Below, one piece after another: positions 1 to 64,000 of a stretch of DNA of 64,000 nt (positions within the stretch are counted from its first letter, which is position 1; each line of letters begins with the position of its first letter). The DNA is from Hyphomicrobiales bacterium (GTDB lineage Bacteria; Pseudomonadota; Alphaproteobacteria; Rhizobiales; Beijerinckiaceae), in contig UBNE01000025.1 in assembly GCA_900466745.1 (NCBI GenBank), positions 1 to 64,000 on the forward strand. The letters run 5' to 3'. The notes beneath the pieces were generated by a model. The model saw only the letters and a list, made by a program, of their open reading frames with translations, did not search any database and was not told where the DNA came from. A program made the position numbers and the translations under genes.

Positions 1-204
1 TGCGCCAATCCGTCCACACCGCCTAGATCAAAAGATATGGCCCGGCCGCCTATTTCCTGCAGATGGCTCTCGCAGGGTGCTCGGCCTGGTTCCGTCTGTT
101 GATGGGCGGGGGCGGATCATCTACCCGGGTCCCAAGCCGTAGCGCCAACTCGTCCGGAGCGCTGCGCAAACCGTCAGGGCTGGATCCGGGGCTGGCAGCA
201 ATCG

Positions 205-1413
205 ATGGCGATCGAGCGTTTCGATACGGTCATTCTGGGCGCGGGTGCCGCAGGAATGATGTGCGCGATCCAGGCCGGAGCGCGGGGCGGGCGTGTCCTC
301 GTCGTCGACCATGCCAGGGCACCCGGCGAGAAGATCCGGATCTCCGGCGGCGGGCGCTGCAATTTTACCAATACCGGGACGAGCGCGCGCAATTTCCTGT
401 CCGGCAACCCGCATTTCGCGAAATCCGCGCTCGGCCGGTATACGCCGCGGGATTTCATCGCATTGGTCGAAAAGCACGGCATTCCCTATCACGAAAAGAC
501 GCTTGGCCAGCTCTTCTGCGATGACACCGCCAAGGACATCATCGCGATGCTGCTGGACGAGATGGCGCGCGCCGCATGCGAATTGCGCCTCCGGACCACG
601 CTGGCGGGCGTGGCGCGCAGCGATGACGGCTTTGCGATCACGCTCGCGGGAGCGGAGGCCGCCGAGATCCGCTGTCGGCATTTCGTCGTCGCATCGGGAG
701 GGAAATCCATCCCGAAGATGGGAGCGACCGGCCTCGGCTATCAGATCGCCGGCCAGTTCGGCCTGGCCGTCACGGAAACGCGCCCCGCCCTCGTGCCGCT
801 GACATTCGGGGAAGACGCGCTCGCCGGATTTCGCGAACTCGCCGGCCTTGCCGTGGGTGTGCGGGCGACCTGCGGCAAGATCGCGTTCGAGGAGGCCTTG
901 CTGTTCACGCATCGCGGCCTTTCAGGTCCCGCCATCCTGCAGATATCGTCCTATTGGCGCGAGAAGCAGCCGGTCCGGATCGCGTTCCTGCCGAGGCAGG
1001 ACGTCTTTGCCGCCTTGCGCGCCGCCAGGCAGGAGAGCGGCCGCCGAAGCATCGCGAATACGCTTGGCGATCTCCTGCCGAAGCGGCTCGCCGCCTATCT
1101 CGCGGAAACGCAGGGCTGGAGCGGCAGCATCGGCGCCGCGAGCGACAAGAGGCTGGCCGCGATCGCCGCTGCGATCCAGGACTGGGAGGTCATGCCCATC
1201 GGCTCGGAAGGATACCGGACCGCCGAAGTGACGCTCGGCGGCGTCGACACGGCCGGCCTGAACTCGAAGACGATGGAGGCGAGGGCGGTCGCAGGCCTGT
1301 ATTTCATCGGCGAAGTGGTCGACGTCACGGGCTGGCTCGGCGGCTACAATTTCCAATGGGCATGGTCGTCGGGCTGGGCCGCAGGGACAGCCATCGCCGA
1401 AACTACCGGCTGA
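205..1413 (+). CDS. HI0933/YhiN-family FAD-dependent oxidoreductase
   Basis: Predicted soluble flavoprotein of 402 residues, the usual length of the HI0933 (BaiN-like) family. The N-terminal dinucleotide-binding loop GAGAAGMMCAIQAG (about residues 11-24) is followed by the family signature GGGRCNFTNT (about 48-57), and the C-terminal FAD-contacting block reads GEVVDVTGWLGGYNFQWA. The start is the ATG opening MAIERFDTVILGAG, which places the Rossmann strand at the very N-terminus as in homologues; no strong Shine-Dalgarno sequence precedes it. The physiological substrate of most family members is unknown. It stands alone, followed by an oppositely oriented tRNA-Gly. Family assignment is firm, function is not. 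Confidence 0.9.
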   Translation: MAIERFDTVILGAGAAGMMCAIQAGARGGRVLVVDHARAPGEKIRISGGGRCNFTNTGTSARNFLSGNPHFAKSALGRYTPRDFIALVEKHGIPYHEKTLGQLFCDDTAKDIIAMLLDEMARAACELRLRTTLAGVARSDDGFAITLAGAEAAEIRCRHFVVASGGKSIPKMGATGLGYQIAGQFGLAVTETRPALVPLTFGEDALAGFRELAGLAVGVRATCGKIAFEEALLFTHRGLSGPAILQISSYWREKQPVRIAFLPRQDVFAALRAARQESGRRSIANTLGDLLPKRLAAYLAETQGWSGSIGAASDKRLAAIAAAIQDWEVMPIGSEGYRTAEVTLGGVDTAGLNSKTMEARAVAGLYFIGEVVDVTGWLGGYNFQWAWSSGWAAGTAIAETTG

Positions 1414-1577
1414 GGCGATGGCCGCTACGCGCGGGGCGCCAGCCGCAAGGCGGCGCAGGTGCGAGTCGCGCTGCGAACAGCACAGCCGCTGAACAGGGCT
1501 GGGAACCGCGACAGGGAATGCAGGGAACGCGAATTTGGCGGAAGTCCGCCACAGAATTCTGAGAATTCAAGGAGATT

Positions 1578-1652
1578 TGGAGCGGGCGATCGGGATCGAA
1601 CCGACGACATTCAGCTTGGGAAGCTGACGTTCTACCACTGAACTACGCCCGC
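1578..1652 (-). tRNA. tRNA-Gly (anticodon CCC)
   Basis: On the minus strand the 7-bp acceptor stem GCGGGCG/CGCCCGC, the D-arm with AGTGGTAGAAC, the anticodon stem TCAGC/GCTGA with loop TTCCCAA, and the T-arm with TTCGATC fold into a standard cloverleaf. The loop gives anticodon CCC, reading GGG. The discriminator base is U, typical for bacterial glycine tRNAs, and CCA is encoded at 1578-1580. Without CCA the gene is 1581-1652. Confidence 0.93.
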
Positions 1653-2032
1653 ATGCCGGATCCGCGGTCGGGCCTCGACGGCGCATCGCAGCGGGGCGTT
1701 CTTAGCGTCTCCCGCGCCCGGTGTCATCCGGCATTTTGCTCCTGGCCGCGCGCCTTGCTCTGCGCGAGGGGAGGGAGAGGCCTGCGGCGGAAGGGCTCCC
1801 GCCCCGTGGCGCGCGGGCCGGCGCGCCGGACGCGGCGAACAGGGCCGCGCCGTGTCCCTCGTCCCGAAAGGCCGGGCCGCGGTCGGGGTGCCGGGAAAAA
1901 TTGCTCCGGCGCCGCATCGGGAGAGACGATCTGGGTCGATATCGCTGTGCATTTGACGGCCTTTTCCGGGTGCCTCCGCTAGGTTGGCGCAATCTTCAGG
2001 CTTCCGAAGAAAAAGGCTTCGTTTCTAAGGGT
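1653..2032. other. Intergenic stretch without a recognisable gene
   Basis: About 380 bases of GC-rich sequence between the tRNA-Gly and the remnant of a solute-binding protein gene. Open frames pass through it on both strands, but the translations are Arg/Ala/Pro-rich and resemble no family I know. It presumably holds the tRNA promoter (minus strand) and the old promoter of the downstream remnant; I see no convincing hexamers or hairpin. Confidence 0.4.
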
Positions 2033-2664
2033 TTGTTCCACATTGCCCGTTGGCGGGCACTCGTTGCGGCGACGGCGCTGATCTGTTTCGGCCCGCGCGG
2101 AGAGGCGGCCGCCGAGACGCTGACCATCGCGCAGGGCAACGATATCCTCTCGCTCGACCCGGCCAACCACGGCAACAACAGCACCGAGTCGGCGCTGGTG
2201 AACATCTACGACGATCTGGTCAACAAGGACTTCAGCCGGGGGCAACTGCGCTTCACGCCGCGCCTCGCCCTGTCCTCGAAGACCGAGGACAACATCCACT
2301 GGACCTTCAAGCTCCGCGACGACGTCTACTGGCACAATGGCGACAGCTTCACCGCGCAGGACGTCAAGTTTACCATCGAACGCTCGCAGCAGGACAAGAA
2401 GCCGGTCAATTCGTCCAAGTTCCGCCGCATCAACTCGCTGGAGGCTCCCGACGACATCACGCTGACCGTCGCGGCCGGCGGGCCGGACATCCTGCTGCCG
2501 CACGCCTTCGTCGGCAACGGCGCCGGCATCCTGCCCAAGGCCGCCTTCGAGAAGGCCGGCGGCAAGGAGGCTTTCTTCAAGCAGCCGGTCGTCACGGGCC
2601 CTATGTCTTCCAGCAGTGGAAGACGCGGGTCGGGGAGGGGGATGAAACCATCCGCCTTTCCTGA
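2033..2664 (+). pseudogene. Peptide ABC transporter substrate-binding protein (SBP family 5), truncated and frameshifted
   Basis: The translation has a signal-peptide-like start (ARWRALVAATALICFG...AAAE) and then typical SBP_bac_5 text: LTIAQGNDILSLDPANHGNN, the WTFKLRDDVYWHNGDSFTAQ block and DVKFTIERSQQDKKP. Near 2596 the frame slips by one base: the expected continuation GPYVFQQWKTRVGEGDETIR is in another frame and ends at a stop at 2664. Only about 210 of the usual 500 or more residues remain. The original frame stays open into the next gene, which would create a false fusion. No ATG fits the signal peptide; a TTG at 2033 is the best start. This is a decayed remnant of a periplasmic peptide-binding protein. 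Confidence 0.8.
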
Positions 2665-2809
2665 CGACCGCGAAAATATCCTGCCTGAGACGATTGTCAG
2701 TATAGATAAATATACTTATTTTTTGACAAGTATTGATCGCATGTCGCGCCTGGATACGAAATGTCACGGGCGAGCTCGCTCGCGCCAAGACAATCGTTGG
2801 AATCGTGCC

Positions 2810-3436
2810 ATGCCTGATCTGATCACGCGATCGTCCCCTCTCGATCCGAAGGCGGAGGCTCTGCTCGAAGGTCTGATCGCCGAATATGACGGCCGCTACG
2901 GGGTCAACAGCCGCCCGGGCGGTGCCCGTTCCGAGATCCTGCGCTATCCGGCGGAAGCCTTCGCGCCGCCGCTCGGGGATTTCCTGCTGCTGCGGCGGGG
3001 CGACGAGACCATCGCCGGCGGCGCCTTCATGAGTCATGATGACGAGACCGCCGAGCTCAAGCGCATCTGGACGCGCGACGATCTGCGGCGCCAGGGGCTG
3101 GCCCGGCGCATCGTGCTCGCGCTCGAGGAGGCGGCGGCCGCGCTCGGCTACACCCGCACCTATCTCACCACCGGCTTCCGGCAGCCGGAGGCGACGGCGC
3201 TCTATCTCTCCCTCGGCTACCGGCCGCTGTTCGATGTGAGCGTCGATCCCTCCCTCTACCGTTCGCTGCCCTTCGAGAAGCATATCGGCGCCAGGGCGGG
3301 CACGGTCGGGACCACCCCGGTCTATCCGCCCGCCGCCTCGCTCGAGGAGGCGACCGCCCGCGTCGCCGTCGTCAAGGCGGCGCAGGAGGCCAGGATCGCC
3401 GCCCGCTTGGCGGCCCACCGGGCTGCCGCGGCGTAG
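2810..3436 (+). CDS. GNAT-family N-acetyltransferase
   Basis: Protein of 208 residues with the GNAT core: a beta-strand pair around FLLLRRGDETIAGGAFM, the acetyl-CoA pyrophosphate-binding segment RRQGLARRIVLALEEAA (Q/R-x-x-G-x-A/G), and a terminal strand TALYLSLGYRP. The ATG at 2810 begins MPDLITRSSPLDPKAEALL, a natural domain start. The frame is open further upstream through the solute-binding-protein remnant, but that is coincidental read-through. An AT-rich stretch at 2690-2760 upstream, with TTGACA at 2723-2728, may hold the promoter. The acceptor substrate is unknown. It lies between two broken genes yet is itself intact. Confidence 0.85.
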   Translation: MPDLITRSSPLDPKAEALLEGLIAEYDGRYGVNSRPGGARSEILRYPAEAFAPPLGDFLLLRRGDETIAGGAFMSHDDETAELKRIWTRDDLRRQGLARRIVLALEEAAAALGYTRTYLTTGFRQPEATALYLSLGYRPLFDVSVDPSLYRSLPFEKHIGARAGTVGTTPVYPPAASLEEATARVAVVKAAQEARIAARLAAHRAAAA

Positions 3437-3512
3437 CCGGCGGCAACGGCCCGTCCGGCCGGGTCCGGGCCATCGCGGCAGATGACGGCTTCGGCCGGTT
3501 CGAGAGCACATC

Positions 3513-4196
3513 ATGACATCGCAACGAAACAGTTTCGCGGCCCTGGAGACGCGGATCGGCGCGATCATCCCGCATGACGACCATGTCGAGCTGCGTACCG
3601 ATGGCGAGACGATCCGTGCCGGTCGCGTCGTGGTCAGCGCCGGAGCCTGGGCCGCCACGCTGCTCGGGCACGAATTCGCCGGCCTGCTGCGCCCGACGCG
3701 CGAGATCCTGCACTGGTACGGGCTCGCGCCCGGGGCGCCGGGCGCATGGGCGGATGCGCCGGCTTTCATCTGGGCCACCGGCGCGCGGCAAGGCTTTTAC
3801 GGCTTCCCGGCCTTCGACGGGGAGGTGAAGGTGGCGCATGGCGAGAAATCCGTCTTCGTCGACCCGGACACTTTCGACCGTTCGAGCGACGAGGCCGAAT
3901 CGCGCACATTCTACGGCCGGGCGATCGAAGGGCGGCTCAACGGCCTGCGCGGCGACGTCTCGCGGCGCCAGACCTGCCTCTATACGGTTTCGCCCGATGG
4001 CGGCTTCGTCATCGACGAGTGGCCGCAGAGCGAGCGCGTGCTCGTCGTGTCGCCCTGCTCCGGACATGGCTTCAAGCATTCGGCCGCCATCGGCGAGGCG
4101 GTGAGCCAGCGCGTGTTGGACGGCGCCAGCCGGATCGACCTGTCGCCCTTCCGGCTCGGGCGCTTCCGGGCGTCGGCCGGCAGCCACGCCGGCTGA
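3513..4196 (+). pseudogene. SolA/monomeric sarcosine oxidase-type FAD amine oxidase, N-terminus missing
   Basis: The 227-residue translation matches the C-terminal two-thirds of N-methyltryptophan/sarcosine oxidases: RVVVSAGAWAATLLG, the substrate-domain strands around FIWATGARQGFYGFPAFDGE, a CLYTVSPDGGFVID block and the C-terminal FAD-binding segment SPCSGHGFKHSAAIGE. The N-terminal Rossmann dinucleotide motif (GxGxxG) and roughly 150 residues are absent. The family is normally near 370-390 residues, and the cysteine for covalent flavin attachment in this family lies in the retained CSGHGFKHS segment. The apparent start MTSQRNSF is probably fortuitous. I read it as a 5'-deleted gene. Confidence 0.75.
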
Positions 4197-4462
4197 CGGG
4201 CGCGGCCGGACCGGCCGCGGCGATCACCCGCTCCCCGTCTCGCCTCTGACGCAGCGCAAGCGGCATGGCCGCTCCGTCGCGGCCCGAGCCGGCATCGCCT
4301 GCGGCGAACGGCGTCTTCATGGATGGCTCGCGGGCGTCGCCGAAGGCTGCCGAGCGATACGTCAACACCGCCTCGCAACGCATTGCAGAGCTGACCTAGC
4401 AGGGAGCGAATGCTCTCTGCTTTTCTGCGTCGAAGAGGGACGTAGGGTTATTTCTATCAAAT
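4197..4462. other. Intergenic stretch before the porin control region
   Basis: No gene recognised. The left part is GC-rich like the surrounding coding DNA, and the sequence turns AT-rich from about 4430, where the porin control region begins. Confidence 0.4.
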
Positions 4463-4556
4463 AGTGAAGTAAATCACATTGACATGGTGAAAATTATCAC
4501 GTGTGCCGAGTTTACAACATAATCAAGATAGATATCGAAAAGTGAATATTTTCACC
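4463..4556 (+). promoter_or_regulatory. Three Crp/Fnr-type palindromes (GTGA-N6-TCAC) upstream of the porin
   Basis: Three copies of the same dyad lie in the AT-rich leader: A-GTGA-agtaaa-TCAC-A at 4463-4478, G-GTGA-aaatta-TCAC-G at 4486-4501 and A-GTGA-atattt-TCAC-C at 4541-4556. Centres are 23 and 55 bp apart. The GTGA/TCAC cores match the classic CRP core (TGTGA-N6-TCACA) rather than the FNR core (TTGAT-N4-ATCAA). A TTGACA at 4479-4484 lies between sites 1 and 2, but no good -10 follows at normal spacing. A Crp-like regulator with the matching recognition helix is encoded 2.3 kb downstream. The sites are seen in the sequence; their use is inferred. Confidence 0.65.
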
Positions 4557-4643
4557 GTTCGAGATCGCCAATGAAAATATGTTTATTTCGGGCTGACCAA
4601 AGGGATTCGGCCGAGACAAATACCAATTCAATTGGAGGTATTG

Positions 4644-6188
4644 ATGAAGAGCTTCGTTTCAGCATTGGGCATGGCTACGGCAGCCTTCGCCGTTGCCACC
4701 AGTGCCGGTGCGGCCGATCTTCCCTCGCGGAAGTCTGCTCCGGTCGAATACGTCAGGGTCTGCACCGCCTATGGCGCGGGCTTCTTCTACATCCCGGGCA
4801 CTGACTCCTGCCTGCGCATCTCGGGCCGCGTCCGCGCCGAATACGCCGTCGGTCAGCGCTATGGCGATGCCCAGGACGCCTATGGCACCCGTGCGCGCGG
4901 CCGCCTCAACGTCGATGCCCGCACGGCCACCGCCTATGGCACGCTGCGCACCTTCTTCCGCTACGAGCTGACCAACAATACCGGCGTCTACGCCTCCAAC
5001 TCCGCCGGCTCCTCGTTCAGCTCCGGTCAGTTCAACACCGGCTCGGGCGTTCCGGGCGTCTATCGCGGCTCGGCCGGCACCGGCTCGCTGCTCGATCTGG
5101 CCTATGTCCAGTTCGGCCCGATCACCGCTGGTCGCGCCCAGTCGTTCTTCGACTTCTACGCTTCGGACCTGAACTTCGCTTCGATCCGCACGGCTGACTC
5201 GCGCGTCAACCTGCTGGCCTACACCGCCACCTTCGGCTCGGGCTTCTCGGCCACGGTCTCGGCCGAAGACCGCACTTCGGGCACGGTCAGCCGCGAACTC
5301 GGCGGCGCCCCGAACCTTCCGCTCGGCACGAATGCGATCGGCATCGCGCGGGCGAATGCGGCGCGTGCGGCGGCCGGCCTCGGTCCGCTGGGTACGGCTG
5401 CCAACGGTCTGGGTGCGGTGACCGAAGGGCAGGATTTCCCCGATCTGGTCGCCTCGCTGCGTGTCGACCAGGGCTGGGGCTCGGCCCAGCTCTCCGGCGC
5501 CATCGGCTCGCGTCGCTATTCGATCGGCGCCGCCGGCGGCGGTTCCAACGTCACGGTCGGCGCCACGACCTACACGTCGACCGCTCCGGTCTCGGGCCCT
5601 GTCCGCGGCAATCCGCGCGGTGACGAGCTCGTCTGGGCTGTTCAGGGCGGCGTCAAGATCAACCTGCCGATGCTCGCCGCCGGCGACGCCCTGTGGCTGC
5701 AGGCTGCCTATGCCGACGGCGCTCTCGGCTATCTCGGCTGGTCCAGCAATTCGTTCGGCCTGGGTCGGCTGGGGCGTCTCGGGCTCTCCGACGCCTCCGT
5801 CGACGTCGTGACCGGCAACGTCAAGAACTCGACCGGCTACTCGCTCGTCGCGGCGTTCCGTCACTTCTGGACCCCGACGCTGCGCACCGAGATCGGCGCG
5901 TCCTATTCGGCGTTGAACCTCAAGTATCTGGACTCGAACGCGCTCAACTTCGCCGTCGCGAACAATCTCGTCGCCCGCTCGCTGGATCCGAAGGAATTCC
6001 TGCTCGCGGCCAACCTGATCTGGTCGCCGGTTTCCGGCCTCGATATCGGTGTCGAAGTGCTCTACTCGCACCTCGACGTCCGTTCGCCGGTGGGCTCCGT
6101 GAACAATTGGGCGACCCGCAGCAACGTCTTCGGCATCAAGACGGAAGATTCGATCTCCGGCCGCCTGCGCGTCCAGCGCGACTTCTGA
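4644..6188 (+). CDS. Outer-membrane porin, Porin_2 family
   Basis: General porin of 514 residues. A Sec signal peptide (MKSFVSALGMATAAFAVATS, cleavage near AGA-A) precedes the mature start ADLPSRKSAPVEYVRVC seen in rhizobial porins. Two nearby cysteines (VCTAYGAGFFYIPGTDSCL) are placed as in the Brucella Omp2/Bradyrhizobium family. The body shows alternating amphipathic strands and the chain ends in RVQRDF with the terminal Phe needed for barrel assembly. The ATG at 4644 has GGAGG at 4634-4638; a TTG at 4632 in frame overlaps that ribosome site and is unlikely to be used. A strong hairpin terminator follows. Expression is probably controlled through the three palindromes upstream. Confidence 0.93.
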   Translation: MKSFVSALGMATAAFAVATSAGAADLPSRKSAPVEYVRVCTAYGAGFFYIPGTDSCLRISGRVRAEYAVGQRYGDAQDAYGTRARGRLNVDARTATAYGTLRTFFRYELTNNTGVYASNSAGSSFSSGQFNTGSGVPGVYRGSAGTGSLLDLAYVQFGPITAGRAQSFFDFYASDLNFASIRTADSRVNLLAYTATFGSGFSATVSAEDRTSGTVSRELGGAPNLPLGTNAIGIARANAARAAAGLGPLGTAANGLGAVTEGQDFPDLVASLRVDQGWGSAQLSGAIGSRRYSIGAAGGGSNVTVGATTYTSTAPVSGPVRGNPRGDELVWAVQGGVKINLPMLAAGDALWLQAAYADGALGYLGWSSNSFGLGRLGRLGLSDASVDVVTGNVKNSTGYSLVAAFRHFWTPTLRTEIGASYSALNLKYLDSNALNFAVANNLVARSLDPKEFLLAANLIWSPVSGLDIGVEVLYSHLDVRSPVGSVNNWATRSNVFGIKTEDSISGRLRVQRDF

Positions 6189-6197
6189 TGCAAACCG

Positions 6198-6224
6198 GGT
6201 CCCCGGCTTCGGCCGGGGACCTTT
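6198..6224 (+). terminator. Rho-independent terminator of the porin gene
   Basis: Perfect inverted repeat GGTCCCCGG / CCGGGGACC with a six-base loop, followed by TTTCGTTTC, beginning ten bases after the porin stop codon. Confidence 0.85.
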
Positions 6225-6311
6225 CGTTTCGCGGCCAGGCCCGGCGGGCGGACGCGAAGCCGCTTTCGGCTCTCATCCAAAAGTAAAAACTGTCTCGTTG
6301 AGGGTTTGACG

Positions 6312-6620
6312 ATGAACAGTGAGCAATGTCGCGTCGCGCGCGCGATGATGGGCTGGACGATCAAGCAACTGAGCAGGAAAGTCCGGGTCGCTCAGCGGAC
6401 GATCAGCGAATTCGAGACCGAGGGGCGCATCCGCCCGGAGGTCAAGTCTCGGATCAGGTCGCTATTCGTCATCAGCGGAATCGAATTCATCGAAGACGAC
6501 GACGGCATAGGTTTGAAGCGCCGCTTCAATCTCGATGAATATCTCGGTCGGGAAGAGGGCAGGGCTTCCTATCTCCCGATCGCGGAGCCGGCGTCGCCCA
6601 TGGTCGATGCCGCCGGCTAA
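6312..6620 (+). CDS. Small XRE-like helix-turn-helix protein
   Basis: Protein of 102 residues. Residues about 5-60 form an XRE/Cro-like HTH: CRVARAMMGWTIKQLSRKV, then RVAQRTISEFETEGRIRPE, as in small stand-alone HTH proteins of rhizobia. The acidic C-terminal part has no known domain. GAGGG at 6300-6304 precedes the ATG at 6312 by seven bases; a TTG at 6306 would sit too close. It lies between the porin terminator and a Crp-like regulator gene, in the same direction, so it may join in control of the porin locus. The DNA target is unknown. Confidence 0.75.
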   Translation: MNSEQCRVARAMMGWTIKQLSRKVRVAQRTISEFETEGRIRPEVKSRIRSLFVISGIEFIEDDDGIGLKRRFNLDEYLGREEGRASYLPIAEPASPMVDAAG

Positions 6621-6917
6621 CGCGGCCCGCATACCCCATTTGGGGCATTCGCCGACGGTCGATTGACCGGATAACCGGGCCCGAGGGCAGAAGACCCCCC
6701 GAGGGGGCGCTGCGAAGCCCGATGGTGTGGGCGGGTTTACCGAATGCGTCGCTGCGGGAGTTGCTGGCGGAGGCTGCAACCGAACCGATGGCGTCTGGAT
6801 CTGTCAGGGGAAGGGGCATTGACGAGATGACATCGAGACGAAATCGGAAGCGACGCCGAGCATCCTTCACGCATCCGCGGATTCAACCGCATCGGTTGCG
6901 GCGTTCCGGGTGAAGCC

Positions 6918-7598
6918 ATGCTGACGGCAACTCACATGGCGATCGAGGTTCCATTACCCGCCCCGTTTCTGAGCGGCAGCTTTCCCAGGAGGCAGTTCGC
7001 CAAGGGGGCCTTCATCAAGCAGCCGGACGACAGGAGCGGAAATATCTACCTGATCGAAACGGGCAAGGTGGTGCCGTTCTTCCTGGGGCCTCAAGGGCAG
7101 GATGTGCCGTTCAAGGAGCTGGAGGCGGGAGATTTCGTCGGAGACCTGTCGGCTTTCGGCAGCGAGGAGCCGGCGACCTATTTCCAGGCGATCGAGGACA
7201 CGGTGGTGCTCGTTCTGAATCGCGGGCAGTTCCTGGAGGCGCTGCGGACCGTGCCGGAATTCGCCGAGCTGGTGACGAAGACGCTGTATAGCCGCCTGCG
7301 CATCATGAAGCAGCTCTACATCGAAAGCCGCCTGCTGCCGATGAAGGCCCGCCTCTATGCCGAGCTCATCCGTCACGCGGTCCGCGATGCGCGAGGCCGG
7401 CTGCGGATCGTTCCGGCGCCGACGCATGCCGAACTGGCGCGCCGGATCGCGTCACAGCGCGAAACGGTGACCAAGCAGATGAGCCATCTCGTGAAGATGG
7501 GAGTGATCGACAACTCCGCCGGATATATCGAGGTTGCTGACGAGGCGTACCTTCGATCGGAGATCGGTAAAGAACTAGGTTTCCTGGATTTCAAGTAA
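6918..7598 (+). CDS. Crp/Fnr-family transcriptional regulator
   Basis: Protein of 226 residues. An N-terminal cyclic-nucleotide-binding-like beta-roll (about 20-125, including NIYLIETGKVVPFFLG and ELEAGDFVGDLSAFGSEEPATYF) joins through a long helix to a C-terminal winged HTH (about 143-215). The recognition helix reads SQRETVTKQMSHL: R181 and E182 correspond to the Arg-Glu pair of E. coli CRP that reads GTGA/TCAC. The usual Arg-Ser of the cAMP phosphate-binding cassette is not evident (EEPATYF), and there is no cysteine cluster for an iron-sulfur centre, so the effector is unclear. GTGA-N6-TCAC sites lie upstream of the porin and just after this gene. Confidence 0.88.
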   Translation: MLTATHMAIEVPLPAPFLSGSFPRRQFAKGAFIKQPDDRSGNIYLIETGKVVPFFLGPQGQDVPFKELEAGDFVGDLSAFGSEEPATYFQAIEDTVVLVLNRGQFLEALRTVPEFAELVTKTLYSRLRIMKQLYIESRLLPMKARLYAELIRHAVRDARGRLRIVPAPTHAELARRIASQRETVTKQMSHLVKMGVIDNSAGYIEVADEAYLRSEIGKELGFLDFK

Positions 7599-7613
7599 GA
7601 CAAGGACTGTCGA

Positions 7614-7629
7614 TGTGAGTTTATTCACA
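7614..7629 (+). promoter_or_regulatory. Perfect CRP-type site TGTGA-N6-TCACA
   Basis: TGTGA-GTTTAT-TCACA begins 16 bases after the stop codon of the Crp-like gene and matches the family consensus at all ten conserved positions. The genes on either side converge here, so no annotated gene uses this site. A possible -10 (GATAGT, 7648-7653) follows, then a short structured stretch ending in a terminator, consistent with a regulated small RNA. Confidence 0.6.
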
Positions 7630-7659
7630 GAAATCGTCGACAAAAATGATAGTGTCTTT

Positions 7660-7741
7660 CTTGGTTGAAGCCAAGCTGGTTCTCAACCTCCAAAAGAGAC
7701 CCGACTTGAGGAGGCGGATCCCAATGTCCGCCTCCTCTTTT
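7660..7741 (+). ncRNA. Candidate small regulatory RNA
   Basis: Inferred transcript of about 80 nt between a perfect CRP-type site and a strong terminator. It could fold a hairpin CTTGG-TTGAAG-CCAAG at 7660-7675, then carry a stretch containing ACCTCCAA (7686-7693), then the terminator hairpin. ACCTCCAA is exactly complementary to TTGGAGGT at 4632-4639, the Shine-Dalgarno region of the porin. An alternative pairing GGTTGA (7663-7668) with TCAACC (7683-7688) could mask part of it. No transcript evidence is available; the hairpin could simply terminate the regulator gene. Confidence 0.4.
7708..7741 (+). terminator. Rho-independent terminator
   Basis: Perfect 11-bp stem GAGGAGGCGGA / TCCGCCTCCTC with an eight-base loop followed by TTTT. 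It ends either the Crp-like gene transcript or the candidate small RNA. The opposite orientation lacks a T tract. Confidence 0.85.
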
Positions 7742-7814
7742 CGTCGCGGTGAGGGCCAGCCGCAGTCAAGGGAGCCGGCGCCCGAGGTCGATGCAGGAGG
7801 CCGCTGGCCTGGGC

Positions 7815-8948
7815 TCATCCTGCCGGCGGCGCGCCTGTCGAACCCGATGACGCCGCGGGTCGCTTGGCCAGAGGCGCGAGGCTGCGGATGAAATCCGCTT
7901 GCGACTGACATGCCGTCTTCGCCAGGACCTTCTTGAGCTGGGAGCGGACGGTCTCCCGCGAAACCCGGTGCGCGACCGCGATTTCGTTGACGGAGAGACC
8001 GTCGAGGATGCGGTTGGCCACGGCGGCCTCGGCGCGCGTCAGATCATAGAGCTCGCAGAGCAGCGAGGCCTCGATCATCAGCTCCCGGTCCGAGGTCGTG
8101 ACCACCAGCATCGCCTGCGCCCGCGAGAAGATGTCGCGCGCCTGCCGCCTGATCGGCAGGACATGGATGATGCAGGCGGCGCCCTGGTCCTTGCCCGGCA
8201 CCGGGATCGAGCGGGTGTCGCCGAGACGATCCTGCGCGAGGTTCGCCAGGGCTTGCCGAAGCAGCGCGTCGGCCCGCTTGTCGTCGAGCGCGATCTTGTC
8301 GCGGGCGCGGATGATGATCGGACCTTGCAGGGCCGCGAAGCGCGGATTCATCGCCATGACGTTGCCCGTGCCGTCGATCAGCGCCGCCGGGGAGCCGGCC
8401 TGCTCGAAGGAATCCAGGCTGACCTGGGCGCGCTGCATGTGGAGCTTGGCAGCGAGAACTGCCGCGCGTGCCAGATGTGGCCGGATTCCGTCGAGGAGCG
8501 CGATCTCCCTTCCGCCGATCGGGCCGCGGTCGTAGCGGCGCTCGAGCGAGAGGATGATGTTGTCGCCGGTCGCCGAGCGCACATGCGTCGCGGCTGCCCA
8601 GCCGAAGCCGTTCGGGACGAGGAAGTCGCGATAGACCGGCATCTCGGCCATCTCGGCATCGCTGAAGACGTCGTGATCACCGACGAAGCCGGTGCCGCAA
8701 TGGGCCAGCAGCCCTTGCATCCGGGTGTTTCGCTGCATCCATCCATCGTCGATGAAGCGTTGGACGAGCGGGCGAATCGAGTCGCTGCTCATCCAGTTCG
8801 TCCCGTGCGGCGAATGGCTGAACAGCAGGCCGCCTTCGCAACCCGCCAGTTGCGAAAGCCGCGCGATGGCTGCGGGCCACATCTCCGGGATTGCCGCCGC
8901 CTCGTAGAGCATTGCCGCCGCATCGCCGAATTCGCTTGCGTCCATCAT
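7815..8948 (-). CDS. LuxR-family transcriptional regulator
   Basis: About 377 residues. The C-terminal 65 residues form a LuxR-type HTH (YDLTRAEAAVANRILDGL, then VNEIAVAHRVSRETVRSQLK). The N-terminal 300 residues resemble the PAS-like sensor region of stand-alone LuxR regulators of rhizobia, with no receiver domain and no clear autoinducer-binding signature. The start is placed at one of two adjacent ATG codons (8948/8945) downstream of GGGGGA. The gene is divergent from the outer-membrane barrel gene at 9100 and converges with the Crp-like gene. The ligand is unknown. Confidence 0.85.
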   Translation of the reverse strand: MMDASEFGDAAAMLYEAAAIPEMWPAAIARLSQLAGCEGGLLFSHSPHGTNWMSSDSIRPLVQRFIDDGWMQRNTRMQGLLAHCGTGFVGDHDVFSDAEMAEMPVYRDFLVPNGFGWAAATHVRSATGDNIILSLERRYDRGPIGGREIALLDGIRPHLARAAVLAAKLHMQRAQVSLDSFEQAGSPAALIDGTGNVMAMNPRFAALQGPIIIRARDKIALDDKRADALLRQALANLAQDRLGDTRSIPVPGKDQGAACIIHVLPIRRQARDIFSRAQAMLVVTTSDRELMIEASLLCELYDLTRAEAAVANRILDGLSVNEIAVAHRVSRETVRSQLKKVLAKTACQSQADFIRSLAPLAKRPAASSGSTGAPPAG

Positions 8949-9099
8949 CAATGTTCGTCCCCCGATATTCGAGATGCTGCACGACGATGATCCCGTCAAT
9001 CGTCACCCTGATGGGGGATGCCTCCCGCAGGGGCGCGGTGGCAAATGGACGAACGCTCCACGCGCCGAAAGCAAGTATGCCTCTACGGAAAGGCGAACC

Positions 9100-9911
9100 A
9101 TGTCTTCCAATAACCTGCTCGCCGGCGCCGTCGCCCTGAGCTTCGTCGTCGGCTCCTCCGCGCTCGCTGCCGATCTGCCCTCGCGCAAATACGACCTCGT
9201 CGCGCCGCTCGCCCCCGCCTTCACCTGGACCGGCTTCGATGTCGGGGCGAATGCCGGCGTCGCCTGGACCCATGGCACAACGCGCCTGGCGCCGTTCGAT
9301 CCGAGATGGTTCGACATCATCGACCAGTTCGGCGGCTGGCGTAAGAGCGGCAGCGATATCGGCTTCAGCGGCGGCGGCCAGCTCGGCTACGATTACCAGT
9401 TCGGGAGCATCGTTCTCGGCGCCGAAACCGATTTCAACCATGTCGACGCCAAATCCCGGTTGAACGGCCAGGGAGGCTTTTCCCTTGCCGACCTCGGCAC
9501 TGTGGAGAACGCCTTCTCCGCCCGGTCGCGGGTCGCGTGGTTCGGCACGCTGCGCGCGCGCATCGGCCTCGCGCCTATGGAGCGCCTCATGGTCTACGGA
9601 ACCGGCGGCCTCGCTTATGGCCTGGTCAAGAGCACGGCGGTCGAGACTATCGGCCTTTACGACCTTGCCGGGACGAACGTCTTCAGCCTCCCTTCGACCG
9701 GCTCCAAGAGCGGAACGCGCCTAGGCTGGACGTTGGGCAGCGGCGCCGAATACGCTTTGACCGACCATGTCTCGGTGAAGGCCGAATATCTCTACGTCGA
9801 TCTCGGAGGCAGCGCTTCAATACCGCTTCCTCCCTGGGCGCCACCGAGGTCCGCGTCGATCGCAGCACGAAGTTCAGCGTGGCCCGGGCGGGCGTCAATT
9901 ACCGCTTCTGA
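9100..9911 (+). pseudogene. Outer-membrane beta-barrel protein (Omp25/RopB-like), frameshifted near its end
   Basis: Signal peptide MSSNNLLAGAVALSFVVGSS (cleavage after ALA) and mature start ADLPSRKYD lead into an eight-stranded-type barrel: FDVGANAGVAW, LGYDYQFGSIVLGAETDF, FGTLRARIGLAP, VYGTGGLAYG, LGWTLGSGAEYAL, VSVKAEYLYVDLGG. After DLGG, near 9805-9815, the frame is lost. The expected last strand, ending DRSTKFSVARAGVNYRF and stop at 9911, lies one base out of frame, while the continuing frame runs in unrelated sequence to 9996. The terminal Phe recognised by the barrel-assembly machinery is therefore lost unless this is a sequencing error. Start: ATG at 9100 after GGAAAGG. Confidence 0.75.
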
Positions 9912-10097
9912 CCGAGTGGGGGTGTGCGACTCGCCCAGGATGGGCGTGCCTCCGCTCCGGCATGGAATCCCGGCAAATTCGCCCGTCGCCGCCTGACAGG
10001 CGCCGCGCCTTCATCCCGCCTCGAACAACCGATGCGCCATCGGGTTGCCGTCTGCGCGCGGCCCCGCTTCCGCATCCCCGCCATTGCGAGCAGCCTG

Positions 10098-10829
10098 ATG
10101 AGCATCGTCTCTCACTCGCGTGCAAGAGCGCGCGCGTCGTTCAAGATGATCGCCTTGGCGATGGTCGCGGCCGCTTCCGTCGGCGGCGTCGCTCATTATC
10201 GAAGCGCCAAGTCGGCTTCCGCGAAGGAGGTCGCCGCGAAGGCTCGCCCCGCAATGGCGGCGGAGCTGGCGCGGGCGCAGGAGGGCTTCGTGCTGATCGC
10301 CGGGGATTCGCACGCCGCGGCCCTGCATCTTCCCTGCGACAGCGTGAATGTCGCGGTAGGCGGGCTCAAGGCGCATGAGGTCCGGGCCCATCTGGCGCAG
10401 TTGCCGATGCCGGTTGAGCCCTCCGCCGTCCTTCTCGTCGTCGGCACCAACGACGTCCTCCGCAAGCAGAGCCCGCTGGAGCGGGTCGACGATTGGGTCT
10501 CCGCGGTCCGGCAGGTCGTGGGGCGCTTCCGCAAGGTCGTGGTGACGGCGATCCCTCCCGTTGGCGAGGAACTGGCCGCCATATTCGATCCCGACGCCAT
10601 TCTCGTCTATTCCCATCGCCTTGACCATCTCTGCTCCGGGGGAGGCTGCGTCTATGCCGATCCCTGGAACGCGCTCAGGAGCCGGCTTTTCGGACAGGCG
10701 AGGCCGGGCGCCCTGGTCGACGGGCTGCATGTCGCGGATCACACGGCCGCCGTGCAAGAGCTCGCTGACGTTCTGTGCCGGGATCAGGCGCAGCGCGCCG
10801 ACGGCGTCGAGACGGTGAAGGTCGACTGA
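10098..10829 (+). CDS. SGNH/GDSL-fold hydrolase-like exported protein
   Basis: About 243 residues with one N-terminal membrane helix (FKMIALAMVAAASVGGVAHY), which is an anchor or an uncleaved signal. SGNH blocks are visible: block I GDSHAAAL with the nucleophile Ser, block II AVGGLKA, block III VVGTNDV with the Asn, and block V DGLHVAD with the Asp and His. It is thus likely a periplasm-facing esterase or acyl/acetyl transferase with an intact catalytic set. The start is uncertain: MSIVSHSRARARASF at 10098 gives a normal short cytoplasmic lead, but in-frame ATGs at 10032 and 9924 exist. It follows the frameshifted barrel gene in the same direction. Confidence 0.7.
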   Translation: MSIVSHSRARARASFKMIALAMVAAASVGGVAHYRSAKSASAKEVAAKARPAMAAELARAQEGFVLIAGDSHAAALHLPCDSVNVAVGGLKAHEVRAHLAQLPMPVEPSAVLLVVGTNDVLRKQSPLERVDDWVSAVRQVVGRFRKVVVTAIPPVGEELAAIFDPDAILVYSHRLDHLCSGGGCVYADPWNALRSRLFGQARPGALVDGLHVADHTAAVQELADVLCRDQAQRADGVETVKVD

Positions 10830-11053
10830 GCCCGTTCCGCTCCCGGAGGCCGGCTTGATCGGAAAGATCGAGGAGGGCGCGCCGAAAAACGGACGCCGGC
10901 AAATCCGCGTCAGGTCATCATCGTCATGGAGGAGCGTGCCGCATAGCCGCGGATTTCGCACAGACCGGCGCACCATGTTCCGTAGGTGTTCGACAGAGGC
11001 TGCCGAGCGCAGCCTTGCGCGGTCAATCTTGAACCCTTGATCTGATTGAAAGC

Positions 11054-11106
11054 GGCTGGTGCTGCCAGCGAGGATTGAACTCGCGACCTCTCCCTTACCA
11101 AGGGAG
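11054..11106. repeat. Left attachment-site repeat (53 bp, tRNA-Thr 3' fragment)
   Basis: Identical over 53 bases to 25567-25619. It contains the tRNA-Thr sequence from the 5' strand of the anticodon stem to the CCA end, read on the minus strand. Similarity continues leftwards for 17 more bases (11037-11053 versus 25550-25566) with four differences. This is the displaced 3' end of the tRNA gene. Confidence 0.92.
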
Positions 11107-11215
11107 ATTACTAGAGAATATTATTGTGTTATTGCTAGACTTAGCGGGGTGTCTTGCGCGCTGCTCGGATTATGCACAAACGGTGTTTTGCAGGGCGCGG
11201 GACAATACTGGAACG
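11107..11215. other. Left end of the element, non-coding
   Basis: AT-rich start (ATTACTAGAGAATATTATTG) just inside the left repeat, then ordinary sequence containing GTTTTGCA, a word also found near the right end (25466-25472 region). It may hold integrase arm-binding sites; I see no gene. Confidence 0.35.
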
Positions 11216-11247
11216 AAAAAGGACCGGGCGCAAGGCTCCGGTCCTTT
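11216..11247 (-). terminator. Terminator of the leftward integrase operon
   Basis: Inverted repeat AAAGGACCGG / CCGGTCCTTT flanked by A5 on the left, so a leftward transcript ends in a hairpin followed by a T-run. It follows the last leftward gene (stop at 11271). The structure could also work from the other side. Confidence 0.8.
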
Positions 11248-11270
11248 GGTGTGAAGGGGTTTCATCCTGA

Positions 11271-11636
11271 TTAGGCAGTGGCGCCCACAAACTCGGGTGG
11301 CAGAATTACGTTCGCGGGCGCGTGGCGAAACATCGGCGCGATTTGCTCGGGCTTATAGCCGGCGAGGCCGCAGCCGATCGGCGTTAGCCGGAACGTAGTA
11401 CTAGGATGTTGTTCCGCAAACGCTACAAACCGCATCACCGACTTCTCGATCTCGATCAGTCCGCGCGTGCGGATAAACTCGTCCTTGGTCGGAATGGCGT
11501 AGCTGTTGCCCTGAAGACCCTCACCACGTCCGTAGACCGCGCCGTGGTGCCGCCTAGCATAGAGCGCGGCGCCCTTGCCATGACGCCCGGCCAGGTTGCT
11601 ACCGAAGACAAAAACCTCATTGCCATGCTCGCTCAC
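11271..11636 (-). CDS. A1S_2505-type phage non-structural protein
   Basis: About 121 residues. The text NEVFVFGSNLAGRHGKGAAL, then a RHHGAVYGRGEGLQGNSYAI block, PTKD and FRLTPIGCGLAGYKPEQIAPMF matches the phage-associated A1S_2505 family, which looks like a reduced macro-domain fold (GSNLAGRHGKGAA loop and GCGLAGY loop). A role in binding ADP-ribose or nucleotides is plausible but unproven. The GTG start at 11636 overlaps the integrase stop (GTGA), so the two genes are translationally coupled; an in-frame ATG further upstream would lie deep inside the integrase gene. It is the last gene before the operon terminator. Confidence 0.8.
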   Translation of the reverse strand: MSEHGNEVFVFGSNLAGRHGKGAALYARRHHGAVYGRGEGLQGNSYAIPTKDEFIRTRGLIEIEKSVMRFVAFAEQHPSTTFRLTPIGCGLAGYKPEQIAPMFRHAPANVILPPEFVGATA

Positions 11637-12775
11637 CCCCGCCTCTCCTTCAAAATCCGTCTCGCCTCTTGGCTGTTGAACAGCTTCGGCGACCAAGCCA
11701 GCGGATCCGCCAGCCATTCGGCCTTCGTCCACACATCCGGCACGGCAATCCCGTTGATCGCATCAATCAGCGGCTGCTGCGGCACGTTCGTGTAACGCCT
11801 GCTCATGTCGTCGACGGCGTGCCCAAGGATCTGGTCCTTCACGTACGGATGGACGCCGTTGACGACGAGCTGCGTCGAGACCGTGTGACGCGCCGTGTAC
11901 GGGCTGATGTCTTTGATGCCAGATCGCTCGCGCGCTCCACGAATTGCGCCCTTAAGTTGACCGCCTCCGTCCTCAAGGATCGGGTACGGCTCGCCTTTGT
12001 GAGTGCGAAACACCTTACCGCCCTGCGCGCAGAGCGACCTAAGAACGGGTGCCAAGAACTCGTGAATTGGTACGCCGCGAGGCTCGCCGGTTTTGCTGCT
12101 GCGGACGACCAGCCAGCGCCCTGGCACGTCAACATCGTCCGCCTCAAGCGCGAACAGTTCGATTGGGCGCATACCCGTAAAGAACAGCGCCGTCATGACC
12201 ATCGCCGGCGCAGGCGACATAGCCAGCACGAACTGCGCAGCCCGATCGTAACTTGTCGGCGTCGAGCCCGAGCGGAATTTCTTCAGCGTTTCAACGTTCG
12301 TGCCCTTCGGCTTTTTAGGCAGGCGCCACTTTTTAGCATCCGCCCAGCCCTCCATCACCGCAAAGTTCCACACGGCGCGAAACGGGCCATAGAACTGACG
12401 AATGCGCGTTTCAGGCAGCGCGGTTGGATAAAGCTTCGCCGCCATACGGTCGAGGTCGTCTTGCGTGATGGTGTAAAGCTTTTTCCCCCGCAGATGCTCA
12501 ATAATGCCGCGGGGCTTTCCGTCTGCACCGATTTCCAGCAAGAACCGGTCGGATCCGCCTGCCGCAAGGTGAGCATCCGCCGCCCGGTCAAACGTCATCG
12601 TTCGCTTGAGGCCGACAACGGTTTCCTCAATCAGGCGCGCTTCTTCTTTGATTCTAAGCGTTTCTGCCGCTTTTCTGTCGCTCGTGCCACAAGAGACAAA
12701 TACGCTTTGTCCTCGGACAGTGCCGCGGATGTACCAGTTGTCGCTGCCTTTACGTTGGACGAGTCTGAGCGGCAT
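11633..12775 (-). CDS. int: Tyrosine-type site-specific integrase
   Basis: About 380 residues. The N-terminal part is an arm/core-binding region (MPLRLVQRKGSDNWYIRGTV). The C-terminal catalytic domain has the conserved set: Arg in FTGMRPIELFAL, His-x-x-Arg in YTARHTVSTQL, His in LGHAVDD and the nucleophile Tyr in SRRYTNV. It lies 0.5 kb from the left repeat, as expected for the recombinase of this element, and would recombine the tRNA-Thr repeats. An ATG five codons upstream (12790) is an alternative start. Its first 145 bases overlap the 3' part of the excisionase-like gene in another frame. Confidence 0.93.
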   Translation of the reverse strand: MPLRLVQRKGSDNWYIRGTVRGQSVFVSCGTSDRKAAETLRIKEEARLIEETVVGLKRTMTFDRAADAHLAAGGSDRFLLEIGADGKPRGIIEHLRGKKLYTITQDDLDRMAAKLYPTALPETRIRQFYGPFRAVWNFAVMEGWADAKKWRLPKKPKGTNVETLKKFRSGSTPTSYDRAAQFVLAMSPAPAMVMTALFFTGMRPIELFALEADDVDVPGRWLVVRSSKTGEPRGVPIHEFLAPVLRSLCAQGGKVFRTHKGEPYPILEDGGGQLKGAIRGARERSGIKDISPYTARHTVSTQLVVNGVHPYVKDQILGHAVDDMSRRYTNVPQQPLIDAINGIAVPDVWTKAEWLADPLAWSPKLFNSQEARRILKERRG

Positions 12776-12960
12776 CGCATTGCATCCCAAATAGCCAGGA
12801 CGTCGGACTCGCTAAAGCGGATCGCACGCCCGAAAACAGAACATAGACCATGTTTGCGCGCCGTCCGAGCGACGGCTTGCTTACTGGCGCGGAGGTAGGA
12901 GGCAGCCTCGTCGAGGCTATAGATCTTGCCCAGCGGCCCGTTATCATTCGCGGGTGTCAT
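12631..12960 (-). CDS. Excisionase-like helix-turn-helix protein
   Basis: About 109 residues. A MerR/AlpA-like winged HTH occupies residues 12-60 (KIYSLDEAASYLRASKQAVA, then CSVFGRAIRFSESDVLAIWD), the usual architecture of recombination directionality factors and AlpA regulators. The basic tail ends in KRQKRLESKKKRA. The ATG at 12960 overlaps the stop of the upstream gene (ATGA). The long overlap with the integrase gene downstream fits an excision partner, but a regulatory role is equally possible. The N-terminus carries PANDNG, one of the element's recurrent NDN motifs. Confidence 0.7.
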   Translation of the reverse strand: MTPANDNGPLGKIYSLDEAASYLRASKQAVARTARKHGLCSVFGRAIRFSESDVLAIWDAMRCRSDSSNVKAATTGTSAALSEDKAYLSLVARATEKRQKRLESKKKRA

Positions 12961-13166
12961 GGCGCCTCCCAAGGGCGGATTATGGTTTCGCCCTCCGCGC
13001 GATGCTTGTATGAGCTATAGCAGCGGCACCATCCGCTATCCCATTGCGAGTGCGAATAAGCTTGTGAGCGCTCGTTGTACGGGTTGTCGTTGCCGTCAAC
13101 GTCGCCCAACTCCCACGCCAGCCAGCCGTTGCGGAAGGCTTCGCAGTCCTCATCGTCGCCGTACAT
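12957..13166 (-). CDS. Small element-encoded protein of unknown function
   Basis: 69 residues, Trp- and acid-rich (MYGDDEDCEAFRNGWLAWEL). It resembles small ribosome-modulation-factor-like phage proteins with an A/N-G-W core (FRNGWLAW...NPYNERSQAYSHSQWDSGW), but I cannot assign it firmly. A strong AGGAGG lies eight bases before the ATG at 13166. It is coupled on both sides (TAATG with the upstream gene, ATGA with the excisionase-like gene). It contains GNDNPY. Confidence 0.65.
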   Translation of the reverse strand: MYGDDEDCEAFRNGWLAWELGDVDGNDNPYNERSQAYSHSQWDSGWCRCYSSYKHRAEGETIIRPWEAP

Positions 13167-13462
13167 TATAGCGCCTCCTGATGCTGTTTCGGCAGCCATG
13201 TGCGGAGCCACCGAAAAACCCCCTCCTTGCTGTAGAAGGCGGCGTCATTGATCGCCCGCTGATAGCGCATGAAGCGGCAGCACCAACGGCCGTGGTCGTC
13301 CTTCCAGACCATCACGGCGCCATGATCGCCTGCCGCCGAAACGGCCCGGTTCGACACCATCGCATGACGGAAGTCCGTGACGGTTCGCACCATCGGCCCC
13401 TTGAGCCTGCCGCCCTTGACCCCCGGCGGCGAATGGAAGTCGCAGAGATAGTCGTCACCCAT
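13166..13462 (-). CDS. Element-encoded protein of unknown function
   Basis: 98 residues beginning MGDDYLCDFHSPPGVKGGRL, with aromatic and basic segments such as VMVWKDDHGRWCCRFMRYQR and GVFRWLRTWLPKQ. No domain recognised. GAAGGAGA precedes the ATG at 13462, which overlaps the end of the preceding gene by eight bases; the stop overlaps the next start. Position and overlaps support a real gene of the integrase operon. Confidence 0.6.
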   Translation of the reverse strand: MGDDYLCDFHSPPGVKGGRLKGPMVRTVTDFRHAMVSNRAVSAAGDHGAVMVWKDDHGRWCCRFMRYQRAINDAAFYSKEGVFRWLRTWLPKQHQEAL

Positions 13463-13709
13463 CGATCTTCTCCTTCGCATCCGCAGGGGTGGACAGGGCA
13501 GAGCGGCCGGCTTCGGTGATGTGGTAGCGGAAATGCGTCGGCGAAAGACGCTCGATAGCTACCAGCCCCTTACGTTCGAGCGATGCTCGGCAGGCGCGCG
13601 CCGTGCGTTGGGAAGGCATATGCCAGCCGTAAGGCGCATTCGGGTTCTTGTCGTGCTTCGCCCGCAGGAATTGGAGCGCGCGAATTTCTGCTATGCCCAG
13701 CTTGCTCAT
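13455..13709 (-). CDS. Small winged-helix-like DNA-binding protein
   Basis: 84 residues. The pattern LGIAEIRALQFLRAKHD, then RTARACRASLERKGLVAIER and FRYHITEAGRSAL is a compact winged helix: three helices and a wing followed by the ITEAGR motif common in MarR/PadR-like domains. The ATG at 13709 overlaps the preceding stop (ATGA). It is probably an accessory regulator of the element; the target is unknown. Confidence 0.65.
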   Translation of the reverse strand: MSKLGIAEIRALQFLRAKHDKNPNAPYGWHMPSQRTARACRASLERKGLVAIERLSPTHFRYHITEAGRSALSTPADAKEKIDG

Positions 13710-14140
13710 TCTCCCATTCCCTTCTGATCCGGCGCTGGCGCGGGGGAAAGGGCGGCAAGCTTGCGCGCCAGGTCACAGACCGCGTGCCAGTCGGACGGTC
13801 GCAACTTGACAGCCTCCTTCGCGGGGATGGTTCCGGCGCCGTTCTCTGCCCGCTGGACGGCCTTCATGAGAGATTTGATCGCGTATGCCTCCACACCCGC
13901 AAGGGCGGGCTCGGGCGTCGCGGGAGAGGACAGGGCGGCCTCCAACAGCCGCCTCGCTTCATTCAAGCGTCGATCGTAGGACCGTTCCCCGCTGCAATAA
14001 TCGTCCAGTTCAGTCAGCAGTCCTATGGCCGCCTCCCGCACATCCCCGCCCGCAGGCTCAGAGGCGGGCTTGGCGAGGGCTCTACACTCCGGGCACCCGG
14101 AGCCGGGCCAGTCGTGCTCGCACATATCAACGCTTGCCAT
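13706..14140 (-). CDS. Element-encoded protein with an N-terminal Cys/His cluster
   Basis: 144 residues. The N-terminus MASVDMCEHDWPGSGCPECR has a C-x-H...C-x-x-C arrangement that could bind zinc; the remainder is helical and charged (AAIGLLTELDDYCSGERSYD). GGGAGG lies eight bases before the ATG at 14140. It overlaps the preceding gene by 14 bases and the following one by four. No family recognised. Confidence 0.6.
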   Translation of the reverse strand: MASVDMCEHDWPGSGCPECRALAKPASEPAGGDVREAAIGLLTELDDYCSGERSYDRRLNEARRLLEAALSSPATPEPALAGVEAYAIKSLMKAVQRAENGAGTIPAKEAVKLRPSDWHAVCDLARKLAALSPAPAPDQKGMGE

Positions 14141-14450
14141 CTTTGGGCCTCCCGTGGAGTTCGGGGCTGAGAAAAGCGCGGGCCTCACGCCGGGCGATAT
14201 CGAGTTCGTCGAGAGCATCCTCAGCACCGGGGTCGGAGATCATCTGGTCGTAAGTTGCCTGCGACCGTTTTCCTGCGGCGGCATCACAGGCCGCTTCCAG
14301 CTTGCGCAGAAGATCGACGGCACCCACATCCTCAGACCCGCTCGTCGGGGCCGGGGTTGCGTCGCTGGCGATGGAGGCGACAATGGCCACAAGTTCATCG
14401 CCGGCACCCTCAATGCCAGTTCCGGGGATCATCGAACGGGTCCGGTTCAT
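14127..14450 (-). CDS. Small element-encoded protein of unknown function
   Basis: Up to 107 residues, mostly helical: LLRKLEAACDAAAGKRSQAT, then EDALDELDIARREARAFLSP. The start is uncertain: ATG at 14450 or 14432 overlaps the preceding small gene, and neither has a clear ribosome site. No domain recognised; kept because of operon position and a coherent helical C-terminus. Confidence 0.45.
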   Translation of the reverse strand: MNRTRSMIPGTGIEGAGDELVAIVASIASDATPAPTSGSEDVGAVDLLRKLEAACDAAAGKRSQATYDQMISDPGAEDALDELDIARREARAFLSPELHGRPKDGKR

Positions 14451-14544
14451 CGACCCACAGCGAATCCCACCAGCGCATCAGGGCTGGCGCCAAGAATGCC
14501 GCCGCCCCTCCGCCCACAAATCCTGCGATGAAGTCGAAGTTCAT
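14410..14544 (-). CDS. 44-residue single-span membrane protein
   Basis: Begins MNFDFIAGFVGGGAAAFLAP, one hydrophobic helix with a glycine patch, then the polar tail RWWDSLWVDEPDPFDDPRNW. GGAGG is six bases before the ATG at 14544. It is the first gene of the leftward integrase operon. The ribosome site and start codon lie in one arm of a perfect inverted repeat (14543-14572), so translation may be controlled by RNA structure. Function unknown; small phage membrane proteins often affect lysis, exclusion or host membrane processes, but nothing here proves that. Confidence 0.6.
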   Translation of the reverse strand: MNFDFIAGFVGGGAAAFLAPALMRWWDSLWVDEPDPFDDPRNWH

Positions 14545-14572
14545 AACCAACCTCCGTTTGTAGGTTGGTTAT
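14543..14572 (-). promoter_or_regulatory. Inverted repeat masking a ribosome-binding site
   Basis: Perfect 11-bp arms (ATAACCAACCT / AGGTTGGTTAT) with an eight-base spacer. In the leftward transcript the second arm contains the AGG of the Shine-Dalgarno sequence and runs into the start codon of the 44-residue gene. It could be an RNA hairpin blocking initiation or a DNA operator; no T-run follows, so it is not a terminator. Confidence 0.6.
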
Positions 14573-14583
14573 AGCGGCGTTTG

Positions 14584-14611
14584 GTTACAAATGTCAAGTG
14601 ACATTTATAAC
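14584..14611 (-). promoter_or_regulatory. Near-palindromic operator of the element
   Basis: 28 bases with half-sites GTTACAAATGTCA and, on the other strand, GTTATAAATGTCA. It lies just upstream of the leftward integrase operon and just after the prim-pol stop codon. Closely related dyads occur at 24842-24868 and, in degenerate form, around the repressor gene (22863-22970), so it is a candidate repressor-binding site. Confidence 0.6.
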
Positions 14612-14612
14612 A

Positions 14613-16898
14613 TTAGCAGACGATGCGGAACGTCGCTCTGTCTCGCGTGATTTCGCCCGTCTCAACCAGCCGGTCCAATGCCCCGTTGACCATGCGAGTA
14701 TCGGCCTTTGACACCCCCCGTTGACGCAGCAGCACGGACCGGGCCAACGCCCCGCCCTTGGCCTTGCGCAGGGCTGTCATGATAGCCTTCATAACAGACT
14801 CGAACTCCGATCCTGACATGTATTCGCTAATGCCTTTATCCAGGCAGTCAATCGACTGTTGCACGATGGCATAGCCCCACTCGACGTCTGACAGCGTCAC
14901 CCGGGCGGCCTTGCCGTCCCTCGACAAAGCACGCAGCGTCGCCAGCTTCTGTGTCTGCTCGGCGGCACGTCCGACAACGCCCTCGTGCCCGGCTCGCTCC
15001 TCGATCTGGCCAATCTGCCAGTCTTCGATTTCGTACCAGCGGCGTTTCGTGTCATCCGAATCCCACGGCACGGCAGCCATGGCAGGACGCATGTTCGGGT
15101 CTCGTGGCGCGAATCCGCTCGGCCTGGCGTCCGCCTCCGCACTCTTGACGGCCTGAATTAGAGACGGCGGCGCAGTCATGACAGGGTTGGCTTCCTGCCT
15201 GTCCGGTCGCTCCGTGGCGTGTATGACTGTCATACGGTTCAGGAAGCCGTCCGACAGGTTCGCCTCACTGAGTCCGTCATAGAACGTCGTCGGAGTCGTC
15301 ACGGACATCAGCGTCAGCGTGGGGCACTGTAGCGGCTCGGGGTCTAGCCGCTTGGGGTCGGAGAACTGCTTGCCCATCCACATGTCCGTCGACAGCGAAT
15401 ACAGCTCCAACAGCGCGCGCCGCACCGTGGCGCCCCACGCTGTGGCCCCGCGCCCGTTGACCGACTGCATCAGCAAGCCGAATTCGTCCAGCGGAAGCAC
15501 CTGATTCGGCATCTTCCGCAGGATACGCTCGACAGCAGAGTCGGACGTAGGAACGCCCGCCGCAACCATGGGCAGCATGTTGCAGTCGTTCGCCAAGGTA
15601 CGCAGAGCCTTTAGCGGGTGCCCCTTGCCCAAGGCGGACGCACCCAGCCCGACAAGATAGATGTTCAAGCCGACTCCGGTCGGTCCCACAAAGCGCCGCC
15701 CGTAGATGCCGGCAGCAAACGCGATAGCTGTCATCATGGCGAACTCAGGCACGGGCCGGCGTCCCGTCTCCAGCGTCCAGCGCGCGATAGCCTCCATCAG
15801 GCCGCCTGCGGCCTTGGGCGGGAACGGGTCGACTTTACCACGAGGTGCGCCGACCGCCGTAGCGACCGGGGTAGGAGGTAGGTTGTCATTCGCGGGCTCT
15901 GCGGCGGAGGGCTTGGGAAACCACGGCTCGAGCCCGTGCAGGCTGTCCTCCTCAAACCCGGTCTTCGACTTCAACCAGTTTGCGGCGTAGTCGAACGTGC
16001 AGCCCATGGCGGACATGACGAGGTCGACAGGCGTGTAGCCCTTATCGCCGTCGTGGAAGTCCCTGATGCCCTGATCGGAAATCTTCAGGTTCGGGCTGCG
16101 GTCCTGCAACGGCCTGCCGCGGTGTGACGGACGCCAGAACGGCACGGCGACATACCCGCCGCGGCGGTTGCGGGATAGCTTAGGCAGGTCCAACAAAGGA
16201 ACCCATGCGTCCAGCTTGGACAGCGCCAGCGTGTTCAGGTCGCGCCAGACCCCGCCGCCGAGTCCTTCGGACACGCGCGTGACGTGCGCGGGCTCAAAGT
16301 ACCCGAACGGTGCCAGCGCGTCGGCGATCTGGTCCGCGATGTCGTCGGGCAAAAGCGGAAGGTGTTCGGCCGGCGTGTTTTCCAGCGTGTCGTCCGTCAA
16401 CCAGACATAGGGGCGGCCTGTGTCTGGGTGAACGGTCGGCGGAACAACGGTCTGCGTGCCATAGGCCAAAAGGTCCACGACACGCTCTTTATTGATATCG
16501 AAATGACGCGGAAGGATAGTGCGGCTACCGCGGTAGAACGCCGTGAATCCCTTCTCGCCGCGCTTCTGAACCGTGCTGATAGGCATGACAGCCGACAGCG
16601 CTGAACGCATCGCGTCGTTTTCCGTGTCGACGTCGATCGCAATCACGTCGTTGTAGCCCAGCGCGACGCAGATGCCTGCGTCAGGCCAGCCCGTCCATGT
16701 GCGAAGTTCGTATTCAGTCGGGGCCCGGTCGCAATACTGCGACCAGTCCATTTTACCCCACCACTGCCCCCCGGAATACGAGCCCGGCCGCTTGGAGCCG
16801 GGGCGGCACGGAATGGCGCTATAGCCGGCGTCGACGATGCGTTCGCCGTGGAGCGCGTAAGGGGCGCCCGGCGCGGGCTTGGTGGCGAAGGCGGTCAT
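14613..16898 (-). CDS. Bifunctional primase-polymerase / DUF3987 replication protein
   Basis: 761 residues. The N-terminal archaeo-eukaryotic-type prim-pol domain (about 15-200) includes GYSAIPCRPGSKRPG, the acidic catalytic motif VIAIDVDTEN and the VDLLAYGTQTVVPPTVHPDT segment. After an Ala/Pro linker with PANDNLPP, a DUF3987 domain (about 355-690) has the P-loop-like LGASALGKGHPLKAL and the acidic LPLDEFGLLM. The C-terminal region is helical with a winged-helix look. It probably starts replication of the element, priming and perhaps unwinding or extending DNA. Its start overlaps the stop of the upstream methyltransferase gene (ATGA). Confidence 0.87.
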   Translation of the reverse strand: MTAFATKPAPGAPYALHGERIVDAGYSAIPCRPGSKRPGSYSGGQWWGKMDWSQYCDRAPTEYELRTWTGWPDAGICVALGYNDVIAIDVDTENDAMRSALSAVMPISTVQKRGEKGFTAFYRGSRTILPRHFDINKERVVDLLAYGTQTVVPPTVHPDTGRPYVWLTDDTLENTPAEHLPLLPDDIADQIADALAPFGYFEPAHVTRVSEGLGGGVWRDLNTLALSKLDAWVPLLDLPKLSRNRRGGYVAVPFWRPSHRGRPLQDRSPNLKISDQGIRDFHDGDKGYTPVDLVMSAMGCTFDYAANWLKSKTGFEEDSLHGLEPWFPKPSAAEPANDNLPPTPVATAVGAPRGKVDPFPPKAAGGLMEAIARWTLETGRRPVPEFAMMTAIAFAAGIYGRRFVGPTGVGLNIYLVGLGASALGKGHPLKALRTLANDCNMLPMVAAGVPTSDSAVERILRKMPNQVLPLDEFGLLMQSVNGRGATAWGATVRRALLELYSLSTDMWMGKQFSDPKRLDPEPLQCPTLTLMSVTTPTTFYDGLSEANLSDGFLNRMTVIHATERPDRQEANPVMTAPPSLIQAVKSAEADARPSGFAPRDPNMRPAMAAVPWDSDDTKRRWYEIEDWQIGQIEERAGHEGVVGRAAEQTQKLATLRALSRDGKAARVTLSDVEWGYAIVQQSIDCLDKGISEYMSGSEFESVMKAIMTALRKAKGGALARSVLLRQRGVSKADTRMVNGALDRLVETGEITRDRATFRIVC

Positions 16899-17905
16899 AC
16901 TGCGACTCCAAACAGGTCGTTATCGTTCGCGGGCTTTGCCTTGCGGCGTGCACGCTCAAGTGGACTGGCTTCGTCAGCGTCGATGCGGTCGCGCGCCATT
17001 GCCGCGTATTCGGGGTTAAGTTCGCAGAGGACCGCGTTGCGCCCGTGCCGGGCCGCAACTAGTCCGGTCGTACCTGCGCCGCCGAACGGGTCTAGGACCA
17101 TGCCGCCTTCGGGGCAGCCCGCGAGGATGCAGGGCTCAATCAGGTCAGGAGGGAACGTGGCGAAGTGAGCGCCTGAGAAAGGCTTGGTTGCGACAGTCCA
17201 GACCGAACGGCGGTTGCGGTGCGTCGGCACGCCTTCCGCCTCAAGCTTGGCCGCGTATCGCCCGTTGAAGCCGTCATGCCGCCTGCCATGGCCGCGTTGT
17301 TTGTTCGCCCATTTGTCCGTGAATTTTCCGATTGTCGGATCAACCGCAGGCTCCTTCACCGCGTCGCTGTCGTAATAGTACCGCGGCGATTTGCTCAGCA
17401 TGAAGACGTACTCATGCGCCTTTGTGCAGCGGTCCTTGACGCTTTCCGGCATCGGGTTCGGCTTGTGCCAAATGATGTCCTGCCGCAGATACCAGCCGTC
17501 GGCTTGGAGAGCGAATGCGACACGCCACGGGATACCGATCAGGTCTTTGGGTTTGAGACCTTCGGGCACGATGCTGCCCTTGCCGCCCGCCGCTTGGGCG
17601 GGGCCGTGCTTTTTCCCGCCCTTGGTGCTCGCTACTTGGTAAGTTCGGTTGGCCGCATAGCAATCCCCCAAATTCAGCCAAAGCGTGCCATCATCGCGCA
17701 GCACGCGCCGAACCTCGCGGAACACGGCAACCATGCCCGCGACGAATTCGTCAGGCGTCGCCTCAAGCCCCATCTGCTCAGCGTGCCCATAATCGCGCAG
17801 TCCAAAATAGGGCGGGCTCGTGACGCAGCAATGCACGCTCTCCGGCTCCATTGCCGCTAGCGTAGCGCGGCAATCGCCTGTGATGATGTTGACGGTCCCG
17901 CGCAT
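16895..17905 (-). CDS. Orphan DNA methyltransferase (N4-cytosine/N6-adenine class)
   Basis: 336 residues. Motif IV TSPPYFGLRDYG near the N-terminus and motif I DPFGGAGTTGLVA near the C-terminus give the beta-type order of amino-methyltransferases; a target-recognition segment lies between them. S/TPPY more often marks N4-cytosine or some N6-adenine enzymes. No restriction endonuclease is adjacent, so it is an orphan methylase, plausibly for protection from host restriction or control of replication. Stop and start overlap neighbours by one to four bases. The C-terminus carries PANDNDLFG. Confidence 0.87.
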   Translation of the reverse strand: MRGTVNIITGDCRATLAAMEPESVHCCVTSPPYFGLRDYGHAEQMGLEATPDEFVAGMVAVFREVRRVLRDDGTLWLNLGDCYAANRTYQVASTKGGKKHGPAQAAGGKGSIVPEGLKPKDLIGIPWRVAFALQADGWYLRQDIIWHKPNPMPESVKDRCTKAHEYVFMLSKSPRYYYDSDAVKEPAVDPTIGKFTDKWANKQRGHGRRHDGFNGRYAAKLEAEGVPTHRNRRSVWTVATKPFSGAHFATFPPDLIEPCILAGCPEGGMVLDPFGGAGTTGLVAARHGRNAVLCELNPEYAAMARDRIDADEASPLERARRKAKPANDNDLFGVAV

Positions 17906-18240
17906 CAGAACGGCGCCCTCAACTCAGCAACCTGCCTACGCAAGCTCTCGCCGAATTCGTGGATGACGGTGGTCAGGAACTGCTGCCACTCCTCTTCGGA
18001 CAGATCGGCAAGGTCGGTCTTGCCGATGCCTTCCAAGAACGCGCCCGCCTTGTCCCCGGCATCGGCGCGGGCTCGTTTTTCGTAAGGATCGAAGTTTCTC
18101 ACCTGTCGGATTTCCTTGATTTGCGGGATGCAATCGTCACAAACCCATCTAGGGCGGCGTCCATCCCCCGCGCCGATTCCTGTCGCGTGCCGTCTGCACA
18201 GGAAGCATTCGGCGGGATCGTTGATGTGGGGGCTAGCCAT
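17905..18240 (-). CDS. DUF6511-like phage protein with zinc-finger cysteines
   Basis: About 111 residues. The N-terminus has ECFLCRRHATGIG and WVCDDCIPQI, two C-x-x-C pairs likely to bind one zinc ion, as in DUF6511-type phage proteins. The remainder is helical (FLEGIGKTDLADLSEEEWQQ). The ATG at 18240 overlaps the methyltransferase stop upstream by eight bases; its TGA overlaps the next ATG (TGATG). Function unknown. Confidence 0.7.
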   Translation of the reverse strand: MASPHINDPAECFLCRRHATGIGAGDGRRPRWVCDDCIPQIKEIRQVRNFDPYEKRARADAGDKAGAFLEGIGKTDLADLSEEEWQQFLTTVIHEFGESLRRQVAELRAPF

Positions 18241-19603
18241 GGGCGCGCGCCGGTTGGTTGGTGTTGTCGTTGGCGAACAGGCCGCCAATGTCGTCAGTCT
18301 GCTTGATTGCTCGCTGGCGGCGTTCCAGCGGCCCCTTGTCGGCGAGCCGTAGCCGCTCAGCGATATCGGCTTGGTATTCAGGCTCGCGCTCGATCAGCAC
18401 GCACTGGAAGCCCTCGCGCCACGCCGCCTCGCCCGTTGAGCCAGAGCCCGCAAACGGATCCAGCACCGTCCCGCCCGGCGGCGTAACGAGCCGGCACAGC
18501 CACTGCATAAGGTCGACTGGCTTGACCGTCGGGTGCTTGCTGCCAATGCGGTCCTGCTTGTCGGCCTTGGCGCTGTAGAAAAAGCGGGCGGCTGAGCCGG
18601 AGTCGTTGCGAGGCTGGAAGTCGTCACGCGGGCCATAGTCTCCGTAGACGTTGACGCTATCCTTCGCGCCGTGCTGCGGCCCTACGGCCCGTTGCTGCCC
18701 CGGCGCAGTCGGAAACGCCGCCACAACCTCGTCGCTGCCGTCGTGGATGATGTTGGCGGGCCAGCGGCCGAGGGGGTGAGCAACAATGACTTTGTCTTTG
18801 CCCTCCGTGGCAAACTTGCCAATGGAGTTCGATGCGGGGGAGCCTACAAAAACTCGCCCGTCGATTGCAGATGCGTCCGCCTCCGACATACCCACACGGC
18901 ACCCGTCGATATTCAGCGCGCCCGTGCCGTGCTCAAGCACGTTCGCCGCGACCGTGCCTTGAAGGGGTTTACGGGCAAGCACGATCGGCTCCCAGGCGGG
19001 CTTCAGCGCCGTGCCCCAGCCTTGCCACTGGCGGGCTTCGGGTGTCGTGAGTGCCACCTTGCCGCCTGTGTTGGCAATGAGCGTGCCTTCCTCGCTGCCT
19101 GAGAACCTATCCCGAGAAAGCCCGCCAAGGTCACGGTCTGGGCGGCGGGACTTGCCGGTGGTCAGCAGTTTCTCAATGCTCTGCGCAGCGTCATGACTTT
19201 TCGGAAACCCCGAACCATAAACCCACGCCAACTGGTCGCGGATTTCAAACCCGGCATCCTCAATGGCGACGGCGAGCCGGTGATAAGTCCTGGTCCCCGA
19301 AAACGCGACGACGTGGCCGCCTGGCTTGAGCACGCGCATGATCTCGGCCCAGAACTCGACGGCAAACGCCGTCTCGCCTGTGTCCCACTGCTTGCCCATG
19401 AAGCCGCTGGACGAGCGCGAATACACGTCTCCATCCTTGGTCGGAGCCGCCCCCTCCGCCCCGAACCGCTTGACGATGCTCACCAAAGCGTAGGGCGGGT
19501 CTGTGCAAACGCTATCGATGCTCGCGTCAGCCAGCCCCTTCAGCACATCGCGGCTATCGCCACCGTGAAGCACGACCTTTCCACCCAAATGCTCACTGCG
19601 CAT
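18233..19603 (-). CDS. Second orphan DNA methyltransferase (DPPY type)
   Basis: About 456 residues. Motif IV TDPPYALVSI and motif I DPFAGSGSTGEAAWREGF are in the beta-class order, with DPPY typical of N6-adenine enzymes. The long middle part (WGTALKPAWEPIVLARKPLQ, then HGTGALNIDGCRV) is the form seen in prophage adenine methylases. GGGAG lies six bases before the ATG at 19603. The C-terminal tail contains FANDNTNQ. There is no cognate endonuclease, so it is a solitary methylase like its neighbour; their recognition sequences cannot be read from the sequence. Confidence 0.87.
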   Translation of the reverse strand: MRSEHLGGKVVLHGGDSRDVLKGLADASIDSVCTDPPYALVSIVKRFGAEGAAPTKDGDVYSRSSSGFMGKQWDTGETAFAVEFWAEIMRVLKPGGHVVAFSGTRTYHRLAVAIEDAGFEIRDQLAWVYGSGFPKSHDAAQSIEKLLTTGKSRRPDRDLGGLSRDRFSGSEEGTLIANTGGKVALTTPEARQWQGWGTALKPAWEPIVLARKPLQGTVAANVLEHGTGALNIDGCRVGMSEADASAIDGRVFVGSPASNSIGKFATEGKDKVIVAHPLGRWPANIIHDGSDEVVAAFPTAPGQQRAVGPQHGAKDSVNVYGDYGPRDDFQPRNDSGSAARFFYSAKADKQDRIGSKHPTVKPVDLMQWLCRLVTPPGGTVLDPFAGSGSTGEAAWREGFQCVLIEREPEYQADIAERLRLADKGPLERRQRAIKQTDDIGGLFANDNTNQPARAHG

Positions 19604-19742
19604 CAACAGTCTCCCGACGCACGACCGCCCAGCCTTCGTGCGCAAGTACGGCCAATACGGCAGCCGCCAAAGTAGCAAAGCCCATGGGTTGAGGATTATT
19701 CGCGAGCATTCGCACGATTGCTTCTTGAGGGCTAGGCTGCAT
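19593..19742 (-). CDS. 49-residue element-encoded protein
   Basis: Reads MQPSPQEAIVRMLANNPQPM, then FATLAAAVLAVLAHEGWAVV and RRETVDAQ: amphipathic with one moderately hydrophobic helix. GGAGG lies nine bases before the ATG. It overlaps the HNH gene's stop by eleven bases and the methyltransferase start by a similar length, typical of this operon. No family recognised. Confidence 0.5.
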   Translation of the reverse strand: MQPSPQEAIVRMLANNPQPMGFATLAAAVLAVLAHEGWAVVRRETVDAQ

Positions 19743-20313
19743 TCGTGATTACCTCCGGCTGATTGTCATTCGTCGCGCGCAGCGCATAAATACGTTGTCT
19801 CATCTCGGCTATGTCTAGAATGCTGTCGTAGACACCGGCGCGCTTTTCTTGTTTGCTCAATCCTGACCGATCAAATGGAGAAACGCGCCTGCTGGTGTAT
19901 GAAATAAAATCAGGATCGTTCAGGTTGACCTTTTGGGAGGACCAACGAAGATTACAGGGGCGGTTGTCTAGGCCGTTTTCGTTCAGGTGTCGTACTCCGC
20001 TCGTTCCATCGGGATTTTTCCCGTGAAATGCCTCGCACACTGCGAAATGGACTTTGATATTTCGCTTGAGGCTGTAATACCGAACGTTGAAATACAAATG
20101 TCGCGCGCCCTTTGAGGATTGGCAAATCACACCAAAGGTCGGTTCGGCCCGGTACTCACGTAATCCACCGTGAGGCATCGCCCGCTTGAATGGCTGCAAG
20201 CAAATTCGCCCGTGGCTGCTTGCGCGAAGGCCGGGTATAGACGGAACGTCGCGCCACTCTTCCGCAGGAAGGTTGTCGTTGTCAGCCTGTTGGTTAAAAT
20301 GCAATTTCGTCAT
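19732..20313 (-). CDS. HNH endonuclease with NUMOD4-like N-terminus
   Basis: About 193 residues. EEWRDVPSIPGLRASSHGRI is like the NUMOD4 motif of phage homing endonucleases, and CEAFHGKNPDGTSGVRHLNE plus NGLDNRPCNLRWSSQKVN is an HNH_3-type nuclease core with the conserved N-G-x-x-D-N-R and N-L-x-W. It is probably a free-standing homing-type nuclease or a replication/packaging nuclease. The start at 20313 overlaps the helicase stop; ribosome site weak. NDN motifs occur at both ends (ADNDNLP, TNDNQPE). Confidence 0.8.
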   Translation of the reverse strand: MTKLHFNQQADNDNLPAEEWRDVPSIPGLRASSHGRICLQPFKRAMPHGGLREYRAEPTFGVICQSSKGARHLYFNVRYYSLKRNIKVHFAVCEAFHGKNPDGTSGVRHLNENGLDNRPCNLRWSSQKVNLNDPDFISYTSRRVSPFDRSGLSKQEKRAGVYDSILDIAEMRQRIYALRATNDNQPEVITNAA

Positions 20314-22021
20314 CCAATATTTCAGCCATCGAGCGGTTATCGTTGCTTGCCGCCGGCGCGTTATCGTTTGCGGCAGCAGGCCTATAATCCTTGACATCCC
20401 ACTTTTTCTTGTACGTCTTGGATTGCTCTATCCGAATTTCGGCGGTTTCCTGAAGCTCCCCGGCACGGCTTAACCACTCGTCTGCTGTAGCTGGAAATGG
20501 CCTCTGCCCGCCGTGACGTACCCAAAACTTGTCGGCCAAGAACTTTGCTTTTGGATGCTGGACGGGAGCCCAGCCCCAATATTCAGAAAGCCCCGACGTA
20601 TACACAATCTTGATGCTCGGATTGCCGCCAAGCTTTTCGTGATACCGGAACCGCCGGCGCGTCACCGGAATCCAATGCTCCGGGGTGGCCGCGCTCGTGC
20701 TCAGGATAGGCGCCGTATCCGACCGAGCCTCAAACCGCGGCTTTTCCTCGAACTCGAATTCAAACCCGCAGCATGAGCACCTACGCACAGAAGCGTGGTT
20801 GATCTCAAAACAGCTAGGGCAGACCTTCACCGGCGCTTCGCCCTGACCTTTGCCGGGCTTGCGCGGCTGGATCATGTCAACCGGGCCATGCTCCTTGATG
20901 TTGCCCGCGAAGTCCATGTAGCGGCAGTTCGGCTTGATCCAGCCTGCGATAGCCGCGCGCCTGGCCTCGGCATCGGCTGCCTCAGGGTCGAACCCAGGCG
21001 GGTAGACAACGCGCGTGCCCCTGCCCGCCCTTTGGACGTATCGGGCTGCCGACATCGTCCTGTAGCCATCAACGATCAGGTCGACGCCGACAATATTGGT
21101 TCCAGTACTTAAAACGTTGTCGTTGACCAGCCCCCACAGATCTCCGGCCTTCAGTTCTTCGATAAGGCGCCTGCGCTCGCCTGCGGGCGTCCCGCCATGC
21201 ACCATCTCCACTTTGCGGCCAAGGCGCTTGAACACGTCACGCATGCGGGTGCAGTGCTCAATGCCGCGGAAGAACAGCAGCGCCTTGTTGCGGTGCCCCT
21301 CGACGTCCAGCACTTCCTCCGCAACCAGCCGGTTGAGGCTGTCGGAGTCCACGGCGGCCCGGTAGTCGCTAGCTTTGAAATCGCCCATGGACTTGCGGAC
21401 GCCGGTGACGTCGTAGTTTGTCGACAGGGGCTTGCTGGACAGTGGAGTCAAGTAGCCATCGTCCACACCTTGGCGGATGCCATAGGTATAGACCACCTCG
21501 TCAAAGAGCTTATCGTCGCCTTCGTCCAGTCGGCCCGAGTCCAGCCTATACGGCGTTGCCGTAAGACCGACCATCTTCATATCGGGATTGATGGCCTGAA
21601 GGTCCGAAATGAACGACCGATACATGGTCGTGTCTTTCGTCGGGACCAGGTGAACCTCGTCGATTTGTAGAACGTCGACGTGCCCAATCTCCTGCGCCTT
21701 GTTGTAGACGGACTGGATTTGCCCAAACAGCATATGCGACTTGGGCTCACGCCGGTTCAGCGACGACGCATAGATGCCGGTCGGAGCGAACGGGTCGACG
21801 CCGACGTATTCCTTGTAGTTGGATTCCACGATTTCCTGGACATGAGTGACAGACATCACACGCAGGTCGGGCCAGCCGTCACGCAGTTCCTTCATCAGGA
21901 CGCCGTTGACCATCGCCTTGCCCGTGCCCGTGGCAAGGTCGACAAGCGGGTGTCCGTCCTTCTGCCCCCAGAAGTCAAAGACGGCGTCGATCGCAGAACG
22001 CTGGTAGTATCTAAGGGCCAT
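20294..22021 (-). CDS. SF2 DEAD/DEAH-box helicase of the element
   Basis: 575 residues. RecA-like domain 1: DLATGTGKAMVNG (motif I), LQIDEVHLV (motif II, DEVH) and LTATPYR (motif III). Domain 2: LFFRGIEHCTRMRDV, VNDNVLSTGTNIVGVD (motif V) and QRAGRGTR (motif VI). A zinc ribbon CPSC...CSCC follows at about 400-425, and the tail bears two motifs ANDNAP and SNDNRS. Motif I has Ala36 where Ser or Thr should bind Mg-ATP, an unusual change. It is probably a replication or recombination helicase acting with the prim-pol protein. Confidence 0.88.
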   Translation of the reverse strand: MALRYYQRSAIDAVFDFWGQKDGHPLVDLATGTGKAMVNGVLMKELRDGWPDLRVMSVTHVQEIVESNYKEYVGVDPFAPTGIYASSLNRREPKSHMLFGQIQSVYNKAQEIGHVDVLQIDEVHLVPTKDTTMYRSFISDLQAINPDMKMVGLTATPYRLDSGRLDEGDDKLFDEVVYTYGIRQGVDDGYLTPLSSKPLSTNYDVTGVRKSMGDFKASDYRAAVDSDSLNRLVAEEVLDVEGHRNKALLFFRGIEHCTRMRDVFKRLGRKVEMVHGGTPAGERRRLIEELKAGDLWGLVNDNVLSTGTNIVGVDLIVDGYRTMSAARYVQRAGRGTRVVYPPGFDPEAADAEARRAAIAGWIKPNCRYMDFAGNIKEHGPVDMIQPRKPGKGQGEAPVKVCPSCFEINHASVRRCSCCGFEFEFEEKPRFEARSDTAPILSTSAATPEHWIPVTRRRFRYHEKLGGNPSIKIVYTSGLSEYWGWAPVQHPKAKFLADKFWVRHGGQRPFPATADEWLSRAGELQETAEIRIEQSKTYKKKWDVKDYRPAAANDNAPAASNDNRSMAEILDDEIAF

Positions 22022-22380
22022 TATTCTGACAGTCCATCCACGTAAACACTGCCATCGCGCAGTCTGTAATAGATCAACTCTTCTTCTTCATTGACGTCGA
22101 ATTGCTCACCGTCGATTAAACCTGGCAGCCACCTATGAAGCGGACACCCTTCGCGTTGCTCATCGATCGAAAGAGGCTTCGCCCAGCGCTGACAGCCCCA
22201 TGAGCAATCGCCCCCGCGCTCTGGCGCCGAATGCAGGCACGTCCGGCAGTGCACACGCGGCATGGAGCCGTGGCACACGTCCTTGTGCTTGCAGAACATA
22301 CAGTCGGGGCTGTCGGGGTTTTCGCTGATGCGCCCCGGCGGCTCGTCGCTGAAGATGATGCGCTCGGCACGCGCCAACAT
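22021..22380 (-). CDS. Cys-rich C-terminal domain of a phage nuclease-like family; N-terminus absent
   Basis: About 119 residues. RIIFSDEPPGRISENPDSPD followed by CMFCKHKDVCHG, CRTCLHS and DCSWGCQRW resembles the conserved cysteine-rich tail of larger phage exonuclease-like proteins, where four or more Cys may hold an iron-sulfur cluster or zinc. The catalytic N-terminal part is missing. No ribosome site precedes the ATG at 22380, and the segment overlaps the upstream gene in another frame by about 220 bases. It could be a truncated gene, or be made by frameshifting from that gene. Its stop overlaps the helicase start. Confidence 0.5.
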   Translation of the reverse strand: MLARAERIIFSDEPPGRISENPDSPDCMFCKHKDVCHGSMPRVHCRTCLHSAPERGGDCSWGCQRWAKPLSIDEQREGCPLHRWLPGLIDGEQFDVNEEEELIYYRLRDGSVYVDGLSE

Positions 22381-22558
22381 CGTCGTCAGCCCAAACCAGT
22401 TCGTCGCCGTACAGCCACCGCTCGCGCGTCACGCCCTGCGCGTCGCTGAATCGGACCTTGTAAGCCAGCGGCTTGCCCACCTCCTCGCGGCGCCCGACAA
22501 TCGGACCCTCGATAACCGTGGCGACATAGTCGCCGACCGCAAACACGTCGTCTTCCAT
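22160..22558 (-). CDS. SH3-like small protein; true C-terminus unclear
   Basis: The first 60 residues (MEDDVFAVGDYVATVIEGPI, then YKVRFSDAQGVTRERWLYGD) look like a small beta-barrel of the SH3 kind, with a strong AGGAGG before the ATG at 22558. After WADDDV the frame runs through the Arg/Ala-rich shadow of the cysteine-rich frame that overlaps it, so the last 70 residues are probably not conserved. Either a base is missing, or two proteins overlap, or a frameshift joins them. Only the N-terminal part is supported. Confidence 0.5.
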   Translation of the reverse strand: MEDDVFAVGDYVATVIEGPIVGRREEVGKPLAYKVRFSDAQGVTRERWLYGDELVWADDDVGACRAHHLQRRAAGAHQRKPRQPRLYVLQAQGRVPRLHAACALPDVPAFGARARGRLLMGLSALGEASFDR

Positions 22559-22593
22559 TTAGTCCTCCTACTAGGAATTAATGCCAAAACGAG

Positions 22594-22848
22594 TCAGGAC
22601 AGGCATTTCAGCCGAGGCAGACTCACGGCGTGGTGGCTTACAGTGTCCGTGCTCCAGCCGACTTGGTGCGGCATGACGCGAGAGACTGTGCTTTCCGTTT
22701 CTGGTACAGGCGGCAATAGCCTACGGAAGGCGTTTGCGTTCCTCGCCCGCACACGGTTTATGACTGTGTCCAGGCACATCCCCGTTCGCCGTGCAATTTC
22801 GCGCGCAGACATGCCCTCTGCGGCCATAGCCGCAATGTCTGTTTCCAT
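22594..22848 (-). CDS. Small HTH protein divergent from the repressor (Cro-like position)
   Basis: 84 residues. The N-terminal METDIAAMAAEGMSAREIAR, then RTGMCLDTVINRVRAR is a homeodomain/resolvase-like HTH; the C-terminus is featureless. It faces away from the S24 repressor gene across a 137-bp control region, the place of an early activator or Cro-like regulator, and may head the leftward replication operon. Homology to Cro itself is not evident. Confidence 0.6.
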   Translation of the reverse strand: METDIAAMAAEGMSAREIARRTGMCLDTVINRVRARNANAFRRLLPPVPETESTVSRVMPHQVGWSTDTVSHHAVSLPRLKCLS

Positions 22849-22862
22849 GGTGATGTCCGCTT

Positions 22863-22970
22863 GTTATTAACGCTAAGTGACATTAGCGGGTGTCTGCCCA
22901 CCCATGTCAAGCGTCATGAATGTTGATAACGCGAAAAACAGGTGCTACCTAACGCGCATATGTCAAAGGA
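22863..22970. promoter_or_regulatory. Divergent early control region with repeated operator-like dyads
   Basis: Between the divergent HTH and repressor genes lie CGCTAA-GTGACA-TTAGCG (22871-22888), ATGTCAAGCGTCAT (22904-22917), ATGTTGATAACG (22919-22931) and ATGTCAAAGGACGTC (22960-22974). They share the word ATGTCA/TGACAT and GTTAT/ATAAC with the longer palindromes at 14584 and 24842. This arrangement is expected for the genetic switch of a temperate element. Individual promoters are not clear. Confidence 0.55.
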
Positions 22971-22985
22971 CGTCAGGAGTACGCA

Positions 22986-23699
22986 GTGAGATACAACGAA
23001 ATTTTCCGCGCGAAGCGGCTTGAAAAGGATCTGTCCCAACAGGCGCTCGCCGACGCGGCAGGGGTCGAGAGAGGGCAGATCACCATTATCGAAGGCGGAA
23101 AGAGACTGCTAACGAATCGGTATTGGGAAAAAGCCATTGCCGTCCTCGGAATCAGCCGCGAGGAGTTTCTAGGCGGCATGACTCAGGAAGAACGAGATTC
23201 CGCGACTGGTAGCGTGGGGCGAAGCCGTCCGAAGTCCTTTGCCGCGGCAGCTACGGCTTTGCCCAACACCCTATTGCGGCACGTCCATAACACCGATTCG
23301 CCCTCGGGACCTCGGCTTATCCCGGTCATGGGGCAGCCTGCGGCCGGGGCCATCGGGCGCCTGGCTATGGGTGAGCCGGTTGAGTATGACGCTTGTCCGC
23401 CGTGGCTCGAGCGCGCGTCCGGCGTCTACTTTCTGGACGTGCCGAGCAATAGCATGGCCCCGCGGTTTCTGCCGGGCGAAAGGATCGCCGTACACCCTGG
23501 CAAGCCATACACCGAGGGCGACTATGTCGTCGTGCAGTACGACGTTGACGGCGAAATAGTCGGCATCGTCAAGCAGTTCCTGCGTTGGGAGGACGACGGC
23601 GACTTGATCTTGGCGCAGTACAACCCCGCCGAGGAAATCCGCATCCCCGGGGACGACGTTCGCGACGTCCATAAGGTTTTTATCCATGGCTTGGGATGA
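22986..23699 (+). CDS. S24-family phage repressor (XRE HTH plus LexA-like peptidase)
   Basis: 237 residues. The N-terminal XRE HTH (about 3-60) includes RAKRLEKDLSQQALADAAGV and RGQITIIEGGKR. The C-terminal S24 domain has a likely cleavage site QPAAGAIG (Ala-Gly), the nucleophile Ser in PSNSMAPRFLPGERI and the Lys in VGIVKQFLRW. It is expected to repress the lytic or excision functions and to be inactivated by RecA during the SOS response. It starts at GTG 22986 with AGGAG six bases upstream. A strong terminator follows at 23741. Candidate operators lie on both sides of the gene. Confidence 0.9.
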   Translation: MRYNEIFRAKRLEKDLSQQALADAAGVERGQITIIEGGKRLLTNRYWEKAIAVLGISREEFLGGMTQEERDSATGSVGRSRPKSFAAAATALPNTLLRHVHNTDSPSGPRLIPVMGQPAAGAIGRLAMGEPVEYDACPPWLERASGVYFLDVPSNSMAPRFLPGERIAVHPGKPYTEGDYVVVQYDVDGEIVGIVKQFLRWEDDGDLILAQYNPAEEIRIPGDDVRDVHKVFIHGLG

Positions 23700-23710
23700 G
23701 CGTTAAAAAC

Positions 23711-23729
23711 GTTATTGACAGCCAATAAC
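23711..23729 (+). promoter_or_regulatory. Inverted repeat GTTATTG-N5-CAATAAC after the repressor gene
   Basis: Perfect 7-bp arms 12 bases after the repressor stop. The sequence GTTATTGACA recurs at 24851-24860. It could be an operator for the rightward small-gene operon, or part of the repressor's 3' end. Confidence 0.45.
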
Positions 23730-23740
23730 CATTAACATAT

Positions 23741-23773
23741 AAAGGCCGCATCGGAAACGACGCGGCCTTTTTT
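23741..23773 (+). terminator. Terminator of the repressor gene
   Basis: AAAGGCCGC ... GCGGCCTTT with a 12-base spacer, followed by TTT; a classic rho-independent structure 41 bases after the repressor stop. Confidence 0.8.
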
Positions 23774-23797
23774 CATGGCCGCAGGGGAGAGCGAGCC

Positions 23798-23917
23798 ATG
23801 ACAGCGACGATCGGAAATCGGTCCTACAAGGCAAAGGAAACCAACGGACGGTACTTTTACTGGTCCCCCCGCGCGCTTCGCTGGCTCCCCATCTCCAAAG
23901 AGAGGGTGTCGGCATGA
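23798..23917 (+). CDS. 39-residue element-encoded protein
   Basis: MTATIGNRSYKAKETNGRYF, then YWSPRALRWLPISKERVSA: basic and aromatic. GGGGAGA lies about eight bases upstream of the ATG at 23798, right after the repressor terminator. Its stop overlaps a following ATG (ATGA). Likely a small nucleic-acid- or protein-binding factor, but no family is recognised. Confidence 0.45.
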   Translation: MTATIGNRSYKAKETNGRYFYWSPRALRWLPISKERVSA

Positions 23918-24090
23918 ACTACGTAATCGCCTCAGACCCGAACGACGTTCGCAACGGCGATGTCTGTAACCACCGCGCACCCAGCGCACAACCGAAGGAA
24001 CCACACAATGAACCGTCGCAAATTCTTCGCAGCCCTCGCTATCGCCCCCGCCCTTCCTGTTGCTGCGGCTACCGCTGCAACGGGTGGTGA
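23914..24090 (+). CDS. Possible 58-residue overlapping small protein
   Basis: The ATG overlaps the preceding stop (ATGA) and gives MNYVIASDPNDVRNGDVCNH. The second half overlaps the next gene in another frame and becomes Arg/Cys/Pro-rich (RSPRYRPRPSCCCGYRC), which looks like an out-of-frame shadow. Only the coupling argues for it. Confidence 0.25.
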   Translation: MNYVIASDPNDVRNGDVCNHRAPSAQPKEPHNEPSQILRSPRYRPRPSCCCGYRCNGW

Positions 24091-24247
24091 GGTGACAGGG
24101 TATTTCATCTCGGAAGCAAAATACGAAGAACTGATGCAGTCTATGGATCAGTTCAAGGGCGATTATATCTCAATCTGCCGCTTGGACGATGCCCTAGCTT
24201 CAGTACGAGACGTGCCGATTACTGAGTCGGAATTCGACGCGCTCTGA
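24008..24247 (+). CDS. Small exported protein with a Tat-like signal
   Basis: 79 residues. The N-terminus MNRRKFFAALAIAPALPVAA has a twin-arginine R-R-K-F-F motif, a hydrophobic stretch and an AxA cleavage site near ATAAT; the mature part (about 55 residues, GYFISEAKYEELMQSMDQFK) is small and acidic. AAGGAA precedes the ATG at 24008. Twin-arginine export of such a short protein is unusual for a phage-like element. Function unknown; it may act in the periplasm. Confidence 0.55.
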   Translation: MNRRKFFAALAIAPALPVAAATAATGGEVTGYFISEAKYEELMQSMDQFKGDYISICRLDDALASVRDVPITESEFDAL

Positions 24248-24253
24248 ACCCCC

Positions 24254-24282
24254 TTAAGGCGGCTGCGCCAGCGCCGCCTTAA
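24254..24282 (+). terminator. Stem-loop after the Tat-like small gene
   Basis: TTAAGGCGGC / GCCGCCTTAA with a nine-base loop, five bases after the stop codon. There is no T-run, so it may be an attenuator, a processing or stability hairpin, or a weak terminator before the sigma-like gene. Confidence 0.5.
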
Positions 24283-24306
24283 TCACCCCCCTTGTTCTGG
24301 TGCCAC

Positions 24307-24840
24307 ATGCCCACTTCCGCAGTTCCCTCCAACGACAACCGCCCCGCAAGCTTCGACCAGGCCCTTGTCGACTACCTCCCTGGCCTGCACGCAGTCGCCA
24401 TCCGCGCTTACCCGAACGAGGAGTCCGACGAACTCGTCAGCGACACGATAGAATACGCCCTGTCACATTGGCAGTCACAGCGCCCCGGCGTCACCATGCT
24501 CACATGGCTCCGGCAGGTCATGAGCTTCATGCGTGCGCGCCGCCGCATCGCAGCCAGCGCCCAAAAGCGTGCCGGTGTTACCGTGCCCCTGGACGACAGC
24601 ATGGCGTCGGTCAGCCCCGACGACACCAACACCGCCCTGCGGCAGGCCGTGGACCCGCTCCCCGAGCGCTCCCGCGCTATCGTCCTTATGCAGGCGGCCG
24701 GGTACACCCTGAACGAAATCGGCATAGCCCACGGCCTCACCCGCGAGCGCATCCGACAAATCAGCCGACGCGCCGTCGAAGCCATGCGGCGCGACCGCTG
24801 CCAGGCCAACGACAACTGGGACAGGCGGTGTGCTGCCTAA
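24307..24840 (+). CDS. Sigma-70-like (ECF-type) RNA polymerase sigma factor of the element
   Basis: About 177 residues. Region 2-like: FDQALVDYLPGLHAVAIRAY, then ESDELVSDTIEYALSHWQSQ and TMLTWLRQVMSFMRARRR. Region 4-like: LPERSRAIVLMQAAGYTLNE, then HGLTRERIRQISRRAVEAMR. The layout is that of small ECF-like sigma factors encoded by phages and rhizobial prophages. No anti-sigma gene is adjacent. It could redirect polymerase to element or helper-phage late promoters. NDN motifs occur near both ends (SNDNRP, ANDNWD). The ATG at 24307 is preferred; the ribosome site is weak. Confidence 0.7.
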   Translation: MPTSAVPSNDNRPASFDQALVDYLPGLHAVAIRAYPNEESDELVSDTIEYALSHWQSQRPGVTMLTWLRQVMSFMRARRRIAASAQKRAGVTVPLDDSMASVSPDDTNTALRQAVDPLPERSRAIVLMQAAGYTLNEIGIAHGLTRERIRQISRRAVEAMRRDRCQANDNWDRRCAA

Positions 24841-24841
24841 T

Positions 24842-24868
24842 GTTATGAATGTTATTGACATTTATAAC
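24842..24868 (+). promoter_or_regulatory. Near-palindromic operator of the element
   Basis: 27 bases with half-sites GTTATGAATGTTA and, on the other strand, GTTATAAATGTCA, starting two bases after the sigma-like stop codon. It is very similar to the dyad at 14584-14611 but with one base less between the halves. Confidence 0.6.
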
Positions 24869-24882
24869 CAGACATGGCATTA

Positions 24883-24917
24883 TTAAGGCGTCGCACTGTC
24901 GCGGCGCTTTAATTTTT
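24883..24917 (+). terminator. Terminator downstream of the sigma-like gene
   Basis: TTAAGGCGTCGC pairs with GCGGCGCTTTAA (two G-U pairs) across a six-base loop and is followed by TTTTT. Confidence 0.75.
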
Positions 24918-24927
24918 GGAGACCGCT

Positions 24928-25029
24928 GTGGGGAGACTGTCGCCGGATAGGTCAATCAGAATCGATGGGAGGGTACCCCTCGTATGTGACGACGGAGTAG
25001 GGCGTGTCCGGACAAATCACCGTCTATAA
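24928..25029 (+). CDS. Possible 33-residue peptide
   Basis: A GTG preceded by GGAGACCGCT opens a short frame (GRLSPDRSIRIDGRVPLVCD...) that ends by overlapping the next gene. The length is too small to judge; only the ribosome-site-like sequence supports it. Confidence 0.2.
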   Translation: MGRLSPDRSIRIDGRVPLVCDDGVGRVRTNHRL

Positions 25030-25231
25030 CGAGGCCGGCGAAGTCGTCACGGGTCCGCACGAGCAGGCGCGGCGGTTGCGGGGCTGGTACGGGCGGGGAG
25101 ATGTGCGGGTCTATGACGAAGAGGGTCGTGCGTGCGCCCGCTGGCCTGCCAAGTCCGATAAGACACCACGCCCGGGCATATTCGACTGGTGCCCGCCGTC
25201 TCTTATGAAGCTTGTCAGGCGTCGTCGTTGA
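25004..25231 (+). CDS. 75-residue element-encoded protein
   Basis: Starts at GTG (MSGQITVYNEAGEVVTGPHE) with GGAG seven bases upstream. The sequence QARRLRGWYGRGDVRVYDEE is short, beta-rich and basic; the C-terminus is KLVRRRR. A strong terminator follows at 25298. No family recognised. It is the last gene before the right attachment repeat. Confidence 0.5.
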   Translation: MSGQITVYNEAGEVVTGPHEQARRLRGWYGRGDVRVYDEEGRACARWPAKSDKTPRPGIFDWCPPSLMKLVRRRR

Positions 25232-25297
25232 TGCGCCTAGCGCATCAACCTATGCGCCGCCACCGATAATTTCGACCTATCGCCATCGACGCATACC

Positions 25298-25321
25298 AAC
25301 CCCGCCTAGTGCGGGGTTTTT
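25298..25321 (+). terminator. Strong terminator at the right end of the element
   Basis: AACCCCGC / GCGGGGTT with a five-base loop (ctagt) followed by TTT: textbook rho-independent signal for the rightward genes. Confidence 0.88.
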
Positions 25322-25566
25322 ATTGGCTAGCCCCAGCGGGTCGACGGCTCACCTTGACCGAGAACCGAACGACCCTGGCCACGGGTTAGGTGCAGTGTGG
25401 CATAAGGCCCACACCCGCACCAACCAAGAACGAACGGAAAACGAGACTGCACACGATTTGCACAGTTTTGCACCGATGTTCCGCGTGCGTTCACGTGCAA
25501 TGTCGTCGCATCTCGCAGCCGGGACTTACCGGCGCGAAACGCTAAGTTATTGATTTGATTGAGAAT
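25322..25566. other. Right end of the element, non-coding
   Basis: No credible gene. Two TTTGCAC words at 25457-25463 and 25467-25473 sit ten bases (one helical turn) apart, and CGTGCGTTCACGTGCAATG follows; such spacing is what one expects of integrase arm-type sites. The last 17 bases resemble the host sequence just left of the left repeat, extending the attachment-site homology. Confidence 0.4.
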
Positions 25567-25644
<78 letters not shown>

Positions 25645-25751
25645 AGGATCGTCAGCCAAATCGCGGGCGTTTGCCGGGGCATGTGCGGCGCGACTTCGTT
25701 GCGAAGCGGCGCCCTGATGCCACAAGCGCGCGGCCGACGCAACCCGCTCTC

Positions 25752-26471
25752 TCAATCGGGCAGCAATAACCGTGGATCGATCCGGAAGAGCCTGCCGTCG
25801 CCGATCAGATGCGCGCTCAGCTCCCGGCCGAACAGGGGCCGGAAGGCCGCATCGCGCAGATTGAGGCCGCCGGCATAGGCACCCATCGCCGGCATCACGC
25901 AGCGCCGCGCCGACAGGGCGAAGCAGCGCCGCCGGATCGCCCGCCCGCGCATCCTGACCTTGGCTGCCGGATGCAGATGCCCGGCGATCTCGCAGCCGGC
26001 CTCCGCCGGGTCCGGCTCGTGGCGCAGCGTCACCCCGGCGAGGCTGAGGCTGACGGCGCTTTCGCCGCCCATGGCCCGGCTGATCGCCGGGTCGTGGTTG
26101 CCGGTGATCCAGAGCCAGTCGCGGCCCTGCTGGAGCAGGCGCAGCGTGGCGCGCGCCTCCGGCAGGAGCCGGGTTTCCGCCGAACGGTCATGGAAGGAAT
26201 CGCCGAGCGCGATCACGCGCGCCGGCCGGTGGCGGCGGATCGCTGCGCCGAGCGCGGCGAGCGTCGCGGTCGAATCATAGGGCGGCAGCATCACGCCGCG
26301 CGCCGCATAGGCAGAGCCCTTCTCCAGATGCAGGTCGGCGACGACGAGGGTGCGCTCATCAGGCAGCCAGAGCGCGCCGGAAAGATCGGGCGCGAGCGCG
26401 AGCCGGCCCAGCATGAAGGCCTCGCGCGTCTCCGCGGGCCTCCTGGCCGGTATCGTGGCCGCCGCCGTCAC
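25752..26471 (-). CDS. pdeM: Ligase-associated DNA damage response endonuclease PdeM (metallophosphoesterase)
   Basis: 239 residues. Calcineurin-like metallophosphoesterase motifs in order: LVVADLHLEKGSAYAARG (D-x-H), VIALGDSFHD (GDxxHD), WITGNHDPAI (GNHD), AGHLHPAAKVR (GHxH). These metal ligands are intact. In the bacterial ligase-associated repair set this phosphoesterase cleaves phosphodiesters or ends during DNA repair together with an Lhr-type helicase. It starts with GTG overlapping the helicase stop (GTGA), so the two are coupled. It is the first host gene to the right of the tRNA-Thr. Confidence 0.9.
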   Translation of the reverse strand: MTAAATIPARRPAETREAFMLGRLALAPDLSGALWLPDERTLVVADLHLEKGSAYAARGVMLPPYDSTATLAALGAAIRRHRPARVIALGDSFHDRSAETRLLPEARATLRLLQQGRDWLWITGNHDPAISRAMGGESAVSLSLAGVTLRHEPDPAEAGCEIAGHLHPAAKVRMRGRAIRRRCFALSARRCVMPAMGAYAGGLNLRDAAFRPLFGRELSAHLIGDGRLFRIDPRLLLPD

Positions 26472-28945
26472 GCCATCGCCTCTTCCGTCAGCATCGCTTC
26501 CGCTTCCGCCAGAATCTCGTCCGCCGCCTCGCCATAGACCGCCTCGCGCCCGATCTCGAGCATCACCGAGACGCCCAGAGGCGAAACATGGTCCAGCGGC
26601 TGATGCACGATTCGGCCGCTGATCCGTGTCAGCATCTCACCCAGCCGGCGAATGTCGAGCAGTCCCGTCGCCGCATCGGCCCGCGCGGCCTTGAGCAGGA
26701 TGTGGTCGGGCTCGTGCCGGCGCAGCACGTCGTAGACGAGGTCGGTCGAGATCGTCACCTGCCGGCCGCTCTTCTCCTGGCCGGGGAAGCGCCGCTCGAT
26801 CAAGCCGCCGATGATGGCGCAGGAGCGGAAGGTGCGCTTCATCAGAGCCGATTCCGCCAGCCAGTCCTCGAGATCGTCGCCGAGCATGTCCTGCGCGAAT
26901 AGCTCGTCGAGATCGAGCGCGCCGCGTGCGATCGCCGCCGTCATGTCGCCAAGCGTCCAGCAGGCCATGCCGTAATCGTTGCAGACGAAGCCGAGCGGGC
27001 GCATCCGGGTCCGCTCCAGCCGCCGCGTCAGCAGCATGCCGAGCGTCTGGTGGGCGAGGCGGCCCTCGAAGGGATAGGCGACGAGATAGAAGCGCCCGCC
27101 GCGTGGGAAGGTCTCGACCAGCAGCTCGCCCGGCTTGGGCAGGCGCGATTTGCGCTGCTGAGCATGCAGCCAGGCCGAAACCTCCTCGGGCAGCGTATGC
27201 CAGAGGCCGGGCGAAGCGAGCATGGCGCGCACGCGGGCGGCGAGGAAGGTCGAGAGCGGGAACTTGCCGCCATCATAGGAGGGCACCTTGGGGTCGGTGC
27301 CGGTGGTGGTGCGCGAGCAGACCGCCTCGTTCTCGATGATGCCCTCGAAGCGCAGCACCTCGCCGGCGAAGACGAAGGTGTCGCCCGGCACCATGGTCTC
27401 GGCGAAATACTCCTCGATCTCGCCGAGCACGCGCCCGCCGCGCGTGATCATGCCGGGCTTGCCCGCACGCGCCCGGCCGAGCCGGACCTTCAACATCGCC
27501 GCCTCGACGATGGTGCCGACATTCATGCGGTATTGCTGGATGACGCGGGCATTGCTGGCCCGCCAGAGGCCGTTCTTGTCCTGCCTGAGCTTGGCGAAGC
27601 GCTCATAGCTCTTTAGCGCATAGCCGCCGGTCGCGACGAAATTGACGACGGCGTCGAAATCCTCGCGGGCGAGGTCGGCGTAAGGGGGGGCGGTGCGGAC
27701 CTCCTCATAGAGCGCATCGGCCTGGAACCCGTCCGAGCAGGCGACGCCGAGCACATGCTGGGCGAGCACGTCGAGCGCGCCGATGCGCGGCGGCGGGGTA
27801 TCCTGCGCCGCCTCGTGCACGGCTTCGAGCGCGGCGCGGCATTCCAGCAATTCGAAGCGGTTGGAGGGCACCAGCAAAGCCTCCGAGGGCTCGTCCATCC
27901 GGTGGTTGGAGCGGCCGATGCGCTGGATCAACCGGCTGGCCCCCTTCGGCGCGCCGAGATTGACGACGAGGTCGACATCGCCCCAGTCGATGCCGAGGTC
28001 GAGCGTCGCGGTGCAGACCACGGCCTTGAGCCGCCCCGCCGCCATCGCCGCCTCGACCTTGCGGCGCTGCTGGGCGTCGAGCGAGCCGTGATGCAGCGCA
28101 ATCGGCAAGCTGTCGTCGTTGAGGCTCCACAGCGCCTGGAAGGCGAATTCCGCCTGCATGCGCGTGTTGACGAAGACGAGGGTGAGCTTGTGCGTGCGGA
28201 TCGCCTCATAGACCTCGGCCATGGCGTGCAGGGTGGTGTGTCCGGCGATCGGCAGGCTGCGTTCGGTGTCGAGGATGCCGATGCGCGGCTTGGCGCCGCC
28301 CGCGACCGTGACGAGCCCGGCCGGCGTCTCGCTGCCGCCGAGATAACGCTGGAGATCGGCCGGCTCGCGCACCGTCGCCGAAAGGCCGACGGTGGAAACC
28401 TGCGGCGCCAGCGCCTTCAGTCGCGCCAGATCGAGCGCCAGCAGGTCGCCGCGCTTGGAGGTGACGAGCGCGTGCAATTCGTCGAGCACGATGCGGCGCA
28501 GGTTTGCGAAGAAGGGCGCGGCGTCGCGATGCGAGACCAGCAGCGCAAGCTGCTCCGGCGTCGTCAGCAGGATATCGGGTGGGCGCTGGATCTGGCGCGT
28601 GCGCTTGGCGGCGGAGGTGTCGCCGGTGCGGGTCTCGATGGTGACGGCCAACCCCATCTCGCGCACGGGTGCTTCGAGATTGCGGGCGATGTCGACGGCG
28701 AGCGCCTTCAGCGGCGAGATATAGAGCGTGTGCAACCCGTCATGCCGGCCCCCGCGCTCGCTGAGCTCGACCAGCGAGGGCAGGAAGCCGGCGAGCGTCT
28801 TGCCGGCGCCGGTCGGTGCGACCAGGAGCGTCGAGCGGCCGGCGCGGGCCTCCTCCAGCAAAGCGAGCTGATGCGGCCGCACGCTCCAGCCGCGCCCGGC
28901 GAACCAGGCCTCGAAGGCGGGAGGGAGCGGGGAGGGGGCGGCCAT
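26468..28945 (-). CDS. Ligase-associated DNA damage response DEXH-box helicase (Lhr-type)
   Basis: 825 residues, the normal size. Motif I LLVAPTGAGKTLAGFLP, Ia ISPLKALAVDI, II IVLDELHAL (DELH), III GLSATVREP, IV LVFVNTR, V ATLDLGIDWGDVDLVVN, VI QRIGRSNHRM. After the two RecA domains come the winged-helix and Lhr-specific C-terminal domains. It belongs to the Lhr-C/ligase-associated set that acts in repair of crosslinked or oxidised DNA. It forms a coupled pair with pdeM; the exonuclease and ligase of the same set lie 2-5 kb away. Confidence 0.92.
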   Translation of the reverse strand: MAAPSPLPPAFEAWFAGRGWSVRPHQLALLEEARAGRSTLLVAPTGAGKTLAGFLPSLVELSERGGRHDGLHTLYISPLKALAVDIARNLEAPVREMGLAVTIETRTGDTSAAKRTRQIQRPPDILLTTPEQLALLVSHRDAAPFFANLRRIVLDELHALVTSKRGDLLALDLARLKALAPQVSTVGLSATVREPADLQRYLGGSETPAGLVTVAGGAKPRIGILDTERSLPIAGHTTLHAMAEVYEAIRTHKLTLVFVNTRMQAEFAFQALWSLNDDSLPIALHHGSLDAQQRRKVEAAMAAGRLKAVVCTATLDLGIDWGDVDLVVNLGAPKGASRLIQRIGRSNHRMDEPSEALLVPSNRFELLECRAALEAVHEAAQDTPPPRIGALDVLAQHVLGVACSDGFQADALYEEVRTAPPYADLAREDFDAVVNFVATGGYALKSYERFAKLRQDKNGLWRASNARVIQQYRMNVGTIVEAAMLKVRLGRARAGKPGMITRGGRVLGEIEEYFAETMVPGDTFVFAGEVLRFEGIIENEAVCSRTTTGTDPKVPSYDGGKFPLSTFLAARVRAMLASPGLWHTLPEEVSAWLHAQQRKSRLPKPGELLVETFPRGGRFYLVAYPFEGRLAHQTLGMLLTRRLERTRMRPLGFVCNDYGMACWTLGDMTAAIARGALDLDELFAQDMLGDDLEDWLAESALMKRTFRSCAIIGGLIERRFPGQEKSGRQVTISTDLVYDVLRRHEPDHILLKAARADAATGLLDIRRLGEMLTRISGRIVHQPLDHVSPLGVSVMLEIGREAVYGEAADEILAEAEAMLTEEAMA

Positions 28946-29094
28946 GCCGGCCGAGGATAGGGGGCTCCGCGGGAGAACGAAAGGGGAATGACGGAACCGG
29001 CGCGCGGCGGCCGCATGGCCGCTGCCAAGCCGGGGCGGGATCGGCGGTTGTGAAACCGCTTCGCCCGCCGCAGATTTGCGGAGGATTGCGGGCG

Positions 29095-29940
29095 ATGTGG
29101 AAGGCGCGGGACCTCATGAACCATTCCGTGAGCGGCGAGCCCTTGCCGAAGCTCGTCCGCCCCGTCGCCGTTTTCGACGCCGGGATCGGCAGCTATGCGG
29201 CGGTCGCGGCCATCCGGCGCCTCCTGCCCGAGCAGGACATCCTCTATTTCGCCGATCGCGCCAGCTTTCCCTATGGCGGCAAGGACCGCGCCGAGCTCCT
29301 CGCGATCCTGCGGCGCACGCTCGGCTACCTCGACGGCTTCGCCCCGGCGGCCATCCTCGTCGCATCGAACGCGCCTTCGATCACGGTCCTGGACGATCTC
29401 GCCGACGTCAGCGCCGCCCCGCTGTTCGGCGTCCGCCCGCCCATCGCGGCGGCGCTCGACCATGCAGGATCGCGGCAGGTGGCCGTGCTCGGCGTGCGCT
29501 CGATGGTCGAGAGCCCGGAGCTGCGCGCCTATGCCGAGGCACAGGCGGGGAGCCGGGCGGGGCAGGTCCGTCTCGTCGACGCCTCGCCGCTCGTGGAGCT
29601 GGTCGAGAGCGGCGCCTTCCTCTTCGCGCCCGACCGGACGCAGGCCGAGGTCGACGCCTTCCTGGAGGCGCTCGACGCGCGCCATCCGGGCATCGCGGCC
29701 TTCACGCTGTCGAGCACGCATCTGCCGTGGCTGCGCGGCTTCATCGAACGGGCGCGGCCCGGGCGGCGGCTGTTCGACCCGCTCGAAGACGCGCTCGCGG
29801 CGATCGTCCCGCATGCGGTGCCCGGCGGCGGCGAGACCCTGGCCCTGGTGACGGAGGACGAGCGCTACAGCGCGGCCGATTTCCGCAGGATGCTCGACCG
29901 CCTCGGGGTCGCCCTCCCGCTGCACACGGTCCGGCCTTAG
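29095..29940 (+). CDS. Asp/Glu racemase (MurI-like) homologue lacking both catalytic cysteines
   Basis: 281 residues. The fold signatures of glutamate racemase are clear: PVAVFDAGIGSYAAVAAIRR, ILYFADRASFPYGGKDRAEL, AAILVASNAPSITV and FTLSSTHLPWLRGF. In true MurI the third and fourth blocks carry the two catalytic Cys (ACNT and GCTH); here both are Ser (about S91 and S207). Racemisation by the usual two-base thiol mechanism is thus unlikely, and it may be an inactive or repurposed enzyme. GGAGG lies ten bases before the ATG at 29095; 29116 is an alternative start. It is divergent from the helicase gene. Confidence 0.8.
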   Translation: MWKARDLMNHSVSGEPLPKLVRPVAVFDAGIGSYAAVAAIRRLLPEQDILYFADRASFPYGGKDRAELLAILRRTLGYLDGFAPAAILVASNAPSITVLDDLADVSAAPLFGVRPPIAAALDHAGSRQVAVLGVRSMVESPELRAYAEAQAGSRAGQVRLVDASPLVELVESGAFLFAPDRTQAEVDAFLEALDARHPGIAAFTLSSTHLPWLRGFIERARPGRRLFDPLEDALAAIVPHAVPGGGETLALVTEDERYSAADFRRMLDRLGVALPLHTVRP

Positions 29941-30055
29941 CGCCTCGGCCCGGGAGGTGGAACGCGGCTTTCGGGAAAAGACGGTGCAAAATCACGGAGC
30001 TGGAGCCTCGGACCGCAGGCGGTGCGCCTTTCCGGGGCCGGGCGGCAAACGGCCT

Positions 30056-30994
30056 TCACCGCTTTTCCGCCACGATCAGCAGGCCGGGCACCGGCGCCCC
30101 GCGATCCTGCCTTATGCTGGCGGGCTCGACCCTTATCGGAACGAGCCCCGCTTCCTCGAGCCGCTGCCGCAGCCAGCCTTCCGCATGCGCGAACCGCCGA
30201 TCCTCGCCGACGATCACGCCCTCGCCCTGATGGCTCTGCGCCGTGAAGGCGAAGAGCCCGTTCGGGGCCAGCACCCGCGCGCTCTGGGCGAAGCAGGGCG
30301 CGAGCGCGCCGAGATAGATGAAAACATCGGCCGCGATCACCAGCTCGGCCGATCGGTCGGGGCGGCTCGCCAGGAAGGCCGTCAACCCGGCGACGGCGAG
30401 CTTGTCGTAGAGCGGCGCGCCGTCGGCCTGCTTCTTGGCCTGCGCCCGCGCGATCATGCGCGGCGAGAGATCGCAGCCGGCGAGGAAGCCGCTCTGCGCG
30501 CGGATCGCCTCGCCCATCAGCCCGGTGCCGCAGCCGAGATCGTAGACCGTGCCGAACCGGAAGGCCCGCCCGGCGTTGTCGCAGCAGCGCTTCAGCGCAT
30601 CCTTGAGCATGGCGGGGGCAGTGTAGTGCAGGGCCTGGGTGAGGTGGCTGTCGAAACGCTCGGCATAATCGTCGAACAGCGCGCCGGAGAAGGTCTCCGA
30701 CGTCGCCTGCTCGGCGGGGATGGCGCCGATGCGGGCGAGGTCGAGCCTCGCCCCGAAATGGTCGTTGGGATCGAGATCGAGGCATTGCCGCCAGGCGGTC
30801 GCGGCGTCCTCCCTGTGGCCGAGAGCCTCCTGCGCGAGCCCGTAGAGATGCCAGGCCGGCGCGAAGTGATAGGCTTCGGCCAGCACCCGGTCGAGGATCT
30901 CGGCCGCGGCCAGGGCGTCGCCCGCCTCGAGCGCGGCCCTCGCCAGCAGGTAGCGACGGTCGAGCACCGGATCGCCGGAGCTGGCGAAATGCAT
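30056..30994 (-). CDS. TPR-containing SAM-dependent methyltransferase
   Basis: About 312 residues. The N-terminal 80 residues form two to three TPR-like helix pairs (RYLLARAALEAGDALAAAEI, WHLYGLAQEALGHREDAATA). The C-terminal class I methyltransferase has motif I VYDLGCGTGLMGEAI and the post-I acidic LAGCDLSPRMIARA; LFDDYAERFDSHL is typical of this subgroup. The ATG at 30994 with AAGGG seven bases upstream is preferred to one further upstream. The substrate is unknown. It is convergent with the racemase-like gene and divergent from the exonuclease gene. Confidence 0.82.
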   Translation of the reverse strand: MHFASSGDPVLDRRYLLARAALEAGDALAAAEILDRVLAEAYHFAPAWHLYGLAQEALGHREDAATAWRQCLDLDPNDHFGARLDLARIGAIPAEQATSETFSGALFDDYAERFDSHLTQALHYTAPAMLKDALKRCCDNAGRAFRFGTVYDLGCGTGLMGEAIRAQSGFLAGCDLSPRMIARAQAKKQADGAPLYDKLAVAGLTAFLASRPDRSAELVIAADVFIYLGALAPCFAQSARVLAPNGLFAFTAQSHQGEGVIVGEDRRFAHAEGWLRQRLEEAGLVPIRVEPASIRQDRGAPVPGLLIVAEKR

Positions 30995-31095
30995 GGTCTG
31001 GCCCTTGTCGATGATGCAGGCGGCTCCAGAGCCAAAACGGCAGCGGGAACATTCGCCTTTTGGAGCAGGGCGATGGCGGGCGGAAGAGGCTGCGG

Positions 31096-32178
31096 ATGGC
31101 GGGCGCAATGAGGCCGGCCGGGCCGGGCGCCCGCTGGCGCCCCTCCGAATTGCTGCTGCCGACGCCGGCCGGGCTCTATTGCCCGCCGGCCGATATCCAT
31201 ATCGATCCCGTCCGGCCGGTGGCCCGCGCCCTGATCACCCACGGCCATTCCGATCATGCCCGGGCCGGCCATGGCGCCGTGCTGGCGACGCGCGAGACGC
31301 TGGCGATCATGGCGCTGCGCTATGGCGAGGGCTTCGCCGGCTCTCGGCAGGTCGCGCTGCCGGGCGAGGCGATCCGGATCGGCGAGGTCGATTTCCGCTT
31401 CCTGCCGGCCGGTCATGTCCTCGGCTCGGCGCAGATCGCGGTCGAGAGCCGGAACTTACGCATCGTCGCCTCCGGCGACTACAAGCGCGAGCGCGACCCG
31501 ACCTGCGCGCCCTTCGAGCCCGTGCCCTGCGACATCTTCATCACCGAGGCGACCTTCGGCCTGCCGGTCTTCCGTCACCCGCCGGCGGCGGGAGAGGTCG
31601 CCAAGCTGCTGGAATCGGTCCGGCTCTTCCCGGAGCGGACGCATATCGTCGGCGCCTATTCGCTCGGCAAGGCGCAGCGCCTGATGGCGCTGATCCGCGA
31701 GGCCGGCTACGAGCGGCCGATCTACATCCATGGCGCAGTCGAGAAGATCACCGCCTTCTATCGCGAGGAAGGCGTCCCGCTCGGCGAGACCCGCCTCGTC
31801 GCCGGGCAGGACCGCAAGGCGCTCGGCGGCGAGATCGTGATCTGCCCGCCCAGCGCCACGCAGGACCTGTGGGCGCGCCGCTTTCCCGACCCCGTCACCG
31901 CCTTCGCCTCGGGCTGGATGCGGATTCGCGCCCGCGCCCGCCAGAAGGGCGTCGAATTGCCCCTGGTCGTCTCCGACCATGCCGATTGGGACGACCTGCT
32001 CGCGACCATCCGCGAGGTCGGGGCGGGCGAGATCTGGGTGACGCATGGCGAGGCCGATGCGCTCGTCCACTGGTGCGGAACGGCGGGCCTCAGGGCCAGG
32101 CCGCTGCATCTCGTCGGCTATGGCGACGAAGGCGAGGCGGAGACCGAAGCGGAGGCCGCCGATGCGCCGGAAGCCTGA
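31096..32178 (+). CDS. Ligase-associated DNA damage response exonuclease (MBL/beta-CASP fold)
   Basis: About 360 residues. Metallo-beta-lactamase metal motif ITHGHSDHARAGHG (HxHxDH), then FLPAGHVLGSAQI, VASGDYKRERD, the beta-CASP segment YSLGKAQRLMALI and SDHADWDDLL, and VTHGE near the end. Related enzymes are SNM1-like 5' exonucleases for DNA ends and crosslinks. It is one of the four proteins of the ligase-associated repair set. The start at 31096 (MAGAMRPAGPGARWRPSELL) is the best of several ATGs. The ligase gene lies downstream on the same strand, but an opposite-strand SGNH gene separates them. Confidence 0.9.
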   Translation: MAGAMRPAGPGARWRPSELLLPTPAGLYCPPADIHIDPVRPVARALITHGHSDHARAGHGAVLATRETLAIMALRYGEGFAGSRQVALPGEAIRIGEVDFRFLPAGHVLGSAQIAVESRNLRIVASGDYKRERDPTCAPFEPVPCDIFITEATFGLPVFRHPPAAGEVAKLLESVRLFPERTHIVGAYSLGKAQRLMALIREAGYERPIYIHGAVEKITAFYREEGVPLGETRLVAGQDRKALGGEIVICPPSATQDLWARRFPDPVTAFASGWMRIRARARQKGVELPLVVSDHADWDDLLATIREVGAGEIWVTHGEADALVHWCGTAGLRARPLHLVGYGDEGEAETEAEAADAPEA

Positions 32179-32182
32179 CGGC

Positions 32183-32956
32183 TCAGCGGGTCTCGGCCAC
32201 GACCGGCCGGTTCGGCGCCGCCATCTCGACCAGCGCCGCCGCGATGTCGCGGGCGAGGCAGTCATAGCCCGCATCGCTCATATGGAAGCCGTCGGTCCAG
32301 AGCGCGGATTTGAAGGCCTCGGCGTCGCTGTCGTGCCATTCCCGCATCGTCTCGTAGCGGGTGAAGACCGGGACCGCCTTGTGCCGCGCGACCTCGGCGA
32401 TCGCGGCCACGAAGCGGCGATAGGTCTGCGGGTCGCGCACCCTTGGGAAGAATTGCGGGTCGAGGATGGCGAGCGGCGTCTTCGCCCGCCGGGCCAGCCG
32501 GATGCCTTCGCCGAGCATGTCGCGGAAGGCGTCGAGATCGCCGCCCTTGACCGCGTCGTTGGTCCCGACCTGCCAGATCACCAGATCGAAGCGGCGCTCG
32601 CTAAGGGCCGTCTCCAGCCGCGCCAGAGTCTGCGGCGCGGTCTCGCCGCCGATGCCGGCATTGACGATCTCGATCTTCGATTTCGGCCAGGCCTTGCCAA
32701 GCAGGGCCTGCAGCCGGGCCGGATAGGTCCTGTCCCTGGCGCTGGCGCCGATGCCCTCGGTCGAGGAGGAGCCGATGGCGAGGATGGCGAGGGGGCGCCC
32801 CCGCGCGACCGCCTCGGCCAGCGGCGCGAGGGTGGCGTGCGACTGCACGATCGGCGTCTCGCGGCAGGAGAAGCCGGCGGCCTGGGCCGGGGCTCCGGCC
32901 GACAGCGTCGCGGCGATGACAGGCCAGGCGAGAAGGGACCGCATCGCGGCACGCAT
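32183..32956 (-). CDS. Secreted SGNH/GDSL-family hydrolase
   Basis: 257 residues with a cleavable signal peptide (MRSLLAWPVIAATLSAGAPA, then QAAG). Block I LAIGSSSTEGIGAS (Ser nucleophile), block II VNAGIGGET (Gly), block III QVGTNDAVKGG (Asn), and block V TDGFHMSDAGYD (Asp-x-x-His), so the catalytic set is complete. It is likely a periplasmic esterase or deacetylase acting on cell-wall or exopolysaccharide substrates. It ends four bases from the exonuclease stop, and lies head-on inside the exonuclease-ligase pair. Confidence 0.87.
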   Translation of the reverse strand: MRAAMRSLLAWPVIAATLSAGAPAQAAGFSCRETPIVQSHATLAPLAEAVARGRPLAILAIGSSSTEGIGASARDRTYPARLQALLGKAWPKSKIEIVNAGIGGETAPQTLARLETALSERRFDLVIWQVGTNDAVKGGDLDAFRDMLGEGIRLARRAKTPLAILDPQFFPRVRDPQTYRRFVAAIAEVARHKAVPVFTRYETMREWHDSDAEAFKSALWTDGFHMSDAGYDCLARDIAAALVEMAAPNRPVVAETR

Positions 32957-33090
32957 CGGCAGGGATCTCCCTTGGATGATCGTGCCGCTACGGAACCGCG
33001 GATGAATGGTGGCTGAACGATGCGTTGCAAGGCCGGACGATCGCGGGGCGGGGGCGGGAAAACCGCCGCATGTGGCCGGAGGGTGACGCC

Positions 33091-34728
33091 ATGAACCGCT
33101 TCGCCTGGCTGCTCGACCGGCTGGCCTATGAGCCGCGCCGCAACGCCAAGCTCGCGCTGATCGCCGATTATCTGCGCGCCACGCCCGATCCGGATCGCGG
33201 CTATGCGCTGGCCGCGATGACGGGCGGCCTCGTCTTCCGCAACGCCAAGGCCGGGCTGATCCGCGCCTTGATCGCCGAGCGGACCGATCCGGTGCTGTTC
33301 GCTCTGTCCTACGATTATGTCGGCGACCTCTCCGAGACGGTCGCGCTGATGTGGCCGGCGCGGCATGGCGCCAACGCGACGCCGCATCTGCCGGAGGTCG
33401 TCGAGAGCCTGCGCGAGGCCGGCAAGACCGATCTGCCGCGCCTCGTCGCCTCCTGGCTCGACGCGCTCGACGAGACCGGCCGCTGGGCGCTGCTCAAGCT
33501 CATCACCGGTGCCTTGCGCATCGGCGTCTCGGCCCGGCTCGCCAAGACGGCGGCGGCGAGCCTCGGCGGCGTGCCGCCCGACGAGGTCGAGCAGGTCTGG
33601 CACGGGCTGGAGCCGCCCTACGCCGAGCTCTTCGCCTGGCTGGAAGGCAGGGGGCCGCGGCCGGAGGCGCGCGATCCCGCGCCCTTCCGCCCGGTCATGC
33701 TCTCGCATCCGCTGGAGGATGGCGATTTCGACAGGCTCGACCCGGCCGCATTCGCCGCCGAGTGGAAATGGGACGGCATCCGCGTCCAGGCGGCGAGCGG
33801 CCGCAAGGCGGATGGCACGCGCGTCACCCGGCTCTATTCGCGCACGGGCGAGGACATCGCCGGCGCCTTTCCCGACCTCGTCGAGGAGCTGACGCAGGAT
33901 GGCGCGCTCGACGGCGAATTGCTGGTGATGCGCGACAGCGCCGTTCAGAGCTTCAACACGCTGCAGCAGCGGCTGAACCGCAAGACCGTGACGGCGAAGA
34001 TGCTGGGCGAGTTCCCCGCCCATATCCGCGTCTACGATCTCCTGGTCGACGGCGAGGAGGACATCCGCCATCTGCCTTTCGCGGAGCGGCGCCGGCGGCT
34101 GGAGGCCTTCCTGTCGCGGCTCGCCAGCCCGCGCTTCGACCTTTCGCCGCTGATCCCCTTCGCCTCCTGGCGGGAACTGACGGCGGCGCGCTCCGATCCG
34201 GCCTCGGCCGGGGCGGGGGCCGATGCGGAGGCCGTCGAGGGCTGCATGATCAAGCGCCGCGATTCGCCTTATCTGCCGGGCCGGCCCAAGGGCTATTGGT
34301 GGAAATGGAAGCGCGACGCCCGGCTCGTCGACTGCGTGCTGATGTATGCCCAGCGCGGCCACGGCAAGCGCTCTTCCTTCTATTCCGACTATACCTTCGG
34401 TGTCTGGCGCGTCGCCGCCGAGGGCGGGCTCGAGCTGGTGCCGGTCGGCAAGGCCTATTTCGGCTTCACCGACGAGGAGCTGCTCGAGATCGACAGATAT
34501 GTCCGCAAGAACACGCTGAACCGTTTCGGCCCGGTGCGGGAGGTGAGGCATGCGGCCGAGAGCGGCCTGGTCTTCGAGGTCGCCTTCGAGGGCTTGCAGC
34601 GCTCGACGCGGCACAAATCCGGGCTCGCCATGCGTTTCCCCCGGATCAATCGCATCCGCTGGGACAAGCCGCCGCGCGAGGCCGACCATATCGAGGTGCT
34701 GGAAGCGCTGTTGCCGACCAATGGCTGA
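33091..34728 (+). CDS. ATP-dependent DNA ligase (cisplatin damage response / LigB-C type)
   Basis: 545 residues. An N-terminal helical DNA-binding domain (1-200) precedes the adenylation domain with the nucleotidyl-lysine motif EWKWDGIRVQ (K-x-D-G), RLYSRTGEDI and DGELLVM, then motif V-like region MIKRRDSPYLPGRPKGYWWK with the WxKxK. An OB domain ends the protein. It seals nicks in the ligase-associated DNA damage response with the helicase, pdeM and MBL exonuclease. GGAGG sits before the ATG at 33091; the longer upstream frame lacks support. Confidence 0.92.
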   Translation: MNRFAWLLDRLAYEPRRNAKLALIADYLRATPDPDRGYALAAMTGGLVFRNAKAGLIRALIAERTDPVLFALSYDYVGDLSETVALMWPARHGANATPHLPEVVESLREAGKTDLPRLVASWLDALDETGRWALLKLITGALRIGVSARLAKTAAASLGGVPPDEVEQVWHGLEPPYAELFAWLEGRGPRPEARDPAPFRPVMLSHPLEDGDFDRLDPAAFAAEWKWDGIRVQAASGRKADGTRVTRLYSRTGEDIAGAFPDLVEELTQDGALDGELLVMRDSAVQSFNTLQQRLNRKTVTAKMLGEFPAHIRVYDLLVDGEEDIRHLPFAERRRRLEAFLSRLASPRFDLSPLIPFASWRELTAARSDPASAGAGADAEAVEGCMIKRRDSPYLPGRPKGYWWKWKRDARLVDCVLMYAQRGHGKRSSFYSDYTFGVWRVAAEGGLELVPVGKAYFGFTDEELLEIDRYVRKNTLNRFGPVREVRHAAESGLVFEVAFEGLQRSTRHKSGLAMRFPRINRIRWDKPPREADHIEVLEALLPTNG

Positions 34729-34922
34729 GACCGGACGGGTTGCGGCCATGCGCTTGGAATGCTTGTGATCCGCCCGGCCCCTGGGGCAAAATATCGGAAT
34801 CGCTGCCGCGGCGGCGAGCGAGGGCATTTTCGGGCGCGGCCGGAGACGGCGGGCGCGGGACATGCGGTGGAACAAAAGATGAGGGCGTTTCCGCGCGGCG
34901 GACACGCTCCGGGAGGGGCGCG

Positions 34923-35603
34923 ATGAGCAAGCAGCCTGCGACACGGATCGTCGTCGCCGACGATCATCCGCTCTTTCGCGGCGCGCTGCGGCAGGCCGTC
35001 TCGCACGCCATCGCCGGGGCGGAGGTCAGCGAGGTCGGCTCGCTCGAGGCGTTGACCGAGGCGCTGGCCGGCGGCGGCGACGCCGATCTCGTCCTGCTCG
35101 ACCTCAGCATGCCGGGCGTCCAGGGCTTTTCCGGCCTGCTCTTCCTGCGCGCCGACCATCCCGAGATCCCGGTCATGGTCGTCTCGGCCAATGACGATCC
35201 GGCGGTGATCCGCCGCTGCATCGAGTTCGGCGCGCTCGGCTTCCTGCCCAAGACGGCGGATGTCGCGCAGATGGGCGAGGCGATCCGCGCGGTGCTCGAC
35301 GGCGGCGTCTGGACGCCGCCCGGCGTCGATCTGACGGCGCCGGTCGATGCCGAGGTCGCCGACATGGTCCGCCGCCTCTCGACGCTGACGCCGCAGCAGG
35401 TGCGCGTGCTGATGATGCTGTCGGAAGGCCTGCTCAACAAGCAGATCGCCTACGAGCTCGGCGTCTCCGAGGCGACGGTGAAGGCGCATGTCTCGGCGAT
35501 CCTGACCAAGCTCGACGTCGACAGCAGGACGCAGGCCGTCATCGCCGCCTCGAAGATCGCCGGCACCGCCTGGGCCAATCTCGGGACCGGCTCGGCCGCG
35601 TGA
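34923..35603 (+). CDS. LuxR/NarL-type response regulator
   Basis: 226 residues. Receiver domain (about 8-120): VVADDHPLFRGALRQAV with the acidic pair, the phospho-acceptor Asp in LVLLDLSMPGVQGF, VVSANDD and the Lys in FLPKTADV. C-terminal LuxR HTH (about 150-212): LTPQQVRVLMMLSEGLLNKQ, then ELGVSEATVKAHVSAILTKL. GGGAGGGG precedes the ATG at 34923. There is no adjacent histidine kinase, so it is an orphan; the nearest kinase, 3 kb away on the other strand, is not clearly its partner. Confidence 0.9.
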   Translation: MSKQPATRIVVADDHPLFRGALRQAVSHAIAGAEVSEVGSLEALTEALAGGGDADLVLLDLSMPGVQGFSGLLFLRADHPEIPVMVVSANDDPAVIRRCIEFGALGFLPKTADVAQMGEAIRAVLDGGVWTPPGVDLTAPVDAEVADMVRRLSTLTPQQVRVLMMLSEGLLNKQIAYELGVSEATVKAHVSAILTKLDVDSRTQAVIAASKIAGTAWANLGTGSAA

Positions 35604-35713
35604 AGGCGAGGGCCTGGCGGGACGGGCGGCCGCGGCTGTGCAGGCGGCGTTCAGCCGCCGTTCAAGCGCGGCGCGTTTCAGGTTAAGACAGCGCGGAAGC
35701 GCCCCGGAACGGC

Positions 35714-35998
35714 ATGGGGCGCAACAGGATGGCCATCGCTTCCATGGAACGTTTTCTCGGCGGCTCGCCGCTCAGCGTCCTCGTCAGGCTGATCTTCGTT
35801 TCGCTGCTGGTCGGGGCCGCCATGGCCTTTCTCGGCCTGTCGCCGCGCGGGCTCTACGAGGCGGCGGCCCGCTTCGTGCGCTCGATCACCGGGCTCGGCT
35901 TCGGCGCGGTCCGCGAGGTCGGCCAATGGGTCGTCGCCGGCGCGTTGATCGTGGTGCCGCTCTGGCTGCTGATGCGGCTTTTCGCGGCGCGGAAATAG
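35714..35998 (+). CDS. Small two-span membrane protein (DUF6460-like)
   Basis: Up to 94 residues. FLGGSPLSVLVRLIFVSLLV, then AMAFLGLSPRGLYE forms one helix with a short re-entrant part, and WVVAGALIVVPLWLLMRLFA the second. The pattern matches short rhizobial membrane proteins of DUF6460 type. In-frame ATGs at 35714, 35729 and 35744 are all possible starts; MERFLGGSP at 35744 would give the leanest protein. Function unknown. Confidence 0.7.
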   Translation: MGRNRMAIASMERFLGGSPLSVLVRLIFVSLLVGAAMAFLGLSPRGLYEAAARFVRSITGLGFGAVREVGQWVVAGALIVVPLWLLMRLFAARK

Positions 35999-36030
35999 AT
36001 TCGCCTGAGCCACGCCGTCATTCCTGCGCC

Positions 36031-37119
36031 TTAAAGCCCTTCGCCGCGCGCGATCGCGGCGGCGTCGCGGCCGATCAGGGCGGTGAGGCGCGGCAGCCCC
36101 GCCCGGCGCGCCTGCGAGGCCAGCCCGGCCTTGATCTCCCGCACCAGCCCCGGCCCCTTGTAGACCAGCGCCGAATAGAGCTGCACCAGCGTCGCCCCGG
36201 CCCGGATCTTGGCGAAGGCGGCCTCGGCCGAATCGACGCCGCCGACGCCGATCAGCGGGAACTGTCCTTCGACGCGCAGGAAGGTCTCGGCCAGGACTTG
36301 GGTCGAGGCCGCGAAGAGCGGCTTGCCGGAGAGCCCGCCGGTCTCGGTCCGGGCGGCGCTGCGCAGCGTCGCCGGCCGCGCCACCGTGGTGTTCGAGACG
36401 ATCATGCCGTCCAGGCCGCGCCTGCGCGCGACCGCGACCATGCCGTCGAGCTCCGGCAATGTCAGGTCCGGCGCGATCTTGAGCAGGACGGGTGTGGGCG
36501 CGCCGCCGGCCGCGGCCTCGTCGCGCGCCGCCAGCGTGCGGGCGAGCAGGTCGTCGAGCGCGCTCTCGGCCTGCAGATTGCGCAGGCCCGGCGTGTTCGG
36601 CGAGGAGACGTTGACGGTCAGGAAATCCGCGAGCGGCGCCAGCCGCCGCGCCAGGACGGCATAGTCCTGCTCCCGGTCGGCCGAGTCCTTGTTGGCGCCG
36701 AGATTGACGCCGACGAGGCCGCCGCGCCCGCGCCGGGCGGCCAGGCGCCTGGCGACGGCCTCCATCCCCTCGCTGTTGAGGCCGTAGCGGTTGATGACGG
36801 CCGCGTCCTCGGCGAGCCGGAAGACGCGCGGCTGCGGATTGCCGGGCTGGGGCAGCGGCGTCACCCCGCCGACCTCGACGAAGCCGAAGCCGAGCCCCAG
36901 CGCGCCGTCGATCGCCTCGGCATGCTTGTCGAAGCCGGCCGCGAGTCCGACCGGATTGGGGAAGGACAGGCCGAAGGCCTCGCTCGTCAGAACCGGATCG
37001 TCCGCCGCCGGCTTCAGGGCCGGCGCCGATGCCAGCGCCATCACCGTCATCCGGTGGGCCTTCTCCGCATCCATCCGGTGGATCAGGGGGCGGGCGAGAT
37101 GGAAGAGACTGGCGAGCAT
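36031..37119 (-). CDS. pyrD: Quinone-dependent dihydroorotate dehydrogenase
   Basis: 362 residues, class 2 enzyme: an N-terminal membrane-associating helix ([20 protein letters not shown]) precedes the FMN barrel. Key motifs are [61 protein letters not shown] with the catalytic Ser, and [17 protein letters not shown]. It oxidises dihydroorotate to orotate in pyrimidine synthesis, passing electrons to ubiquinone at the inner membrane. A DUF952 gene lies just upstream on the same strand, an arrangement common in rhizobia. Confidence 0.95.
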
Positions 37120-37181
37120 GGCGGGTCTTTAGAGCATCCGGCGCCGGGGTGGGTACGGATTTTTCGTCGCAGAAGACGGGC

Positions 37182-37535
37182 TCAGCGCGGGACGTCGAGA
37201 TCGTCCGGAAGCGCGTGGCTTCCATCGGCTTCCAGGGGCAGCGGCGCCACCCAGCGCACGGCCTTCGGATCGAGCGGCGCATAGAGATGCGGAAACGGCG
37301 CGCCGCCTCGCGAGGGCTCGTAACGAAGCGCGTCGCCGAGGCGCGAATCGGCGACGGCGATCAGCAGCAGCCCCTCCTGCCCGGCAAAATGCTTCGCGGC
37401 GGTCTCGGCGAGCTGGGCGCCCGTCGAGAAATGGATGTAGCCGTCGGCAAGGTCGACCGGGGCGCCGTCGAAGCGGCCGCTCCGCTCGGCTTCGGCCCAG
37501 AGCGCGGCGGGACATATCTTGTAGATCAGCGGCAT
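37182..37535 (-). CDS. DUF952 family protein
   Basis: 117 residues. MPLIYKICPAALWAEAERSG, then DLADGYIHFSTGAQLAETAA and KHFAGQEGLLLIAV match the DUF952 fold, with the conserved DGYIHFS and a terminal FPHLYAPL. GGAGG precedes the ATG at 37535, which removes the spurious long N-terminus of the open frame. It lies 62 bases upstream of pyrD, probably in one transcript. Biochemical role unknown. Confidence 0.88.
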   Translation of the reverse strand: MPLIYKICPAALWAEAERSGRFDGAPVDLADGYIHFSTGAQLAETAAKHFAGQEGLLLIAVADSRLGDALRYEPSRGGAPFPHLYAPLDPKAVRWVAPLPLEADGSHALPDDLDVPR

Positions 37536-37642
37536 CGGAAGCCTCCTGCGCGAGCGGCTGGAGACGGCATAGACAGTGGCAGCAGCTTTCCGCAAGCGGG
37601 CTGAGGGTATTGCGCGAAAGCGGATTGAAATCTTACAGAATA

Positions 37643-37667
37643 GGGGATATTTCCTACATCTATCCCC
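37643..37667. promoter_or_regulatory. Candidate operator GGGGATA-N11-TATCCCC
   Basis: Perfect 7-bp inverted arms 33 bases before the S24 regulator start, within an AT-rich interval between divergent genes (DUF952 and the regulator). Likely bound by the regulator itself or overlapping a promoter. Confidence 0.5.
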
Positions 37668-37700
37668 GTCAAACGGCAAGAGCCCCGCGAGGCCCCGACG

Positions 37701-38330
37701 ATGCTGTCACACCACCAGATCTGGGAGGCGATCGACACGCTCGCCCAGCGCTACGGCTTCACGGCTTCGGGGCTGGCCCGCAAGGCCGGGCTCGACGCTA
37801 CCACCTTCAACCGCTCCAAGCGCATCGGGCCGGACGGGCGGGAGCGCTGGCCCTCGACCGAGTCGATCGCCAAGATCCTGGCCGCGACCGGCGCCTCGCT
37901 CGACGAGTTCATGAGCGTGGTGCTCCGTCGCGCGCCCGCCCCGGCGCGGACCATCCCGCTGATCGGCTTCGCCCAGGCGGGTTCGGGCGGCTTCTTCGAC
38001 GATGGCGGCTTTCCGGCCGGGACCGGCTGGGAGGAGGTCGCCTTTCCCGGCGTGACCGACGAGAAGGCCTATGCGCTGGAGATCTCCGGCGATTCGATGC
38101 TGCCGCTCTATCGCGACGGCGACACCATCATCGTCTCGCCGACCGCGACGGTGCGGCGCGGCGACCGGGTCGTGGTCAAGACGGTGGAGGGCGAGGTGCT
38201 GGCCAAGCAGCTCAAGCGCCAGACCGCGAAGACCGTCGAGCTCGCCTCGCTCAACCCCGAGCATCCCGACCGGACCCTGAACCTCGCCGACCTCGCCTTC
38301 ATGGCCCGCGTGATCTGGGCGAGCCAGTAG
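37701..38330 (+). CDS. Chromosomal S24-family HTH transcriptional regulator
   Basis: 209 residues. The N-terminal HTH is divergent (IWEAIDTLAQRYGFTASGLA, then RKAGLDATTFNRSKR), and the C-terminal S24/LexA-like domain has Ser in ISGDSMLPLYRDGDTII and Lys in VLAKQLKRQT, the catalytic dyad. A possible cleavage site is AQAGSGG (Ala-Gly). This type is found as a stand-alone host gene in many Rhizobiales, unlike the prophage repressor at 22986. It probably self-cleaves upon a DNA damage or stress signal. A palindrome lies just upstream. Confidence 0.87.
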   Translation: MLSHHQIWEAIDTLAQRYGFTASGLARKAGLDATTFNRSKRIGPDGRERWPSTESIAKILAATGASLDEFMSVVLRRAPAPARTIPLIGFAQAGSGGFFDDGGFPAGTGWEEVAFPGVTDEKAYALEISGDSMLPLYRDGDTIIVSPTATVRRGDRVVVKTVEGEVLAKQLKRQTAKTVELASLNPEHPDRTLNLADLAFMARVIWASQ

Positions 38331-38413
38331 GCGGTGGTGGCAAGGCGCCGGCCCCGGCCGTCATTGCTGCGCCTCGCAATGATGGGAAAGGAGTGCCACG
38401 GCCCCGCGGACCG

Positions 38414-39868
38414 TCAGTGTCCGTTGCGCCGCAGCGGCAGCGAGATCCGGAAGACCGCGCCGACCGGCGCCGGCTCCAGCGCGATCGTGCCGCCATGGAG
38501 CCGGACGAGCTCGGCCGCGACGGCGAGGCCCAGCCCGGTGCCGCCGGGCGTGACCGAGCCGCGGAAAGCCTGGAACAGGTTGGCCTGGGCGCGCTGCGGC
38601 ACGCCGGGGCCGTTGTCGATGACGCGCAGCGTCACGGCGCCGCCCGCCGCCGCCCCGGTGACCGTCAGGGTCGGCCGGCTGCCGGGCTCGGCCCCCGCCT
38701 GGGTCAGCGCCTGGACGGCGTTGCGCATCAGATTGGTCAGGACCCGCGCCATCTGGTCGGGGTCGCAAGGGGCGACGAGCTCGGCCGGGACCTGGTTCTC
38801 GAAGCTGAGCTGCCCGATCTCGGACAGGCCCAGCAGTTCGGCCTGCTCGGCGACGAGCTGGCGCAGCGCCACCGGCCGGATCGTCGGCGTCGCCTCCGCG
38901 GCGCGGCCATAGGCGAGGGTGGCCTGGCAGAACTCGATGGCGCGGCCGAGCGTCGCGATCAATCGCGGCGCGAAGCGGCGGATCTTGGCGTCGCGCGTCT
39001 CGACGAGCTGGTCCGACATGAGCTGCGCCGCCGCCAGCATGTTGCGCAGATCGTGGTTGATCTTGCTGACGGCGAGGCCGAGCTCGGCGAGGTGCTTCTT
39101 GGTGCGCAACTCGCCGGCGAGCGTCATCTGCATGCGGGCCAGCGCGCGCTCCGCCTCGCCGATCTCGTCGGCCCGGTGCGAGGGCGCGATGATCCGCTGC
39201 GGGTTCTCGGGCTCGGCCTCGAACTCCATCACATTGGCGGCGAGCCGGCGGATCGGCTCGACGATCAGGGAGTTCAGCGCGACATAGACGGCGAGCGCCG
39301 TGAGGCCGATCAGCAGCAGCGAGATCAGCAGCAGGCTCCAGGAGAATTTCAGCATCGCCCGCCTGAGCGGCGCCTCGTCGATGACGATCTCGACGAAATC
39401 CGCGCCGCCAACCGCCTCGCCGACGACGCGGATCGGCATCGGGGCCGGCGCCACCAGCACCGCCACGGCCTCGCGGATCGAGGTCCACCAGTCGAGCTGG
39501 CGCAGGTCGACGGAGCGCGAGACCTCGGGCGGCGGCATCGAATCGAGGCTGAGCAGCCGCCGCGCGCCGCCGACCCGGGCGGCGATGGCGCGGGCGCCGA
39601 CGCCCATCAGCAGGCGGTTCTCGCTGCCCTCCGGCAGGCCGTCCTCGGGCGCGCCCTCCAGCACCAGCGCCGCGACCTGCGCGGCCGCGATCCGGTCGTT
39701 CAGCCAGTTGCGGCGGAAATTGGCGATGGAGGGCACGTAGATCAGCACCTCCGCCAGCATGACGAACAGCACGGTGACGAGCAGGAGCTTGGCCGAGAGG
39801 CCGAGCCGGGTCAGGCCGCGCGGAACGCTGATCGACAGGTCGTGTCTGGGCGCGCCGGGCTCGAGCAT
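38414..39868 (-). CDS. Membrane sensor histidine kinase
   Basis: 484 residues. Helix 1 (LSAKLLLVTVLFVMLAEVLI) and helix 2 (SWSLLLISLLLIGLTALAVY) flank a periplasmic domain of about 135 residues; a HAMP-like linker leads to the dimerisation helix with SKINHDLRNMLAAAQL (phospho-acceptor His), then N box NLMRNAVQAL, G1 DNGPGV and G2 GGTGLGLAVA. No receiver gene is adjacent. Its start is ten bases after the FAD oxidoreductase stop on the same strand, so the two are probably co-transcribed; the signal may be redox-related. Confidence 0.88.
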   Translation of the reverse strand: MLEPGAPRHDLSISVPRGLTRLGLSAKLLLVTVLFVMLAEVLIYVPSIANFRRNWLNDRIAAAQVAALVLEGAPEDGLPEGSENRLLMGVGARAIAARVGGARRLLSLDSMPPPEVSRSVDLRQLDWWTSIREAVAVLVAPAPMPIRVVGEAVGGADFVEIVIDEAPLRRAMLKFSWSLLLISLLLIGLTALAVYVALNSLIVEPIRRLAANVMEFEAEPENPQRIIAPSHRADEIGEAERALARMQMTLAGELRTKKHLAELGLAVSKINHDLRNMLAAAQLMSDQLVETRDAKIRRFAPRLIATLGRAIEFCQATLAYGRAAEATPTIRPVALRQLVAEQAELLGLSEIGQLSFENQVPAELVAPCDPDQMARVLTNLMRNAVQALTQAGAEPGSRPTLTVTGAAAGGAVTLRVIDNGPGVPQRAQANLFQAFRGSVTPGGTGLGLAVAAELVRLHGGTIALEPAPVGAVFRISLPLRRNGH

Positions 39869-39878
39869 CGAGGCGATC

Positions 39879-41363
39879 CTAGCCGAAACGGCGCAGAAAG
39901 CCGATGAGGCGGCGCAGGCCTGGGCTTGTCGTCGCGCCGGCGTGGAAGCCGAGGGCCGCGCGCCGGGAGGCGTCGCCGAGCGCCAGAGCCGGAAGCGGGA
40001 CCTCCGCCATCTCGGTGACGGCGAGCCCGGCCTTCAGCGCCAGGCACCAGGGCGCGATCAGCTCGGCGGCGCCGTCGCCGACGATGGTCACCCCGCGCAG
40101 CCGGCCCTTCCGGTCGGTCACGAGCTTGATATGGCCCTCGGTCCGCCCGGCTGCCGCGGCGGCTGGCACCTCGGCGAAGGGCCAGCGCAGCACCCGGACC
40201 CGGCCCGGTCGGGCTTCCCGGCCGGTGTCGCCGAGCGAGGCGACCTCCGGCCGGCACCAGGCCACCCGCGGGGAGAGCGCCGGAGCGACCGCGCCGTTGC
40301 GGCGGAACAGCACGCTGCGCAGCACGATGCCGACATGGTCGTCGCCGGCGGCGCTGCCCGATCCGGCCGCCGCGCCTCCCGCGCAGCTTCCCAGGGCGAA
40401 TATCCGCCGGTTGGCGGTGCGCAGGCTCCTGTCGACGATCACGCCGCCGGAATCGGCGCGGATGCCCGCCAGATCGAGGTCGAGGGCGTCGATATCGGGC
40501 TTCCGCGGGCCGGCCACGAGCAGGCGCGAAACCGGGAGCGTGCCGTCGCCGTCCGGGCCCGAGACGGTGAGGCTCAGGCCGCCCCGGCGGCCTTCCGCCT
40601 GCACGATCGCGCTGTCCTCGTGCAGAGCCACCCCTTCGCGCAGCAGGCGCTGGCGCAGGATCAGGGCCGCCTCGGCATCGTGCTCCGGCAGGATGCCGGC
40701 CGGGCAGACCAGGGCGACGGCGCTGCCGAGGCGGGCGAAGGCCTGCGCCAGCGCAACGGCGGCGCCGTTGCCGCCGAGGACGCAGAGCCGCTCCGGCAGG
40801 CGCGTCAGCCCCGGCAGATCGTCCTCGCTGAGGACCAGGGCCGGGTCGAGCGCGGCGAGCCCGGGCAGGGCCGGAATCTCCGGCCGCGAGCCGGTCGCGA
40901 TGGCGAAGCGCCGGGCCTTCACCACGACGTCCCCGACCGCGAGGCTGCCGCGGCCGATGAAGCGGGCCTCGCCCCGCAGCAGGCGGATGCCGAGGGCGGC
41001 GAGTCGTTCGGGCCGCTGGTTGGCGGCGCTGACGGCCAGCGCCCGCTGGATATGGTCTTGGATCCGCGCCTCGTTGACCCGCGGCGCGTCGAGCTGGAAT
41101 CCGAGCCGGCCGGCCTCGCGCGCCTCCTGCACCCGGGCGGCGGCCGCGACGAGGGCCTTCGCCGCCAGCGCGCCTTGCCGGCCGCCGGCGGCCTCGCGCT
41201 CGACCAGCACGACCGGCGCGCCGAAGGCCGCTGCCGCCGCCGCCAGCGCGATACCCCTGTCGCCCGCGCCGATGACGCAGAGATCGGGGGTCAGTGCGGC
41301 GGGTTTCGCCGCCTTGGCCGTGGCCTCGCTCACCGGATGATCCGTTCCGCCTGCTTTCGCCAT
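39879..41363 (-). CDS. Dihydrolipoamide dehydrogenase-like FAD oxidoreductase without the redox disulfide
   Basis: 494 residues, class I pyridine nucleotide-disulfide oxidoreductase architecture: FAD motif LCVIGAGDRGIALAAAAAAF, ATG motif FAIATGSRPEIP, NAD motif LCVLGGNGAAVALAQAFARL, second FAD motif RRIFALGSCAG and a C-terminal dimerisation domain. Where active enzymes have C-x4-C (GGTCLNxGCIPSK) this one has EREAAGGRQGALAAKALVAA, and the C-terminal His-Glu pair is replaced (GFHAGATTSP). It therefore cannot use the usual dithiol relay, and is perhaps an FAD/NADH oxidase or a sensor partner of the downstream histidine kinase. Confidence 0.85.
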   Translation of the reverse strand: MAKAGGTDHPVSEATAKAAKPAALTPDLCVIGAGDRGIALAAAAAAFGAPVVLVEREAAGGRQGALAAKALVAAAARVQEAREAGRLGFQLDAPRVNEARIQDHIQRALAVSAANQRPERLAALGIRLLRGEARFIGRGSLAVGDVVVKARRFAIATGSRPEIPALPGLAALDPALVLSEDDLPGLTRLPERLCVLGGNGAAVALAQAFARLGSAVALVCPAGILPEHDAEAALILRQRLLREGVALHEDSAIVQAEGRRGGLSLTVSGPDGDGTLPVSRLLVAGPRKPDIDALDLDLAGIRADSGGVIVDRSLRTANRRIFALGSCAGGAAAGSGSAAGDDHVGIVLRSVLFRRNGAVAPALSPRVAWCRPEVASLGDTGREARPGRVRVLRWPFAEVPAAAAAGRTEGHIKLVTDRKGRLRGVTIVGDGAAELIAPWCLALKAGLAVTEMAEVPLPALALGDASRRAALGFHAGATTSPGLRRLIGFLRRFG

Positions 41364-41419
41364 CGCAGATGCGTCGTTGCGATGGCGGAATCAAGGTCGC
41401 CCGCCGCAGGTTGCCGCAT

Positions 41420-43750
41420 TCAGGCGACGTGGCGGCCCTTGGTGTCGCGCTTCAGGGCCGCGAGGCTCTCCGGCTTGCCGAAGAGATAGCCCTGGGCCCG
41501 GTGAGCGCCGAGCAACTGCACGGCGATGCGCTGCTGCTCGGTCTCGATGCCCTCGACCACCACGTTCATCTGCAGGCGCCGGGCGAGCTGGCAGACCGCC
41601 TCGATGATCGCCTTGGGCGCCTCGCTGGTATGGACGTCGCGGGCGAAGCTCTGGTCGATCTTCACCTGGGCGATGGGATAGGCGGAGAGATAGCCGAGCG
41701 CCGAATAGCCGGTGCCGAAATCGTCGAGCGCGAAGCTCACGCCGAGCGCCTTCAGCTCCTCGAGCACGGCGAGGGTCAGCTTGTTGTCCTCGATCAGCAG
41801 CGATTCCGTGATTTCGAGCGTCAGCCGCCGCGAGCTCAGCCCCGAGGCGATCAGCGCTTCCTTGACGGTGTCGATCAGGCGGCGCGGCTCGCGGAACTGC
41901 AGCGGCGAGACGTTGACCGAGACGCCGATGCCCGGCTCCCAGCCGGCGGCGTCCTTGCAGGCCTGCCGGATGGCCCAGTCGCCCATGGTGGCGATCAGCC
42001 CGGACTGCTCGGCGATGGGGATGAAGACGCTGGCCGGGACCATGCCGCGGGTCGGGTGGCGCCAGCGCATCAGCGCCTCGCGCGACACGATCGCCTGCGT
42101 CTTCAGGTCGACGATCGGCTGGTAGAACAGCTCGAGCAGGCCGTCGCTGCAGGCCTTGCGCAACTCGACTTCGATCTCGTGCCGCTCGAGCATCTCCTCG
42201 GCCATGGCCGGGTTGAAGAACATCAGCGTGTTGCGGCCGGCCGACTTCGCCTTGTAGAGCGCCGTGTCGGCATGGCGCAGCAGGTCGGCCGGGGAGGCGC
42301 CGTCATAGGGCGCCATCGCGATGCCGATGCTGGCGGTGACGTAGACGGTCTTGCCGTCGACGTCGAAGGAACGCGTCATGCTGTCGATCATGCGCTGGGC
42401 GATGGCCGAGACGATGCTGTGGTCGCCGGAGGGCAGGATCAGCAGGAACTCGTCGCCGCCGAAGCGCGCCAGCATGTCGTTGCTGCGGGTGGCGCCGCGC
42501 AGGCGGCTGGCCGTCTCCATCAGCACCAGATCGCCGATATCGTGGCCCAGGCTGTCATTGACCTGCTTGAAGCCGTCGAGATCGACATAGAGCAGCGCGA
42601 AGGCCTCGCCGGTCCGCTCGAGCCGCGCGAAGGCCTCGTCGATATGGCGGTTGTACTCGAAGCGGTTGGCGAGCCCGGTCAATTCGTCGAAGCGCGCCAT
42701 CTGCTCGATGCGGGCCTCGGTCCGCTTCCGCTCGGTGGCGTCCTCGGTCAGCATCAGGATGCCGCCCTCGGCGGCCGGGGCGAAGGTCACGACCAGCACC
42801 AGCCCGCCGCGGGTGACGACCTCCTGGCTCGCCGCCTGCTGCGTCGACTGCACCGAGACCAGCGCCGAGCGGATGTCGCGGAGCTGCTCGGAGCTGATGA
42901 CCTGGCGCTCGACCAGGAAGCGCGCGATCGCCGTCAGCGGCGTGCCGGGCAGGGCGAGCGTCTCGGGCAGGCCGTAGAGCGCGCTGTGCGGCGCGTTGCT
43001 GACCGCGAGCTTGAGGCTCCTGTCGAACATCGCCAGCCCGTCGATCATCGTGTTGAGCGCGGCGTCGAGCGTCAGGTTCTGCGAGTGCAGCGCGGTGGCC
43101 AGCGCCTTCGACTGCTTGGTCGCCTCGCTGAGGGCGAGCAGGTTGCGATGCAGCGAATTGGTGATCGCGATGTTCGCCGCCACGTACAGGAAGGCGAAAT
43201 AGCCGATATATTTGTAATAGGGATTGTTGGCCCCGATCAGGCCGATCGCCATCGGGATGCAGAAGGTCAGCAACTGCACCGCGACGAATTTCGGCCGCCC
43301 CGCATTGCGCGCGACATAGCCCGAGGCGAGCGCGATCGTCGATGAAACCGAAGTGATGTGCGCGGCGGCATCGTCGGTATGCACCAGCGCGACGTAGCAG
43401 CTATAGCCGAGCACGGCGCTGAAGGCCGTGGCGCCGAGGAAATAGTCGCGGTCCCAGCGCCGCGTCTCGGCGTAGCTGTCCTTGGCGTGGTTGCGGCGCC
43501 GATAGGCGATGAGGGTGACCAGCCGCAGCGCCACGACCAGCGCGACCAGCAGCGTCAACTGGATGAAGACCTCGTGCCGGGTCGAGACCCAGCAGAGAAA
43601 CGGAGTCAGGATCCCGGCGATCCCGCCGGGAATGATCGAGGCGGGGGAGGAGAACAGCGAGTTGACCAGCAGGGTATAGCCGGTCAGGTCGAAGTCATCG
43701 TCCCGCTCGCGCCGTCCTGTGGCCATCAAACGCCGGAAAGCGTCTGCCAT
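41420..43750 (-). CDS. Membrane GGDEF-EAL cyclic-di-GMP enzyme
   Basis: 776 residues. An N-terminal region with about six membrane helices (IIPGGIAGILTPFLCWV, then QLTLLVALVVALRLVTLIAY and others, to about 205) is followed by a PAS-like domain (230-340), a GGDEF domain with RFGGDEFLLIL and an EAL domain with SREALMRWRHP, NVSPLQF, LDDFGTGYSALGYL and KIDQSFA. Both catalytic cores look intact, so it may make and break c-di-GMP. The gene upstream on the same strand encodes an RpfF-like crotonase, recalling rpfF-rpfR pairs. Confidence 0.92.
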   Translation of the reverse strand: MADAFRRLMATGRRERDDDFDLTGYTLLVNSLFSSPASIIPGGIAGILTPFLCWVSTRHEVFIQLTLLVALVVALRLVTLIAYRRRNHAKDSYAETRRWDRDYFLGATAFSAVLGYSCYVALVHTDDAAAHITSVSSTIALASGYVARNAGRPKFVAVQLLTFCIPMAIGLIGANNPYYKYIGYFAFLYVAANIAITNSLHRNLLALSEATKQSKALATALHSQNLTLDAALNTMIDGLAMFDRSLKLAVSNAPHSALYGLPETLALPGTPLTAIARFLVERQVISSEQLRDIRSALVSVQSTQQAASQEVVTRGGLVLVVTFAPAAEGGILMLTEDATERKRTEARIEQMARFDELTGLANRFEYNRHIDEAFARLERTGEAFALLYVDLDGFKQVNDSLGHDIGDLVLMETASRLRGATRSNDMLARFGGDEFLLILPSGDHSIVSAIAQRMIDSMTRSFDVDGKTVYVTASIGIAMAPYDGASPADLLRHADTALYKAKSAGRNTLMFFNPAMAEEMLERHEIEVELRKACSDGLLELFYQPIVDLKTQAIVSREALMRWRHPTRGMVPASVFIPIAEQSGLIATMGDWAIRQACKDAAGWEPGIGVSVNVSPLQFREPRRLIDTVKEALIASGLSSRRLTLEITESLLIEDNKLTLAVLEELKALGVSFALDDFGTGYSALGYLSAYPIAQVKIDQSFARDVHTSEAPKAIIEAVCQLARRLQMNVVVEGIETEQQRIAVQLLGAHRAQGYLFGKPESLAALKRDTKGRHVA

Positions 43751-43945
43751 TCACTCCTGCCTTTGCCGCTGCGGGCGGCTCGATGCGTGAGATGTCCGGA
43801 GGTCTCACGTCATCTCAAGCTTTAGGCGGGCAGAAGTAAATGCTTCGTGAGGGAAGGGCCCCATCCTCGGCCGCGCGCCCGCAGGAACGGGCGTTTCCCG
43901 TCCCGCGGATTGAGCGGCAGGAGGCCTTGCAGCCGCCGGTTGCCG

Positions 43946-44887
43946 TCAGGCGGATTCCGTCTGGCGCTGATAGACGCGCGCCAGCATCCGGTCCTGGGTC
44001 TGGGCGATGCGCTGCAGCTTCGAGATCGCGCTCGGGCTCAGGCGCAGCATGCAGTCGGCCCAGATCTGGCCGAGATGAGAGAGTTCCTCGCGCAGGTCGC
44101 CGGCCCGCCGGTTGAAGGCGGTGAACAGCGCCGTCTTGGCCGCGTGGATCGGCAGGGAATCGGCGCAGTATTTCCGAATCCAGGCCTCGCCGGTGCCGGT
44201 CGGCACCACGGCTTCCAGCCCGCCGGCCTCCATGAAGGCCTGGGCGCTCATCTCCTCGCCCGACATCAGGAGCTTCTCGGCGGCGCGCGCGCCCATCCGC
44301 CGCGACAGGATCGCGACCGCCGTGATCGGGAAATGGTTGAACTTGATCTCGGGATAGACGAACGAGGCCTGCTCCTCGGCGATCATCACGTTGCAGGAGC
44401 GCGGCGCGTCGATGCCGCCGCCGATCGCCTTGGCGTGGATCGTCGAGAGCGTCACCACCAGCCCGTTCAGGCCGCTGCTGTTCCAGATCGCGCCCTCGGC
44501 GGAGAGGCGCGCATATTCCGCCAGCGCCGCGCGGTCGTTCTTCGCCAGGCAGTCCAGATAGAAATCGAGATCGCCGCCCAGCGTGAAGAAGGGGCCCGTC
44601 CCGCGGAAGGCGAGGAAGCGCACCGGCGCGCGGTGATACTGGTCCGCAGCCCCCCAGAGCGCCGAGATCGCGGCCTGGATCTTCACCAGGCTGTCGAGCA
44701 ACTGCAGCGTGAAGACCGGCTTGAGCTCGGGGCGGATCGTCACCCACAGCGTCTTGATCGCCGATTCATAGGCGAGCTCCACCTCGGGCAGGAACCCCGC
44801 CTTGTAGCGGATGGCGTCGATCACCTCGCAGCTTTCGAGGAGAGCCGGACCGGCGCGGTCTTCATTCAACGCAAACGACTCGAACAT
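43946..44887 (-). CDS. RpfF-like crotonase (possible DSF-type signal synthase)
   Basis: 313 residues. Crotonase fold with oxyanion-hole segments GPFFTLGGDLDFYLDCL and HAKAIGGGIDAPRSCNVMIA; the surrounding text (YPEIKFNHFPITAVAILSRR, AEKLLMSGEEMSAQAFMEAG, WADCMLRLSP...QRIAQTQDR) follows RpfF, the diffusible signal factor synthase, along the whole chain. Of RpfF's two catalytic Glu, 20 residues apart (E141/E161), the second is kept (E180) but the first is Asp (D160). It may act as hydratase/thioesterase on acyl-ACP or acyl-CoA with altered specificity. It lies 195 bases upstream of a GGDEF-EAL gene. Confidence 0.75.
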   Translation of the reverse strand: MFESFALNEDRAGPALLESCEVIDAIRYKAGFLPEVELAYESAIKTLWVTIRPELKPVFTLQLLDSLVKIQAAISALWGAADQYHRAPVRFLAFRGTGPFFTLGGDLDFYLDCLAKNDRAALAEYARLSAEGAIWNSSGLNGLVVTLSTIHAKAIGGGIDAPRSCNVMIAEEQASFVYPEIKFNHFPITAVAILSRRMGARAAEKLLMSGEEMSAQAFMEAGGLEAVVPTGTGEAWIRKYCADSLPIHAAKTALFTAFNRRAGDLREELSHLGQIWADCMLRLSPSAISKLQRIAQTQDRMLARVYQRQTESA

Positions 44888-45327
44888 GACGCCACCCTCG
44901 CAACGTGAATGCCGCCACCGTAAACGAGCTTAACAAACTGTAAACGCATTCCACCGGAAATGGTTAATTTCATTAATGTTTTCATGTTACCTATGGTCAT
45001 CTTCCGTCGCGTTCCGGCACGCAGCCGCGTGGCGCCGGCAAGATTCGCGCCGGGAGGAGCCGGCCCGGAGGGCGGCACGGCATGCGGCGATGGCGGGGAT
45101 TCCAGGCGGAAGCCGGCCTCGGGGGGAGGAGATGCCCGAGGAGCGGGAGAATGTGCGCGCCGGCGGCTTCGCGGCTGTCGCAGAACGGGACGCCGCCTGC
45201 CCGGATGCGGGACGCCGGACGGGCGCCGCTGCGCGCCCGCGCTTGTCCCCAGCCGGCTCTGCGGCTAACCATGTCGCCGCGAATTCGCCGCGTTCCCGCG
45301 TTCAAACCTTGATGCCGAGTTGATGCC
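44888..45327. other. Divergent intergenic region between the RpfF-like gene and the murA cluster
   Basis: About 440 bases. The left 120 bases are AT-rich with GAAAT-GGTTA-ATTTC and CATTAATG, probably the promoter of the leftward RpfF-like gene. The rest is GC-rich; its open frames do not resemble known proteins. The rightward promoter of the small gene at 45328 must also lie here. Confidence 0.4.
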
Positions 45328-45495
45328 GTGACTCGCCAGACCGCCGACGACGAGAAGCAGGCGCGCCTTGCCGCCGCCCTCCGCGAGAACCTGAAGCGCC
45401 GCAAGGCACAGGCTCGCGCCCGTCGCGCGGAAGAGGCGCAAGCCCACGGGCATGACGCGGCGCCGCCCGTTCAGGCCGACACCCGGCGGACCTGA
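45328..45495 (+). CDS. Small basic protein upstream of murA
   Basis: 55 residues from a GTG start: MTRQTADDEKQARLAAALRE, then NLKRRKAQARARRAEEAQAH. Short, Arg/Lys/Ala-rich, helical. Very similar short frames with the ARLAAALRENLKRRKAQAR core are seen upstream of murA in other Rhizobiales, which supports a real gene. 58 bases separate it from murA. It may bind nucleic acid or membranes; function unknown. Confidence 0.7.
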   Translation: MTRQTADDEKQARLAAALRENLKRRKAQARARRAEEAQAHGHDAAPPVQADTRRT

Positions 45496-45553
45496 CCCTC
45501 CTTATTCATGACGCGCCGCGGGCCCGAAGCCGCCGGCCGAGTAGGACCTGACG

Positions 45554-46843
45554 ATGGACAAGATCCGCATCACCGGCGGCCAGCGCCTCAATGGCGCGAT
45601 TCCGATTTCCGGCGCCAAGAACGCCGCCCTGCCGCTCATGATCGCGAGCCTGCTGACGGACGAGACGCTGACGCTGACCAACGTCCCGCGCCTGTCGGAC
45701 GTCACCGCGCTCTCGCGCATCCTCTCCAATCACGGCGTCGACCGCACGGTCGCCGGCAAGCGCATCGGCCAGTCGGCCGAGACCGGCCAGACCATCTCGC
45801 TGACCGCCCGCCAGATCGTCGACACCTGCGCGCCCTACGAGCTGGTCTCGACCATGCGCGCGAGCTTCTGGGTGATCGCGCCCATCCTCGCCCGGATGGG
45901 CGAGGCCAAGGTTTCGCTGCCGGGCGGCTGCGCCATCGGCACGCGCCCGGTCGACCTGCTGCTGATGGCGCTGGAGAAGCTCGGCGCCGAGATCGAGATC
46001 GAGAACGGCTATGCGCTGGCCCGCGCGCCCCAGGGCCTCAAGGGCGGCGAGATCGTCTTCCCGAAGGTGACGGTCGGCGGCACCCATACCGCGCTGATGG
46101 CCGCCGTCCTCGCCGAGGGCACGACCGTGATCGAGAACGCGGCGCGCGAGCCCGAGGTCACCGACCTCGCCGCCTGCCTCGTCAAGATGGGCGCCAAGAT
46201 CGAGGGCGCCGGCACCTCGCGCATCGTCGTCACCGGCGTCTCGCGCCTCGGCGGCGCCCATCACGCCGTGCTGCCGGACCGGATCGAGACCGGCACCTAT
46301 GCGATGGCCGTGGCCATGACCGGCGGCGACGTGGTGCTGGAAGGCGCGCGGGCGGAATTGCTGCAATCGGCGCTCGACGTGCTGGTCAAGGCCGGCGTCG
46401 AGATCAGCGAGACCAATGAGGGCATCCGCGTGCGCCGCAACGGCCACGGCATCGACGCGGTCGATGTCGACACCGACCCGTTCCCCGGCTTCCCGACCGA
46501 TCTGCAGGCGCAGTTCATGGCGCTGATGACCAAGGCCAAGGGTACCTCGCGCATCCGCGAGACCATCTTCGAGAACCGCTTCATGCATGTGCAGGAGCTC
46601 GCCCGCCTCGGCGCGAAGATCCGGCTCGACGGCGACGTCGCCCATGTCGAGGGGGTCGGGAAGCTCACCGGCGCGCCGGTGATGGCGACGGATCTGCGCG
46701 CCTCGGTCTCGCTGGTGATCGGCGGCCTCGCGGCCGAGGGCGACACCACGATCAACCGCGTCTACCATCTCGATCGCGGCTTCGAGGCGCTGGAAGCCAA
46801 GCTCGGGCGCTGCGGCGCCGTGGTCGAGCGGATCAGCAGCTAA
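45554..46843 (+). CDS. murA: UDP-N-acetylglucosamine 1-carboxyvinyltransferase
   Basis: 429 residues. EPT/RTPC fold in two inside-out barrels. The N-terminus [20 protein letters not shown], then [17 protein letters not shown], carries the Lys-Asn of the active site; the flexible loop [20 protein letters not shown] has the catalytic Cys in [21 protein letters not shown] and the terminal [15 protein letters not shown] are family-typical. It performs the first committed step of peptidoglycan synthesis in the cytoplasm and is the target of fosfomycin. It heads a gene row with DUF2948, hisD, UPF0262 and a phosphatase. Confidence 0.97.
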
Positions 46844-46888
46844 GTCGCGGCGGTTGATTTTCTCGGTGCGGCTCGTCAGAACGATGTC

Positions 46889-47332
46889 ATGTCTGACGAC
46901 GCCGCCGAACCGCTCAAGCTCGTCGCGCTCGACGCCGACGACCTCGCCATCGTCTCCGCCCATCTCCAGGATGCGGTGCTGAAAGCGGCCGACATCGCCT
47001 ATCTGCCGGCCGAGAAGCGCTTCGCGCTGGCCGTGCGGCGCTTCGACTGGGAAGGCGCCGTGCACGGCAAGCGCCGGCGCCGGCTGTCGGCCCTGCATTT
47101 CGACCGGGTGCTCGGCGTCCGCAGCGCCAGGCTCGACCAGAACGACGCCGGCAAGGTGCTGAACCTGCTCGCCATCACCTTCGAGCAGAACGACGAGCCG
47201 GCCGGGGACGTCACGCTGCATTTCTCGGAAGGCGCCGCGATCCGGCTTTCGGTCGAGTGCGTCGAGGCCCAGATAAAGGATCTCGGCCCGGTCTGGGAAG
47301 CGGTGGCGACGCCCGGCCATCCCGACGCCTGA
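46889..47332 (+). CDS. DUF2948 family protein
   Basis: 147 residues. LKLVALDADDLAIVSAHLQD, then KRFALAVRRFDWE and RRLSALHFDRVLGVRSARLD match the DUF2948 family found almost only in Alphaproteobacteria and nearly always between murA and hisD. No catalytic motif or membrane segment is visible. The start is the ATG at 46889, 45 bases after murA. Confidence 0.9.
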   Translation: MSDDAAEPLKLVALDADDLAIVSAHLQDAVLKAADIAYLPAEKRFALAVRRFDWEGAVHGKRRRRLSALHFDRVLGVRSARLDQNDAGKVLNLLAITFEQNDEPAGDVTLHFSEGAAIRLSVECVEAQIKDLGPVWEAVATPGHPDA

Positions 47333-47532
47333 TCGCTGCCTTTTTTCGCACCGCGGCCGCTTCAATCGCCCCAGCCCTTCGTCTAAAGAACGCCTCATCC
47401 CGGACAAGCCGCCTCCGGTGGCGCCGATCCGGGATCCATGCCTGAACCGTTCCGGCATCCGGGCCTCCCCGCGGTCGCCCGGGATGACGGCTGCGGGGAA
47501 CGGCTATCGGACTGCCAGCTTCGAGGACACCC

Positions 47533-48825
47533 ATGCCGATCAGGCTCGACGACAGGGATGCAGGCTTTGCCGAAGGCTTCGCGGCGCTGCTTTCCGCCAA
47601 GCGCGAGGTTTCGGAGGAGGTCGACCGCGTCGCCGCCGACATCATCGCCGAGGTCCGCGCGACGGGCGATGCGGGGCTGATCGCCTATACCAGCCGCTTC
47701 GACGCGCTCGACCTGACGCCGCAGACCTTGCGCGTCGGCGAGGCCGAGATCGACGCGGCGGTCGCGGCCTGTCCGCCGGAGCTGCTGGCGGCGCTGGAGA
47801 CGGCGCGCGAACGCATCGAGGCCTATCACCGCCGCCAGAAGCCCGAGGATTCCTGGGTGAAGGACGAGGCCGGCGTCGAGAGCGGCTGGCGCTGGAGCGC
47901 CGTCGAGGCGGTCGGGCTCTATGTGCCGGGCGGCACGGCGAGCTACCCGTCCTCGGTGCTGATGAACGCAATCCCCGCCAAGGTCGCCGGCGTGCCGCGC
48001 ATCGTCATGGTGGCGCCGACGCCGCGCGGCGAGACCAATCCGCTCGTGCTCGCCGCGGCCCGGCTCGCCGGCGTCGACGAGGTCTACCGCATCGGCGGCG
48101 CCCAGGCTGTGGCGGCGCTGGCCTATGGCACGCAGAGCATTGCCCCCGTCGCCAAGATCGTCGGCCCCGGCAACGCCTATGTCGCCGCCGCCAAGCGCCG
48201 CGTCTTCGGCCAGGTCGGCATCGACATGATCGCCGGCCCTTCCGAGGTGCTGGTCCTCGCCGACCGCAGCGCCAATCCCGACTGGATCGCGGCCGATCTG
48301 CTGGCCCAGGCCGAGCACGACGTCTCGGCCCAGTCGATCCTGATGACCGACGATGCCGGCGTCGCCGACGAGGTCGAGAAGGCGGTCGCCTCCCAGCTCG
48401 GGACGCTGCCGCGCGCCGAGATCGCGGGGAAGAGCTGGCAGGAGTTCGGCGCGATCCTGCTGGTCGCCGATCTCGAGGCGGCGGTTCCGCTGGTCGACCG
48501 GATCGCGCCGGAGCATCTCGAGATCGTCACGGCCGCTCCCGAGCGCCTCGCCGGGCTGATCCGCAATGCCGGCGCGATCTTCCTCGGCGGCCATACGCCG
48601 GAGGCGATCGGCGACTATGTCGGCGGCCCGAACCACGTCCTGCCAACCGCCCGTTCCGCCCGCTTCTCCTCGGGCCTCGGCGTCGGCGATTTCATGAAGC
48701 GGACCTCGCTGCTGAAATGCGGGCCGGAAGGGCTGCGCCGGCTGGCCCCGGCCGCCACGCATCTGGCCGAGGCCGAGGGCTTGCAGGCGCACGGCCGTTC
48801 CGTGACGATCAGACTCAATCTCTAG
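47533..48825 (+). CDS. hisD: Histidinol dehydrogenase
   Basis: 430 residues. [20 protein letters not shown], the [20 protein letters not shown] block, [20 protein letters not shown] and [14 protein letters not shown] are diagnostic; the zinc- and base-providing residues fall in APEHLEIVT and GGPNHVLPT. It oxidises L-histidinol to L-histidine with two NAD+, the last two steps of histidine synthesis. The ATG at 47533 is followed by the expected [20 protein letters not shown]. Confidence 0.96.
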
Positions 48826-48910
48826 GGGCGCGCGCGCCGGTTGGCCGGAACGGGCCGGCCGGAGCGCCGTCGCGAGGCGCCGCCCTGGCGGTGCAGTCAC
48901 AGGAGGAGCG

Positions 48911-49399
48911 ATGCCCGCCGGCCCGTCTTCGGAAAAGCAGTCCCTCGTCGGCGTCACGCTCGACGAAACCTCGCTGGGGCGCGGCTCGCCCGACCAGGAG
49001 CACGAGCGCGCGATCGCGATCTACGATCTGCTGGAGCGCAACCGCTTCGCCGTGCCCGGCCATGACGGCGGGCCCTATCTCGCCCATCTCGCGCTGGTCG
49101 AGCGCCGGCTGGTCTTCGACATCAAGCAGGCGGACGGCGCGCCCATCGTCACGCACCATCTCTCGCTCACGCCGTTCCGGCGGATCGTCAAGGATTACGA
49201 GCTGATCTGCGAGAGCTACTATGCCGCGATCCGCACGCAGACCCCCGAGCAGATCGAGGCGATCGACATGGGCCGCCGCGGGCTGCACGACGAGGCGGCC
49301 GGCATTCTGGTCGAGCGGCTGGCGAACAAGGTCGAGGTCGATTTCGACACGGCCCGGCGCCTGTTCACGCTGATCTACGCGCTGCATTGGAAGGGCTGA
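48911..49399 (+). CDS. UPF0262 family protein
   Basis: 162 residues. The conserved ITLDE-type start ([20 protein letters not shown]), [30 protein letters not shown] and the closing [20 protein letters not shown] are family hallmarks. The family is confined to Alphaproteobacteria and lies between hisD and an arsC-like phosphatase. GGAGGAG precedes the ATG at 48911. No known activity. Confidence 0.92.
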
Positions 49400-49911
49400 C
49401 GCGCTTGGAGCCGACAACCTCTTCAAGCGGAGGGAGGCCCGGTTCGCCTGAAGACGATGCCCCGGAGGCGCGCTCGCCGCCGCGGAAGGTCCAGAGCGTG
49501 CTCTTCATGTGCGCGATGAACGCCGTGCGCTCGCCGATGGCGGAGGCGCTGGCCAAGCACTTCTTCGGCAAGTCGATCTATGTCCAGTCGGCCGGGGCCC
49601 GCAAGGGCGAGGCCGACGGCTTCGCCCGGACGGCGCTGGAGGAGATCGGCATCGATCTCAGCCGCCACAAGCCGAAATCGGTGGAGGAGCTGGAGGAGTG
49701 GGAGGGGCTGAATTTCGACCTGATCATCTCGCTCTCCCCCGAGGCCCATCACAAGGCGCTGGAGCTGACGCGGACGCTGGCGGCGGAGGTCGAATACTGG
49801 CCGACCATGGACCCCACCCTCGTCCAGGGCTCGCGCGAGCAGAAGCTCGACGCCTATCGCGATGTCCGCGACGGGCTGGCCCGTCGCATCAAGGAGCGGC
49901 TCAGGCGCTGA
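49387..49911 (+). CDS. Low-molecular-weight protein tyrosine phosphatase-like protein
   Basis: About 174 residues. The P-loop C-x5-R is present in [20 protein letters not shown], and the general-acid loop in [28 protein letters not shown] is the family's second signature. It is likely a phosphotyrosine phosphatase or arsenate-reductase-like protein. No ATG occurs before the P-loop, so a non-ATG start is required; TTG at 49387, overlapping the UPF0262 stop, gives a Pro/Ser-rich 35-residue lead, and another TTG follows at about 49405. Co-transcription with UPF0262 is very likely. Confidence 0.85.
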
Positions 49912-49949
49912 TATCGCGCCGCGTTTTCGGATCCGCTCGGAAACCGGCC

Positions 49950-50054
49950 TGTCATTGCGAGCGCGGCGAAGCAATCCAAGGGGACGGGGTGAGACGTTCA
50001 GCCCCATCCTCCTGGGTCGTGCTTCGTCGCTGGCGCTCCACGCAGAGACGGCTG
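49950..50054. repeat. Dispersed GTCATTGCGAGC-type intergenic repeat
   Basis: CTGTCATTGCGAGCGCGGCG followed by AAGCAATCCA is a common repeat half in rhizobial intergenic DNA; a degenerate inverted partner (GTGCTTCGTCGCTGGCGCTC) lies about 60 bases on. It separates the phosphatase gene from the convergent TadG-like gene and may serve as a transcript end. Confidence 0.5.
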
Positions 50055-50082
50055 GCCCGCCCTGATCGAGGCGGGCGGCGCT

Positions 50083-51807
50083 CTACCTGACCAGCACGGC
50101 GCCGCCGCAGCGCACGCCGGTGACCCAGCTATCGGCCTGTCCGAGGCCGATGCCGAGCGTGCCGAGGATGCCGGTGAGCAGGCTGTCGAGCGGCGTCACC
50201 GCATTGCCGACGATGCCGCCGACCAGCCCGTCGAGCCCCGGCAGGCCGAGGCCCAGCCCCAGCGCCTCGACCTCCAGCCTGAGGTCGCCGACCAGGCGCC
50301 CGAGCAGGGTGGCGACGAAGTTCTGCGTCGAGGTGGTCTTCTTGTCGCCGCGCAGGATCTCGGCATAGCCGAAGCTCACCGGCGTCTCGGCGAGGTTGGT
50401 CATCGTCACATGGGCCCGGGCGTTGACCTTGGCGAGCCCGATGACGTTGAGCAGCGTCGCGGCCGGCGGGTTGGGCGCGGTGCGGAAATTGTTGAACTCC
50501 GCCATCGAGACCTGCCCGATCCAGGCATCGACCAGCGCCGGCTTCACGCCGAGCGTGACGCGCGAGGTCGAGACGTCGCCCGGCGCGCATTGCAGGGCGG
50601 TGAGCTTGGCCGTCGCCGCCGCGAGTTCCAGATAGAGCGGCAGCCTGACGAGCGAGGCGACGCCCGAGCCGACGAGGTCGACGGTGAGCAGCAGGCGGGT
50701 CTGCGCCGTATGGACGCTCGCCCCGGTCCGCCCGATCCGCACCATGGCGCCGCCGACCGGGCGCTCGCCGATGCCGAGCTTGAGATTGACCGCCGCGATG
50801 CCCGGCAGGTTGAGCGCCAGCCCGACATCGACCTGTCGCTGGCCGTTGGCGATCTGCGCGACCGCCGAAACGAGGTCGAGCGCCGAGAGCGAGGCGGCGA
50901 GCGGCTTCGGCCCGGAAACCGGCCGGTCTCCGGCCGGCCCGAAGGAAACGAGCTTGGTCAGGTCGACCGGCAATCCGCCGGCGGCGACGGAAGCGAGCCG
51001 GCCGAGCGCGGCGGTGGCGGTGCCGCTGCGGGCGTCGTTGTCGCGCGAGGCGTCGACGATGGCGGACAGCACGTCGCCGAGCCTGGCATGCGCCTTCAGC
51101 ACGTCGTCATAGCTCGCCGCGGTCAGGTCGAGCCGGGTCGCCAGATGCTTCGAGACATCGAAGAGGTCGACCCGCGCCTTGAGCAGCTCCTCGTAGTCCA
51201 TCACCGAGAGCGAGACGCCGCCGCCGAGCAGGCTGCCGAGCAGGCCGTTGAGCAGGCCGCCATCGAGCCTGACCAGGCGCGAGCCGATGGCGAAGGCGGC
51301 CTGCGCGTCCTGATAGGCGATGGCGCTGCTGCCGATCGGGACGTCGCCGGCGTCCATGCTGATTTGCGTCGGGGACGGCTTCGCGCCGGGCGGCAGCGGC
51401 GGTGCGGCGCGCGAGGCGGCGAAGGCGCGCCCGAGCAGGAGCGGCGTCAGCGTCCGCATGTCGATCCTGACGGCGTTCGCGCTGGCGGCGGGGCCCGGCA
51501 CGAAGCGGTCTTCCGGCGCCTTCGCCGGGTCGGGCGTGTAGGTGCCGGGCTGCACGGCGCTAATGCTCTCGCCCGGGAAGCCGTTCTTGCCGGCGCTGGC
51601 CTGGGCCGCGGCCTGGGCGCGCGGGATGTCGCTGGCGGCCGCCAGCGCCGCGAGGTCGTTGGCGGTCTGCAGCTTGCGCTTCTCGTAGAAGAAGCTGCCG
51701 ACATCGACCGCCATGGCGCCGAAGCCGAGCAGGGCGACCAGCGAGATCGCGAACAGGATGGCGGCGCCGCCGCGTTCGTCGCGATGAAAATCGGTGATCT
51801 TGCGCAT
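50083..51807 (-). CDS. TadG-like pilus/secreted membrane protein
   Basis: 574 residues. The start MRKITDFHRDERGGAAILFA, then ISLVALLGFGAMAVDVGSFF and YEKRKLQTANDLAALAAASD is the classic TadG/Flp_PP N-terminus: a prepilin-like membrane helix followed by the QTANDxAALAAA motif. The long C-terminal region is extracytoplasmic, rich in Leu/Gly/Asp, with a pair of Cys (LQCAPGD, GVRCGG). It probably belongs to a Tad (tight adherence) system, whose ATPase and pilin genes are not in this window. It lies directly downstream of a TadE-like gene. Confidence 0.85.
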   Translation of the reverse strand: MRKITDFHRDERGGAAILFAISLVALLGFGAMAVDVGSFFYEKRKLQTANDLAALAAASDIPRAQAAAQASAGKNGFPGESISAVQPGTYTPDPAKAPEDRFVPGPAASANAVRIDMRTLTPLLLGRAFAASRAAPPLPPGAKPSPTQISMDAGDVPIGSSAIAYQDAQAAFAIGSRLVRLDGGLLNGLLGSLLGGGVSLSVMDYEELLKARVDLFDVSKHLATRLDLTAASYDDVLKAHARLGDVLSAIVDASRDNDARSGTATAALGRLASVAAGGLPVDLTKLVSFGPAGDRPVSGPKPLAASLSALDLVSAVAQIANGQRQVDVGLALNLPGIAAVNLKLGIGERPVGGAMVRIGRTGASVHTAQTRLLLTVDLVGSGVASLVRLPLYLELAAATAKLTALQCAPGDVSTSRVTLGVKPALVDAWIGQVSMAEFNNFRTAPNPPAATLLNVIGLAKVNARAHVTMTNLAETPVSFGYAEILRGDKKTTSTQNFVATLLGRLVGDLRLEVEALGLGLGLPGLDGLVGGIVGNAVTPLDSLLTGILGTLGIGLGQADSWVTGVRCGGAVLVR

Positions 51808-51837
51808 GACGAGCCCTCCCAGCCCGATGCCGTGGGT

Positions 51838-52296
51838 TCAGTAGCCGCCGCGTTGCACGACGGCGCGGCGTTCGATCAGAGGCTGTGGCAGCGCGACGAG
51901 CAGGCTGAGCCGGTCATAGAGGGAGCCGGTCATGTCGTAGCTGACCGCGACCTCGAAATCCTGCCGCTGCGGCCCGGTCTGGAGCGTCCGCACCTTGACC
52001 TTGGCAGGATCGATGAAGGCATAGGCGTCGGCATGGGCCGCGACGTAATCCTGTGCGATCCGGGCGCGCTCGGCGTCGCTCAGGCCGGCGACGGACGAGC
52101 GCGCCGCTTCGGCCGCCATCTGCTGGACGCTGTGATAGATGCCGAAGACGTAGCCATAGCCCATGATGCCGAGCAGCAGCAGCAACAGCACCGGCGCGAC
52201 GAAGGCGAACTCGATCGCGCTGGTGCCGGCCTGGTTCCTTCCGAAAGATCCCAATGAAGCAATCATCGCGAAAGTCCCGATGGAAATAACAACCAT
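51838..52296 (-). CDS. TadE-like pseudopilin
   Basis: Up to 152 residues. NQAGTSAIEFAFVAPVLLLL, then LLGIMGYGYVFGIYHSVQQM has the G-x4-E signature of TadE-like prepilins and a single long hydrophobic helix; the remainder is periplasmic. An ATG at 52266 (MIASLGSFGRNQAG) is a better-sized start than 52296. It is 30 bases upstream of the TadG-like gene, so they form an operon. Confidence 0.87.
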   Translation of the reverse strand: MVVISIGTFAMIASLGSFGRNQAGTSAIEFAFVAPVLLLLLLGIMGYGYVFGIYHSVQQMAAEAARSSVAGLSDAERARIAQDYVAAHADAYAFIDPAKVKVRTLQTGPQRQDFEVAVSYDMTGSLYDRLSLLVALPQPLIERRAVVQRGGY

Positions 52297-52434
52297 AGGT
52301 TGTGTTCGACTCCTTGACGAAGCCTTAACGCGCGGGTCCGGCCGCGTTTCTGCTTAAGCGGGGCTTCCTGGTTTCAGCGGCATTTTAAGCGGGGTCCCGG
52401 GGGAACCGTCAGGAGATCCCGAACCGGCGCGGGC

Positions 52435-53652
52435 TTACCAGTGCCGCCCGGGCCCGACCGGGCCGATGCCGAGCCAGATGCCGAGGCTGGCGGCGATGTC
52501 GGCGAAGCTTTCGCGCCGGCCGAGCGGCTCAGGCACGATGCCGGGGCCGAAGGCGAGGATCGGCACATGCTCGCGGGTGTGGTCGCTGCCGCGCCAGCTC
52601 GGATCGTTGCCGTGATCGGCGGTGATGACGGCAAGGTCGCCGGGCTTCAGCGCTGCCTCGATCCGGGGCAGCAGCCTGTCGAAGGCTTCGAGCGCCGCGG
52701 CATAGCCGGGAATGTCGCGGCGATGGCCGTATTCGGTGTCGAAATCGACGAGATTGACGAAGCAGAAGCCGCCATCGGGCAGGCCGTCCCAGGCTTCCAG
52801 CGCCGCCTCCACCATCGCATGGTTGCCGAAGGGCTTGACCTCGGTGCCGGTGGCGCGATGGGCGAAGATGTCGCCGATCTTGCCGACGGTGACGACCGCG
52901 CGTCCCTGTGCCGCCAGCCGGTCGAGAATCGTCTCCTCCGGCGGCGGTATGGCGAAATCCTTGCGGTTGCCGGTGCGGGTGAAGCCTTGCTCCGGCGACC
53001 CGGTGAAGGGCCTTGCGATGACGCGGCCGATCCTGAGCGGATCGACCAGAGCGCGCACCGTCCGGCACAGCGCATAGAGCCGGTCGAGCCCGAAATGCTC
53101 CTCATGCGCCGCGATCTGGAGCACCGAATCGACCGAGGTGTAGCAGATCGGCTTGCCGCTCCGGATATGCTCGGCTCCGAGCTCCTCGATGATCGCCACG
53201 CCCGAGGCGTGCCTGTTGCCGAGGATGCCGGGCAGGGCGCCTTCCTTGACGATGCCGGCGACGAGCTCGGGCGGGAAGGAGCTTTCCAGCGCAGTGAAAT
53301 AGCCCCAGCGGAAGTTCACCGGGCAGCCGGCGATCTCCCAATGGCCGGAGGGCGTGTCCTTGCCCTGGCTCAGCTCGACGCCGTAACCCCAGCGCCCCTG
53401 CGGCTGCGCCGGCTTCGCCACGCCCGCGAGCGGCCGCCCGGTGGAGGCCTCGCAGGCATGGGCGAGGCCGAGCCTGACCAGGTTCGGCAATTGCAGGGGG
53501 CCGCTGCGCAGCCCCTCGCGGTCGCCGCGCCCTGCGGCGCAGGCCTCCGCGATATGGCCGAGCGTGTCGGAGCCGGCATCGCCATAGGCGGCCGCATCCG
53601 CGGCGCCGCCGCAGCCGACCGAATCCAGCACGATCAGAATGGCGCGGGTCAT
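52435..53652 (-). CDS. deoB: Phosphopentomutase
   Basis: 405 residues. Alkaline phosphatase-superfamily metalloenzyme: [20 protein letters not shown] (first metal ligand Asp), [13 protein letters not shown] with the phospho-accepting Thr, [15 protein letters not shown], and [20 protein letters not shown] with the His/Asp ligands. It converts (deoxy)ribose 1-phosphate to 5-phosphate in nucleoside catabolism. GGGAG lies six bases before the ATG at 53652; an in-frame GTG at 53658 is too near. It follows yejF with only two bases between. Confidence 0.95.
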
Positions 53653-53654
53653 GG

Positions 53655-55283
53655 TCACTCCCTCACGGCGGCCATGCCGGCCGGTTCGAGGTTGAGCGCG
53701 GCGGCGAGCAAGGCCTGCGTATAGGTCTCGCGCGGCCGGGCGAAGACCTCTTCCGCCGGGCCCTCCTCGACGACCTTGCCATTCTGCATCACGACCAGCC
53801 GGTGCGAGAGCGCCCGCACCACCTTGAGATCGTGGCTGATGAAAAGATAGCCCAGCTTGCGCTTCGCCTGAAGGCCGCGCAGGAGGTCGACGATCTGCGC
53901 CTGGACCGACATATCCAGCGCCGAGGTCGGCTCGTCCAGCACCACGAATTTCGGATCGAGCGCCATGGCCCGCGCGATCGCGATGCGCTGGCGCTGGCCG
54001 CCGGAGAATTCGTGCGGATAGCGGTCCATCGCCGCGGGATCGAGCCCGACATCGGCCAGCGCCTGCGCCACCACCTCGCGGCGCGCGGCATAGGACAGCC
54101 CCTTCTGCTGCACGCCGAGTCCCTCCGCCACGATCTCGGCCACCGACATGCGCGGCGAGAGCGAGCCATAGGGGTCCTGGAAGACGACCTGAAGGTCCTT
54201 GCGCTTCGGCCGGACCTGCTTGCTCGACAGCCCGTCGATGCGGTCGCCGAGGAAGACGATTGGCCCCTCGGACGAGATCAGTCGCAGGATGGCGAGGCCG
54301 AGCGTGGTCTTGCCGGAGCCGGACTCGCCGACAACGCCCAGAGTCTCGCCCTCGCGCACCCTGACCGAGATGCCGTCGACCGCCTTCACATGGCCGGTGA
54401 CGCGGCGCAGGAAGCCCGACTTGATCGGGAACCAGATCTTCATCGGCCCGGCTTCCAGCAGCGTCGCGGCGTCGCTCGGCACCGGCTCCGGCCGCCCCTT
54501 CGGCTCGGCCGCGAGCAGGCGCTTCGTATAAGGATGCTGCGGATCGGCGAAGATCTCGGCCACCGGCCCCTCCTCGACGACCTTGCCCTTCAGCATCACC
54601 ACGACCCGGTCGGCGATGCGCCGCACGATGCCGAGGTCATGGGTGATGAACAGCATCGCCATGCCGAGCCGGGTCTGGAGCTCCTTGAGCAGCTTCAGGA
54701 TCTGCGCCTGCACGGTGACGTCGAGCGCGGTGGTCGGCTCGTCGGCGATCAGCAGGTCAGGCTCGTTGGCGAGCGCCATCGCGATCATCACGCGCTGGCG
54801 CTGCCCGCCCGAGAGCTGGTGCGGATAGGCGTCGAGCCGGCTTGCGGCATCGCGGATGCCGACGAGGCCGAGCAGTTCGAGCGTGCGGGCACGGGCCTTC
54901 TCGCCGCGCAGGCCCTTATGCAGCTCGAGAATCTCGCCGATCTGCTTCTGGATCGTATGCAGCGGGTTGAGCGAGGTCATCGGCTCCTGGAACACCATGG
55001 TGATGTCGTTGCCGCGCACCTTGCGCATCGCATCCTCGTCGGCGGCGATCAGGTCCTGCCCCTTGAACAGCACCTTGCCGGAGGGGTGATGCGCCGCCGG
55101 ATAGTTCAGCAGCTTCAGGATCGACAGCGCCGAGACCGACTTGCCCGAGCCGGATTCGCCGACGATCGCGACGGTCTCGCCCTTGTCGATCGCGAACGAG
55201 ACATGGTCGACCGCGAGCGTCTCCCTGCCGCCCTGGCGGAAGGCGACGGAAAGGTCCTCGACCGAGAGGAGAGGCGCACTCAT
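53655..55283 (-). CDS. yejF: Peptide ABC transporter, dual ATP-binding subunit (YejF-like)
   Basis: 542 residues with two complete ABC cassettes. The first has Walker [15 protein letters not shown], signature [12 protein letters not shown] and Walker [13 protein letters not shown]; the second has [26 protein letters not shown] and [12 protein letters not shown]. Each is followed by an oligopeptide-transporter C-terminal extension. It powers import of peptides through YejB/YejE with YejA. Its ATG overlaps the yejE stop (ATGA). A longer open frame reaching to 56309 is a coincidence of the upstream antisense and not a larger protein. Confidence 0.93.
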
Positions 55284-56455
55284 GCGAAGGTCTTCCGCGG
55301 GTCGAAGGCGTCGCGCACCGCCTCGCCGATGAAGATCAGCAGCGACAGCATCAGCGCGATGACGGCGAAGCCGGAGAGGCCGAGCCAGGGCGCCTGGAGA
55401 TTGGCCTTGCCCTGCGCCAACAGCTCTCCCAGCGAGGGCGAGCCCGGCGGCAGGCCGAAGCCGAGGAAGTCGAGCGAGGTCAGCGTCGTGATCGAGCCGT
55501 TGAGGATGAAGGGCAGGAAGGTCAGCGTCGCCACCATGGCGTTGGGCAGGAGGTGGCGGATCATGATCGTGCGGTTGGAGAACCCCAATGCGCGCGCCGC
55601 CCGGACATATTCGAAGTTCCGCGCCCGCAGGAACTCGGCGCGCACCACCCCGACCAGCGAGACCCATGAGAACAGCAGGAGGATGCCGAGCAGCACGAAG
55701 AAGCCCGGCGTGATGATCGCCGCGACGATGATCAGCAGGTAGAGCGCCGGGATCGAGGTCCAGATCTCGATCAGCCGCTGGAAGATCAGGTCGGTCCAGC
55801 CGCCGAAATAGCCCTGCACGGCGCCGGCCGCGATGCCGATCACCGAGGAGACCGCGCAGAGGATCAGCCCGAACAGCACCGAAATGCGGAAGCCGTAGAT
55901 CAGCCGCGCCACCACGTCGCGGCCCTGATCGTCGGTGCCGAGCCAGTTCCATTCGAGGTCGCGGCAGGTCGAGCCGCCGGTGCGCTCGGCGATCGGTTTG
56001 CACTGCTCGTCCTTGAGCAGCCATGTCGGCGGGGCAGGGGCGGGGACGGGCAGGTCGAGATTGTTGGTATTGTAGCTGTAGCGGATCGGCGGCCAGACCG
56101 CGAAGCCGTTGGCCGCGATCTCCTTGGCGATGACGGGATCGCGATAATCGGTCGTGGCGAGGAAGCCGCCGAATTTCTCCTCCGGATAGTTCACCGCGAC
56201 CGGGAACAGCCACTCGCCCTTGTAGCGCACGAGGAGGGGCCGGTCGTTGGCGATGAACTCGGCGACGAGCGAGAGCAGGAACAGCGCCAGGAACAGCCAG
56301 AACGACCACCAGCCGCGCTTGTTGGCCTTGAAATTGTTGAGGCGGCGCCGGTTGATCGGCGTCAGCTTGAGCCAGCCCTGGCTGGCTTCGACCGGCGCGA
56401 GCGGGGCATCGGCGCGCAGGGACGGCGGCGGGATATCGAGCAGGGTGTCGCTCAT
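55280..56455 (-). CDS. yejE: Peptide ABC transporter permease (YejE-like)
   Basis: 391 residues, about six membrane helices. The N-terminus includes WWSFWLFLALFLLSLVAEFI and a periplasmic loop of about 90 residues typical of YejE (...LLVRYKGEWLFPVAVNYPEE); the permease EAA loop is ARALGFSNRTIMIRHLLPNA. It forms the transmembrane channel with YejB. It ends by overlapping yejF and starts two bases after the yejB stop codon. Confidence 0.93.
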   Translation of the reverse strand: MSDTLLDIPPPSLRADAPLAPVEASQGWLKLTPINRRRLNNFKANKRGWWSFWLFLALFLLSLVAEFIANDRPLLVRYKGEWLFPVAVNYPEEKFGGFLATTDYRDPVIAKEIAANGFAVWPPIRYSYNTNNLDLPVPAPAPPTWLLKDEQCKPIAERTGGSTCRDLEWNWLGTDDQGRDVVARLIYGFRISVLFGLILCAVSSVIGIAAGAVQGYFGGWTDLIFQRLIEIWTSIPALYLLIIVAAIITPGFFVLLGILLLFSWVSLVGVVRAEFLRARNFEYVRAARALGFSNRTIMIRHLLPNAMVATLTFLPFILNGSITTLTSLDFLGFGLPPGSPSLGELLAQGKANLQAPWLGLSGFAVIALMLSLLIFIGEAVRDAFDPRKTFA

Positions 56456-56457
56456 GC

Positions 56458-57546
56458 TCAGCTCTCCCGCGTCTCGAAATCGATGCGGGGATCGACCCAG
56501 CTATAGGTCAGGTCGGTGAGCAGATGCACGAGGAGGCCGATCAGCGAGAAGATGTAGAGATTGGCGAAGACCACCGGATAGTCGCGGTTGACGATCGCCT
56601 CGAAGGAAAGCAGGCCGAGCCCGTCGAGCGAGAAGATCGTCTCGATCAGCAGCGAGCCGGCGAAGAGCGCGCTGACGAAGGCGCCCGGGAAGCCGGCGAT
56701 GACGATCAGCATCGCATTGCGGAAGACATGGCCGTAGAGCACGCCGCGCTCGGAGAGACCCTTCATCCGCGCGGTCAGCACGTATTGCTTGCGGATCTCG
56801 TCGAGGAAGGAGTTCTTGGTCAGCAGCGTCGAGGTCGCGAAGGCGCCGAGCGCCATCGCCGTCACCGGCAGGCAGATATGCCAGAGATAGTCCTTCACCT
56901 TGCCGATCAGCGAGAGATCGCTCCAGTTGTCGGAGGTCAGCCCGCGGAGCGGGAAGATCTGCCAGAAGGAGCCGCCGGCGAAGAGCACGATCAGCAGGAT
57001 CGCGAACAGGAAGCTCGGAATGGCATAGCCGACGATGACGACGGCGCTGGTCCACGTGTCGAAGCGCGAGCCTTCCTTCACCGCCTTGCGGATGCCGAGC
57101 GGGATCGAGATCGCGTAGGAGATCAGCGTCATCCACAGGCCGAGCGAGATCGAGACCGGTAGCTTCTCCTTGATGAGCTGGAGCACCGGCGCGCCGCGGA
57201 AGTAGGAGCGGCCGAAATCGAAGCGGGCATAGTCGGTCAGCATCTTCCAGAAGCGCTCTGGCGCCGGCTTGTCGAAGCCGAACTGCTTTTCCAGTTCCTT
57301 GATGAAGGCGGGGTCGAGCCCCTGCGCGCCGCGATAGGCCGAGGCCTCGCCGCCTTGTCCACCGGCATCGCCGCCCTGGCCGCCGCCCACGCGGTCGGCC
57401 GCGCTGCTATTCGGGTTCTGGAGCTGCGAGATCACGCGCTCGACCGGGCCCCCCGGCGCGAACTGCACGATGATGAAGGAGACGAGCAGGATGCCGAACA
57501 GGGTCGGCACCATCAGGGCGAGACGCCGGGCGATATAGCTCAGCAT
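56458..57546 (-). CDS. yejB: Peptide ABC transporter permease (YejB-like)
   Basis: 362 residues. [20 protein letters not shown], then [20 protein letters not shown] starts as in DppB/OppB-type permeases. A Gly/Ser-rich insertion (about 45-75, [15 protein letters not shown]) is characteristic of YejB. The EAA-like loop is [20 protein letters not shown]. It is an inner-membrane channel subunit for peptides, including microcin C-like compounds in E. coli. It is the second gene of the yejABEF operon, separated from yejA by an inverted repeat. Confidence 0.93.
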
Positions 57547-57557
57547 GGCGCCCCGCC

Positions 57558-57704
57558 GTCATTCCGGGGCATGGCGAAGCCATGAGCCCGGAACCCATGA
57601 ACACAGCGCTGCGGAATGACCGGTTTTCCCGCTAAAGCAGCCTGATAATGTCCAGCGGTGTTCATGGGTTCCGGGCGCTTCGCTGCGCGAAGCCCCGGAA
57701 TGAC
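57558..57704. repeat. Long inverted intergenic repeat (copy 1)
   Basis: Outer arms GTCATTCCGGGGC / GCCCCGGAATGAC and inner arms CCCGGAACCCATGAACAC / GTGTTCATGGGTTCCGGG, each pair inverted, around a 53-base centre. It lies between yejA and yejB. A second copy with the same arms occupies 62285-62429. The RNA would form a long hairpin and could modulate expression of yejB relative to yejA. Confidence 0.85.
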
Positions 57705-57721
57705 GTCGAGGTTCCGCACCA

Positions 57722-59590
57722 TCACGCCTTCCCGATCCGCTTGGCCTTCTCGGCGTCGTACCACCAGATGCCCGGCGCGCCGGAGCCGTATTTCGGCTTG
57801 GTCTGCGGCCGGTCGAACATGTCCCAATAGGCCAGCCATTCCTCGTCGTTCCACCACATCGGGATCCAGTAGCGGCCGGCGCGCAGCAGGCGGTCGAGGC
57901 ATTTCGCGGCGGTGATCGCCTCGGCGTAGCTGTGCGCCTGGCCGATCCTGTCGATCATCGCGTCGACCGCCGGGTCGCTGATGCCGTTCTGGTTGCGCGA
58001 GCCGCGCGTCCTGGCGGCTTCAGAGCCATAGACGACGCGCAGCGTGTCGCTCGGGATGGCGCTGCCGCCGAGGGCGCGGGTGATGATGTCGAAATCGAAC
58101 TCGTCGAGGCGGCGCTGATACTGCGCCGGATCGACGAAGCGCGAGGTGGCGTTGATGCCGAGCCGCTTCAGATTGGCCTGGAAGGGCTGGGTATGCGGCT
58201 GGAGTGCCGGGTTGGAATCGAGGAACTCGATCTCGAAGGGCTGGCCGTTCGGCAGCTTCAGCACATTGCCCTCGCGCTTGCAGCCGGCGGCGCGCAGCAT
58301 CTCGTCGGCCTTGCGCAGCAAGGCGCGGTCGCTGCCGGAGCCGTCCGAGACCGGCGGCAGCCAGGGCTCGCCGAAGACCTCGTCCGGCACCTTGCCGCGC
58401 CAGGGCTCGAGCAGGGCGAGCTCCTCCGGCGAGGGCTTGCCGACGGCCTTGGAATCCGAGTTCTCGAAATAGGAGGTCAGCCGCTCGTAGAAGCCGAACA
58501 TGATGGTCTTGCGCGTCCATTCGAAGTCGAAGGCGAGTCCCAGCGCCTCGCGGATGCGCGGATCGGCGAATTTCTCGCGCCGCAGATTGTAGATCCAGCC
58601 CTGCGAGGCGACCGGGGCCGTCCGCGGCAGCGTGACCTTCTGGACCTTGCCCTCCTTGATGGCGGGGAAGTCGTAGCCGGTCGCCCAGATGCGCGAGGTG
58701 AACTCCTCCTGGAAGGTGACGACGCCGCTCTTGAAGCCCTCGAAGGCCACCTGCCGGTCGCGGAAATACTCCCAGCGCACCCGGTCGAAATTATTGGTGC
58801 CGACATTCACCGGCAGGTCCTTGCCCCAATAGTCGGGGACGCGCTCGAACTCGATGAAGCGGCCCTGCTCGAAACGCCCGACCTTGTAGGCGCCGGAGCC
58901 GAGCGGCGCTTCCAGCGTCGAGGCGGTGAAGTCCCGCGTCGACCAGTAGGCCTCCGAGAACACGGGAAGGCTCGCCACGACCAGATGCAGGTCGCGCCCG
59001 CGCTTCGGCGAGAGCTGCACCACGGCGATGTCGTCGCCCTCGGCGGTGGCCGAGACCATCTCGTTGAGGGTCAGCCGGTAGGAGGGGTGGCCCTTCTCCT
59101 TGAGGATGTTGAGCGAGAAGGCGACGTCCCGGGCGGTGACGCGCGAGCCGTCATGGAACTTCGCCTCCGGCCTCATCCGGAAGCGATAGGTCAGCTTGTC
59201 GGGCGAGACCGCGACGCTTTTCGCCAGGAGCCCGTAGAGCGAGCCCGGCTCGTCGCCGGAGCCTGCCATCAAGCTGTCGAAGCAGGCATCCATGCCGGCC
59301 GCGCCGTCGCCCTGCAGCACCCAGATGTTGAGGGTGTTGAAGGTGTCGAAGCTCTGGTTGCCGCTGGCGCTCTTGATCTGCACCGTCAGGGTGCCGCCCT
59401 TGGGAGCATCCGGGTTCACATAGGGGAAATGCGGGAAGTCCGGCGGCAGGGCGAGGTCGCCGAAGGTCGAGAGTCCGTGCGATTCGGCTTCCTGCGCGCG
59501 CGCTGCCCCGGACGATGCCGGCAGGGCGGCCGCGGCCGCCATGACGCCTCCGGCTTCCAGCAGCCTGCGGCGTGTGATGCGCATCGCCAT
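57722..59590 (-). CDS. yejA: Peptide ABC transporter substrate-binding protein (YejA-like), Tat-exported
   Basis: About 622 residues. The N-terminus MAMRITRRRLLEAGGVMAAA is a twin-arginine signal (R-R-R-L-L) ending AxA (ARA-Q). SBP_bac_5 family blocks follow: LTYRFRMRPEAKFHDGSRVT, GSGAYKV, FDFEWTRKTIMFGFYERLTS, and NQNGISDPAVDAMID. It captures oligopeptides in the periplasm and delivers them to YejBEF. The start at 59590 follows GAAGGAGACG; a longer open frame upstream reaches back to 60022 but is not coding. It is the first gene of the operon. Confidence 0.93.
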   Translation of the reverse strand: MAMRITRRRLLEAGGVMAAAAALPASSGAARAQEAESHGLSTFGDLALPPDFPHFPYVNPDAPKGGTLTVQIKSASGNQSFDTFNTLNIWVLQGDGAAGMDACFDSLMAGSGDEPGSLYGLLAKSVAVSPDKLTYRFRMRPEAKFHDGSRVTARDVAFSLNILKEKGHPSYRLTLNEMVSATAEGDDIAVVQLSPKRGRDLHLVVASLPVFSEAYWSTRDFTASTLEAPLGSGAYKVGRFEQGRFIEFERVPDYWGKDLPVNVGTNNFDRVRWEYFRDRQVAFEGFKSGVVTFQEEFTSRIWATGYDFPAIKEGKVQKVTLPRTAPVASQGWIYNLRREKFADPRIREALGLAFDFEWTRKTIMFGFYERLTSYFENSDSKAVGKPSPEELALLEPWRGKVPDEVFGEPWLPPVSDGSGSDRALLRKADEMLRAAGCKREGNVLKLPNGQPFEIEFLDSNPALQPHTQPFQANLKRLGINATSRFVDPAQYQRRLDEFDFDIITRALGGSAIPSDTLRVVYGSEAARTRGSRNQNGISDPAVDAMIDRIGQAHSYAEAITAAKCLDRLLRAGRYWIPMWWNDEEWLAYWDMFDRPQTKPKYGSGAPGIWWYDAEKAKRIGKA

Positions 59591-59704
59591 CGTCTCGCGT
59601 CTCCTTCTCCGATTCGCCGTCTTCTTGTCGCGCGTGGACGCTGCAACGGCAATGCCGACGATCAGGCCTGCATTCTCGTCATGGTGAAGGCGGGAACGAG
59701 GCGC
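59591..59704. other. Leader of the yejA operon
   Basis: Non-coding stretch between the yejA start and the tandem repeat; GAAGGAGACG just before yejA is the ribosome site. No clear promoter hexamers. Confidence 0.4.
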
Positions 59705-59760
59705 GGCAAGAAAAAGCCGGCAAGAAAAAGCCGGCAAGAAAAAGCCGGCAAGAAAAAGCC
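59705..59760. repeat. Tandem repeat, four exact copies of 14 bp
   Basis: GGCAAGAAAAAGCC repeated four times head to tail (59705-59718, 59719-59732, 59733-59746, 59747-59760). The unit has a short GGC/GCC dyad around a purine run. 14 is not a multiple of three, so it is not a coding repeat. It is in the upstream region of the yejA operon and could vary in copy number. Confidence 0.92.
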
Positions 59761-59906
59761 GGGCGGCGGCCGAGCAGGGACGGAGGCGTTCCCGGCCGAA
59801 AGGCCGGGTAAAGAGGTCCTCGCATGCGAAGATCGCCGCGCGTCCGGCGGGACGGCGGCGATCCGGGATCGGTGCTGGGGAAGCGCGGCGCGCGCAGGCA
59901 AGCCGG

Positions 59907-60449
59907 TCAGGGCTTTGGCAGCGGCTTCGGTGAATCCGACAGGGTGTTGAGATAGGCGACGACGTCGGCGCGGGTCTGGGGGTTGCTGATGCCGGCGAAG
60001 GACATCGCGGTGCCCGGGACATAGGCCTTCGGGTTCTTCAGGAAGTGGTCGAGGCCGTCGGCGTCCCAGGTCTTGTCGTTGCGGCCCTTCATCGCGGCCG
60101 AGTAGCCGAAGCCGTCGACGGTGCCTTCGTTGCGGCCATAGACGTCGAAGAGATGCGGGCCGACCTTGTTGGGGCCGCCCTTCTCGAAGCTGTGGCAGGC
60201 CTTGCAGGCGGCGGTCGCCTTCTCGCCCTTGGCGACGTCGGCCTTGGCGAGGCGCTCGACGATCGGGGGGTCTTCCGCCGGAGCGGGCGCGGCGCCGCCG
60301 GCGGAGGTCGGCTCGGCGCTCGGCAGGTCGTAACCGGGAACGGCCGGCTTGTGCGGCGCGAAGGCGATGCCGGCCACCATCTGGAGGCCCATCACCACGA
60401 GGAGCGTGGAGAGTACCGCACCGGCGATCTTGTTGGCTTCGATATTCAT
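59907..60449 (-). CDS. Membrane-anchored cytochrome c (CycM-like)
   Basis: 180 residues. N-terminal membrane helix ([20 protein letters not shown]), a Pro/Ala-rich linker (about 35-65), then a class I cytochrome c domain with haem site [21 protein letters not shown], and the axial Met in [10 protein letters not shown]. It likely passes electrons from the cytochrome bc1 complex to a terminal oxidase at the inner membrane. The ATG at 60449 is the only one that fits the anchor; the longer frame upstream overlaps the divergent kdsB gene and is not coding. Confidence 0.92.
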
Positions 60450-60653
60450 CGTATCCGAACCCTGGAGCCTTCCGCGGCCAGGGCGCGGGAGACGGAGATA
60501 GCGGTTGGCCGGAGTCTTGAACGGCTCCAGCCTCGGATGCTGCTTAACCGCTTTGCGCGCTTGATTGCAACTCGTATAAGCGCGCTTCGTTTCGAGAACT
60601 TTTCGCCGTCGCCGCCGCTCCGGTGCGGCGTCCCACCGGGCCTGCCGCCGATC

Positions 60654-61397
60654 ATGCCGAATCCCCTGATTCTCATCCCCGCCCGCATGCAGGCCTCGCG
60701 CCTGCCGGGCAAGCCGCTCGCCGACATCCATGGCGAGCCGATGATCGTCCATGTCTGGCGCCGCGCCATGGAGACGGGGCTGGGACCCGTCGTCGTCGCG
60801 ACGGATTCGCCCGAGATCGTCGCGGCTGTGGAAAAGGCCGGCGGCCGCGCCGCGCTCACCCGCCCCGATCATCCGTCCGGCTCGGACCGCATCAAGGAAG
60901 CGGCGGACCTCGTCGACCCGCAGGGCCGCCACGACGTCATCGTCAACGTCCAGGGCGACCTGCCGACCATCGACCCGCGGGTCATCGTCGCCTCGGTGGC
61001 GCCGCTCGCCGACCCGGCGGTGGACATCGTCACCCTCGCCGCCGTGATCACGCGCGAGGAGGAGAAGACGGAGGCGAGCGTGGTCAAGGCGATCGGCAGC
61101 GAGATCGGCCCCGGCCGGATGCGGGCGCTCTACTTCACCCGCGCGACCGCCCCGAGCGGGGAGGGGCCGCTCTACCACCATATCGGCCTCTACACCTATC
61201 GCCGCGGGGCGCTCGACCGCTTCGTCGCGCTGCCGCAATCGCCGCTGGAGCGGCGCGAGCGTCTGGAGCAGTTGCGCGCCGTCGAGGACGGCATGCGCAT
61301 CGACATCATCGTCGTCGACGACGTGCCGCTCGGCGTCGACACGCCCCATGATCTCGATCGCGCCCGCGCGATCCTGAAGTCCCGTGCAGGAGTGTGA
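60654..61397 (+). CDS. kdsB: 3-deoxy-manno-octulosonate cytidylyltransferase
   Basis: 247 residues. The nucleotide-binding start [30 protein letters not shown], the [15 protein letters not shown] motif, [12 protein letters not shown] and [20 protein letters not shown] are typical of KdsB. It makes CMP-Kdo from CTP and Kdo for lipopolysaccharide core synthesis. The ATG at 60654 is correct, as the Rossmann-type strand begins within five residues. It ends within four bases of the next gene's possible GTG start. Confidence 0.95.
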
Positions 61398-61405
61398 AGC
61401 GTCCC

Positions 61406-62260
61406 ATGTCCTTCGTCGTGTCCTACCAGGGTGAGCCCGGAGCCTTCTCCTCGCAGGCCGCCCTCCAGGCCTTTCCGGACTGCGAGCTCCTGCCCTGCGC
61501 CACCTTCGAGGACGCGCTCGCCGCGGTCAGCGACGGCAAGGCGCGCTACGGCATGATTCCGATCGACAACTCGATCGCCGGCCGCGTCGCCGACATCCAC
61601 CATCTGCTGCCGCGCTCGGGGCTGCAGATCGTCGGCGAGCATTTCCTGCCGATCCGCTTCCATCTGATGGGCGTTCCGGGCGCGACGCTGGGGACCGTCA
61701 AGACGGTGCAGAGCCACATCCATGCGCTCGGCCAGTGCCGCAAGATCATCCGCAAGCTCGGCCTCAAGGCCGAGGTCGCCGCCGACACCGCCGGCTCCGC
61801 CCGGCAGGTCGCCGAGGCGGGCGATCCGACCCGCGCCGCCATCGCCCCGCGGATCGCCGCCGAGGTCTACGGCCTCGACATCCTGATGGAGGACATCGAG
61901 GACGAGAAGCACAACACCACCCGCTTCGTCGTGCTCTCGAAATATCCCGAATATGCCCGCCAGGGCTCCGGCAAGACGGTGACGACGCTGATGTTCCGCG
62001 TCCGCAACATCCCGGCCGCGCTCTACAAGGCGATGGGCGGCTTCGCCACCAACGGCATCAACATGACGAAGCTCGAAAGCTACATGGTCGACGGGCTGTT
62101 CTCCGCGACCATGTTCTACGCCGATGTCGAGGGGCATCCGGACGATCCGGCGCTCAGGCGCGCGCTCGACGAGCTCGCCTATTTCTCCAAGGAGATGAAG
62201 ATCATGGGCGTCTACCCCGCCAGTGATTTCCGCTCCACCATCGAGGAGCCGGCGGAGTAG
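61406..62260 (+). CDS. pheA: Prephenate dehydratase
   Basis: 284 residues. The periplasmic-binding-protein-like catalytic domain starts SFVVSYQGEPGAFSSQAALQ, includes IPIDNSIAGRVADIHHLL and the catalytic TTR motif in KHNTTRFVVLSKYP; a C-terminal ACT domain (TLMFRVRNIPAALYKAMGGF, then NMTKLESYM) gives phenylalanine feedback. It converts prephenate to phenylpyruvate. ATG 61406 is preferred; a GTG at 61394 overlapping the kdsB stop (GTGA) would add four residues and indicate translational coupling. Confidence 0.94.
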   Translation: MSFVVSYQGEPGAFSSQAALQAFPDCELLPCATFEDALAAVSDGKARYGMIPIDNSIAGRVADIHHLLPRSGLQIVGEHFLPIRFHLMGVPGATLGTVKTVQSHIHALGQCRKIIRKLGLKAEVAADTAGSARQVAEAGDPTRAAIAPRIAAEVYGLDILMEDIEDEKHNTTRFVVLSKYPEYARQGSGKTVTTLMFRVRNIPAALYKAMGGFATNGINMTKLESYMVDGLFSATMFYADVEGHPDDPALRRALDELAYFSKEMKIMGVYPASDFRSTIEEPAE

Positions 62261-62284
62261 CCGCGCAGGACTGGGAACCGCGCC

Positions 62285-62429
62285 GTCATTCCGGGGGCGG
62301 GCCTCGAGGCCCGAGCCCGGAATCCATGAACACGGCGGTTCCTCGGAAATATCGATCCGGGGAGCTTCATCGTCCCATATCGTGTTCATGGGTTCCGGGC
62401 TCTTCGCTGACGCGAAGCCCCGGAATGAC
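62285..62429. repeat. Long inverted intergenic repeat (copy 2)
   Basis: Same outer arms (GTCATTCCGGGG / CCCCGGAATGAC) and inner arms (CCCGGAATCCATGAACAC / GTGTTCATGGGTTCCGGG) as the copy at 57558-57704, with a different centre. It lies between convergent pheA and the DUF6295 gene, where it can act as a bidirectional transcript end. Confidence 0.85.
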
Positions 62430-62450
62430 GGCGTGTTTCTCTGATCGTCT

Positions 62451-62756
62451 TCAGGCCGCCTCGACCAGGCGCGCCGGCGCGCCCTTGCCGCGCACCTCGG
62501 CTTCCTCGAATTCCGCTTCCGCGATCGCCCGGCCGAGCGCCTCGTGCAGCGCCTTGGCGGTTTCCAGGGTCAATTCGACGCCGGCCCGCGCCCCGGCATC
62601 GAGCCGGGCGTTGACGAAGTCCAGCGTGATGGCGTCCGCCAGCGGCGCGTGGCGGGCATGGTCGTAGGCGACGACGGCCTGCGTCAGCGGAAACCAGCCG
62701 TCGCCGCGCTTGGCCATGCCCTCGACGGGAACGATCTCGACGATCGATGTGCACAT
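62451..62756 (-). CDS. DUF6295 family protein
   Basis: 101 residues. MCTSIVEIVPVEGMAKRGDG, then WFPLTQAVVAYDHARHAPLA and TLDFVNARLDAGARAGVELT follow the DUF6295 pattern (conserved MCT start, VEG...K...GWFP and D-H). The Asp/His residues suggest metal binding, but no activity is known. 14 bases separate it from the dienelactone hydrolase gene, and the two are probably co-transcribed. Confidence 0.85.
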   Translation of the reverse strand: MCTSIVEIVPVEGMAKRGDGWFPLTQAVVAYDHARHAPLADAITLDFVNARLDAGARAGVELTLETAKALHEALGRAIAEAEFEEAEVRGKGAPARLVEAA

Positions 62757-62770
62757 GATGCGCCCTCCGG

Positions 62771-63517
62771 TTACGACAGGTGCTTGCCGAAGAAGGCGAG
62801 GAGCTTGCTCCAGCCATCCATGGCCTGCTCGGGACGATACATCGGCCGGTGCCAGTAGAAGAAGCCGTGGCCGGCGCCGTCATAGCGGTGGAATTCGTAG
62901 GCCTTGCCGTGCTGCTTCAGCTCGGCCTCGTGCTGGTTCACCTGTTCCGGGCTCGGCGCCCGATCCTCGTTGCCGAAGATGCCGATCAGCGGGCAGGAGA
63001 GGTCCCCCGTCAGGGTGTTCGGCGAGACCGGCGTCTTGGCGTTGAGATCCTCCGGCGGCATGATCACGCGCCCGCCCCAGAGCTCGGCGCAGGCGTCGAC
63101 GTCCTGCTTGCGGCAGGCGTAGAGGAAGGCGTGCCGCCCGCCCGAGCAGGAGCCGAACAGGGCGACCTTGCCGTTATGCTCCGGCTGGCTGCGCGCCCAT
63201 TTCACGGCAGCCTCGGTATCGCCGACGACCTGCGCGTCCGGCACGCCGCCCTCGGCCCGCACCCGGGCCGCGACGTCGTCCGGAGTGCCCGGGCCGGAGC
63301 GCTCGTAGAGATTGGCGCAGATCGCGATATAGCCGTGATGCGCGAAGCGCCGCGTCGTCTCGATATAGAACTCGCTCCAGCCGGGCAGGTGGTGGACCAG
63401 CACCACCGCGGGAAAGGGGCCGGGCCCCTCGGGCTTGGCGACATAGGCGGTGACGGGAAAGCCGCCGTCGCCGGCGATGGTCACATTGGCGCAGCTCATG
63501 CCTCGGTAGAAAGACAT
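62771..63517 (-). CDS. Dienelactone hydrolase family protein
   Basis: 248 residues. Alpha/beta-hydrolase with the nucleophile elbow GSCSGGRHAFL (Cys as in dienelactone hydrolase), FGNEDRAPSPEQ carrying the acid, and the His in DGAGHGFFYW. PEGPGPFPAVVLVHHLPGWS forms the oxyanion region. Natural substrate unknown; it could act on lactones or esters of aromatic degradation. GGAGG lies six bases before the ATG at 63517. The upstream extension of the open frame is antisense to other DNA and not coding. Confidence 0.9.
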   Translation of the reverse strand: MSFYRGMSCANVTIAGDGGFPVTAYVAKPEGPGPFPAVVLVHHLPGWSEFYIETTRRFAHHGYIAICANLYERSGPGTPDDVAARVRAEGGVPDAQVVGDTEAAVKWARSQPEHNGKVALFGSCSGGRHAFLYACRKQDVDACAELWGGRVIMPPEDLNAKTPVSPNTLTGDLSCPLIGIFGNEDRAPSPEQVNQHEAELKQHGKAYEFHRYDGAGHGFFYWHRPMYRPEQAMDGWSKLLAFFGKHLS

Positions 63518-63593
63518 CGCGGTCCTCCAGCAGTGTCCGGCCGGCGCAGGGAGCGCCGGCTTCAGGCCGTCTGCGCGATGAAGCGGGACGGCT

Positions 63594-64000
63594 TCAGATC
63601 CGCTCGCCCTCCAGCGCCCAGGCGCGGACCAGCGTGTTGGCGATGGCGATGTGCTGCGGGCAGGCGAGGCCATCGGGATGCCGGCCGTCGAGCATCTGCA
63701 GCACCTCATCGCGCGGGAACCAGCGGCCGGCCTCGAGCTCGGTCATGTCGAGCGTGATCTCGTCGCCCAGCGCCTCGGCGATGCAGCCGACCATGATCGA
63801 GGAGGGGAAGGGCCAGGGCTGCGAGGCGACGTAGCGGACCGTGCCGACCCTGAGGCCGGCTTCCTCCCAGCTCTCGCGGCGCACCGCGTCCTCCAGCGTC
63901 TCGCCCGGCTCGACGAAGCCCGCGATGCAGGAATACATGCCCGGCGCGAAGCGGGCCTGGCGTGCGAGCAGGCAGCTTTCGCCGCGCGTCACCAGCATGA
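63594..64000 (-). CDS. nudC: NAD(+) diphosphatase NudC, C-terminal part (cut by the window edge)
   Basis: The Nudix box is complete: GFVEPGETLEDAVRRESWEE, then AGL (G-x5-E-x7-REUxEExGU), preceded by RQARFAPGMYSCIA and followed by the NudC-specific SQPWPFPSSIMVG. The enzyme splits NAD(H) into NMN(H) and AMP and can remove NAD caps from RNA. The N-terminal domains and the zinc ribbon lie beyond position 64000. The stop is at 63594. Confidence 0.92.
   Translation of the reverse strand, partial: MLVTRGESCLLARQARFAPGMYSCIAGFVEPGETLEDAVRRESWEEAGLRVGTVRYVASQPWPFPSSIMVGCIAEALGDEITLDMTELEAGRWFPRDEVLQMLDGRHPDGLACPQHIAIANTLVRAWALEGERI

Follow-up and report, generated by a model that had tools for sequence, protein, structure and literature searches.

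Several described systems bring proteins to ClpXP through SspB or imitate the ssrA tag, the mark by which the bacterial rescue RNA (tmRNA) consigns faulty proteins to destruction. In Escherichia coli, SspB is bound by AANDENY and ClpX by ALAA, according to excerpts of PMC8512704, and an untagged fragment of RseA is a natural SspB-ClpXP substrate, according to those of PMC8138137. Among phages, the available sections of two reports (PMC4557955, PMC9262239) describe ssrA-like tags on the repressor and integrase of the mycobacteriophage BPs and its relatives, in integration-dependent immunity, while those of PMC5587285 describe pf16, a Pseudomonas phage with an SspB gene of its own.

The 64 kb stretch of DNA analysed here (the window) contains a 14.5 kb integrated, phage-like tRNA-Thr element, many of whose proteins carry a recurrent xNDN motif, mostly ANDN with SNDN, TNDN and DNDN as variants. 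Judged from sequence comparison, this is probably a short linear motif under selection, which reproduces within the genes the half of the ssrA tag to which SspB docks and which would recruit SspB-ClpXP. It resembles the alphaproteobacterial tag, the label of the SspB and ClpXP pathway, in its ANDN start and common AA end, but differs in being gene-encoded, in its middle residues, in often lacking AA and in occurring also at N-ends and in linkers. The mycobacteriophage tags, as far as those sections describe them, are likewise phage-encoded C-terminal ssrA mimics which set protein lifetime, but they comprise the ClpX-type end (LAA) alone, sit on two proteins and are removed by integration, whereas here it is the SspB half that is found, on many unrelated proteins, and the repressor and integrase of the window lack an ssrA-like tag, ending in ..FIHGLG and ..ILKERRG respectively. 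The RseA fragment, in the excerpted account, is a cellular protein delivered by SspB without ssrA tagging, but it is a single host regulator with another sequence, unlike the many phage proteins here that bear the letters of the tag itself. Phage pf16 shares the link to the SspB pathway, although in the sections cited it carries the adaptor and not the tag.

Six-frame translation of the whole window places all 12 NDN tripeptides (12.9-24.8 kb) in genes of the element and none outside them. This bears out the initial annotation, which had noted recurrent xNDN in the element proteins, differing codons at the motif sites and none in the host proteins of the window. The 12 tripeptides fall in 8 ORFs, against a mean of 0.23 and a maximum of 3 when the element's 21 ORFs (4,628 aa) were shuffled 5,000 times, and the controls of equal composition, NND and DNN, are near zero. 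A VNDN at 21124 in the helicase core, the twelfth NDN, was left out of the motif set. The excisionase-like protein matches HTH_17 and the excisionase family, and the linker of the prim-pol protein that holds the motif lies between Prim-Pol (residues 22-176) and a primase-type stretch starting at residue 350. Coordinates are given in the Table.

Table. Motif sites and attachment repeats of the tRNA-Thr element (NDN codons unless stated otherwise).
Feature	Carrier	Position (nt)	Strand	Remarks
PANDN	Excisionase-like protein, 12631-12972	12940..12948	-	N-end; six-frame translation
GNDN	84-aa ORF, 12957-13211	13083..13091	-	Weak case; ORF without family
PANDN	Prim-pol protein, 14613-16898	15882..15890	-	Linker; six-frame translation
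PANDN	MTase1, 16895-17905	16919..16927	-	7 residues before C-end (PANDNDLFGVAV)
FANDN	MTase2, 18233-19678	18263..18271	-	9 residues before C-end
ATNDN	HNH protein, 19732-20397	19762..19770	-	9 residues before C-end (..VITNAA)
ADNDN	HNH protein, 19732-20397	20272..20280	-	N-terminal part
AANDN + ASNDN	Helicase, 20294-22021	20336..20368	-	Whole span, sites at 20368 and 20344; disordered tail, ahead of C-end DDEIAF
PSNDN	Sigma-like factor, 24292-24840	24331..24339	+	N-end
QANDN	Sigma-like factor, 24292-24840	24808..24816	+	7 residues before C-end (ANDNWDRRCAA)
Left att repeat		11037..11106		70 nt, 94% identical to 25550-25619
Right att repeat		25550..25619		Overlaps tRNA-Thr (25570-25644, - strand)

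Across the 4.49 Mb genome, both strands included, AAYGAYAAY occurs at 64 sites, of which 12 lie in the window element, 5 in a second element (L003) and 1 in the tmRNA tag. Inspection of the remaining 46 found 12 inside called genes, two of them near a protein end (STNDN in a 64-aa ORF and MRNDN at an N-end) and neither with an A before NDN. The possibility raised by the initial annotation that host tails might be as rich in the motif as element tails does not hold in this genome.

The motif has the same residues as the half of this host's ssrA tag that SspB binds, a match that formed no part of the first, sequence-only observation. The tmRNA tag of this genome is ANDNNARVAVAA, and alphaproteobacterial ssrA tags, this one included, nearly always begin with ANDN; across the class ANDN and AA are retained while the middle varies. 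In the element the tag-like sequence is encoded in the genes themselves, not added in trans from tmRNA. The host encodes SspB (PF04386, E 5.5e-52), a homologue of the Caulobacter and Agrobacterium proteins with known structures (2qaz, 2qas and 2nys), and its gene adjoins ssrA on the downstream side; all 29 loci fetched from the order have sspB directly downstream of ssrA and a tag of the form ANDN..AA. The tag lacks ANDN in four of six genomes without SspB, against 9 of 44 where SspB is present; the two exceptions, G294 and G270 (81% complete), retain ANDN despite having no SspB and count against the ssrA-copy reading. So does the residue that follows NDN, mostly R, V or A in the phage motifs and usually Y/F in the tags of the order. 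An aromatic residue at this position is unsupported as a requirement, some tags across the class being without it too.

The position of the motif in the proteins agrees with that of a tag. Sites are mostly in tails, N-ends and linkers, mainly as AANDN or PANDN, and at C-ends ANDN clusters 7-9 residues before the terminus in most phage proteins, as in real ssrA tags (8-9 residues in the order). An AA ending is found in 32 of 45 proteins with the motif so placed and in 98 of 541 others of the same loci; in a separate set, where the simple gene caller misses some genes such as the sigma gene of the window, the figures are 12/21 and 57/720. In the window itself, leaving the helicase aside, only two of the four C-end carriers have an AA ending (HNH protein, ..TNAA; sigma-like factor, ..RCAA), MTase1 ending in VAV and MTase2 in HG, and this too counts against the ssrA-copy reading. 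In viral contigs a gapped scan gave, among the matches listed, 41 genes in 120 stretches against 5 in 120 and 15 in 118 in two other gapped scans; in-frame fractions alone are used for all three, since the raw counts are not comparable.

Drift in low-complexity Ala/Pro tails, or the spread of repeats at the DNA level, is a far-fetched origin for such a pattern. Motif sites do lie in Ala/Pro-rich tails, and a congener has unrelated RNDN-type DNA repeats (L060-L062), but within 30 residues of C-ends there are 37 NDN and neither NND nor DNN, 90 tail genes carry the motif against a mean of 3.1 in shuffled tails, codons vary, and in Sak4 the NDN is inserted between the conserved KYWP and EAA. Composition-matched controls support what had been proposed at the outset, namely selection at the protein level, a bias to the termini and restriction to element proteins.

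The carriers are unrelated to one another and include methyltransferases, exonucleases, Sak4, a helicase and portal proteins; a terminase, a tape measure protein and a protease-capsid fusion add to the virion and packaging proteins among them. Restriction of the motif to replication proteins is ruled out by the portal, terminase, capsid-fusion and tape-measure carriers. In motif-rich loci, a class divided from other loci by motif content itself so that the contrast is partly circular, the helicase and the Dam-like MTase family nearly always have the motif, while in Sak4 and Cas4 it is mostly absent. On random lack among homologues, the initial annotation's other possible objection, the outcome is mixed. 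The motif is gained and lost within families, which counts against the ssrA-copy reading.

The initial annotation suggested docking to a common partner such as a replisome or protease component. The protease side gains from the tag-like start, spacing and AA ends, on sequence grounds, and the replisome fits poorly because the motif also occurs in portals and in the terminase, protease-capsid fusion and tape-measure proteins. It nevertheless has to be considered whether the motif docks to some other phage or host factor (clamp, SSB or polymerase), its identity with the ssrA tag being coincidental. The beta-clamp binding motif is a QL(S/D)LF-type pentapeptide, and some MTases have an LF motif beside ANDN (LFGEAA, QLSLF) which presumably resembles a clamp-binding site; the helicase tail ends in DDEIAF, which we take to resemble the SSB tip. 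The structure model of the helicase (8 sequences) gives residues 551-575 a pLDDT below 50 and indicates only that this tail is predicted to be disordered. ANDN itself does not have the identity of a beta-clamp motif, the LF motifs adjoining it only in some methyltransferases, and the two are separable because MTase1 homologues of gamma phages carry the clamp-like motif (QLDLL or QMDVF) without ANDN. It is hard to see why a portal, a terminase or a tape measure should bind a replisome, and the ssrA tag is matched in its exact letters, in spacing, in the AA end and in restriction to the class; we consider such a partner quite improbable.

In the samples examined the motif is confined to alphaproteobacterial phages and integrated elements. 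It is dense in the Rhizobium/Sinorhizobium phages 16-3, NV1.1.1 and TM3_3_14B and in about 20 named prophage loci, mainly of Hyphomicrobiales; 69 alphaproteobacterial loci have 123 ANDN, 2 ANND and 1 ADNN, against 0, 0 and 1 in 11 loci from outside the class. In the small sample of D3 and HK97, no gamma-type counterpart (AND[DEQS]) was seen close to C-ends. Eight other sampled alphaproteobacterial phages (RcapMu, RR1-A, PBC5, Cd, X2_26, R3, RHEph05 and M39) lack the motif or have a single internal ANDN, which also counts against the ssrA-copy reading; three of them carry an annotated integrase or transposase. The motif is not common to all temperate alphaproteobacterial phages, ANDN being absent from RcapMu and PBC5, and these counts, together with the one internal ANDN each in RR1-A and Azospirillum Cd, also rule out that only lytic phages lack it. 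Counted without regard to frame, ANDN-coding DNA exceeds ANND in 56 of 64 alphaproteobacterial genomes (7 below, 1 tie; ratio 1.41), against 71 of 175 other Pseudomonadota (94 below, 10 ties; ratio 0.91). This genome-wide excess was set aside as support because the sites lie mostly off the longest frame or inside enzymes: of 40 from four alphaproteobacterial genomes, 27 fall outside the longest frame and most of the others lie within enzymes, several of which we take to be Prs and FabD, tmRNA tags also being among the 40. One of the 40 is located six residues before the end of a 422-aa frame.

If the motif is the docking half of a tag, it would bind SspB and tether its carrier to ClpXP. Carriers with a tag-like C-end (ANDN-x-AA) would be degraded, and at C-ends that are not tag-like, in linkers and at N-ends, the helicase included, SspB would dock and tether or deliver weakly. 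A different use of the same contact is as a decoy or tether, the copies occupying SspB or exploiting SspB-ClpX for unfolding or as a platform for assembly, with the result that phage proteins are spared or the quality control of the host is altered. When AANDENY lacks a ClpX end in E. coli, it binds SspB with little degradation in the excerpted account (PMC8512704), 95 of 205 sites are internal or N-terminal, more than 30 residues from the C-end, and virion proteins are among the carriers. We nevertheless think this use rather unlikely, since C-end sites show a strong excess of AA endings and of the spacing seen in tags, neither of which would be required of a pure decoy. That portals and capsid fusions carry the motif does count against the ssrA-copy reading, as these proteins need to be stable in virions.

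For the degron reading, the least certain step is its use, which may be to render lytic and replication genes harmless when they are leakily expressed from the integrated phage. Carriers would receive short, adaptor-limited lifetimes, and strong induction alone would saturate SspB and let the tagged proteins accumulate. More tentatively, and with some doubt, a large group of temperate alphaproteobacterial phages might run a proteome-wide proteolysis programme in which unrelated proteins bear a single host-adaptor address taken from the rescue tag and SspB-ClpXP is a common saturable gate, silencing lytic leak and releasing the proteins jointly on induction. Titles and abstracts of top-ranked open-licence PMC papers, a scope that the main alphaproteobacterial SspB papers fall outside, gave no report of the motif in alphaproteobacterial phages, and a term search of the available text of PMC10460002, on 16-3-like phages, found no SspB, ssrA or ClpXP.

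The phages may have copied the host's destruction label to set the lifetimes of their own proteins. If so, alphaproteobacterial SspB would have a large set of natural substrates beyond the proteins tagged by tmRNA, and temperate phages would have a layer of post-translational control readable from sequence. The tolerance of lysogens for leaky lytic genes would become testable through removal of a single host gene, sspB, and a four-residue address would predict short-lived proteins of mobile elements.

All 12 NDN sites of the window fall within the tRNA-Thr element, against a mean of 0.23 and a maximum of 3 in 5,000 runs with shuffled proteins. The terminal, tail or linker sites from which the initial annotation had proposed a recurrent xNDN motif are borne out as ten of the 12, the remaining two being a GNDN in a small ORF and a VNDN in the helicase core. 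ANDN is the start of the tmRNA (ssrA) tag put on stalled proteins in alphaproteobacteria, and the genome of the window has an alphaproteobacterial tmRNA with the tag ANDNNARVAVAA. In this genome (L002), as in all 29 further loci of the order (L315-L343), ssrA is immediately followed by sspB on the same strand. A tmRNA is present in 57 of 61 genomes of the order, and the tags of the 29 best-scoring tmRNA loci besides that of the window's genome all start with ANDN, have 8-9 residues following NDN and end in AA. Class-wide the middle of the tag is variable (e.g. ANDNEMALAA, ANDNRLALAA, ANDNVEPTAVAA), while ANDN and AA are kept; this holds for 22 of 23 tags obtained from 28 loci. According to the available text of PMC8512704, SspB binds to the AANDENY half of the E. 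coli tag and ClpX to the ALAA half.

The shape of the motif was counted in 1,468 closed genes of 69 alphaproteobacterial loci, where NDN is preceded by A (120), D (26), E (17) or S (16). Of the 205 sites, 110 are no more than 30 residues from the C-end, 23 are equally close to the N-end and 72 are internal. NDN stands 5-12 residues ahead of the C-end in 45 genes; 27 of these place it at 7-9 and 32 end in AA, compared with 98 of 541 others from the same 20 loci (p 2.7e-13). A separate set of 741 genes, from the window element, a second element of the same genome (L003), a locus of a congener (L059), three named phages and viral contigs, gave an AA end in 12/21 versus 57/720 (p 2.5e-8), and 37 NDN within 30 residues of the C-end versus none of the same-composition controls NND and DNN. 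Shuffling of tails predicted 3.1 genes where 90 were observed. In viral contigs, exact DNA stretches numbered 59 for AANDNR versus 18 for AANNDR and 27 for AADNNR (in frame 33, 10 and 9). The gapped pattern NDN-x-AA-stop identified 41 unique in-frame genes among the 120 viral stretches listed, 31 with A before NDN, whereas the matches listed for the controls gave 5 in 120 (NND) and 15 in 118 (DNN), some of these control genes containing ANDNN. The rest of the listed NDN stretches held ANDN, ANND and ADNN 73, 4 and 6 times, compared with 4, 8 and 4 for the NND set and 20, 2 and 10 for the DNN set. The motif is under selection and identical to the start of the host tag, and many C-termini share the tag's spacing and end.

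SspB was detected in 127 of 142 alphaproteobacteria. Six genomes without SspB yielded a tag call; four of these have no ANDN (AKSDYAEYALAA, ANESYAIAA, ANNKYALAA, ADDNFEYAMAA), and two retain it (G294, and G270, which is 81% complete). The SspB-less alphaproteobacteria whose tags lost ANDN are those of loci L369, L374, L375 and L376. In the class sample, ANDN is found in 35 of 44 genomes with SspB, comprising 22/22 in a first sample and 13/22 in a second of chosen divergent small genomes, where no tag was obtained for 13 of 40 loci. Of the nine exceptions, seven are doubtful-looking calls of 15 residues or more. The association has a Fisher p of 0.033, or 0.0017 with tags up to 13 residues (kinship ignored).

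Gene calls from named records gave NDN/NND/DNN counts of 22/0/6 for Sinorhizobium phage NV1.1.1 (repressor C annotated), and of 14/1/4 and 11/0/0 for Rhizobium phages 16-3 and TM3_3_14B (integrase annotated in both); Azospirillum phage Cd (1/0/1), X2_26 (1/0/0), Paracoccus R3 (0/0/0), RHEph05 (0/1/0) and Sulfitobacter M39 (2/0/0) were counted as without the motif. Eight non-alphaproteobacterial phages picked via the same helicase contain no ANDN (7/3/7), and no terminal motif was found in the alphaproteobacterial RcapMu, PBC5 and RR1-A (the last with a single internal ANDN) or in StB27, D3 and HK97 from outside the class. Among the best 80 loci of 94 relatives from a helicase-profile scan of named bacterial genomes, 69 alphaproteobacterial loci (413,020 aa) have 123 ANDN, 2 ANND and 1 ADNN, and the remaining 11 loci, among them one 'Proteobacteria' and one Magnetococcales MAG, have 0, 0 and 1. 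Motif-rich loci, a division of our own, are chiefly from Hyphomicrobiales (Shinella, Agrobacterium, Rhizobium, Ensifer, Neorhizobium, Ochrobactrum and others); Roseomonas-type loci have no motif and a helicase without the tail. L003 bears the motif, and L059 carries it in a head module. Within the samples examined, the motif is in mobile elements of the tag-using class. Recurring out-of-frame sites reading PRNDNG in L060, L061 and L062 (relative G011) are short DNA repeats with no relation to the protein motif.

The element encodes a tyrosine integrase, an excisionase-like protein, a prim-pol, two N6/N4 DNA methyltransferases, an HNH nuclease, an SF2 helicase, a Cas4 fragment, an S24 repressor and a sigma-like factor. 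No virion family was matched by the 20 element proteins scanned against Pfam, or by the ten scanned against PHROGs, nine of which had matches. With intact att repeats and no virion gene among the proteins scanned, the 14.5 kb element is either a satellite or derived by deletion from a 16-3/NV1.1.1-like prophage. The last residues of its Cas4 fragment are VDGLSE; at this point some phage relatives carry VDGAANDN together with a tag-like end.

Features of the tRNA-Thr element with their positions in the window
Feature	Position	Remark
Element	11037-25619	
att repeat, left	11037-11106	element start
153-aa ORF	11271-11732	just inside left att site; no Pfam match
Helicase acidic tip	20294-20311	closes the helicase family
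Cas4 exonuclease fragment	22021-22380	aligns only with profile positions 200-286 of 290
att repeat, right	25550-25619	in tRNA-Thr; 94% identical to left copy

Family scans of 20 of the 41 gapped-pattern viral genes returned three portals, four DNA repair exonucleases (phrog_704), four methyltransferases, two exonuclease VIII, one Sak4, one RNA ligase and one ParB-like protein, with four of unknown function or no match. Ten hand-picked carriers from prophages and phage 16-3 are seven methyltransferases, one Cas4, one Sak4 and one portal, and those of L059 are a terminase, a tape measure, a portal and a protease-capsid fusion. Since carriers include enzymes, portals, terminase, tape measure and capsid fusion, the motif is common to unrelated folds. 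Within families it comes and goes: NDN lies near an end in 20/21 helicase homologues of motif-rich loci versus 3/64 elsewhere; the corresponding counts are 7/7 for Dam-like methyltransferases, 3/3 for the methyltransferase 2 family, 5/9 for sigma, 4/19 for Cas4, 3/18 for Sak4 (inserted between conserved KYWP and EAA) and 0/4 for prim-pol proteins. No NDN was found in two gammaproteobacterial phage homologues of methyltransferase 1 or in four plasmid homologues of the methyltransferase 2 type, two of them alphaproteobacterial. Disorder is predicted for the helicase tail, and most tailed homologues keep the acidic tip (DDEIAF or DDEVPF), which we take to be SSB-like. Some phage methyltransferases end in LF motifs such as QLSLFGEAA, QLTLFGEAA, QLDLL and QMDVF (L225, L226, L234, L235, L246; L313, L314), presumably clamp-like.

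Phage-encoded ssrA-like tags are already known; in the available text of PMC4557955 and PMC9262239, mycobacteriophage BPs and its relatives carry a C-terminal tag of the LAA type on both repressor and integrase, and integration strips it from the repressor. In contrast to these LAA-type tags, the motif of the element and of alphaproteobacterial phages uses the SspB half of the tag, its carriers are more numerous and varied, and the repressor and integrase of the window are untagged. SspB probably docks on the motif, and turnover of the C-end carriers by SspB-ClpXP is slightly more likely than not. The occurrence of the motif in portals and capsid fusions points to slow or saturable delivery, or to SspB acting as a tether. 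More tentatively, leaky lytic genes might be silenced and then released on induction.
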